34,662 nucleotides of DNA from an uncultured Erysipelotrichaceae bacterium. Its GTDB lineage: Bacteria; Bacillota_I; Bacilli_A; Erysipelotrichales; Erysipelotrichaceae. Location: assembly GCA_947649125.1 (NCBI GenBank), contig CANSQL010000026.1:1-34662 (forward strand), in the 5' to 3' direction. The notes beneath the pieces are model-generated. The model ran no database searches, had not been told where the DNA came from, and saw only the letters and a program-made list of their open reading frames with translations. The position numbers were made by a program, and so were the translations under genes. Shown here piece by piece: positions 1-34,662 of the stretch; within the stretch, counting starts at the first letter, position 1; every line of letters starts with the position of its first letter.

Positions 1-9
1 AATAAACAT

Positions 10-28
10 CCACCAGCCTAGCTGGTGG
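10..28. repeat. Subterminal hairpin of the insertion sequence, tnpA 3' side
   Basis: CCACCAGC at 10-17 pairs perfectly with GCTGGTGG at 21-28 around the loop CTA, and a T run follows. It lies downstream of tnpA, so it would be the right-end hairpin recognised by the transposase. A second short GCCCC/GGGGC inverted repeat sits at 42-53. Confidence 0.6.
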
Positions 29-105
29 TTTTTACGTAATCGCCCCAAGGGGCTCAATTTCTTGCTGCGCTTACCAGCGCAACAATACGGTCCGACTTCC
101 GCATT

Positions 106-579
106 CTACTGCTTTTTACCCGTAAACGGGTCTTCTATATCCATTGTTAACTGTTCGCTTATTTGGTCTTCTTTTAATTGGTTTTCTATATATTTTTTTA
201 TCACCACATCGTTCTTTCCTGCTGTATCTACATAGTATCCTCTACACCAAAACGACCTATTCCTATATTTATATTTCATATTCCCCCATTTTTGGTATAT
301 TATTATGCTGCTTTTTCCTTTCAAAAATCCCATAAAGCTTGATACAGACATTTTGGGTGGTATTTCTATCAACATATGCACATGATCCGGGCATACTTCC
401 GCTGTTATTATTTTTACTCCCTTCCATTCACATAATTCTCTCAGTATTGCTCCTATTTCCAGCCTCTTTTCTCCATAGAATACTTTCCTTCTATATTTCG
501 GTGCAAATACTATATGATATTTGCAATTCCATGTTGTGTGTGATAAAGTATGTACGTCATTTAATGGGTTATTATTCAT
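106..579 (-). CDS. tnpA: IS200/IS605-family transposase TnpA (Y1 HUH single-strand transposase)
   Basis: A 157-residue protein of the usual TnpA length. It catalyses single-strand, hairpin-guided excision and insertion of the element. The HUH metal-binding motif is H66-V67-H68 within CPDHVHML, preceded by the family's conserved opening HTTWNCKYHIVFAPKYRRKV. The catalytic tyrosine is Y130 in the helix around IKKYIENQ. I chose the ATG at 579 because a strong AGGAGGA Shine-Dalgarno (586-592) stands just upstream; a 15-codon upstream extension is open but has no ribosome site. All catalytic motifs are intact, so it is probably functional. Confidence 0.95.
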   Translation of the reverse strand: MNNNPLNDVHTLSHTTWNCKYHIVFAPKYRRKVFYGEKRLEIGAILRELCEWKGVKIITAEVCPDHVHMLIEIPPKMSVSSFMGFLKGKSSIIIYQKWGNMKYKYRNRSFWCRGYYVDTAGKNDVVIKKYIENQLKEDQISEQLTMDIEDPFTGKKQ

Positions 580-680
580 TATTTGTCCTCCTTTTGATTT
601 TCTTATGCAGTTGTCGGACCGCATCTTTATTCTATCAAAAGGAGTTTTTATTTCATAGACTCATCGCTAAAGCTCTTTTG

Positions 681-703
681 AACCCCCAGACTATCTGGGG
701 GTT
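681..703. terminator. Subterminal hairpin of the insertion sequence, tnpA 5' side
   Basis: AACCCCCAGA (681-690) pairs perfectly with TCTGGGGGTT (694-703) around the loop CTA, followed by TTTT. It is upstream of tnpA. In IS200 this kind of left-end hairpin doubles as a terminator that blocks read-through from outside into tnpA. The strength and U-rich flanks fit both roles. Confidence 0.6.
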
Positions 704-710
704 TTCTCAT

Positions 711-759
711 ACAAAAAGTCCGTAAACCCGTTATTTATGGGGTAAAACGGACTTTTTGT
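711..759. terminator. Long bidirectional hairpin, terminator-like
   Basis: ACAAAAAGTCCGT (711-723) is perfectly complementary to ACGGACTTTTTGT (747-759), separated by 23 nt. Both ends carry T runs in the outgoing direction, so it can terminate on either strand. It sits just outside the insertion sequence and next to the paired TTGAGTACA motif. Nothing beside it is a complete gene, so it may be left over from a lost gene. Confidence 0.5.
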
Positions 760-765
760 TTTGTG

Positions 766-785
766 TTGAGTACAGTTTGAGTACA
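766..785. repeat. Paired TTGAGTACA direct repeat, possible recombination-site remnant
   Basis: TTGAGTACA occurs at 766-774 and again at 777-785, an 11-bp period close to one helical turn. Together with the adjacent long hairpin this resembles arm-type or attachment-site DNA downstream of integrase genes of Firmicute mobile elements. No integrase is present in the window, so this is inference only. Confidence 0.25.
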
Positions 786-810
786 AAAATCTAAAATATA
801 TCTTCAATTC

Positions 811-1005
811 TTATATTTTATCCAATTGTAATTTCAGGCATTCTAATTGTTTTTTCAGCCGTTCCTCATGTGATAATTGAGGAAATTTTTTCTGTGTGAT
901 TGGAAGATTATAATACTCTTTTGTTTTCTCTTTTGCGATATCATATATAATTCTATTGAAAGTTGGATTCCGTTGACAAACTAACTCTATAGAGATATAA
1001 TGTGT
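811..1005 (-). pseudogene. Possible gene remnant, C-terminal fragment without start codon
   Basis: This minus-strand frame is open for 64 codons, ends in TAA at 811-813 and has no ATG. The translated piece is lysine- and glutamate-rich and looks like a genuine helical protein tail (for example FNRIIYDIAKEKTKEYYNLP). Its upstream part runs into the promoter of the DUF3990-like operon, where a stop codon ends the frame. I do not recognise the family. It may be the debris of a gene replaced when the toxin-antitoxin operon arrived, or simply a chance open frame. Confidence 0.25.
973..1001 (+). promoter_or_regulatory. Consensus promoter of the DUF3990-like/XRE operon
   Basis: TTGACA (973-978) and TATAAT (996-1001) are both perfect, with the ideal 17-nt spacer. 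The operon's first gene begins at 1044. A promoter this strong normally needs repression, which fits the palindromes embedded in it. Confidence 0.85.
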
Positions 1006-1024
1006 TTAGATAACTCTTAAGAGA
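984..1024. promoter_or_regulatory. Two palindromic operator-like sites in the toxin-antitoxin promoter
   Basis: CTCTATAGAG (985-994) lies inside the promoter spacer and CTCTTAAGAG (1014-1023) just past the start point. Both are perfect 10-bp palindromes in near-identical context (AACTCT-WW-AGAGATAT), with centres 29 bp apart, about three helical turns. They would be natural binding sites for the XRE-type product of the second gene, giving autorepression. Binding is inferred. Confidence 0.6.
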
Positions 1025-1043
1025 TATTAAAAGGAGACTTGCT

Positions 1044-1721
1044 ATGAGTAAGATTGTTTTATATCATGGTTCAAATAAAAAAATTGATAAACCACTTTTC
1101 GGCAAAGGTAAGGTTTATAACGATTATGGTCAAGGTTTTTATTGTACTGAACATATAGAACTTGCAAAGGAATGGTCTTGTAATGAAGGTGTTGATGGTT
1201 TTACAAACGAATATGAACTTGATATGTCCGGGCTGAAGATTTTAAATTTGTCCTCAGAAGAATACACAATCCTTCATTGGCTCACTTTACTCATGGAAAA
1301 TCGCCGTTTCCGTATATCGACTCCTGTTATGCGTAGAGGCGTTCAGTGGTTAAAGGATCATTTTTCAGTTGATATCAGCGACTATGATTTGATTATCGGT
1401 TATCGTGCTGATGATTCCTATTTTTCATTCGCCAGAGCCTTCGTCAGCAACGAGATTTCTTTGGGTCAGTTAAACTACGCAATGCGACTCGGCAAACTTG
1501 GTGAGCAGTATGTTTTGAAAAGTGAAAAAGCATTTAACCGGTTAGTGTTTAAATCTGCTGAGCCGGCAGATAATAGTATTTACTATGCTCGTAGAAAAAT
1601 TAGAGATGATGAAGCTCGTAACGCTTTCTTTACAGAGCTTGAAAAAGAAGATGCTAACGGTATTTATATGAGAGATATTATCAGAGAGGAAATGAAAAGT
1701 GATGATGTACGCTTACGATGA
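1044..1721 (+). CDS. DUF3990-like ADP-ribosyltransferase-fold protein, probable toxin
   Basis: A 225-residue soluble protein. The start YHGS (residues 7-10), the YGQGFYCTEH segment (28-37) and the LGEQYVLKS segment (152-160) match the layout of DUF3990, a family placed among ADP-ribosyltransferase folds. His8, Tyr33 and Glu154 are candidate members of the H-Y-E type active triad. Relatives are usually coded next to a small HTH or DUF3791 partner and regarded as toxin-like. Here the gene is first in a two-gene operon and overlaps the HTH gene by 20 bp, so the two are translationally linked. An AAAAGGAGA ribosome site precedes the ATG. The target is unknown, and the toxin role is inferred from family and context. 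Confidence 0.75.
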   Translation: MSKIVLYHGSNKKIDKPLFGKGKVYNDYGQGFYCTEHIELAKEWSCNEGVDGFTNEYELDMSGLKILNLSSEEYTILHWLTLLMENRRFRISTPVMRRGVQWLKDHFSVDISDYDLIIGYRADDSYFSFARAFVSNEISLGQLNYAMRLGKLGEQYVLKSEKAFNRLVFKSAEPADNSIYYARRKIRDDEARNAFFTELEKEDANGIYMRDIIREEMKSDDVRLR

Positions 1722-2337
1722 GATTTATCTGAATGATGCGATGAGAAATCTTGGTGAAGCATTTGATTATTCAGCAACTGTTTTAAATATCGTTATGGAT
1801 GATTTTCTGGATATGTTTATTATAAGTGGAATTGCAGAACAATTTGCAGATGGTGTTCCAAAGTTTGTGTCAGGCCTATCCGGAACTGAACTTGTATGGG
1901 AAGTTTTAAGTCGTGTAAATAGAAATGGTGATTTTCCTGCACCACAGACGGAATATAATTACTCTCCTGAATATTGGTGTGGTTGGATACTTGCATTTTA
2001 TCAATGGAATACAAAGAAAAGTTTTAAGGAAATAAAAAAATATTTACCGATGAGCGAGATTTATAAGTTATATCCTACTTTACATGAAGCATCGGAGGAA
2101 AAGTTTATTGATGTCGCAAATTCTATACTTGAACGAAAGAATCTGCCTACAAAATTACAAACAGTGCGTAAGGCAGTCGGTCTTACACAAAAGGAGTTGT
2201 CTGAAAAATCAGGGGTAACACTTAGGATGATTCAACAATATGAACAGCGAGCAAAGGATATCAATAAAGCAACTGCAAGCAACTTGTTTGATTTGGCGCA
2301 AGTACTCGGCTGCAAAGCAGAAGATTTGTTGGAATAA
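1702..2337 (+). CDS. XRE-family HTH protein, probable antitoxin and autoregulator
   Basis: A 211-residue protein with two parts. The first 140 or so residues form an uncharacterised helical region that I take to be the partner-neutralising part. The last 60 (about 150-211) form a Cro/CI-type helix-turn-helix (RKAVGLTQKELSEKSGV, then RMIQQYEQ). The gene overlaps the DUF3990-like gene by 20 bp. ATG codons at 1702 and 1705 and a GTG at 1699 compete as starts; I chose 1702, which has GAGAGGAA upstream. The HTH should bind the two palindromes at 985-994 and 1014-1023. Antitoxin function is inferred from pairing; an XRE regulator without antitoxin activity remains possible. Confidence 0.7.
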   Translation: MMYAYDEIYLNDAMRNLGEAFDYSATVLNIVMDDFLDMFIISGIAEQFADGVPKFVSGLSGTELVWEVLSRVNRNGDFPAPQTEYNYSPEYWCGWILAFYQWNTKKSFKEIKKYLPMSEIYKLYPTLHEASEEKFIDVANSILERKNLPTKLQTVRKAVGLTQKELSEKSGVTLRMIQQYEQRAKDINKATASNLFDLAQVLGCKAEDLLE

Positions 2338-2554
2338 TAGAAATAACATAATTGATTTTGAATTGAAAGCACTGAAATACTATCTTCTATCAGAGTACTG
2401 AGGGGGCAGTGTTTCAAGCGTTTGGAGTAGAGTGATGTTGATAAATTACTAGATATCTGCGCAGCTTTTTTATTCAACGTAAAGAATAAAATAAAACCGA
2501 TATAAACGACCTACCTATTCTCATTTCACATACTGAAAAAAGCACTGTTTTCAG
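2338..2554. other. Intergenic region without recognised gene
   Basis: No convincing coding frame on either strand. ACTGAAAA (2532-2539) and TTTTCAGT (2548-2555) form an 8-bp hairpin that could weakly terminate the upstream operon. It directly precedes the promoter of the next locus. Confidence 0.4.
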
Positions 2555-2582
2555 TTGCATTCTTAACTGAATTTGTTATAAT
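2555..2582 (+). promoter_or_regulatory. Extended -10 promoter of the RNA-repeat/toxin locus
   Basis: TTGCAT (2555-2560), a 16-nt spacer and a perfect TATAAT (2577-2582) with the TGN extension at 2574-2576. Predicted transcription begins near 2589, upstream of the 50-nt repeats, as expected for a type III antitoxin RNA that is transcribed together with its toxin. Confidence 0.7.
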
Positions 2583-2604
2583 ATAAATGAAGGTAGAATA
2601 CTTT

Positions 2605-2722
2605 CCATCACTATCTGAGACCTGTGACGGTTCTGACAGGTCGGTAAAATAAAAATTGACCGAGTGATGGGTACCTGTGACGGTTCTGACAGGTCGGTAA
2701 AATAAAAATTGACCGAGTGATG
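2605..2722 (+). ncRNA. Candidate type III antitoxin RNA: two identical 50-nt structured repeats
   Basis: Positions 2620-2669 and 2673-2722 are identical over 50 nt and separated by 3 nt. Each repeat folds into two hairpins: ACCTGT/ACAGGT with a 10-nt loop, and TCGGT/ACCGA with a 12-nt A/U-rich loop. CCATCACT (2605-2612) can close the first copy by pairing with AGTGATGG (2663-2670), giving a three-way junction. Tandem structured repeats lying between a promoter and a terminator, directly ahead of a toxin gene, define type III systems (ToxIN, CptIN, TenpIN). There, the toxin cuts the precursor into repeat units that bind and inhibit it. Two long repeats are most like CptI-type loci. The identification rests on architecture plus the toxin's look. 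Confidence 0.75.
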
Positions 2723-2730
2723 AAATATTC

Positions 2731-2760
2731 AAGGAGGTAAAAACTACCTCCTTGTTTTTT
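2731..2760 (+). terminator. Intrinsic terminator between RNA repeats and toxin gene
   Basis: AAGGAGGTA (2731-2739) pairs with TACCTCCTT (2745-2753) around a 5-nt loop, followed by GTTTTTT. In type III loci a leaky terminator here makes antitoxin RNA in excess while letting a little toxin mRNA through. Confidence 0.85.
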
Positions 2761-2776
2761 GAAAGAAGGTGTTTGT

Positions 2777-3290
2777 ATGATACTGACAGGCTCTGCCGAA
2801 TTAAGATTATTAAGTGATTCCTTTTACAATACTTATGACCCTTCAAGCTGTTTCGAAATTCTGCAGAAGTCAAACAGAGCTTATAATATCGCAGTTTTCA
2901 ACAGTCATAAGGGTTATTACGTATGTGTTCCGCTCAGATCAAATATTACTCATAAATATGCCTATCGCTTTAAAAAAATCAAAGCGTTCGAAATATAATA
3001 AATCCGGTGTAGATTACAAAAAAATGATAATCATAAAAAATCTTGATTATCTCGATGATGATAATACTGCCGTTATAGATAAGGATGAGTATATTGAATT
3101 CGTACAGAATCTGACAAGGATTCAGTCTCAGGCCTTAAGCTTTCTCAATGAATATATTGATTACAAAACGGGAAAACAAAATATCAGTGAACAGGAAGCA
3201 AAGCGTAGATATGAGTTTTCCTCATTACAATATTTCCATAAAGAATTAGGGTTAACATCGGATTCAGTCTTTGAAAGTACCGCCGGCTGA
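2777..3290 (+). pseudogene. Type III toxin (ToxN/CptN/TenpN-like endoribonuclease), frameshifted
   Basis: The ATG at 2777 follows an AGAAGGTG ribosome site. The first frame gives 73 residues and stops at 2996-2998. A second frame continues from the same place to TGA at 3288-3290. Removing one A from the seven-A run at 2972-2978 joins them into one 170-residue protein, the usual size for this family. It reads LRSNITHKYAYRF, then KKSKRSKYNKSGVDYKKMII, then YEFSSLQYFHKEL, which I recognise as the conserved core of type III toxins. The substrate would be mRNA and the antitoxin precursor. The shift is +1, not the -1 expected of ribosomal slippage. It may be an inactivating mutation, a phase-variable tract, transcriptional slippage or a sequencing error. 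The subfamily is unresolved. Confidence 0.75.
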
Positions 3291-3363
3291 TTACAATCTG
3301 TTTTTTGTTTGGAATAATTCGTAATGCTTGAAATTTATGAATATCACACACAATCAGTTTTGA

Positions 3364-3392
3364 TTGCGATAACACGGAAAACGTGGTAGAAT
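3364..3392 (+). promoter_or_regulatory. Likely darA promoter
   Basis: TTGCGA (3364-3369), a 17-nt spacer and TAGAAT (3387-3392), ending 33 bp before the darA ATG. A small hairpin CACG/CGTG lies inside the spacer region. Confidence 0.5.
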
Positions 3393-3425
3393 AAGAACAG
3401 GGATTTACAGAAAGGAGTGTTTACA

Positions 3426-3749
3426 ATGAAATTAATTTTAGCGATTATGTCAAACGATGACAGTCCTGCCGTTTCCAGTGCTTTAACAAAGGAAAACTTT
3501 CAGGTAACACGCTTGGCAACTACCGGAGGCTTCCTGCGTGCCGGAAATACCACTTTAATTGTCGGAACTGATGATGACAAGGTGGAAAAGGCAATCGAAG
3601 TCATCGGTGAATACAGCCGCAGACGCACTGAGGTCGTACCGAGCACAGCTTCCTATGACATCGGCAGATATGCTTCATTTCCGGTTGAGGTTCAAGTCGG
3701 CGGTGCTACCATCTTCGTAGTTGATGTAGAAAAATTTGTGAAATTATAA
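3426..3749 (+). CDS. darA: Cyclic-di-AMP receptor DarA (PII-like signalling protein)
   Basis: A 107-residue cytosolic protein of the PII-like DarA/YaaQ family. It forms trimers that bind c-di-AMP and relay potassium and osmotic status; the downstream partner is unknown. The opening MKLILAIM, the family hallmark TTGGFLRAGNTTLIVG and the later RRRTEVVP stretch are all present, and the length matches exactly. The ATG at 3426 with AAAGGAGTG upstream is preferred to an in-frame GTG at 3417 that overlaps the ribosome site. It has its own promoter and terminator, so it appears monocistronic. In many Firmicutes yaaQ lies in the tmk-holB region; here it is isolated beside the accessory island. Confidence 0.93.
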   Translation: MKLILAIMSNDDSPAVSSALTKENFQVTRLATTGGFLRAGNTTLIVGTDDDKVEKAIEVIGEYSRRRTEVVPSTASYDIGRYASFPVEVQVGGATIFVVDVEKFVKL

Positions 3750-3775
3750 TTAAACAACATACACATAATGGGAAT

Positions 3776-3807
3776 AAAGGATTGTTTGAATCAGGCAGTC
3801 CTTTTTT
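3776..3807 (+). terminator. darA terminator
   Basis: AAGGATTG (3777-3784) pairs with CAGTCCTT (3796-3803), with one G-U, around an 11-nt loop and is followed by a T6 tract. Confidence 0.8.
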
Positions 3808-3905
3808 GTTTATTCTGTACTCGCTGATCAACATATCATTGCTTCACAATCGGATACATGATTCATAATGCCTTAAAACAGATGTCTGAAAGCTTTGTAA
3901 GAGGC

Positions 3906-4139
3906 TATAATAAAGGTACGCTTATTGCATTATTGCGGTATTTGTAGTATTATATTTTCAGTTAAAGCATAGGATTTGCGTTTTAACGAAGCAGTTATTT
4001 TTGTTGAAAAGAATGCGAAAACACTTGATCGTTGCCTTGTCACGTCATTGCTGTTAAGCAGGATCAGAATATACGGGCGAATTTTTATTCAAGATTCGTC
4101 GGGCGAAGCATGCCCTTTTATTATATAAGGAGCGATTTC
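3906..4139 (+). promoter_or_regulatory. Probable loaP promoter (-10) and structured 5' leader
   Basis: TATAAT stands at 3906-3911 without a convincing -35. The roughly 220 nt to the loaP ATG hold several inverted repeats. These are TTGATC/GATCAG (4025-4030 with 4062-4067) enclosing TGCT-GTTA-AGCA (4049-4060), CGAAT/ATTCG (4078-4082 with 4094-4098), and GGGC/GCCC (4101-4104 with 4112-4115) followed by TTTTA. LoaP acts on RNA hairpins in the leaders of the operons it controls, so this is where its loading site would be. The promoter call is weak. Confidence 0.4.
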
Positions 4140-4655
4140 ATGGGCTGGTATGTCATACAGGTTAGTGTAAATCATGAAGCGAAAACAGCGAATCGATGCT
4201 GCACAATGATATCAAAGGATATTTTACGGGAATGCTTTATTCCTGAATATATACGAATGAAGCGTTACAACGGTTCATGGCATGAGGAAAGAGAAATTTT
4301 GTTTCCCGGGTATGTATTCATGATCAGTGATCATATCGTTCAGCTAAATATGGAATTAAAAAGAATTCCTGATTTTGCGCGTATTATCGGTAAAAAGAAA
4401 AGTGATATTTTTCCTTTGGATGCAGAGGAAATTGCCTTTTTGAAGGAGTTTGCCCATCGAGATCATACGGTAGCGATGTCACATGGGTATATTGAGGGGG
4501 ACCGCATTATCGTATGTGACGGGCCGATGAAGGGCAAGGAAGGCTTAATCGTCAGAATCAATCGCCATAAGCGTATTGCGGAAATACAGCTTAAAATGTT
4601 CAACAAAAATGCTGTTATAAAAGTAGGATTGGAAATCATAAGCAAGAGTCGTTAA
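4140..4655 (+). CDS. loaP: Antiterminator LoaP (NusG paralogue), polysaccharide operon regulator
   Basis: A 171-residue protein with an N-terminal NGN domain beginning MGWYVIQVSVNHEAKTANRC. The C-terminal KOW domain (about 115-171) contains GDRIIVCDGPMKGKEGLIVRINRHKRIAEI in outline and the LoaP-typical ending VGLEIISKSR. LoaP binds elongating RNA polymerase and lets it pass terminators in long biosynthetic operons. The frame is open further upstream, but only the ATG at 4140 has a strong ribosome site (AAGGAG, 4128-4133) and gives the NGN start. It is the first gene of the polysaccharide operon and is followed at once by a terminator-like hairpin, consistent with processive antitermination of the genes behind it. 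Confidence 0.88.
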   Translation: MGWYVIQVSVNHEAKTANRCCTMISKDILRECFIPEYIRMKRYNGSWHEEREILFPGYVFMISDHIVQLNMELKRIPDFARIIGKKKSDIFPLDAEEIAFLKEFAHRDHTVAMSHGYIEGDRIIVCDGPMKGKEGLIVRINRHKRIAEIQLKMFNKNAVIKVGLEIISKSR

Positions 4656-4669
4656 GAAGCTTGCTTTTT
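4640..4669 (+). terminator. Intrinsic-terminator-like hairpin overlapping the loaP stop codon
   Basis: AAGCAAG (4640-4646) pairs with CTTGCTT (4660-4666) across a 13-nt loop and runs into TTTTT. The loop contains the loaP TAA. Placed between loaP and the structural genes, it could hold back the rest of the operon unless LoaP-modified polymerase passes it. The 7-bp stem is modest. Confidence 0.55.
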
Positions 4670-4689
4670 GTTTGGAGGAATTTTATTTT

Positions 4690-5907
4690 ATGAAGCATAG
4701 AACGATACCGTTCTCACCGCCGGATATCGGTGAGCGTGAAAAGCAGGCAGTAAGCGAAGCATTGTCTTCGGGTTGGATTACTACAGGACCGAGAACAAAG
4801 CAGTTTGAAACAGCAATTTCCGATTATGTCGGTACAAACAAAACCGTTTGTCTTAACAGCGCTACTGCCGCAATGGAATTGACGCTGCGTGTTTTGGGAA
4901 TCGGTCCCGGTGATGAGGTGATCGTTCCTGCTTATACATATACTGCCTCTTGTTCGGTTATCTGTCATGTCGGCGCAACTCCGGTCATGATCGATTCGCA
5001 GAAGGACAGTGTTGAAATGGATTATGACGCAATGGAAGCGGCAATCAATGAGAAAACGAAGGCGATCATTGCGGTCGATGTGGCGGGAATCGTTTGTGAT
5101 TATGAGCGCATCTATGAAGCAGTCAACAGAAAAAGCAGCTTATTTCACGCAGCCAATGATATGCAGAAAGCATTTCAGCGCGTTATCGTGATGTCTGATT
5201 GTGCGCACGGCTTCGGTGCTGTAAGAAGAGGAAAGCATGCCGGTATGATCGCTGATTTTACCTGTTATTCCTTTCACGCAGTGAAGAATTTGACAACTGC
5301 CGAGGGCGGTGCCGTCACATGGATTGCGCATGAGGGCATGGATGATGAGGCTGTCTACAAGCAATATCAATTATTATCCCTGCACGGGCAAAATAAAGAC
5401 GCTTTGAGTAAAAATAAATCAGGCGGTTGGGAATACGATATCATCGCTCCCTACTATAAATGTAATATGACGGATATTCAGGCAAGTATCGGCATCGTAC
5501 AGCTGGAGCGTTATGAGGCTATGCTGAAGCGGCGCTTTGAAATTATCGCAATGTATGATGAAGCCTTTAAGAACGAGCCGATACAGTGCTTGAAGCATCA
5601 ATCGGACATTCATCACTCCAGCGGTCATTTGTATTTTACAAGAATAGACGGAATGAACGAAGTACAGCGAAATAAATTCATCGAAAGCATGGCGGAAAAG
5701 GGCGTATCCTGTAATGTGCATTATAAACCGCTGCCGATGCTGACAGCGTATAAGCGCATGGGCTTTGATATCGGGAATTATCCGAATGCGTATCGATTGT
5801 ATGAAAATGAAATCACCTTGCCGCTGTACAGCACATTGAGCGATGAGGATGTAAAAGCGGTAATACAGGCTTATCGGGAATGTTTAGAGGAAGTACAATG
5901 CATTTAA
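4690..5907 (+). CDS. DegT/DnrJ/EryC1-family PLP sugar aminotransferase
   Basis: A 405-residue fold-type-I PLP enzyme that transfers an amino group from glutamate to a keto-sugar nucleotide. The pyridine-binding aspartate is D170 in MSDCAHGFGA and the Schiff-base lysine is K199 in SFHAVKNLTTAEGG. The typical start IPFSPPDIGEREKQAV and the GPRTKQFE segment are present. The ATG at 4690 follows TTGGAGGAA. It lies directly ahead of the initiating sugar-phosphate transferase and overlaps it, so it may make the 4-amino sugar used as the first residue, as PglE does for PglC. The matching 4,6-dehydratase and acetyltransferase are not in this window, so the exact substrate is open. Confidence 0.85.
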   Translation: MKHRTIPFSPPDIGEREKQAVSEALSSGWITTGPRTKQFETAISDYVGTNKTVCLNSATAAMELTLRVLGIGPGDEVIVPAYTYTASCSVICHVGATPVMIDSQKDSVEMDYDAMEAAINEKTKAIIAVDVAGIVCDYERIYEAVNRKSSLFHAANDMQKAFQRVIVMSDCAHGFGAVRRGKHAGMIADFTCYSFHAVKNLTTAEGGAVTWIAHEGMDDEAVYKQYQLLSLHGQNKDALSKNKSGGWEYDIIAPYYKCNMTDIQASIGIVQLERYEAMLKRRFEIIAMYDEAFKNEPIQCLKHQSDIHHSSGHLYFTRIDGMNEVQRNKFIESMAEKGVSCNVHYKPLPMLTAYKRMGFDIGNYPNAYRLYENEITLPLYSTLSDEDVKAVIQAYRECLEEVQCI

Positions 5908-6581
5908 GAACATGGAATGAGCTTCCCGAATGGATGAGAAATGAAGAAGTCAGGAAATATCATGAAATATTGAAACGGAAACGATTCACATTGATGCTGA
6001 AGCGTTTTTTTGATGTCGTGATGTCGCTGTTTCTGCTGATTCTCTTGTCTTGGCTGTTTTTGATTTTGTCGATATGGATCAAGGCAGACAGCAAGGGCAG
6101 TGTGTTTTATCGTCAAGAGCGGATCACACAATACGGGAAACGCTTCCGTATCTATAAGTTTCGAACAATGGTGAGTGATGCGGATAAAATCGGTGCATTG
6201 GTTACGACAGCAAATGATGCGAGAATCACCAAGGTAGGGTCAAAAATCAGAAAATGTCGCTTGGATGAAATTCCGCAGCTGATCAATGTATTGAAGGGTG
6301 AAATGAGCTTTGTGGGGACAAGACCCGAGGTAGAGAAGTATGTGCGTGAGTACAGCGATGAGATGAAGGCAACGCTGTTGTTGCCGGCGGGGGTTACATC
6401 GTTTGCCAGCATACGCTTTAAAGACGAGGACAGTCTTATCGCTGAGTATTCGCAAGCATTAGGAATAGATGAAGCCTATATCAAAAAGGTGCTGCCGAAA
6501 AAAATGGCGCTCAATCTGGAATATATAAGACAAATCAGTTTTTGGAATGATGTGAAAATTTGTATTAAGACAGTACTGTGA
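5898..6581 (+). CDS. Initiating phosphoglycosyltransferase (bacterial sugar transferase, PglC/WcaJ catalytic type)
   Basis: A 227-residue monotopic membrane enzyme that transfers a sugar-1-phosphate from a UDP-sugar to undecaprenyl phosphate, starting each repeat unit. An amphipathic lead is followed by the re-entrant hydrophobic helix (about 37-59). Then come VFYRQER, the YKFRTM motif and the signature LDEIPQLINVLKGEMSFVG with TRPEVEKYV. The length fits the minimal catalytic-domain form. I prefer the ATG at 5898 with AGAGGAAG upstream, giving a 10-bp overlap with the aminotransferase; an ATG at 5880 is possible. It has Thr where most relatives have Pro in the G(P/T)RPE motif. Confidence 0.9.
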   Translation: MHLRTWNELPEWMRNEEVRKYHEILKRKRFTLMLKRFFDVVMSLFLLILLSWLFLILSIWIKADSKGSVFYRQERITQYGKRFRIYKFRTMVSDADKIGALVTTANDARITKVGSKIRKCRLDEIPQLINVLKGEMSFVGTRPEVEKYVREYSDEMKATLLLPAGVTSFASIRFKDEDSLIAEYSQALGIDEAYIKKVLPKKMALNLEYIRQISFWNDVKICIKTVL

Positions 6582-6599
6582 GTGAAAGGAAGTGATAAA

Positions 6600-7610
6600 A
6601 TGGAATGCGTTTCAATTGTAGTACCGATTTTAAATGAAGAAGCCTATATAAAACAATTTTTAACGGCCGTATCAGCACAAGATTATCCGCATAATGCTAT
6701 GGAGCTACTGTTGGTTGACGGATGTTCAACAGATCAAACAAGAGCGTTGATATACCAATCAATGGAAAATAGTGATATTAGTTTTAAAGTTTTAAATAAT
6801 CCAAAGAAAATCACACCCGTAGCATTAAATATCGGTATTAAAGAAAGTCGTTACAACTACATTGTTCGGTTGGATGCCCATAGTATATATCCAAAAAATT
6901 ATATAAGTAAGTGCATCAGTTATCTAAAAAGTACGAATGCTGATAATGTTGGATGTATCTTAAAAACAGCATATCATAATCACAAAGAAAAAATGATTGC
7001 TTCAATGCTTTCATCAAAATTCGGTGTAGGTAATTCAGGTTTTAGGACAAATGCCAAAAGCGGTTATGTTGATACAGTTCCCTTCGGTACTTTCAGAAAA
7101 GAATTATTTCAGAGAATTGGCTTATTCGATGAGCGACTTTCCAGAAATCAAGACAGCGAATTTAATTCGCGCATTATCAAAAGCGGGGGAAAGATTTATT
7201 TATTTGACGACATTGAAATAACATACTATCCTCGTAATACCGTAAAAAAGCTATTGGCAATGGGAAAGAAAAACGGTAGTTGGAATATCTATACTGCTCA
7301 TTTATGTCCGGGATCGATGCGTCTCAGACACTTTATACCCTTTGGATTTGTTTTAAGTCTATTAATCGGTATAATCTCAATTATCGCAAGATGGCAAATC
7401 ATAACATTTCTGTTTATAGGTGAATTAGCATTATATTTATTATTAGATTTAGTCTTTAGTATAAAATCTTCTGACAGCTTGAAAGATACTTTAATGTTGA
7501 TGTTTTTATTTCCGTCATTCCATATTGCATACGGTATCGGTTCTTTTCAAGGTCTTATTAAATGTCTAATTTCAAGAAAAAAAGCTTATCAGCTTGAATA
7601 CTTAACCTAA
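6600..7610 (+). CDS. Family 2 glycosyltransferase, ExoA-like
   Basis: A 336-residue inverting GT-A enzyme. The opening SIVVPILNEEAYI, the LLVDGCSTDQT segment and the metal-binding RLDAHS motif correspond to ExoA-type glycosyltransferases. The VPFGTFRKELF and RNQDSEFNSRI segments match the acceptor-side motif. Two to three hydrophobic segments at the C-terminus (about 245-325) anchor it in the membrane, also as in ExoA. The ATG at 6600 with AAAGGAAGTG upstream is preferred to an in-frame GTG at 6582. From here the base composition looks clearly more AT-rich than in the two preceding genes. The donor and linkage cannot be read from sequence. Confidence 0.85.
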   Translation: MECVSIVVPILNEEAYIKQFLTAVSAQDYPHNAMELLLVDGCSTDQTRALIYQSMENSDISFKVLNNPKKITPVALNIGIKESRYNYIVRLDAHSIYPKNYISKCISYLKSTNADNVGCILKTAYHNHKEKMIASMLSSKFGVGNSGFRTNAKSGYVDTVPFGTFRKELFQRIGLFDERLSRNQDSEFNSRIIKSGGKIYLFDDIEITYYPRNTVKKLLAMGKKNGSWNIYTAHLCPGSMRLRHFIPFGFVLSLLIGIISIIARWQIITFLFIGELALYLLLDLVFSIKSSDSLKDTLMLMFLFPSFHIAYGIGSFQGLIKCLISRKKAYQLEYLT

Positions 7611-7624
7611 GTAGGAGAAATTAT

Positions 7625-8422
7625 ATGAACGCAAAAAATGAACGAACCGTACCAATGGCTGATATTGAAGTTTTAATCGCCTCTTTAAATCAAAAAGATA
7701 CTTCATTGATTGAGTCGATGAATGTAAAGACTGATGCTATTATAGCTAATCAAGCAAATGACTATGATTACATCAATGTAATGAAAGACTCACAACGCTG
7801 TCAAATGATTACGACACCGTACCGTGGTGTGGGAAAGAACAGAAATATTGCTTTATTTGCAGCAAAAGCTGATATATGCTTAATTGCTGATGATGATATT
7901 CTTTATTACGATAATTATAAAGATATTGTTTCAGAGGCTTTTCATAAATTAAAAGATGCAGACATCATTATCTTTAACATAGACGATTGTGAGGATAATG
8001 GTAGAAGAGTTAATAAAAAAATTAAAAGGTTGAAATGGTACAACCTTTTAAACTACGGAGCAGTAAGAATAGCCTTTAAAAGACAAAGCATTGTAAATAA
8101 CAGCGTATTGTTTTCAACTGCATTTGGCGGCGGTGCCGTATATAGTGCCGGTGAGGACTCATTATTTTTAATTGAAGCTTATCGAAAAAAACTACATATC
8201 TATACTTATCCCAAAACAATCTTAAAGCTTCAAGAGTCAGAATCTACCTGGTTCAAAGGATATGATGAAAAATATTTTTATGATAAAGGTAAATTTTTAG
8301 CTGTTGCTTTTCCTAAACTAAAATGGCTGCTTGTTCCTGTTTTCTTATTAAAAGAATGTAAGAAATCGTCATTAAGCATGTTATCTTGTTGTAAGAATAT
8401 ATATAAAGGAGCATTTAATTAA
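7625..8422 (+). CDS. Family 2 glycosyltransferase, small divergent
   Basis: A 265-residue GT-A-like protein. The start DIEVLIASLNQKD and a segment ending in RGVGKNRNIALFAAKADICL lead to the metal-binding IADDDILY (about 88-95), the usual order for family 2. SAGEDSLFLIEAYRKK is the typical acceptor-side acidic motif. A short hydrophobic stretch near the C-terminus (about 237-247) may touch the membrane. AGGAGAAATTAT precedes the ATG. The spacing to its neighbours is 14 and 22 bp, so it is in the operon. Donor sugar unknown. Confidence 0.78.
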   Translation: MNAKNERTVPMADIEVLIASLNQKDTSLIESMNVKTDAIIANQANDYDYINVMKDSQRCQMITTPYRGVGKNRNIALFAAKADICLIADDDILYYDNYKDIVSEAFHKLKDADIIIFNIDDCEDNGRRVNKKIKRLKWYNLLNYGAVRIAFKRQSIVNNSVLFSTAFGGGAVYSAGEDSLFLIEAYRKKLHIYTYPKTILKLQESESTWFKGYDEKYFYDKGKFLAVAFPKLKWLLVPVFLLKECKKSSLSMLSCCKNIYKGAFN

Positions 8423-8444
8423 TAAAATGAAAGGATGATTCATA

Positions 8445-9539
8445 ATGAACTACGCATTAATCGGCTGTGGCAGAATATCTCCAAATCATATTGCTGCAGC
8501 TCTAAAAAACAGTCTGACTATAAAGGCCGTTTGTGATGTTAAAAGAGAAAGAATGAGTGAATTATTAGCAAAATTTGAATTGGACAGTTCTAATATAAAT
8601 CAATACTTAGATTATAAAGAAATGCTGAAAAACGAAAAAATAGATTTAGTTGCGATAGCTACCGAATCAGGCCTGCATGCTGAAATAGCATTGTATTGTA
8701 TCGAAAAAGGAATTCACTGCATTATTGAAAAACCTATGGCGATGAATATGAAAGATGCACAAAAAATATGTGATTTAGCAAAAGAAAAGAATGTAGTCGT
8801 ATGTGCCAACCATCAAAACCGATTCAATAAATCAATTCAAAAAATACATGAGGCAATGGAAGCAGGTATGTTTGGCAAACTGCTTCACGGTACAGCGCAT
8901 GTGAAATGGAATCGAAATAAAGGATATTATGATCAGGCGTTGTGGCGAGGCACTTGGGACAATGACGGCGGCTGCTTGATGAATCAATGTATTCACAACA
9001 TTGATCTACTGCGTTGGATGATGCAAGATGAGGTAGATGAAGTAATGGCATATACCGATAATTTGAAGCATGATTATATTCAAGCAGAGGATTTAGGAAT
9101 GGCACTGGTCAAATTCAAAAACGGTGCTTACGGGATTATTGAAGGTACAGTAAATGTATATCCGAGTAATCTGGAAGAAACCTTATATCTTTTCGGTGAT
9201 AAAGGGACAGTAAAAGCAGGCGGTAAATCTGTTAATATTATTGAAGAATGGTGCTTTAAAGATGATACAAGCAATCCGGAAGAAATAAAATTAAAATATA
9301 GTGAAAATCCTGAAAATATATACGGATTCGGCCATAATCCCTTATATGCAGATGTTATTCATGCAATTTCAACGCACACCAAGCCATTGGTAGATGCAGA
9401 GGCCGGCAAGCGAGCTTTAGAATTGGTGCTTGCAATATATCAATCAGCGTATTTAGGAAAACCGGTTAAATTACCGTTGAGCATTGATGTCTCCTCCACC
9501 GATTTCTTTGATATGTTCACAAAGAAAGGAGTGGATTAG
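8445..9539 (+). CDS. wbpB: Gfo/Idh/MocA oxidoreductase, WlbA/WbpB-like UDP-GlcNAc-uronate 3-dehydrogenase
   Basis: A 364-residue NAD-dependent enzyme predicted to oxidise the 3-hydroxyl of UDP-GlcNAcA. The Rossmann motif is ALIGCGRISPNH (4-15) and the catalytic lysine K96 sits in IIEKPMAMN. The WlbA-type active-site run WRGTWDNDGGCLMNQCIHNIDLL has H184 and D187. That segment is what separates WlbA from the general family. The next gene is the aminotransferase that would accept its keto product, starting with no intervening base. A GAAAGGATGA ribosome site precedes the start. Confidence 0.85.
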   Translation: MNYALIGCGRISPNHIAAALKNSLTIKAVCDVKRERMSELLAKFELDSSNINQYLDYKEMLKNEKIDLVAIATESGLHAEIALYCIEKGIHCIIEKPMAMNMKDAQKICDLAKEKNVVVCANHQNRFNKSIQKIHEAMEAGMFGKLLHGTAHVKWNRNKGYYDQALWRGTWDNDGGCLMNQCIHNIDLLRWMMQDEVDEVMAYTDNLKHDYIQAEDLGMALVKFKNGAYGIIEGTVNVYPSNLEETLYLFGDKGTVKAGGKSVNIIEEWCFKDDTSNPEEIKLKYSENPENIYGFGHNPLYADVIHAISTHTKPLVDAEAGKRALELVLAIYQSAYLGKPVKLPLSIDVSSTDFFDMFTKKGVD

Positions 9540-10682
9540 ATGGAATTTATTGATTTAAAAAAACAGTATGAAATCCTAAAGCAGGAAATTGATGCTAATA
9601 TTCAAGCAGTTTTAGATGACGGTCACTATATAATGGGAGCTGCTGTTTCTGAACTTGAAAAAGAATTGGCAGATTATATCGGTGTAAAGCATTGTATCAC
9701 ATGTGCAAACGGGACCGATGCTTTATCGCTTGCATTAATGGCATGGGGTATTAAAAGCGGTGATGCAATATTCGTACCTTCCTTTACATTTTATGCCACA
9801 GCTGAAGTAGTATCTTTGATTGGAGCAACCCCGATATTTATTGACAGTGATCCGCGTACTTTTAACATAGACGTTATTCATCTTCGCAGCGTGATTGAAA
9901 ATGTAATCAAGGAAGGAAAGCTTAATCCACGAGCAATTATCCCTGTTGATTTATTTGGCCAACCGGCGGAATATGAAGAAATAATGAAAATTGCAAAGGA
10001 CTATAATCTATTAGTGCTGGAAGATGGTGCACAGGGATTCGGAGGTACAATAAACGGCAAAAAAGCATGCAGCTTCGGCGATATCTCTACCACTTCTTTT
10101 TTTCCTGCGAAACCTCTTGGCTGTTACGGCGATGGCGGTGCCGTTTTCACTGACAGTGATGTATATTATGAAAAGCTTGTTTCTTTAAGAGTACATGGAA
10201 AAGGAAGCTATAAATATGATAATGTCAGAGTAGGGTTAAATTCACGTCTTGATACTCTGCAGGCAGCAATATTGTTACCTAAGCTTCATGCCTTTATCGA
10301 TTATGAGTTGAACAGTCGTAATGAAATTGCGGATATATATAACCATGAATTGAATGATATCGTAATAACACCTCTCGTTAAAGAAAATATGCAAAGCAGT
10401 TGGGCACAATATACAATTTTATTAAATAATGAGCAGGAACGAAACGAGCTTCAGCAATATCTAAAATCAAAAGGTGTACCATCCATGATCTATTATCCTA
10501 AACCTTTACATATGCAAAGTGTATATAAGGATCATAATATTTATTCAGAAGATTTAAAAAATGCAGAGAATCTCAGTCGCATATGCTTAAGCTTACCAAT
10601 GCATCCTTACCTAGAAAGGGAGCAAATAATTACTGTATGTAATGAAATCAAATTATATCTACAAAAGGAAATGAAATTATGA
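9540..10682 (+). CDS. wbpE: PLP aminotransferase, WbpE/WlbC-like (UDP-3-keto-GlcNAcA 3-aminotransferase)
   Basis: A 380-residue DegT-family enzyme that would convert UDP-3-keto-GlcNAcA to the 3-amino sugar. The start MEFIDLKKQYE, the GHYIMG segment, EDGAQGFGG (D162) and the Schiff-base lysine K191 in TSFFPAKPLGCYGDGG are all family hallmarks. The FFPAKPLG form is typical of WbpE-type sugar aminotransferases. It begins directly after the dehydrogenase stop codon and overlaps the acyltransferase by four bases (ATGA), indicating tight coupling of the three steps. It differs clearly from the aminotransferase at 4690, so the cluster makes at least two aminated sugars. Confidence 0.87.
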   Translation: MEFIDLKKQYEILKQEIDANIQAVLDDGHYIMGAAVSELEKELADYIGVKHCITCANGTDALSLALMAWGIKSGDAIFVPSFTFYATAEVVSLIGATPIFIDSDPRTFNIDVIHLRSVIENVIKEGKLNPRAIIPVDLFGQPAEYEEIMKIAKDYNLLVLEDGAQGFGGTINGKKACSFGDISTTSFFPAKPLGCYGDGGAVFTDSDVYYEKLVSLRVHGKGSYKYDNVRVGLNSRLDTLQAAILLPKLHAFIDYELNSRNEIADIYNHELNDIVITPLVKENMQSSWAQYTILLNNEQERNELQQYLKSKGVPSMIYYPKPLHMQSVYKDHNIYSEDLKNAENLSRICLSLPMHPYLEREQIITVCNEIKLYLQKEMKL

Positions 10683-11578
10683 AAAAGTTTCTTTTAAGCG
10701 AGTGCTTCCATGATAACGTACAAAAAGATGCCGAGTTTGAAGCATTAGGCATTTTAGATTCAAAAGTAACACTGCCCTTTTTAACTTTTATCGAAAATGA
10801 AACATATATTGATAAGCTACTACATAATCCGCATATAAGTGCTGTTATCACAAACGAAGCGATATATGAAAAGCATTTAAAAGATATTGACTGCGGTTGT
10901 TATATATGTACCAATCCTCGTCTTACATTTTTTAAACTGCATAATTCATTAAGTCATCATAGTGAATATCAACGACCGCAGTTCGAAACTAAAATCGGTA
11001 ATGATTGTGAAGTATCACCTTTAGCGCATATCAATAAAAATAATGTAATCATCGGCAATCATGTCATCATAGAGGAATTTGTATCTATCAAAGAAAATGT
11101 AATCATCGGTGATCATTCAATTATCAGAGCCGGAGCTGTAATCGGCGGTACCGGTTTTGAATTTAAAAAAGATGAAGATTCCTTGTTTCATGTCGATCAT
11201 TGCGGCGGTGTCATAATCGGTAAGCATGTAGAAATTCAATATAACAGCTGTGTCGATAAAGCTATATATCCTTGGGATAATACTGAAATCGGCGATTATT
11301 CAAAACTAGATAACTTAATTCATATCGGTCATGCTGTAAAAATAAGAGAACGCGTAATGATTCCTGCTATGGCTGCTGTCGGTGGTAGAGTTGAAATCGG
11401 CGATGATTCATGGATCGGATTGGCAAGCGTAATACGCAACGGTCTGCATATCGGTTCAAATGCACGAGCAAATATGGGTGCCGTAGTTACTAAGGATATT
11501 GCAGACAATCAAGCAGTCAGCGGCAATTTCGCTATCGAACATAAGCAATTTATAGAAAGGTTGAAAAAAGGAGAATAG
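10679..11578 (+). CDS. LpxD-like left-handed beta-helix N-acyltransferase
   Basis: A 299-residue protein. The N-terminal 100 residues form an alpha/beta domain, followed by hexapeptide repeats of a left-handed beta-helix (about 105-285; IIGNHVIIEE, VIIGDHSIIRAGAV). GTGFEF at 158-163 and the active-site-like LDNLIHIGHAVKI (H215, H218) correspond to LpxD, the lipid A N-acyltransferase. In a Gram-positive polysaccharide operon, right behind a 3-aminotransferase, it more likely acetylates the 3-amino group, the step done elsewhere by the unrelated-length WbpD. The acyl donor (acetyl-CoA or acyl carrier protein) is not determinable. The four-base overlap with the aminotransferase supports a shared pathway. 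Confidence 0.75.
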   Translation: MKKFLLSECFHDNVQKDAEFEALGILDSKVTLPFLTFIENETYIDKLLHNPHISAVITNEAIYEKHLKDIDCGCYICTNPRLTFFKLHNSLSHHSEYQRPQFETKIGNDCEVSPLAHINKNNVIIGNHVIIEEFVSIKENVIIGDHSIIRAGAVIGGTGFEFKKDEDSLFHVDHCGGVIIGKHVEIQYNSCVDKAIYPWDNTEIGDYSKLDNLIHIGHAVKIRERVMIPAMAAVGGRVEIGDDSWIGLASVIRNGLHIGSNARANMGAVVTKDIADNQAVSGNFAIEHKQFIERLKKGE

Positions 11579-11581
11579 TAT

Positions 11582-12895
11582 ATGAAACAAATGTTGTTAA
11601 ATAAGATTAAAAACAAAGAAATTATTGTAGGTGTTGTTGGCCTCGGCTATGTGGGCTTGCCGCTTGCTGTTGAAAAAGCAAAAGCAGGTTTCCGCACAAT
11701 CGGTTTTGATATACAAAAGGAAAAGGTTAATTCAGTAAACCAAGGAAAAAACTATATCGGTGATGTTGTTGATAAGGATCTGGCTGAACTGGTAAAAAAC
11801 AATATGCTGTCGGCAACAACCGATTTCGGCTTCATTAAAGATGTGGATTTCATTGCCATTTGCGTGCCGACACCTTTAGATGCGCATCAACAGCCTGATA
11901 TTTCATTTGTAAGAGATTCCGGTATCGCCGTCTCAAAGTATTTGCGTAAAGGAACAATGGTTGTACTGGAATCTTCAACTTATCCGGGCACAACTGAAGA
12001 GCTGTTAAAGCCTATTTTAGAGAAAGGATCCGGTCTGAAGTGCGGTGAGGATTTTTATTTAGGGTTCTCCCCTGAACGCGTCGATCCCGGTAATGCAATT
12101 TATCACACTAAAAATACACCGAAGGTTGTCGGAGCCATTGGAAATGATGCAACTGAGGTCATCGCCACAATGTATCGTGCAGTTTTAGAAGGAGACATTC
12201 ATGAAGTATCCTCACCGGCTGTCGCTGAGCTTGAAAAAATATTAGAAAACACATATCGTAATATCAATATCGGCTTAGTGAATGAATTATGTATGTTGTG
12301 TGAAAAGATGGGCATTTCTGCATGGGAAGTAATTGATGCCGCAAAAACAAAACCGTTTGGTTATCAGGCATTTTATCCGGGACCGGGCTTAGGCGGACAC
12401 TGTATTCCTTTAGACCCTTATTATCTCACATGGAAAGCAAGAGAATATGGGTTTCATACCTCTATGATTGAAAACAGCATGATTATTAATGACAAAATGC
12501 CTGAATATTGTGTTGAACGTTGTTATAAGGTACTAAATAAACAAAAGAAAGCAATGGCAAACGCCAAAATATTAGTATTAGGTGTAGCATATAAAAATGA
12601 TATTGATGATTATCGTGAAAGTCCTGCATTGCGCTTAATTGAACTGTTAAACGCAGAAGGAGCTACCGTTGATTTTTATGATCCTTATATTCCGGAATAT
12701 CGTTATAAGGGAAAAAATCACCGCGGCATAGAAGCAATTTATCCCGAAGTCATTAAAAACTATGATTTAATAGTTATCGCAACAGCTCATAAGAGTTATG
12801 ATTTAGAAATGCTTCAACAAAACGCTAAGGCAATTTTTGATACACGTAACGCTCTAAAAAACATTACCGATCGCAACAATATTGAATTACTGTAA
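11582..12895 (+). CDS. wbpA: UDP-N-acetylglucosamine 6-dehydrogenase (WbpA-like)
   Basis: A 437-residue UDP-sugar dehydrogenase that makes the uronic acid by two NAD-dependent oxidations at C6. The Rossmann motif GVVGLGYVGLPLA is at residues 17-29. ESSTYPGTTEE and SPERVDPGN line the active site, and the catalytic Cys274 is in GPGLGGHCIPLDPYYLTWKA. The long GGHCIPLDP form favours the UDP-GlcNAc/UDP-ManNAc branch over UDP-glucose dehydrogenase. It supplies the substrate for the 3-dehydrogenase at 8445. The start follows GGAGAATAGTAT with only three bases after the acyltransferase stop. Confidence 0.9.
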   Translation: MKQMLLNKIKNKEIIVGVVGLGYVGLPLAVEKAKAGFRTIGFDIQKEKVNSVNQGKNYIGDVVDKDLAELVKNNMLSATTDFGFIKDVDFIAICVPTPLDAHQQPDISFVRDSGIAVSKYLRKGTMVVLESSTYPGTTEELLKPILEKGSGLKCGEDFYLGFSPERVDPGNAIYHTKNTPKVVGAIGNDATEVIATMYRAVLEGDIHEVSSPAVAELEKILENTYRNINIGLVNELCMLCEKMGISAWEVIDAAKTKPFGYQAFYPGPGLGGHCIPLDPYYLTWKAREYGFHTSMIENSMIINDKMPEYCVERCYKVLNKQKKAMANAKILVLGVAYKNDIDDYRESPALRLIELLNAEGATVDFYDPYIPEYRYKGKNHRGIEAIYPEVIKNYDLIVIATAHKSYDLEMLQQNAKAIFDTRNALKNITDRNNIELL

Positions 12896-12908
12896 AACGA
12901 GGTTTTGT

Positions 12909-14042
12909 ATGAATATTGTAATGCTGCTGGATAACTGCTTTGATCCTGACGTCCGTGTATATAAAGAAGCTGACTATTTGGTGAAACAAGGAAATAATGT
13001 ACAGATCATCTGTTTAGATAAAAAGAACAAATATATAGATAAACAAGATGAAATAAAGGATGGAATTCACATACATCGTATATTCTGCCGTAATGATAAA
13101 ATAACCCGACTGCTTGAAAACAAATTTTTTTCGTATTTTACAGCCCTATTTTACGCCTACTGGCTGATGATGTTTTTTATCCGGGCAAAACATTATTTAA
13201 AACACAAAAGCGTAGACATCCTGCATTGTCATGATGTTGTAATGTCATATGGATCAAGATGGTTTTTTAAAAAACAAATAAAAGTATTCGATATGCACGA
13301 ATATTATTTAAAGGATGATAAAAGCTTCAAGGACCGAATCATGAAGTATATCGTATCCTCAGCACAAGACCATAGTAAGTGGATTATATATGTAAATGAA
13401 AAACAAATACTGAAATTAAAAGAAAAAAATAGGAATAAATTAGTTCTGCTGCCTAATTATCCGTCTCAATCCATTTTCACCGATATAACGAAAACAGCAT
13501 CCGATCGCATTCGCATAGGCTATGTCGGAGCTGTAAGAGATTTTAAATCATTAGCTGCTTTAATTGATATAAATGATATTGTGAAGGATAAATTTGATAT
13601 AAAAATTTACGGCTACGGCAGTGCTTATGACTCTTTAATCGAGTATGAAAGAAGTAAAGGGTACTTAAGCATATTAACAGGCAGTTATAACGGAATCAAT
13701 GAAATAGAAAACATTTATAAGAACATTGACATTTTGTATTGTGTTTATGATAACCACATCGCAAATTGGAAGTATTCCTATCCGGTTAAATTTTATGAGG
13801 GCATTCTCACAAAAACTCCGATTATAGTATCAAAAGATAGCACAGTCGGTGATTTCACCGAAGCAAAGAATATCGGATATACATTAAATTTAGATGATAA
13901 AGATGCTTTCCTACGCTTATTGACTGAAGAAATTAATAGTCAAAGTTATAAAACAAAGCAAATAAATCTTGAAAAAATACAGTATCACTATACATGGGAG
14001 AATCAAGTACAACGACTAAATGTTATTTATGAAAAATCATGA
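12909..14042 (+). CDS. GT-B glycosyltransferase (family 4-like)
   Basis: A 377-residue enzyme with two Rossmann-like halves. The N-terminal half opens NIVMLLDNCFDPDVRVYKEA and contains ILHCHDVV and VFDMHEYY. The C-terminal half begins at about 200 with IRIGYVGAVRDFKSL and contains the nucleotide-sugar-binding region SYPVKFYEGILTKTPIIVS. This is the GT4-type layout for transfer from a nucleotide sugar onto the lipid-linked repeat. A hydrophobic patch at about 70-90 probably lies against the membrane. The ATG at 12909 with ACGAGG upstream is chosen over an upstream TTG that would overlap the dehydrogenase gene. Confidence 0.78.
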   Translation: MNIVMLLDNCFDPDVRVYKEADYLVKQGNNVQIICLDKKNKYIDKQDEIKDGIHIHRIFCRNDKITRLLENKFFSYFTALFYAYWLMMFFIRAKHYLKHKSVDILHCHDVVMSYGSRWFFKKQIKVFDMHEYYLKDDKSFKDRIMKYIVSSAQDHSKWIIYVNEKQILKLKEKNRNKLVLLPNYPSQSIFTDITKTASDRIRIGYVGAVRDFKSLAALIDINDIVKDKFDIKIYGYGSAYDSLIEYERSKGYLSILTGSYNGINEIENIYKNIDILYCVYDNHIANWKYSYPVKFYEGILTKTPIIVSKDSTVGDFTEAKNIGYTLNLDDKDAFLRLLTEEINSQSYKTKQINLEKIQYHYTWENQVQRLNVIYEKS

Positions 14043-14050
14043 GGTGTATA

Positions 14051-15427
14051 ATGAATAAAAAAATTATGTTATCAATTCAATCCGGTAAAACAGAACTGAT
14101 ATTTTTCATTCTGTACAAGCTGTTAATCGATTTTTCTTATATAACTATAATTAGAGATAATTATAATGAGTACAATCAATTTATCACTGATTTCAGCTTA
14201 ATAAAATATATCATAGCCTTTGTTTTTCTGATAACGTTATATCTACTGAATATTAAAGCGCTGTTGTCTGTTTCTAAATTAATAGTTAAGCTTTTTCTTT
14301 TGTTGATGTATGTACCCATTTCGACTGTCTATGCGTGCAAAAATGACAGTACCGTATTCTTTATGACAATTACTGCCGGATTTTTTATTTTCATTATAAC
14401 AGCTTCATTCATGATCAGGAATATAAAAATAAAAAAAGAGGAAAAGAAAGATTCATTCATAGAGCTTACAACCAATTTATTATACTATGGCTTTATTGCA
14501 ATAACCGTAATTTTAGTTTTATCATGCATATACTTCAATGGTTTACCAACCTTAACTGCTTTAAATTTAAGAGATGTATATGAGGTAAGACAAGCATTTT
14601 ATCTGCCTCGTTATTTATATTACCTTTATGAATTTGAAGCAGGTTTCATTATTTATTTCTTAATCATTGTAAATATGAAAAGAAAAAATATCAAGGCACT
14701 GATTGTATTTATCTTCATACAATTCCTATTCTTTTTATGGAAAGGTGATAAGAGCGCAGTTTTTGGTCTAATTACAGTTATAGCAGTCTATTTAATTTCA
14801 GGAAAGCTTCAATTAAATAAAATGCTTTGTAAATTATTTTTCTCATTTACATCAATTTCTCTAATTCTGTTTTATACAGTATCAAGCTTACCTTTTTTAC
14901 TATTAATTCGAAGAATGTTGATAATACCTGCCAATTTAAAATTTATCTATTATGATTTTTTTATGAATCATGACTATATAGGTATCGTCGGAACAGTGCT
15001 CAATTCATTTTTAAAAATTCCCGATCCGTATGCGCAGCTACCTTATCAAAATTTAATCAGCAAGCTTTACTTTAATAAAGTAGAAATGTGGTCAAATACC
15101 GGTTTTTTAGCAGAAGGATATGCCAGAGGCGGTATTATCGGCAGCTTACTGATATCAGGTTTAATGGGTGTTATTCTGTATTTAATATACTTAGGAGTTA
15201 AAAAAACTGACTCTCGATTTATTTTAAGTATAGCCATAATACCAATGATAACTCTGAATGACGGCTATTTATTAACATCATTTACATTTGGTTCTATCGG
15301 ATTATTATGTGTAACATGCTTTTTCTTTGATTTAAAGTATCTAAACATGGATTTTAAAAAGATTATAAATATAAAAGGGCGGTGGTTAAATGATGAAACA
15401 GCTAATAAAAAATCTAAGACAGAATAA
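14051..15427 (+). CDS. Wzy-like polysaccharide polymerase, multi-pass membrane protein
   Basis: A 458-residue, very hydrophobic protein with about eleven predicted membrane segments and one larger extracytoplasmic loop in the second half (about 285-355). That layout is characteristic of O-antigen/capsule polymerases. Wzy proteins share little sequence, so the call rests on topology and position next to the flippase. GAGGTG at 14041-14046 favours the ATG at 14051; a start at 14039 overlapping the previous stop codon is also possible. The gene overlaps the flippase by 38 bp. It would join repeat units at the outer face of the membrane. Confidence 0.72.
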   Translation: MNKKIMLSIQSGKTELIFFILYKLLIDFSYITIIRDNYNEYNQFITDFSLIKYIIAFVFLITLYLLNIKALLSVSKLIVKLFLLLMYVPISTVYACKNDSTVFFMTITAGFFIFIITASFMIRNIKIKKEEKKDSFIELTTNLLYYGFIAITVILVLSCIYFNGLPTLTALNLRDVYEVRQAFYLPRYLYYLYEFEAGFIIYFLIIVNMKRKNIKALIVFIFIQFLFFLWKGDKSAVFGLITVIAVYLISGKLQLNKMLCKLFFSFTSISLILFYTVSSLPFLLLIRRMLIIPANLKFIYYDFFMNHDYIGIVGTVLNSFLKIPDPYAQLPYQNLISKLYFNKVEMWSNTGFLAEGYARGGIIGSLLISGLMGVILYLIYLGVKKTDSRFILSIAIIPMITLNDGYLLTSFTFGSIGLLCVTCFFFDLKYLNMDFKKIINIKGRWLNDETANKKSKTE

Positions 15428-16670
15428 GGCACTGGCATCGATTACAACACTGGCATCAGGCTCTTTAATAGCACAGGTTATTACTGTTCTGGTTTCACCC
15501 ATCACTACCCGAATCTTTACTCCGGAGGAATTAGGAACATATACATTAATAATCACCGCTGTAAATATGTTTGGTCCGATCATATGCTTACGATATGATC
15601 TGGCAATTGTAACTGAAAAAACAGACAGGAACTCTCTTGCTATATTTAAATTAAGTGTTATTGTGTGCGTTCTTATGAGTTTGTTTGTTTCATTTGGTTA
15701 CTTTATCTATTTTCAAATGAACGAGGCTTATCATTCACTCACATATACTGTTGTGATTTTATTTATATTACTTTTAACAACCGGTCTGACAAATGCGTTA
15801 ACATCCTATAATAATCGTAATAGGCAATATAAATTAATGACATCGGTTTATGTGATAAGAACAACAGCACAAAATCTTCTCATGGTTATGTCCGGTATGC
15901 TTAAAACTGGAGTATTCGGTCTGATATCTTCTCAAGTTATATCACAGCTTTTAGGCATAAAAAAACAAGGGGAAGAACTGAGCGAACATAAAAAAGAATT
16001 GAAAAAGATAAGTAAAAACGATATCCTTGATGTCGCAAAAAAGTATAAAAAACAACTCTTATATTCTACTCCTGCTTCCTTCGCTAACAGTTTTTCTTAT
16101 TCATCGATAAACCTTTTTATCAGTTCGTTATTTAACAACACGATATTGGGGTATTATTCAATCTCATATCGTGTATTAGGATTACCATTAAATATCATCA
16201 GCAGTAATGTATCTAAAGTTTTTTTTGAGGATGCCAGTAATGAATACCACAAAAAGGGGTCTTTTAAGCATAGCTTACTTCGTACATCATCATTTTTAGG
16301 TATAATATCAGTAATAATGGTGATAGGCTTAGTTTTATTCTCTCCTCTTGCATTTAAAATATTTTTCGGTCCCGATTGGGAGCAAGCAGGGGTATTTGTT
16401 CAAATCTTAGCACCTATGTTTGGAATACGATTTATTGTAAACGGTGTAAGTATTGCTTTGATCATAGCACAGCGTCAAGATTTTGAACTCATGATACAAG
16501 CATTGTTTATTATATGTTCCGTTGCAGGATACTTAATTGCTCGTTTTTTTATGTGGAGCATTACGAAATATCTTGTATTTATCTCTATTTCATATTCTGT
16601 AATTTATATAATATTTTTTATTTTCATTTATAACAGTTCTAAAAATATGGAGAATACAAATCATGAATAA
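15390..16670 (+). CDS. Wzx-like lipid-linked oligosaccharide flippase
   Basis: A 426-residue protein of the polysaccharide transporter (PST/MVF) group with about 12 membrane segments. The N-terminal ASGSLIAQVITVLVSPITTR and TPEELGTYTL are the family's recognisable opening. A charged cytoplasmic stretch (about 191-215) splits the two six-helix halves. It moves undecaprenyl-pyrophosphate-linked repeats outward for Wzy. Two adjacent ATG codons (15390, 15393) follow GGGCGGTGG. The 38-bp overlap with the polymerase gene points to coupled translation. It also overlaps the next gene by 8 bp. Confidence 0.87.
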   Translation: MMKQLIKNLRQNKALASITTLASGSLIAQVITVLVSPITTRIFTPEELGTYTLIITAVNMFGPIICLRYDLAIVTEKTDRNSLAIFKLSVIVCVLMSLFVSFGYFIYFQMNEAYHSLTYTVVILFILLLTTGLTNALTSYNNRNRQYKLMTSVYVIRTTAQNLLMVMSGMLKTGVFGLISSQVISQLLGIKKQGEELSEHKKELKKISKNDILDVAKKYKKQLLYSTPASFANSFSYSSINLFISSLFNNTILGYYSISYRVLGLPLNIISSNVSKVFFEDASNEYHKKGSFKHSLLRTSSFLGIISVIMVIGLVLFSPLAFKIFFGPDWEQAGVFVQILAPMFGIRFIVNGVSIALIIAQRQDFELMIQALFIICSVAGYLIARFFMWSITKYLVFISISYSVIYIIFFIFIYNSSKNMENTNHE

Positions 16671-17949
16671 ACGCAATATTATCAAAATCACCTGTTTTTT
16701 AATTGTTGTTGTTTTATATTTTATTTTATGCTCCTATAATGTTAGTGTAAAACACAAGAAGCAAAATGATGAATATAATAAATTTACAAAATCTATGCCG
16801 CAAATACATAATCCCGATTATAATTATCTCGCCGGCCTATGGGATAAAACAGTTACAAAAGCACTGAATTCATCTGATAAAAGCATTGATAATCAAGCAG
16901 AGCTTTTATCGGTGCCCTTATACTCGGCCTTTTCCATGGGAAACCTTAACTACATAAATCAATTTAAAACATATTTCCAAAAGGTTTATGATAGTAATGC
17001 TTATGAAATAGCGAATAAACAAGCTAAATGTAATGTTATCTTTTTATCATCTTGTTTCATTAATCTATGCGAAAAAAATAACATAGATTATAATTATACG
17101 ATAAAAGAAAAAACTTTGAAGGAACTTTTATCTATATATAATCAATCTAACAGTTACAATTATATAAGCTTCAAAAATATGAAAGAAAGTATTCAATTTA
17201 AGTTAAGCGATCAATCAGTACACTATAAGCATTTAAAAGCTGTTAATAATGAAGAATTGTTAATCGTCGCAGCTGCTGCTAATCTATATCCATCTAATAA
17301 AAATTCAGTCTCTCTGCAGGAAATAGTTTCATTTATCAAGCCATTAACCTCAAAAGAGACAGTTGTATATATTAATGATTATTGGCTGTATCAGCCCGGT
17401 ATTCGCTATGATAACCCCAATTATGCTTACTCTAATGCCGATTCCTTGAACAAAACAAATGTAAAAATTGACATAGCACAAGATATCATGAGTTTTTCGC
17501 GCATGCCGATTATTTTACAAAGTATGAGACAAGCCGTGGACCAAGACTATAAGGAGCATATTAACAAGTTATTGAAGGATTTATCTAAGCATTACCTTAG
17601 AGATTTGATAGTTTATCCCGGTGATACTGATCGGATATTCAAAACCAAAAATTTTATGAATGGTGATAACGGTTATTTAAAAGCAGCGAATAATAAATAT
17701 TACCAACCTTTTGAATTATCAACTAATATTTATTTTGGAGCCTGGGCTTTTTTGAATACAGAAGAAATTAGAAATTTTTATACATATGTTTATTCTTTGT
17801 TTCCATTAAAAGAAAATGAAGTTTTATCAATCAATACAGGATTTACAAAATCAAAGACAAAGCAAGAAACTACAAATTCTAACCAACTATTAAAAGACTA
17901 TATGGAATTGAACTGCTATCTGGCTGCCTATTTAGATTTACTACCTTAA
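16663..17949 (+). CDS. Unrecognised membrane-anchored extracytoplasmic protein of the polysaccharide operon
   Basis: 428 residues. One hydrophobic segment at about 7-26 (IIKITCFLIVVVLYFILC) is preceded by positive charges and acts as a signal anchor. The rest is soluble, helix-rich and full of Asn, Lys and Tyr. DYWLYQPGIRYDNPNYAYSN (about 240-259) and FELSTNIYFGAWAFLNTEE are aromatic-rich stretches of the sort found in carbohydrate-binding surfaces. I recognise no family. Position between the flippase and the muramidase suggests polymer modification, chain-length control or cleavage at the cell surface. An alpha/alpha-toroid lyase or hydrolase fold is conceivable but not shown. Confidence 0.6.
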   Translation: MNKRNIIKITCFLIVVVLYFILCSYNVSVKHKKQNDEYNKFTKSMPQIHNPDYNYLAGLWDKTVTKALNSSDKSIDNQAELLSVPLYSAFSMGNLNYINQFKTYFQKVYDSNAYEIANKQAKCNVIFLSSCFINLCEKNNIDYNYTIKEKTLKELLSIYNQSNSYNYISFKNMKESIQFKLSDQSVHYKHLKAVNNEELLIVAAAANLYPSNKNSVSLQEIVSFIKPLTSKETVVYINDYWLYQPGIRYDNPNYAYSNADSLNKTNVKIDIAQDIMSFSRMPIILQSMRQAVDQDYKEHINKLLKDLSKHYLRDLIVYPGDTDRIFKTKNFMNGDNGYLKAANNKYYQPFELSTNIYFGAWAFLNTEEIRNFYTYVYSLFPLKENEVLSINTGFTKSKTKQETTNSNQLLKDYMELNCYLAAYLDLLP

Positions 17950-17979
17950 TAAGGACAATACAGAGAAAGGGGAATTAAA

Positions 17980-20052
17980 ATGAAAAGAGCCGCAACAGCT
18001 ATATTTATATATTTATCAATGATTTATCTATCTGCTTTTTCCGTGCAAGCAGCAACGCACAATGATGATACTTACAACCTAACAAATGAAAACACTCAAA
18101 TAACAGAACAAAATAATGATACATCTATACTTGTAAAAGAAAATCAAAATGCTTCGTATATAGAAAACGGATTTATTGAAAGCAATGGTTTGAAATTCTA
18201 TTATGTAAACGGAAAACCATTAATAAATCAATTTAAAGAAATAGCAGGCAAAACCTATTATTTCGGCTCTGACGGAAGAATGTTTACTTATACAAATAAT
18301 ATTAATGGAAATATTTATTATTTCAACGCAAACGGACAGATGCAAAAAGGATTTCGCTTTATAAACAACGAGGTACAATACTATGACACAGAAAGTGGTG
18401 CACGTCGCTACGGTATGATTCGTCATAATAACAAGCTTTATTATCTGCAGGGTAATTCGATGATAAAGAATGACTTTGTAAAGGAAGGAAAATACTATTA
18501 TTATTTTAATCATGAAGGAGAAGCGGTAAAGGGATGGCAAACAATTGATAATAAGCGCCGATATTTCAGCAGTCAGTATAATATGTTCAGAAACGGATTT
18601 TATGTTTTAGGTAACGATACCTATTATTTTGGTGATGACGGGCAGATGTATACTTATACAAATAACATAGGAGGAAAACAATATTTCTTCGGTTCAAACG
18701 GAAAAATGTTTAAAGGGCTTCGGATTGTAAATAATCAAGCACAGTTTTACAATCGTGAAAACGGTGAGCGCAGCTACGGCCTTGTTCATGATGAAGGTAA
18801 TATGTACTATCTAAACAGTGAAGGCCTCATTAAAAACAAATTAATAAAAGAAGGAAAATATTATTACTACTTTAATGAATACGGAAAGGCACATAAAGGA
18901 TGGCTGAGGCTTGATAATAAAATCAGATACTTCAGCAGTCAATGTAATATGTTCAGAAATGGGTTCTATCAATTGCAAGGAGAAACATATTATTTTGGTG
19001 ATGATGGAAATATGTATACTTATTTAAATAATATTAACGGCGATATATACTTTTTCAACCTAAGCGGAGTTATGCAAATCGGAAAGCTAAAACATGGTCA
19101 AACAACTTATTTCTTCAATGAAGATGGTAAAGGATTCACGGGAATTATCCATGAGAATGAAGCGTTAGAATTTTATCAAAAAGGTATTTTGCAGATAAAT
19201 CGATGGATTCAATATCAAGGCAACACCTATTACGCTATGGAAGATGGAACATTGGCAACCTTACGTCAAAATATATTCGGCGCTTATTATCAATTCGGTA
19301 AGGATGGCATATTAGAACAAGGCTCGTGGGTAAAAAGAAACAACAAGCAATATTATTATGATAACAATAATAATAAGGTATCGGGTTGGTATTATATTGA
19401 CGGTCTTAAATATTATTTTAATCAAAAGGGTGAAATGATAGGTACAGGTCCTGTGAAAAAAGTCATTGATATCTCTGAGCATAATAAAACAGTCGACTGG
19501 GATACGGTAAAGAAACAAGGTGATGTGGATATGGTAATACTGCGCCTTGGCTATGGCTCTGAGCTTTCACAGGAGGATAAACAATTCGCTCGCAATGTAA
19601 AGGAATTAAAGCGACTGAATATCCCGTTTGCCGTATACTTATACAGCTATTCCGAAAATAAAAGCGATGCGATTGCGGAAGCTCAAAATGTTCATAATAT
19701 ACTATCGAAATACGGAATATCAAAAAATACTGAGGTATATTATGATTTAGAACATTTTACGATCGGCGGACAATATATTGATGTTTCAAAAAAGCAGTAT
19801 GAACAAATCGTTACCGGTTTTATGCAGAAAATACACAGTCTTGGTTATAAGAACGCATATGTTTATAGCTATAAGAGTTATTTGGAGTCTGTGCTGAACA
19901 GTCCGATCATCTTACCTTATGTAAAATGGGTAGCACAATACAATGATGAATGTACCTATACCGGAACCTCTTATTGGGGCTGGCAATATACCTCTGACGG
20001 CAGTATTCCCGGTATCAGCGGCAGAGTAGACATCAATGTGTGGATGAAGTAA
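17980..20052 (+). CDS. Secreted GH25 muramidase with cell-wall-binding repeats
   Basis: 690 residues. The signal peptide (1-25, ending near VQAATH) is followed by a short linker and about 430 residues of aromatic cell-wall/glucan-binding repeats (YYF-x-DG type). A GH25 lysozyme domain occupies about 492-690. D497 in VIDISEH and D589/E591 in YYDLEHF are the catalytic-site acids. The repeats are ordered as a 122-residue block repeated at 18247 and 18613 with a third partial copy from about 18979, exact period 366 nt. GH25 cleaves the NAM-NAG bond of peptidoglycan, so it may open the wall for polymer export or act at the attachment site. AGAAAGGGG precedes the start. Confidence 0.9.
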   Translation: MKRAATAIFIYLSMIYLSAFSVQAATHNDDTYNLTNENTQITEQNNDTSILVKENQNASYIENGFIESNGLKFYYVNGKPLINQFKEIAGKTYYFGSDGRMFTYTNNINGNIYYFNANGQMQKGFRFINNEVQYYDTESGARRYGMIRHNNKLYYLQGNSMIKNDFVKEGKYYYYFNHEGEAVKGWQTIDNKRRYFSSQYNMFRNGFYVLGNDTYYFGDDGQMYTYTNNIGGKQYFFGSNGKMFKGLRIVNNQAQFYNRENGERSYGLVHDEGNMYYLNSEGLIKNKLIKEGKYYYYFNEYGKAHKGWLRLDNKIRYFSSQCNMFRNGFYQLQGETYYFGDDGNMYTYLNNINGDIYFFNLSGVMQIGKLKHGQTTYFFNEDGKGFTGIIHENEALEFYQKGILQINRWIQYQGNTYYAMEDGTLATLRQNIFGAYYQFGKDGILEQGSWVKRNNKQYYYDNNNNKVSGWYYIDGLKYYFNQKGEMIGTGPVKKVIDISEHNKTVDWDTVKKQGDVDMVILRLGYGSELSQEDKQFARNVKELKRLNIPFAVYLYSYSENKSDAIAEAQNVHNILSKYGISKNTEVYYDLEHFTIGGQYIDVSKKQYEQIVTGFMQKIHSLGYKNAYVYSYKSYLESVLNSPIILPYVKWVAQYNDECTYTGTSYWGWQYTSDGSIPGISGRVDINVWMK

Positions 20053-20063
20053 GTTTTCCCTTT

Positions 20064-20088
20064 TATAACACAGATAATAGGTGTTATA
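20064..20088. terminator. Possible end-of-operon hairpin
   Basis: TATAACAC (20064-20071) pairs with GTGTTATA (20081-20088), and the flanking TTT/AAA can extend it. No clear T tract follows on the plus strand, so it is a weak terminator at best. Confidence 0.35.
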
Positions 20089-20170
20089 TAAAAGTATAAT
20101 GTCTGTCTTTTCCTCATATCATGAATTATGTCATTTTGTGTGAACTGTAGAAATCATGTAAAAAAAGGTG

Positions 20171-20176
20171 TATAAT
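20171..20176 (+). promoter_or_regulatory. -10 element for the LytR-CpsA-Psr gene
   Basis: TATAAT stands 33 bp before the ATG at 20209; no good -35 is visible at the right distance. It suggests that the ligase can be transcribed independently of the polysaccharide operon. Confidence 0.35.
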
Positions 20177-20208
20177 AACAAAGAATTTATAAGTGAGGTG
20201 TTTTGCGA

Positions 20209-21675
20209 ATGCAAAAAACAAACAGACAAAAGAACATAAATTTAAAGAAAAAATGGTATCGGGACGCACGCACCTATTTCGTAGGCTTCCTGTTTCTGTT
20301 GATGCTTATGATTATCCTGCAGCTGTTTATCGTTAAAATAATTCCGATGAAATATATTCTGACAGCGATTGTTGTAATGGCACCGCTGGCATATGTATTA
20401 TGGTGGCTGCAGTTCGGCAAGCGAGTGAATAAAATGAACCGCACTCTCGGTAAGGTATTGATCGTATTCTTCTGCGCGCTGTTGATTATGGGAAACCTAT
20501 ATATAAATAAAGCAGGCAATACGATCGGTAAAATAACCGGCAGCGATACGGAGACTGACAGTATGTCAATTATCGTTATGAAGAACAGTAGCTTTGAAGA
20601 GCTCTCTGATTTAACAAATGCTCGCTTCGGTGCGAATGAAACAACAGACAAAGAAAACATTGAGGAAACAAAAAAAGATATTACGGATCAAATCGGCAGT
20701 GACTACAGCTATCAAAGCTTCGACAGCTATGAAGCACAGGCAAAAGCCTTATATGAAGGTACGATCGACGCAATGATTCTGAATGAAGCATACCGCGGTC
20801 TGATGGAAAACAGTCATCCGAAGTTTGATGATGAAACAAAGGTTATTTATACCTTTGAAATTACGAAAAAGGTAAAGGCCATCAGTAAAAACGTCGATGT
20901 AACTAATACACCGTTTAATGTGTATATCTCAGGTATTGATACTTACGGTCCGGTTACGACTAAATCAAGATCGGATGTAAATATGATTGCGACGATTAAT
21001 CCGAATACACATCAAATTGTTTTAACAAGTATTCCGAGAGATTTCTATATTTCACAGACATGTCAGGCAGGAGCCAAGGACAAGCTGACACATACGGGAA
21101 TCTTCGGTGTTGATTGTACGATCAGCTCGGTAGAACAGTTCTTCGGTATCGATATCAACTATTATGCAAGAGTAAACTTCACATCACTGATTGATATCGT
21201 AGATGCACTGGGCGGTGTAACAGTGGATAATCCGGTTGCCTTTACGGCAAGCGACGGTACCTACTCTTATGAAGCCGGGCAGGTCTATATGGACGGCGCA
21301 AAAGCACTTCGCTTTGCCAGAGAGCGCTACAATCTATCCGGCGGAGACAGAGATCGCGGGAAAAATCAAATGCGTGTGTTGACCGCAATGATCAACAAAG
21401 CGATATCACCGGCTATTATTACGAATTATACCGGAATTATGAATGCTGTCGGCGGAAGCTTCCAAACCAATATGAGCTCCGGTGAAATATCCTCATTGAT
21501 CAATATGCAACTGGATGAAATGAGCGGTTGGAATATTGAACAACAGGCAGTAAACGGCAGCGGTGATACACTCTATTCACCGGCAAACGGCTTCAATTCC
21601 TATATGATGGTTCCCGATATGGATACGGTAAATGCAGCTGTCAGCAGAATCAAGGCTGTATTAAATACAAAATAA
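20209..21675 (+). CDS. LytR-CpsA-Psr family ligase
   Basis: A 488-residue membrane protein that transfers undecaprenyl-linked polymers to peptidoglycan. Three N-terminal hydrophobic segments (about 24-45, 51-68, 83-99) precede an accessory domain (about 115-230). The catalytic LCP domain then starts with FNVYISGIDTYG and contains the signature arginines in KSRSDVNM, TSIPRDFYI and LRFARERYNLSGGDRDRG. The ATG at 20209 follows GTGAGGTG with 8-bp spacing; the in-frame TTG at 20203 has no proper spacing. Directly behind the Wzx/Wzy operon, it is the obvious candidate for coupling that polymer to the wall. Base composition is back to the chromosomal norm here. Confidence 0.93.
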   Translation: MQKTNRQKNINLKKKWYRDARTYFVGFLFLLMLMIILQLFIVKIIPMKYILTAIVVMAPLAYVLWWLQFGKRVNKMNRTLGKVLIVFFCALLIMGNLYINKAGNTIGKITGSDTETDSMSIIVMKNSSFEELSDLTNARFGANETTDKENIEETKKDITDQIGSDYSYQSFDSYEAQAKALYEGTIDAMILNEAYRGLMENSHPKFDDETKVIYTFEITKKVKAISKNVDVTNTPFNVYISGIDTYGPVTTKSRSDVNMIATINPNTHQIVLTSIPRDFYISQTCQAGAKDKLTHTGIFGVDCTISSVEQFFGIDINYYARVNFTSLIDIVDALGGVTVDNPVAFTASDGTYSYEAGQVYMDGAKALRFARERYNLSGGDRDRGKNQMRVLTAMINKAISPAIITNYTGIMNAVGGSFQTNMSSGEISSLINMQLDEMSGWNIEQQAVNGSGDTLYSPANGFNSYMMVPDMDTVNAAVSRIKAVLNTK

Positions 21676-21682
21676 AAAGCTT

Positions 21683-21716
21683 AAGCAATGAGTTCCTTGA
21701 ATTCATTGCTTTTTTA
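21683..21716 (+). terminator. Terminator of the LytR-CpsA-Psr gene
   Basis: AAGCAATGA (21683-21691) pairs with TCATTGCTT (21703-21711) and is followed by a T run. Confidence 0.9.
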
Positions 21717-21742
21717 TATTACCTTCGGTATTTATCTCACAG

Positions 21743-21771
21743 TTGACATTCATCTGATTTCAGACTATAAT
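21743..21771 (+). promoter_or_regulatory. Consensus promoter upstream of the MATE pump
   Basis: Perfect TTGACA (21743-21748) and perfect TATAAT (21766-21771) with a 17-nt spacer. The MATE start codon is 232 bp further on, leaving an unusually long leader. Confidence 0.8.
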
Positions 21772-21777
21772 AAACAA

Positions 21778-22003
21778 CATTCTACAAGACGGATAAATAT
21801 TCCTTGAGTACACAAAAGATGTTCAAACAGAAAATGGATATCGTGTATCAATCACAACGAATATAAGTAAACCATTATACGGTTAGAGAATACTTATAAC
21901 CGATTCACCGAACAGGCTTATAAAAATCAGTATCAATGATCAATTCGTTACCATATCCGATTCACTGACCGTACACAACAGACATATAAAAAAGGAGGCA
22001 GCT
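21778..22003 (+). other. Long untranslated leader ahead of the MATE gene, possible gene remnant
   Basis: About 226 nt without a complete gene. One plus-strand frame reads as protein-like for about 25 codons (TKDVQTENGYRVSITTNISK) up to a TAG at 21884-21886. It continues open after that stop up to the MATE ATG, so it may be a decayed gene 3' end. No riboswitch that I can name is visible. Confidence 0.3.
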
Positions 22004-23332
22004 ATGATTCAGCTTTCAGATCATTTTACATATAAAAAGCTATTGAGCTTTTGTTTTCCGACAATTATTATGATGGTTTTCACAAGCATATACGGTGTAG
22101 TTGACGGCTTATTCGTATCAAACTATGTCGGTAAGACACCGTTTGCGGCAATCAATCTCATCATGCCCTTTATTATGGTATTAGGCGGTTTCGGTTTTAT
22201 GATCGGTACCGGCGGAAGCGCACTGGTTGCTAAAACACTCGGTGAGAATAAACAAGAACAGGCAAATCGTTATTTCACCATGCTGATTGCCTTTACTGTT
22301 CTGTTAGGAATCTTGATTTCTGTTTTCGGCTTTCTGTTTTTACCGTATGTCGCTGATCTGTTAGGCGCAGATGCGGCAATGAAGGGGCACTGTATTACCT
22401 ATGGCAGAATTATGATGGTATTTAACACTGCTTATATGCTTCAGAATGTCTTTCAAAGCTTTCTTATCACAGCTGAAAAGCCGAAGCTCGGCCTGTTTGT
22501 CATACTTGCCTCCGGAATTTCGAATATGGTACTGGATGCTTTCTTTATTGCTGTGCTTGACATGGGAGTCGCAGGAGCTGCATTAGCGACGGGAATCGGT
22601 GAGTGCATCGGCGGTATTCTGCCGTTGCTTTATTTCCTTATTCGTAAGGACAGCCGCATCGCATTTTCAAAATGGCATTGGGATTTTAAAGCATTGTGGA
22701 AGGCTTGCTCCAACGGTGCCTCTGAATTAATGACAAGCATTTCCGGTTCTTTGGTTGCCATGCTTTACAATGCACAACTCTTACGTTATGCCGGGGAAAA
22801 CGGTATTGCCGCCTACGGTGTATTAATGTATGTACAGTTTATCTTTATCGCTGTATTTATCGGTTATTCGATCGGTACAGCTCCGATCATCAGCTACCAT
22901 TACGGGGCAGAGAACTTCAATGAGCTGAAAAACATGCTGAATAAAAGCGTTCGCTTGACCGGCTTCGGCGGTATCGCTATGATGGCCTTAGGCTTTATTC
23001 TGGCAGGAAGTATTGCTCAAGTTTTTGTCGGCTATGACAGAGAGCTGTGTGATATCACTGTTACAGCTTTTCATATATATTCGTTTCATTTTATCTTGGC
23101 CGGCATCAATATCTTTTCTTCCTCCTTCTTTACTGCTTTAAATAACGGCGGTATCTCCGCAGCGATTTCCTTTTTAAGAAGCTGTGTATTTCAATTATTA
23201 TCCATTCTCATCTTACCGCTTTATTTCGGTATTGAAGGTATTTGGTGGGCCGTCAGTGTCGCAGAAGTGTTCGCATGCTTAATTTCCTGTGCCTTCTTGT
23301 ATTATAAGCGCTGTGACTATCATTATTTCTAA
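22004..23332 (+). CDS. MATE family multidrug efflux protein
   Basis: A 442-residue cation-coupled exporter with 12 predicted membrane helices in two similar halves. FTSIYGVVDGLFVSNYVG near the N-terminus and GFGFMIGTGGSALVAKTLGE are standard MATE motifs of the DinF/NorM-like Firmicute branch. The repeated GYSIGTAPIISYHYGAENF in the second half matches. AAAAGGAGG lies 7 bp before the ATG. It is driven from its own strong promoter. The substrate cannot be told from sequence; drug or metabolite export is typical. Confidence 0.93.
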   Translation: MIQLSDHFTYKKLLSFCFPTIIMMVFTSIYGVVDGLFVSNYVGKTPFAAINLIMPFIMVLGGFGFMIGTGGSALVAKTLGENKQEQANRYFTMLIAFTVLLGILISVFGFLFLPYVADLLGADAAMKGHCITYGRIMMVFNTAYMLQNVFQSFLITAEKPKLGLFVILASGISNMVLDAFFIAVLDMGVAGAALATGIGECIGGILPLLYFLIRKDSRIAFSKWHWDFKALWKACSNGASELMTSISGSLVAMLYNAQLLRYAGENGIAAYGVLMYVQFIFIAVFIGYSIGTAPIISYHYGAENFNELKNMLNKSVRLTGFGGIAMMALGFILAGSIAQVFVGYDRELCDITVTAFHIYSFHFILAGINIFSSSFFTALNNGGISAAISFLRSCVFQLLSILILPLYFGIEGIWWAVSVAEVFACLISCAFLYYKRCDYHYF

Positions 23333-23432
23333 TTTGCTTGACAATCATCTGAGAAAGTATTTTTGATTCATTTTACTTCTTAGTCTTTAGGAACTTTTCT
23401 TATCAGCCTTTACTGTTGTAAAATTTATACTG

Positions 23433-23464
23433 AAAAGCCATTTCCGAATTCAGAAATGGCTTTT
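23433..23464. terminator. Bidirectional terminator between convergent genes
   Basis: A perfect 12-bp stem (23433-23444 with 23453-23464, AAAAGCCATTTC/GAAATGGCTTTT) with an 8-nt loop and T runs leaving on both strands. It serves the MATE gene on the plus strand and the giant surface protein on the minus strand. Confidence 0.9.
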
Positions 23465-23501
23465 ATATTAAGCTTTATTTCAATACTTTTTATGATACCT
23501 G

Positions 23502-26500
23502 TCAGCTTTTCTTTTTCAAGATGAAGAACATGCTTCCGCCGACAACGATCACAAGTCCGCCAATGATAAACGGCAGATAATCCATAATCATATCACCGAA
23601 GGAACTATTGTCATCCTCTGACATAGATGGTTTTGTAATTCCGTCATTAGTCGGTGTGTTTGTATCATTCGCAGCATCATCTGTCTGATAAGATACAATG
23701 TATTTGCCTAAGCCATTGCTCTTAAATACAAGCTCATTGTTTTCACCAAGCTCATGATTTAAGCGAACAATGCTTCCGTCAGCTGTGATCTGATAAATAG
23801 CTACAAACTGTTTATTAGGATCTAATTGAAGCTTTTGTTCAATTTCCTCCTGTTTTACATCGATAGCCTTCTTATCCTTTGTCTCTAAGCGTAATTCATA
23901 GATTTCACTGTCTTTACCGTAACGCTCTTTCTGACTGTCTGTTAAGGTAAGTGTTTCATAAGACAATGACGCATTGTTATATTTATTTAGGATTTCCTGC
24001 GGTACCTTCGCAATCAGATTGCTGTTGCCTGCACTTGTTAATTCTTTATACACGTTATCACTGTTTGAAGTATCCGGTGTAATCGTATTATAGAAAGGCT
24101 TATTGGCTTCAGCTACATAATCGTTTTTCTTATCAGATGTGCCGGATGGTTTTTTATCGGCAGACGGCTTCGTCGGTTTACTTGGTTTTGTATCCGGCTT
24201 CGGTTTAATAACCTCTTTTCCGATCCAGTCAACCTTGGCTACAGCGGTTCCCTTATTTCCGACCTTATCCGTAAATTCAAAGGTGAAGGTTCCGTTTTCC
24301 GTAAAGGTATACGTATTTTCTCCGTTATTATTGACAATGGTTACATCCTCTGCAGGTCTCAATGTCGCTGTTACAGGATCATTGATGCCGCCTTTGCTGC
24401 TGTATTCAATCGTTGCCTTCGGCGGTGTTTTGTCAATCCAATTTACCTTAGCGGAAGCTGTATTTTTATTGCCTGCTTCATCGATAAATTCAAAGACAAA
24501 TTCACCGTTTTTCTTGAATGTATACGTATTCTTTCCGTTGTTATTCAAGATAGTTACCTTTTTGCTCGGCTTCAATGTAACAACGACATTCTTATTCGTT
24601 AAGCTCTTGATATCGTAATCAAAGGTCGCTGTCGGCTTTTCTCTGTCGATCCAATTTACCTTTGCCGTTGCTGTACCTTTATTTCCGACCATATCCTCAA
24701 ACTCGAAGGTAAAGGAGCCGTTCTTGGTAAAGCTGTAAGTATCCTTACCGCCGTTGTTCATTATACGATAGCCTTCTTCAAGATTCAGTGTTACTTTTAC
24801 ATCTTTATTAGTTGCTTTCTTGGTCGAATAGGATACGCTTATCTGCGGAACCTTTTTGATCCAATAAACATTTGCGGTAGCTGTACCTTGGTTTCCTACC
24901 ATATCCTCAAATTCAAAGGTAAATGTACCGTTTTCTGTGAAAGTATAAGTGTCCTTACCATCATTATTCAACACTCTTACCGGCTCACTCGGATCAAGCG
25001 TCGCAACAACCTCTTTGTCGGTAATATCTGTTGTACTATAGGTAAATTCTGATGTCGGATCTTCCTTATCGATCCAATCAACGGAGACGGTCTTCGTGCC
25101 GATATTGCCTAACGCATCTTGGAATTCCAATGTAAACGAATCATTTTCCAAGAAAGTAATCGTTTGACTCTTATCTGCATTTGTAGCGATTTCAACATCC
25201 TTAGTAAGAATAGTAACAGGTTTTGTAAAACTCAAGTTCGCTACAACATCCTCATTGGTCGGTTCTGTCGTACTATAAGATACATTTAGCTCCGGCGGTG
25301 TCTTATCAATCCAGTCTACTGTTGCCGTAGAGCTTCCCTTATGACCTTGTTTATCGACAAATTCAAAGGTGAAGGTGCCGTTCTTAGTAAATGTATAGCT
25401 TGTTTTACCGCTATTGTTGGTTACTGTGATATCCTTAGTCGGATTGACTAATTCCGCTGTTACATTTTTATTTGTCGTTTTAATAATGTTGTAGCTGATT
25501 TCGGCATACGGTGTATCATCAACCGTTAAATCCTCATATAATTTAATCTCTGATATTGCCAAGTTATTTACGATAGAAGCATGAATACTCGCACAGTGGA
25601 ATCTTACATATTTGGCTTGAATCGGAGTATCAAATGTTAATGTCTTTTTGGACAACATCTCCGGTAACGATGCGGTAGCAGCGGTTTGCCAGTCGTTTCC
25701 ATCCATACTAACAAACACAGTCACATTTTTCGGATGTCCGTATGGAATTGAACCGCCCATTACTGCATTTTTATCCCATGTAAAGTCTAAAGCATTCACA
25801 TATCTTGCTCTATCTAACTCTATATCTACATAGGCAGGCACATTTTTTGATTGCCATGCCGTATTTAAGTTACCGTCAATTAAATTGTTTTTATTACCCG
25901 AACTGGTTGATGATGCTGTTATAACTGATAAATTTTTCGATGGGATATAAGCTTGTTTATCATCTATGATATTTTCAGTAAATGTATAGTGAACCGCATC
26001 ACTTGTTGTGCTTGTTCCTGTTGCTTTTAATCTTACGTATACTTTCTTATTACCGGTAAACAATGGATTGCTTTCTGCGAAAGAAGTCCATTCACCATTT
26101 GGATCCAATGTCCATTCCATAAGGTCTGTTACACCATAGATACGGTTTTCATCATCACTGGTAGTAACGCTTGCTGTTGGGAATTTTCCTTTCGTAATGT
26201 TGATTGTGTAGATATTTTTATCTTCTCTCGGCAAACCTACAATATGAACCTTAATATCCTTATTTACATCAATACTGTTTATTTCTTCTTGTGTCAGCTG
26301 TACAGTCGGTGTATAACAATCCTTCCATGTACTGCCGCCGTCTAAGCTGTAGCTCCATGTTACCTGAGTACTCTGAAGTTGCTTTGACAATACAATTTTT
26401 CCTGCATTGGCACCGTCGAAAGAGAAGGTCGCAATTCTTGAATCCACCTCACCGAGGATCGCCTGTGCCACTACCGGCACTTCTTTATATTGAACCGTAT

Positions 26501-28553
26501 TGGAGAAGGTTGCACTTTTAGCTTTATTCAAAGTCTCATTTTGAAGCATCAGCAGCTGTGCTTTATATTCAGGTGCAGTAATTTTTGTTCCGATTCTGCG
26601 TGTTAAATCATACATCGGAAGCGGATTCCAAGTCATGACGTCAGCAACCTCTTCAGCTAAACTCATCAATTCGGCCTGTGTCATGCCTGATCTGGAATCG
26701 ATCGCCATATTGATAACACCTAACCAAGCATCAAGATTGATAATTTCCTGATCCAATGCATCATGATAAATCTGATCCAGCATATCCCAATCTGTATTAT
26801 ATACATTTGCTAATAACAGAATCAATTCTGCTTGTTCATATTTTTCATATTCGTTTTGTGCTTCCTGTGCTAAGAAGAAATAAGAAGCTGATTTAATGGA
26901 ACCGCCGTTTGTCGCATAATAGCCGCCGCTGCCCCAGCCGTTCGGCATATATCCCAGCGGTGAGGTATTTGCCCAGCCGGTCGTAACAACACTGTTTGCC
27001 AGCTGCCATGCCATTTTGCCGCCGCCGGCATGATACATATAGATATAGGCACAGTGTCCCGGTTGACCTACCGTACTTGTCGGCCAGCCCCATACACCCC
27101 ACAGGTTAGCAGCTGTCTTAGAAAGACCGCCGCAGACAGCTCCTTCTTCAAATACAATCCACAGCTTCGGTTTTCCCGACTGATACGGAACACCGTATTT
27201 TGATAAGTTATATTTTGCATCCCATTTGGCATAGTTCGCCTGAGAATAATATTGCGGTCTGTAATAGCTGTATCCAAATGTATACTTCATATATTTATAC
27301 GGATTGAAGCGATCGTTGGCGCTTGACCATTTCTTTGAATAATCATTCAGCCATAAAATTTCCTCATCATCGATATTTACATGCATCAGCCAGCGCATTT
27401 CCTCAACCGTCAACTGTTCAAATACAGCTCGATTATCCAACTGATTATTCTGATACATACTCTTATAAATTTCATATCGCTTTAACGCATTGGAGTATTG
27501 ATTGCCTCCGATCCATAAACCGATACCGCTTGAGTGTGATAAGGACAAGGATAACATCATCTTTAAATAGACATCCTTGCATTTTATTCCTTCAGTACCG
27601 CCGAGTGCCGCAGTTTCATCTGTCAAATCTGCTTTGTGTGCTTGATAAACGGTACTCAATACCTCTAACGCTCTCATATAAGAACCTAAAGGTCTTCCTC
27701 CTACTGTCCATAAACGTAATGCTTCTTCATTGTTTAAGAACCATTCTAATGTTTCTTTATTTTTTTCGTTGGCGTCAATGAAATTACGCAGGTTATATTG
27801 GCCTACGCGATTAATTAAATCTCTTTGCAGCAATGTCAGCTTTATATCATCTTGAACAGGACCGCCTGTATATTTTGATTTGATTTCGGCATCCAATTCT
27901 GCAACTGTTCTCGTTACATTTTCATTATAGCCTTCCTTGATCAGCTTAGCATCTGCCCATACTGCATGATCGGAAGCATTGCTGCCGTTGTCATTTGCAT
28001 ATAATCTGATAAAATTGGCATCTCTGATATCAATTGTAACCTTTACTGCATTATTGTTACCCTTTAATGCCGTCGGATTTTCCGAAGTCTTTAAATTCCA
28101 TGTCTTACCGTCTGCTGAAGTATAAATATAGAATTTAACACCGTTTCCGTTTCCTCCGGCTGTCGTATTTAAGCCGTAATAGGTAGTGAAATAATCATAA
28201 TCCTTATATTCACTGATATCATAGTCTACCGTTGACGTCGCATGAGCCCAAATACCTTTTTTAATCGTTGTAGTAGAACCATTTAATCGAACACTCAATG
28301 CTCCGTTAGATGAGGTTTTATCCAAACCGATGGTACCCCATCCGATTTTTGCACTTAAATAGGGAATATCTGATAGATATAGTACTTTATCGTCCATGTC
28401 GCCATGATCTACCAGTATACTCTTTTGTTCTGTTGCTTTTCCCTGTGCCTGCAGACTGGCAGTTGATACGTTGTCATAGCCTGCTAATGCTGCCCCGACA
28501 AAGGCTACGCAACAAACAACACGAAAAAACTTAGACTTTAATAGCTTTCTCAT
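23502..28553 (-). CDS. Giant membrane-anchored surface protein: NPCBM, possible Cys-enzyme core, F5/8 type C, six Ig-like repeats
   Basis: 1683 residues. Order: signal peptide (1-38); NPCBM carbohydrate-binding domain (about 45-180, GLDKTSSNGALSVRLNG, GIWAHATSTVDYDIS); a helical region (about 190-690) holding EEGAVCGGLSKTAANLWG (Cys474) and GQPGHCAYIY (His500); a beta-rich linker domain (about 700-860); an F5/8 type C domain (about 865-1006, LIDGNLNTAWQSK); six about 72-residue Ig-like repeats ending in VDWIDKTPP-type strands (about 1010-1445); a Pro/Lys-rich spacer; a further small domain; and a C-terminal membrane helix with KKKS tail. There is no LPXTG motif. The Cys474/His500 pair resembles papain/transglutaminase folds, but I cannot prove catalysis. 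The ATG at 28553 follows AAGGAGAGG; a start ten codons earlier lacks a ribosome site. Likely a host-glycan or mucin-directed protein. Confidence 0.85.
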   Translation of the reverse strand: MRKLLKSKFFRVVCCVAFVGAALAGYDNVSTASLQAQGKATEQKSILVDHGDMDDKVLYLSDIPYLSAKIGWGTIGLDKTSSNGALSVRLNGSTTTIKKGIWAHATSTVDYDISEYKDYDYFTTYYGLNTTAGGNGNGVKFYIYTSADGKTWNLKTSENPTALKGNNNAVKVTIDIRDANFIRLYANDNGSNASDHAVWADAKLIKEGYNENVTRTVAELDAEIKSKYTGGPVQDDIKLTLLQRDLINRVGQYNLRNFIDANEKNKETLEWFLNNEEALRLWTVGGRPLGSYMRALEVLSTVYQAHKADLTDETAALGGTEGIKCKDVYLKMMLSLSLSHSSGIGLWIGGNQYSNALKRYEIYKSMYQNNQLDNRAVFEQLTVEEMRWLMHVNIDDEEILWLNDYSKKWSSANDRFNPYKYMKYTFGYSYYRPQYYSQANYAKWDAKYNLSKYGVPYQSGKPKLWIVFEEGAVCGGLSKTAANLWGVWGWPTSTVGQPGHCAYIYMYHAGGGKMAWQLANSVVTTGWANTSPLGYMPNGWGSGGYYATNGGSIKSASYFFLAQEAQNEYEKYEQAELILLLANVYNTDWDMLDQIYHDALDQEIINLDAWLGVINMAIDSRSGMTQAELMSLAEEVADVMTWNPLPMYDLTRRIGTKITAPEYKAQLLMLQNETLNKAKSATFSNTVQYKEVPVVAQAILGEVDSRIATFSFDGANAGKIVLSKQLQSTQVTWSYSLDGGSTWKDCYTPTVQLTQEEINSIDVNKDIKVHIVGLPREDKNIYTINITKGKFPTASVTTSDDENRIYGVTDLMEWTLDPNGEWTSFAESNPLFTGNKKVYVRLKATGTSTTSDAVHYTFTENIIDDKQAYIPSKNLSVITASSTSSGNKNNLIDGNLNTAWQSKNVPAYVDIELDRARYVNALDFTWDKNAVMGGSIPYGHPKNVTVFVSMDGNDWQTAATASLPEMLSKKTLTFDTPIQAKYVRFHCASIHASIVNNLAISEIKLYEDLTVDDTPYAEISYNIIKTTNKNVTAELVNPTKDITVTNNSGKTSYTFTKNGTFTFEFVDKQGHKGSSTATVDWIDKTPPELNVSYSTTEPTNEDVVANLSFTKPVTILTKDVEIATNADKSQTITFLENDSFTLEFQDALGNIGTKTVSVDWIDKEDPTSEFTYSTTDITDKEVVATLDPSEPVRVLNNDGKDTYTFTENGTFTFEFEDMVGNQGTATANVYWIKKVPQISVSYSTKKATNKDVKVTLNLEEGYRIMNNGGKDTYSFTKNGSFTFEFEDMVGNKGTATAKVNWIDREKPTATFDYDIKSLTNKNVVVTLKPSKKVTILNNNGKNTYTFKKNGEFVFEFIDEAGNKNTASAKVNWIDKTPPKATIEYSSKGGINDPVTATLRPAEDVTIVNNNGENTYTFTENGTFTFEFTDKVGNKGTAVAKVDWIGKEVIKPKPDTKPSKPTKPSADKKPSGTSDKKNDYVAEANKPFYNTITPDTSNSDNVYKELTSAGNSNLIAKVPQEILNKYNNASLSYETLTLTDSQKERYGKDSEIYELRLETKDKKAIDVKQEEIEQKLQLDPNKQFVAIYQITADGSIVRLNHELGENNELVFKSNGLGKYIVSYQTDDAANDTNTPTNDGITKPSMSEDDNSSFGDMIMDYLPFIIGGLVIVVGGSMFFILKKKS

Positions 28554-28596
28554 AAATCCGCCTCTCCTTATTTCTTTTTTCATCTAATCTATTTCC

Positions 28597-28631
28597 ATAT
28601 GATAAAGGATTCTCCTTCTCCTTTATCATAT
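28597..28631 (-). promoter_or_regulatory. Strong stem-loop in the 5' leader of the giant surface gene
   Basis: ATATGATAAAGGA (28597-28609) and TCCTTTATCATAT (28619-28631) form a perfect 13-bp inverted repeat with a 9-nt loop. It lies between the promoter and the ribosome site and lacks a T tract, so it is more likely an mRNA-stabilising element or protein site than a terminator. Confidence 0.55.
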
Positions 28632-28647
28632 AAAAAGCTTCCTTAAT

Positions 28648-28675
28648 ATAATATGCGATTCACCTTTTTTGTAAA
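28648..28675 (-). promoter_or_regulatory. Promoter of the giant surface gene
   Basis: Read on the minus strand: TTTACA (28675-28670), a 16-nt spacer and TATTAT (28653-28648), placing the start of transcription just ahead of the leader stem-loop. Confidence 0.55.
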
Positions 28676-28715
28676 TCGATATTAATCGCACTCCTTTTTT
28701 TATTTATCTATCTAC

Positions 28716-28729
28716 AAAGGTATACCTTT
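28716..28729. promoter_or_regulatory. Operator-like palindrome upstream of the giant gene promoter
   Basis: AAAGGTATACCTTT is a perfect 14-bp palindrome, and CTA/TAG one base outside extends it to 22 bp with a single mismatch. It lies about 40 bp upstream of the -35, a fitting place for an activator or repressor dimer. The rest of the gap to jag (28730-28911) is AT-rich and shows no gene. Confidence 0.45.
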
Positions 28730-28911
28730 ATAGACAGCAGCTTTATTTATAAATTATGCTGTTTTTATATCGTTATTTTGATATAAAATGCAAAATTTTG
28801 CTTATCTATAAAAATATACGATTTCACACACTTTTTGATGGTATCTATTCTCATATTTTACCATTTCACATATATCTTTTCAATACCTTTTTTCCAATAA
28901 ATTAAAGGAAT

Positions 28912-28938
28912 GTATAAAAAAACTGCCGTTTTGGCAGC
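28912..28938 (-). terminator. Terminator of the rpmH-rnpA-yidC-jag operon
   Basis: On the minus strand CTGCC-AAAAC-GGCAG (28937-28923) is followed by a T7 run, 12 bp past the jag stop codon. Two further weaker pairs extend the stem to 7 bp. Confidence 0.8.
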
Positions 28939-28949
28939 TCTTTATCTGA

Positions 28950-29579
28950 TTAAATATCTACTTCTTTTCCCGGATTATATACGATTTTAATTCGGCGTTG
29001 GTTTCCTTCTCCTTCACTTACGGTTGATACACCGGACATGTTGGTTAAATAGTTATGTATTGCCTTGCGTTCATCGGCAGGCATCGGATCGAGTGTTACA
29101 TCGACCTTTGTGCGTCTCACGCTTTTTGCGGCTCTTTGGGCTATTTGACATAGTTTACGGTATTTATCTTCTTTATAACCGTTGATGTCAACCAGAATCG
29201 GAACTCTGCGTTTGAATTCACTGCTCATTGCCGCTTTTACGATCATGTTCAGTGACTGCAGCGTTTGACCATTACGCCCGATCAGTATCGCATTGTTTTG
29301 CGTATCTAAATCGACGTGGAAACAGCCGTCCTTATCTACGGTTACTTCAATATAGGATTCCATTTCAATCCCGTCAAAATAGCTTTTTAAATATTCTTGA
29401 GCGAATTCGATCATATCGTCTTTGGAATAGACCTCGGCCGTGATTTCCTTGCCTAAGCCTAAGAAACCGGCTTTTTCGTCTTTGACTTCATAATATAATG
29501 CTTCCGCATCGCAGTTTTTTTCTTTAGCCGCTGAGGCTAAAATTTCATCGATGCTTTTTCCCGTATATAATTTTTTCAT
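28950..29579 (-). CDS. khpB: RNA-binding protein KhpB (Jag/EloR)
   Basis: A 209-residue protein with three domains. The N-terminal Jag_N domain contains GKSIDEILASAAKEKNCDAE and VKDEKAGFLGLGKE. A KH domain (about 75-145) has the GxxG loop in LIGRNGQTLQSLN. An R3H domain (about 150-205) has the Arg/His pair in DERKAIHNYLTN. With KhpA it binds many RNAs and takes part in cell elongation and division control. It closes the conserved rpmH-rnpA-yidC-jag operon, 15 bp after yidC. The mnmE gene that commonly follows is absent; the giant surface gene is there instead. Confidence 0.95.
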   Translation of the reverse strand: MKKLYTGKSIDEILASAAKEKNCDAEALYYEVKDEKAGFLGLGKEITAEVYSKDDMIEFAQEYLKSYFDGIEMESYIEVTVDKDGCFHVDLDTQNNAILIGRNGQTLQSLNMIVKAAMSSEFKRRVPILVDINGYKEDKYRKLCQIAQRAAKSVRRTKVDVTLDPMPADERKAIHNYLTNMSGVSTVSEGEGNQRRIKIVYNPGKEVDI

Positions 29580-29594
29580 ACCAGCTCACCGCCC

Positions 29595-30491
29595 TTAATT
29601 GATATCCTTGATAAAGAATTTCTGAATTACAATATTTTGAATGACACGCGCAATCGATGAAACCAGCCAGTAAAAGGACATGGATAACGGCCAGTTGATT
29701 GCGAACACACAGATCATTGCCAAGCTGACATACATCATCATATTCATGGAGTTTGCCATGCCGTTGCCTTGTTTCGGATTTGCGTAATCTTTGCGTTTTA
29801 CCGTACTGTGCTTTTCACGATATTTCTGCATCCATTGCGGGAATTTCATGGAGATGAATTGGAACACTGCCATGAGTAAGAAAATCACAATGTATACCCA
29901 CTGCCCGTTTTTAATACCCCACATCGGTGTTTCGGTCAGGTTGATATTTAGGAAGGAGCCTTCCACAACTGCCTGTGCACGCTGTGTTGCCTGATACACA
30001 CCAAGGATAATCGGAAACTGCAGGAAGGTTACAAGTATTGTTCCGAACGGATTGATTTGGTATTTGGAGTAAAGCTGCTGCATCTCCTGCGCCTGCATCA
30101 TTTTTGAGCGATCGTCTGTTTTGCCTGCGTATTTGGCTTGGATTTTTGTAAGCTCAGGCTGAATCAGCTGCATACGCTGTGCCGATACCTGTGATTTGAT
30201 TGTAAAGGCTGCCGTAATAAACTGTAATAACAGGGTTACCACAATAATACCGATTCCGGCATCGCTGTATTGGGCAATTAAATTGATCAACTGGGCAATC
30301 GGCCAAACGATAATACCGTCGAACCAACCGTTATTGAGCTGTGAACCGAATGAGGTATCAAGTCCGATCAGCTTTTCTGCATATACCTTGCCTGTTTCCG
30401 GGTCACGCGGACTGGAGCAGGCTACCAATACCACAAGCAGGAATATCGTCATCATTAAGAGTTTCTGTTTGTCTTTAAAAAATTGCTTCAT
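29595..30491 (-). CDS. yidC: Membrane protein insertase YidC (lipoprotein form)
   Basis: A 298-residue Oxa1/Alb3/YidC insertase. The N-terminus is a lipoprotein signal with Cys25 in VLVACSS, as in Firmicute SpoIIIJ/YqjG types. Five membrane segments follow. The charged cytoplasmic hairpin around SAQRMQLIQPELTKIQAKYA and the motif QLYSKYQINPFGTILVTFLQ are diagnostic. It inserts membrane proteins with or without SecYEG. The short basic C-terminal end lacks a long ribosome-binding tail. It is third in the operon, 29 bp after rnpA. Confidence 0.96.
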   Translation of the reverse strand: MKQFFKDKQKLLMMTIFLLVVLVACSSPRDPETGKVYAEKLIGLDTSFGSQLNNGWFDGIIVWPIAQLINLIAQYSDAGIGIIVVTLLLQFITAAFTIKSQVSAQRMQLIQPELTKIQAKYAGKTDDRSKMMQAQEMQQLYSKYQINPFGTILVTFLQFPIILGVYQATQRAQAVVEGSFLNINLTETPMWGIKNGQWVYIVIFLLMAVFQFISMKFPQWMQKYREKHSTVKRKDYANPKQGNGMANSMNMMMYVSLAMICVFAINWPLSMSFYWLVSSIARVIQNIVIQKFFIKDIN

Positions 30492-30520
30492 TTTTTTCTC
30501 CTCGTTTCTTTCGCTGTCTA

Positions 30521-30847
30521 CTATATTTTAACTTTTTTATACAGCATTTCCAAGTATTTTTTATTGTTTTGATAGTTTTCCTTTAGATAATTCGGTCGAA
30601 CAAGGATAACAGAATCAAATTTCTCATCAAAATGATAGATTTCCGTACACATCATTCGTACTTGACGCTTCACCTTATTACGGATATGCGCTTTGCCGAG
30701 CTTTTTGCCGGCGGAGATACCGATGCGGGCATGGTCCTCTTTGCGCGGCTTACTATATAAGGTAAAGGAAGGACAGGAATAAAAGCGTTTATAATTCATG
30801 ATATCGGGAAATTCATCGCTTTTTCGTACTCGATAGTATCGTTTCAT
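30521..30847 (-). CDS. rnpA: Ribonuclease P protein component
   Basis: A 108-residue basic protein that helps the RNase P RNA cut tRNA leaders. The start YRVRKSDEFPDIM and the signature RIGISAGKKLGKAHIRNKVKR identify it, and the length is normal. GGAGGAAGGAATC lies just before the ATG. It is separated from rpmH by 214 bp that hold a terminator-like hairpin; the remaining leader (30848-31033) shows no gene. Confidence 0.96.
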   Translation of the reverse strand: MKRYYRVRKSDEFPDIMNYKRFYSCPSFTLYSKPRKEDHARIGISAGKKLGKAHIRNKVKRQVRMMCTEIYHFDEKFDSVILVRPNYLKENYQNNKKYLEMLYKKVKI

Positions 30848-31033
30848 TGATTCCTTCCTCCTTTGTTTGTTTCTGTCTCTGTTTTTTGCTGATTTTTTGT
30901 TTCCTTATATATAATACGTCAGTTTATTTACTGTCATTTCAGATATCGATAGCTTCGGGAGGCATTTTTCAGGAATCATTTCAGCTTACGAAATATCCCT
31001 GTATTTCATTCCCTTTTCTATCTTCTGTGCTAC

Positions 31034-31057
31034 AAAAAAAACACTCGATGCCGAGTG
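31034..31057 (-). terminator. Hairpin with T run between rpmH and rnpA
   Basis: CACTCG-GCAT-CGAGTG on the minus strand (31057-31042) runs into a T8 tract, five bases after the rpmH stop codon. It should end most rpmH transcripts, keeping the ribosomal protein in excess over RnpA and YidC. It is also weakly terminator-like on the plus strand. Confidence 0.75.
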
Positions 31058-31061
31058 ATTT

Positions 31062-31196
31062 TTAAGCTGATAACACTTTTCTACCTTTACTACGGCGACG
31101 TGCTAAAACTCTACGTCCACCCACAGTTGCCATTCTGGCTCTGAAACCATGAGTCTTTTGATGTTTTCTTTTGCTCGGTTGATATGTTCTTTTCAC
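31062..31196 (-). CDS. rpmH: 50S ribosomal protein L34
   Basis: A 44-residue, very basic protein: [20 protein letters not shown], then [19 protein letters not shown]. This is the complete, standard L34. The start codon is GTG at 31196, since there is no ATG, with a strong AGGAGG (31205-31210) eight bases upstream. It is the first gene of the minus-strand operon beside oriC. Confidence 0.97.
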
Positions 31197-31246
31197 AAGA
31201 AACACCTCCTTATACATCTTTATACTTTATTTGAGCATGCCCGTAA

Positions 31247-31275
31247 ATTATACAAAATTACATACTGCGTGTCAA
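31247..31275 (-). promoter_or_regulatory. Consensus promoter of the rpmH operon
   Basis: On the minus strand a perfect TTGACA (31275-31270), a 17-nt spacer and a perfect TATAAT (31252-31247). It points away from dnaA and lies about 50 bp before rpmH. Confidence 0.85.
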
Positions 31276-31348
31276 TAAAATTCATGGATTTACTGTGATT
31301 ATTTTAGGATTTTTTATCATGAAAAAGCGGTATTTCCGGTGATTTCAT

Positions 31349-31620
31349 TGTGGAAAACCTTGAGAAGCCATAGTGAATTTATCATCATTAAAGTGTATTT
31401 GATTGATTTAAAAGCAGTTATCCACTGTGTTATCAACTAAAATATCATACTGTTTTCCACAGTGTGTTGATAAGCGATAAAACCTCATTATATGCGATAA
31501 TCAAAGGGTTTATTCCTTGTTTTTAATGTGGAAAAGTGAATTCAAACTATTTTAGATTCCCTTTATCCACAACCTGAGTTCTCCACAAAAGCAGTAATCC
31601 ACATATCAAATTGTGGAAAA
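31349..31620. other. oriC, DnaA-box cluster upstream of dnaA
   Basis: The box consensus TTATCCACA is matched perfectly at 31563-31571. One-mismatch versions occur at 31349-31357 (reverse), 31419-31427, 31453-31461, 31465-31473 (reverse), 31527-31535 (reverse), 31579-31587, 31595-31603 and 31612-31620 (reverse); a weaker one lies at 31431-31439. Around ten boxes in 270 bp upstream of dnaA is the incAB-type half of a bipartite Firmicute origin. Confidence 0.9.
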
Positions 31621-31673
31621 GTGGTTTAAATGTTGACAAGTGTCAGTCGATGACTGTTTCCTCGCCGTATTGT

Positions 31674-31695
31674 AAATCTGAAATATTTCAGATTT
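31674..31695. repeat. Perfect 22-bp palindrome between the DnaA boxes and dnaA
   Basis: AAATCTGAAAT (31674-31684) is followed without a spacer by its exact complement ATTTCAGATTT. It may be a dimeric regulator's site or fold as a hairpin followed by TTTCC. The remaining stretch up to dnaA (31696-31891) shows pyrimidine-rich runs and a TAAAAT at 31861-31866 as a possible -10, nothing else. Confidence 0.6.
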
Positions 31696-31891
31696 TCCCT
31701 GTTATCTCATGATACTTTTTACCGTTTCGGCTAATTTTTGATAGTTACCGCTGTCCTTTTCCCTTTCCTGTCCCCCTTAGTACCCCCTTATTTTCTCTTG
31801 CTTCATAAAAATGCAATCATTTCCTGTGATTTCGGCATAGCGTTTTGTGAAATTTTGTAGTAAAATAGAGGAAAGGTCAAAGGAGCTTATT

Positions 31892-33247
31892 ATGTCTGAA
31901 TTTATACGCAAGCAATTAGATGAAATATGGCAAAAAACATTAACGTTGTTGGAAAACGGCGGTCATTTTGATGCCTTAGTATATGATTATTGGATCAAGG
32001 ATTCGCAATTATACGATCTCGATGAGGATTTTGCGACGATTCTTGTACCTTTTAAGATTAATAAGCAAATCATGATGGAGTCTATTGATATCATTCAAAG
32101 TACATTATCCGGTGTTTTGGAGTATGAGATTGCCTGTCAAATCTTTTTAAGAGAGGAAATGGATCGTCTGACGAATTCTTCGGTCGCAAAGGCGCGCAAT
32201 GACTTCATGTTTGAAAATAAAATCAAAGAAGATTATACCTTCGACAGCTTTGTCATCGGTAAAAACAATCGGGAAGCACAGGCTGCGGCATTGAGCTGCT
32301 GCTATTACCCGGGAAAATACAATAACCCTGTTTTTATTTACGGTAATTCCGGCTTAGGCAAGACGCATTTGCTTCATGCGATCGGCAATTATGTCCGTAC
32401 TACTAAGCCTGAGGCTAAAATCCTTTATATATACAGTGAGGATTTCGTAACGCTTTTGATTGAATCCATGAAAAATAAGACCGTTGAGGAAGTCAAGGAG
32501 CGAATTGCCGAGGTTGATTATTTATTGATTGATGATATTCAGCGCTTGACACAGAGTGCTTCTCAGGAAATCTTTTTCAACCTTTATAATAAGCTCATTT
32601 CCAATCATAAACAAATCGTTATCACAAGTGATATTCATCCCAATGATCTGAAGGGGATCGAGAACCGCCTGATTTCACGTTTTTCCAGCGGCTTATCGGT
32701 TGCGGTAGGTGCCCCTGAGTTTGAAACGGCTAAGGCTATTTTATCCAAAAAGCTGGAAGGTCGTGAGGATGAAATCATGATCGATGATGAGGTGCTGGAT
32801 TATCTTGCGGTTAAGTTTTCCAGTGATGTGCGTAAGCTTGAGGGAACATTGAATGAGCTGTTTTTTAAGGCTATTTTATATAATCCTGCCCGTATTGATT
32901 TGGCGTTTGCGCAGGAGATATTTAAAGAGGACCCGATCATTCAGCGCGAGCGCAGTGATCTAAGCGTGAAACAAATCAAAAAATCGGTTTGTGATTTCTA
33001 TGGCTTGACGAAACGTCAAATTGAATCGAAATCGCGAACCAAGAATATCGCAACGGCTCGTCATATTGCGATGTATCTGTGTCGAAAGCATTTGGATTTG
33101 CCTTATGTAAAGATCGGCTTGGAGTTTGGAGGGCGAGATCATTCCACCGTTATGTCGGGTTATGAAAAAATGGTTAAGCTGTTGAAGGATAATGAGGTCA
33201 TGAGACAGGCCGTTACCAAAATTGAGCATAATCTCGGTATTTCTTAA
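31892..33247 (+). CDS. dnaA: Chromosomal replication initiator protein DnaA
   Basis: A 451-residue AAA+ initiator. Domain I is at about 1-85 with a very short linker. The AAA+ core contains Walker A GNSGLGKT (151-158) and Walker B YLLIDDIQ. The C-terminal domain IV has the box-binding helices in TKNIATARHIAMYLCRKH and GGRDHSTVMSGYEKM. The ATG at 31892 follows AAAGGAG; the 15-codon upstream extension is rejected because it has no ribosome site. It binds the boxes on both sides and opens the origin. Domains III-IV are typical; domain I is divergent. Confidence 0.97.
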   Translation: MSEFIRKQLDEIWQKTLTLLENGGHFDALVYDYWIKDSQLYDLDEDFATILVPFKINKQIMMESIDIIQSTLSGVLEYEIACQIFLREEMDRLTNSSVAKARNDFMFENKIKEDYTFDSFVIGKNNREAQAAALSCCYYPGKYNNPVFIYGNSGLGKTHLLHAIGNYVRTTKPEAKILYIYSEDFVTLLIESMKNKTVEEVKERIAEVDYLLIDDIQRLTQSASQEIFFNLYNKLISNHKQIVITSDIHPNDLKGIENRLISRFSSGLSVAVGAPEFETAKAILSKKLEGREDEIMIDDEVLDYLAVKFSSDVRKLEGTLNELFFKAILYNPARIDLAFAQEIFKEDPIIQRERSDLSVKQIKKSVCDFYGLTKRQIESKSRTKNIATARHIAMYLCRKHLDLPYVKIGLEFGGRDHSTVMSGYEKMVKLLKDNEVMRQAVTKIEHNLGIS

Positions 33248-33248
33248 C

Positions 33249-33341
33249 TTCTCCACAGCTATCCGCTTTTAATCAACAATGATTTTTGTTAAAATATGTT
33301 TATATCATAGGGTTTGTTGAGGTTTTCCACAGTTATCCACA
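33249..33341. other. DnaA-box cluster between dnaA and dnaN, second half of oriC
   Basis: Boxes at 33249-33257 (TTCTCCACA), 33323-33331 (TTTTCCACA) and a perfect one at 33333-33341. The very AT-rich run 33351-33377 follows and is a likely unwinding element. Two boxes 10 bp apart right beside the AT-rich run match the incC arrangement in Bacillus-type origins. Confidence 0.8.
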
Positions 33342-33394
33342 GCCTTATTGTTATATCCTATATAAAGAGTATATATAAGAAGGGAGTTTTATCC

Positions 33395-34513
33395 ATGTAT
33401 TTCAAGGTTTCGAAAAAAGCATTTTTACAAGGCTTAGCTACGGCAGCCAGAGCTATTTCCAATTACAGTCCGTTGCCTGCTTTCTCAGGTATTAAAATTG
33501 TCGCTGAGGAAAAAAGCTTGATTTTGACCGGAAGTGATTCTGATATTTCCATTCAAACTACGATTTCAGCTTCTGAGGAGTGTGCTCTGCAGATTCATGA
33601 TATGGGTTCTGTCGTTTTGGAATCTCGTTATATATTAGAGATCGTCAGAAAGATTGATGCCGATCAGATTGAGCTTGAAATGATTGACGGTACTTTAACT
33701 AAGATCAGCGGTAAGAGTGCGGAGTTTAAAATCAACGGTATGAGTGCTGAGGATTATCCGCCGATTGATTTCGCCAAACCGGCTGAGGTATTCTCTATGA
33801 GTAAGGAGCTGTTAAAGAAAATCATCAATCAGACTTCCTTTGCGGTCAGTGATAAGGAAACAAGACCGGTTCTTACCGGTGTAAATCTTTCCTGTGACGG
33901 AAAGCTGCTTCAGTGTGTAGCTACGGATTCTTATCGTTTGGCACGCAAGAATATTGCGATTCATGATCCGGTGAAATTCAATATTACGGTTCCGGGCAAG
34001 AGCTTGTCTGAGGTTTATAAAACGTTGGAGAATGACGGTGATGTTGAAATTGCGGTGAATGATCGCAAGGCGCAGTTTATTATTGATGATACGATTATTC
34101 AGACGCGTTTGATTGACGGTGTTTATCCGGAAACAAGCAGATTGATTCCGTTAAGCTTTGATTATGAGCTGACGATGGATACAAGGGATTTATTGAATGC
34201 GATCGATCGCGCAAGCTTTATCAAGAGTGATGGTGTATCTGTCATTAAGTTCTCGCTGTCTGAGAATGAATGTGTGTTGTCCAGCAAGTCGTTAGAGGTC
34301 GGTTCGTCAACTGAGATTTTAAGCTCCGCAAGCTTTAGCGGGAATGCGCTTGAAATCAGCTGTAACGGTAAGTATGTGTTTGATGCAATCAAGGCATTGG
34401 ACGGGGATTTGGTGAAGTTCTCCTTGTGCGGGGAAATGAAGCCGTTTATTATTCAGTCGGTGAGTGATGACAGTGTGCTGCAGCTTGTGCTGCCGGTGAG
34501 AACCTACGCGTAA
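33395..34513 (+). CDS. dnaN: DNA polymerase III beta subunit (sliding clamp)
   Basis: A 372-residue clamp with three similar domains; two copies form the ring that tethers polymerase to DNA. MYFKVSKKAFLQGLATAARAIS at the start, SDKETRPVLTGVNL in domain II and the C-terminal LQLVLPVRTYA are characteristic, and the length is normal. The ATG at 33395 follows AGAAGGGAG; the frame is open upstream through the DnaA boxes, which is not a credible start. It is in standard order behind dnaA. Confidence 0.97.
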   Translation: MYFKVSKKAFLQGLATAARAISNYSPLPAFSGIKIVAEEKSLILTGSDSDISIQTTISASEECALQIHDMGSVVLESRYILEIVRKIDADQIELEMIDGTLTKISGKSAEFKINGMSAEDYPPIDFAKPAEVFSMSKELLKKIINQTSFAVSDKETRPVLTGVNLSCDGKLLQCVATDSYRLARKNIAIHDPVKFNITVPGKSLSEVYKTLENDGDVEIAVNDRKAQFIIDDTIIQTRLIDGVYPETSRLIPLSFDYELTMDTRDLLNAIDRASFIKSDGVSVIKFSLSENECVLSSKSLEVGSSTEILSSASFSGNALEISCNGKYVFDAIKALDGDLVKFSLCGEMKPFIIQSVSDDSVLQLVLPVRTYA

Positions 34514-34586
34514 TTGAATCGGTTTAGGGAAGCGTTGTTGAAGGGGTTTTGGAACACTCGGAATTTCAGAATAGGAATTGATTAAA

Positions 34587-34614
34587 AAATCGGGAGGGTA
34601 ATCTCGGTTTTTTT
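34587..34614 (+). terminator. dnaN terminator
   Basis: AAATCGGGA (34587-34595) pairs with TCTCGGTTT (34602-34610), with two G-U pairs, around GGGTAA and runs into a T7 tract. Confidence 0.75.
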
Positions 34615-34624
34615 GTATCGAGAA

Positions 34625-34647
34625 AACCCCTTGTTGTACAAGGGGTT
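34625..34647 (-). terminator. Hairpin near the window end, probably a minus-strand terminator
   Basis: AACCCCTTGT (34625-34634) pairs perfectly with ACAAGGGGTT (34638-34647) over a TGT loop. On the minus strand it runs into TTTTCT, so it may end a gene that enters from beyond the window. Confidence 0.5.
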
Positions 34648-34662
34648 CAGAAAAGCTTAAGC

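Follow-up and report, generated by a model that had tools for sequence, protein, structure and literature searches.

A terminator-like hairpin at the 3' end of loaP and a conserved leader RNA upstream of it suggest an autogenous antitermination gate before a polysaccharide operon in Erysipelotrichaceae

Results

The loaP locus and its transcription unit

The window, i.e. the whole stretch of 34,662 nucleotides that was analysed, derives from an uncultured Erysipelotrichaceae bacterium (GCA_947649125.1, contig CANSQL010000026.1). It carries a gene for a NusG paralogue, loaP, in front of a long run of polysaccharide genes. The following features belong to this unit or border it:

3776-3804, plus strand: strong terminator of the upstream gene (-13.5 kcal/mol, TTTGTTT tail)
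3925-3953, plus strand: probable loaP promoter (TTGCAT at 3925-3930, 17 nt, TATTAT at 3948-3953)
4013-4137, plus strand: conserved loaP leader RNA of about 120 nt with two covarying helices (covariance model R1)
4023-4050, plus strand: element 1, a hairpin with the invariant core CGUYGC-NNN-GUCRCG (pattern match 4029-4046) and compensatory changes in the flanking stem
4076-4100, plus strand: helix 2, a sequence-variable covarying stem (4076-4083 with 4093-4100; 7 of 8 pairs changed on both sides)
4101-4115, plus strand: element 2 (GGGCGAAGCATGCCC and TTTTATTA, GGCGAAGC apex), just upstream of the ribosome site
4140-4655, plus strand: loaP, encoding a NusG paralogue of 171 aa (NF033641; Pfam NusG and KOW)
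4640-4673, plus strand: loaP-end terminator hairpin (4640-4666) and U-rich tail (4665-4673), with the loaP stop codon inside the loop
4674-5907, plus strand: first gene behind the terminator, a DegT/DnrJ/EryC1 aminotransferase (Shine-Dalgarno GGAGGA 4674-4679, start 4690)
5880-21675, plus strand: rest of the polysaccharide unit, with sugar transferase, glycosyltransferases, dehydrogenases, a possible polymerase, flippase, choline-binding GH25 protein and LCP (CpsA-type) transferase
21683-21711, plus strand: strong terminator, the probable end of the unit (-14.4 kcal/mol, TTTTATAT tail)

The first gene of the unit had been described as the antiterminator gene loaP from the letters of the sequence, and this was borne out. 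Its product scored 177.6 bits with the NCBIfam model NF033641 (cutoff 125), contains the N-terminal NusG and the KOW domains, and is encoded next to a biosynthetic operon (4690-21675), as is characteristic of the LoaP family. The same protein remained far under the cutoffs of the NusG, UpxY and RfaH models (52.1 bits against 100 for UpxY, NF033644).

The upstream gene (3417-3749) encodes a cyclic-di-AMP receptor-like protein, and the terminator behind it insulates the loaP unit. A TTGCAW-N17-TATTAT motif was recognized by eye at the same place upstream of the leader in five loci, including L033, L038, L042 and L043; the consensus promoter scan did not pick up the 3925-3953 site. On the other side of loaP, only 34 nt, including the ribosome site, separate the stop codon from the start of the aminotransferase gene, which leaves no room for a promoter in this gap. 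The genes that follow are co-directional and mostly overlap or touch each other. Aminotransferases are found among them, the match to a polymerase is weak, and the choline-binding GH25 protein and the LCP transferase come after the flippase. No canonical terminator other than that at 4640 was detected between 4140 and 21683, and the other intragenic candidates had poor tails or interrupted stems. In a relative (G004) the loaP-polysaccharide unit is 96 % identical across the compared stretch, and the hairpin is the same. A cultured relative, Longibaculum muris DSM 29487 (L007), shares the layout.

No Rho was found in the genome from which the window derives (98.7 % complete): the best match to the Rho model reached 45 bits, compared to a cutoff of 509, and is presumably another ATPase. 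One NusA is encoded. The genome also contains two adjacent NusG paralogues (G000:C13:41516-42722, L002 and L003) with 28-29 % identity to LoaP, the better of which scores about 104 bits and is under the LoaP cutoff; similar tandem pairs occur in relatives. Elsewhere in the window, the minus strand at 591-703 matched the Rfam family STnc490 with 62.8 bits (gathering threshold 56), which is surprising outside enterobacteria.

The hairpin at the 3' end of loaP

The preliminary description placed a hairpin over the loaP stop codon at 4640-4669 (AAGCAAGAGTCGTTAAGAAGCTTGCTTTTT), and both direct reading and RNA folding confirmed it. The arm AAGCAAG (4640-4646) pairs with CTTGCTT (4660-4666), and the 13-nt loop between them (4647-4659, AGTCGTTAAGAAG) contains the stop codon TAA at 4653-4655. 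The tail reads TTTGTTT (4667-4673), with a TTTTT run beginning at 4665. A stem-loop followed by a U-rich tract, as in an intrinsic terminator, is thus present (7 bp, -9.9 kcal/mol, TTTTTGTTT); it is a weak one, with three G-C pairs, and its stem is weaker than those of the operon-end terminators of the window (-13 to -15.6 kcal/mol). A simple terminator scan skips the hairpin because the loop exceeds the limit of 8 nt.

The minimum free energy of the 30-mer RNA, -9.9 kcal/mol, corresponds to a z score of -2.68 and was equalled in 4 of 200 shuffles. When the local 80 nt were shuffled with a Markov model, a terminator of -9.0 kcal/mol or lower with a U-tract appeared 31 times in 2000 (about 1.6 %). 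Taken alone, the hairpin is modestly beyond what chance gives. Folding of the nascent RNA with upstream lengths from 45 to 530 nt gave the five inner stem pairs a probability of about 1.0, and no competing or antiterminator structure was predicted at any of these lengths.

Predicted terminators behind loaP across the order

The strong evidence for a terminator at the end of loaP is comparative, namely the recurrence of predicted terminators at the same position in relatives. The LoaP loci compared were gathered from the whole order, a score against the queries of 150 bits or more defining the close LoaPs, and other co-directional gene pairs in stretches of the same genomes served as controls. 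With a looser energy limit and a fixed reach of 90 nt from the stop codon, a terminator was found in 31 of 38 LoaP loci and in 8 of 50 control pairs. For gaps of 20-60 nt to a co-directional gene, a terminator (-7 kcal/mol or lower with a U-tract) was found behind 13 of 17 close LoaPs and in 1 of 27 controls. For gaps of 20-150 nt the counts were 20/24 and 9/50 (Fisher 9e-8). In all these comparisons the controls are few, at most 50 pairs, the detector thresholds were fixed after the first examples had been seen and the loci are related by descent, so that the P values overstate independence. Seven of the 38 loci have no terminator behind loaP. One genome (G069) holds the same loaP twice (L017 and L041), once with a terminator behind it and once without.

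Compared to AAGCAAG/CTTGCTT in the window, the terminator arms are AGCAAGT/ACTTGCT in L038, AGCAAGAA/TTCTTGCT in L010, AAGAACATA/TATGTTCTT in L011, AAAAGCTC/GAGCTTTT in L016 and AGTTTCTAAG/CTTAGAAACT in L037. Behind loaP, the position of these predicted terminators is conserved while the arm sequences differ by lineage. In the clade of the window, alignment by eye indicated that the 5' arm is encoded in the codons for the C-terminal Ser-Lys of LoaP (AGC AAG) and that the remainder varies with compensation. The relation to the stop codon is variable: 16 of the terminators overlap it and 15 lie downstream. On a LoaP tree of 34 rows the overlap changes at least 4-5 times and the downstream placement at least 6 times, and absence of the terminator is scattered. 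Overlap with the stop codon was counted in 16/30 terminators of loaP, compared to 2/9 and 3/14 in controls.

LoaP searches over the class and the phylum gave only three further loci, all from one other family, and the search of a plasmid collection gave one remote LoaP, from Klebsiella (25 % identity). A PDB search with LoaP returned only chains annotated as NusG, with no named LoaP-RNA complex among them.

The leader RNA upstream of loaP

Nineteen leaders, including that of the window, were aligned and used for the covariance model R1. They share the invariant core and fold into two helices. In the alignment 88.6 % of the cells were paired, compared to 28.8-43.8 % when the structure was slid along the 19 sequences; double-sided changes numbered 71 against 12-23, and the covariation score was 0.526 against at most 0.130. 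One pair of the core changes from C-G to U-A in five sequences. Two motifs recur at a near-constant distance from loaP, CGTYGCNNNGTCRCG at about -95 to -117 and GGCGAAGC at about -28 to -39. No Rfam family was found for the leader or for the loaP-end hairpin, with either gathering or permissive thresholds.

By its association with LoaP, element 1 is a candidate for the site at which LoaP is loaded. A simple scan for UNCG tetraloops upstream of 39 close LoaP loci found them in four, with about one expected. Element 2 could be a weak terminator or a pause-like hairpin before loaP, and a run of at least four U follows it in 12 of 27 loaP leaders. When element 2 was considered as an ops-like hairpin of the non-template DNA, the DNA folding was weak and inconsistent.

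In the genome of the window R1 has a single site, 4013-4137, with an E value of 1.8e-16, the window being itself part of the training set; the next match had an E value of 0.53. The exact element 1 pattern, with no mismatches, likewise occurs once in this genome. Across the order, 40 of the 288 genomes had R1 sites, and almost every one of these 40 encodes a LoaP over or near the cutoff as well; the exact core pattern was present in 29 genomes, compared to a handful for the reversed control. In most cases loaP directly follows the R1 site. In L143, L144 and L184 the site stands between loaP and the polysaccharide genes, in L183 it follows a NusG paralogue that is below the LoaP cutoff, and in L141, L142, L181 and L182 it precedes a polysaccharide operon with no adjacent loaP. 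This is the distribution that a target site of a trans-acting LoaP should show.

The element 1 pattern also matched exactly in G017 and G069:C8; these matches were rejected, as they look like chance occurrences inside coding sequence and are not accompanied by element 2. A weaker R1 match (L185, G023:C104:28363-28482, E 3.2e-7), with a core unlike element 1, precedes phage terminase/portal-like genes, hinting at a comparable antitermination leader in a prophage. In L137 (G013:C8) a decayed loaP with its own leader lies directly upstream of an intact leader-loaP pair. In another family (f20), the LoaP loci L072-L074 share AAGCGAAGCTnnGCACACTT in an AT-rich stem about 90-105 nt upstream of loaP, and this stem is perhaps that family's own LoaP leader.

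Discussion

The hairpin at the end of loaP would be a weak, factor-sensitive intrinsic terminator dividing loaP from the polysaccharide genes. We consider it probable that LoaP, loaded on the leader of its own mRNA, takes RNA polymerase past this terminator and so opens about 17 kb of polysaccharide genes to transcription; the role of element 1 as the LoaP site, the termination at the hairpin and its relief by LoaP are inferred from the sequence. Against this reading count the weakness of the hairpin, the seven loaP loci with no terminator and the lack of resemblance between element 1 and the published UNCG-tetraloop site. Transcription would start near 3960 and proceed through the structured leader (4013-4137) into loaP. 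As long as LoaP is scarce, most of it would end at 4667-4673 and give a short loaP mRNA. Once LoaP accumulates, it would bind element 1 of the leader on the next transcripts, replace NusG in the elongation complex and antagonise NusA, and the complex so modified would pass the terminator and transcribe the polysaccharide genes. The arrangement would be an autogenous gate, in which the short transcript must yield LoaP before the long transcript appears.

Several steps are modelled on the LoaP of B. velezensis, which requires a small hairpin in the leader RNA, antagonises NusA at intrinsic terminators, reads through further terminators inside the operon and is aided by a downstream pause (PMC12691694). 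In B. subtilis, the suboptimal terminators that depend on Nus factors are reported to have weak A-U pairs at the end of the stem and a U-tract that is interrupted (PMC8060035). The loaP-end terminator likewise has terminal A-U pairs, and its U-tract is broken by G4670. By analogy it would be of the Nus-dependent kind, the one that LoaP is best placed to override.

Partial terminators are common between the genes of one operon, and the loaP-end hairpin is weak. It could therefore be a constitutive partial terminator which sets stoichiometry only, giving much loaP mRNA and little polysaccharide mRNA with no control by LoaP. We regard this as unlikely: the gene before the terminator itself encodes an antiterminator, a conserved leader lies upstream of it, and at the 20-60 nt spacing other genes are followed by a terminator much less often.

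A further reading, that loaP is transcribed alone and its transcript simply ends at the hairpin while the genes behind it use a promoter inside loaP, seems distinctly unlikely. Such a reading would agree with terminators beside stop codons being the norm in Bacillota (PMC7858274). However, the gap to the next gene is only 34 nt, and the consensus scan, which misses the presumed loaP promoter too, gave nothing promoter-like at 3800-4700 on either strand. In addition, where the leader lies behind loaP (G029, G019), there is no terminator hairpin after loaP except element 1 itself.

The preliminary description proposed that LoaP itself carries polymerase through the hairpin, a part which the identity of the gene, the recurrence of terminators behind loaP and the conserved leader support indirectly. 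It also proposed that a ribosome finishing loaP melts the stem, so that translation of loaP sets the readthrough. The stop codon does lie within the loop, and a ribosome following polymerase closely would sit on the 5' arm. A ribosome switch selected for such melting would preserve the overlap with the stop codon, which is not preserved although the terminators are, so this part of the proposal is unsupported. Terminators a few nucleotides from stop codons are moreover reported to be a mark of runaway transcription, as a coupled ribosome would mask them (PMC7858274), and Bacillota have been classed as runaway (PMC13323073); this signature implies that the hairpin works because ribosomes lag behind. 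Mutually exclusive structures between which a ribosome could choose, as in a translation-coupled attenuator, were not predicted, the core pairs of the terminator forming at every upstream length. We thus consider a translation-coupled switch very unlikely. Saving of space, in a system where transcription and translation are uncoupled, accounts better for the hairpin running over the stop codon.

It is highly improbable that the hairpin is a chance structure, or one that serves the 3' end or stability of the mRNA with no role in termination: local shuffles do yield an equally good candidate now and then, but hairpins with U-tracts behind them recur at the same position in independent sequences.

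The autogenous gate has its closest known counterpart in the dfn/mln systems of B. velezensis, which also combine a NusG paralogue of the LoaP family, a leader hairpin upstream of one or more intrinsic terminators, a long biosynthetic operon and terminators within the unit (PMC12691694). As there, a conserved RNA hairpin is present in the 5' leader of the target operon, here as part of a leader with two covarying helices. The key terminator of dfn/mln is located in the leader before the biosynthetic genes, whereas here it lies directly behind loaP and the leader is upstream of loaP; the published leader site of the dfn/mln type carries a UNCG tetraloop, which the core of element 1 does not resemble in the simple scan. 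Unlike in dfn/mln, the target here is surface polysaccharide, in a genome with no Rho.

In phage lambda, an RNA loading site (nutL) lies upstream of the N gene and a terminator (tL1) downstream of it, with a long operon behind, and readthrough is autogenous. The layout is the same as at the loaP locus, but the protein and the RNA site are unrelated, and lambda N needs NusA, NusB, NusE and NusG, whereas LoaP acts against NusA. In the bgl operon of E. coli the antiterminator gene bglG also comes first and has terminators on both sides. Here, too, a terminator precedes the next gene, and element 2 at 4101 could be the second one. The two differ in that each bgl terminator has an alternative hairpin which BglG locks, and no such hairpins are predicted at the loaP locus. 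The UpxY antiterminators of Bacteroides capsule operons are similarly NusG paralogues encoded by the first gene of a capsular polysaccharide operon; they belong to another subfamily, as the model scores above indicate, and to another phylum.

More tentatively, and with somewhat less than even confidence, the observations could be extended to a class of LoaP operons, in Bacillota of the Erysipelotrichales type, whose antiterminator gates its own operon. A new structured leader RNA (two covarying helices and the GGCGAAGC hairpin, with no Rfam match) would load LoaP upstream of loaP. The terminator that follows loaP, which changes both sequence and position in the course of evolution, would make the surface polysaccharide await LoaP. 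With element 2 as a second terminator or a pause, this may form a positive-feedback, possibly bistable, capsule switch that operates with neither Rho nor translation coupling.

The R1 leader marks polysaccharide operons in LoaP-encoding genomes, and the model provides a candidate RNA signature for finding targets of LoaP. As the organism has no Rho, any effect of LoaP in it must act on intrinsic termination, which makes it a clean test case for antitermination. If the gate is true, it would give a compact rule by which gut Bacillota switch long surface-polysaccharide operons through elongation and not initiation.
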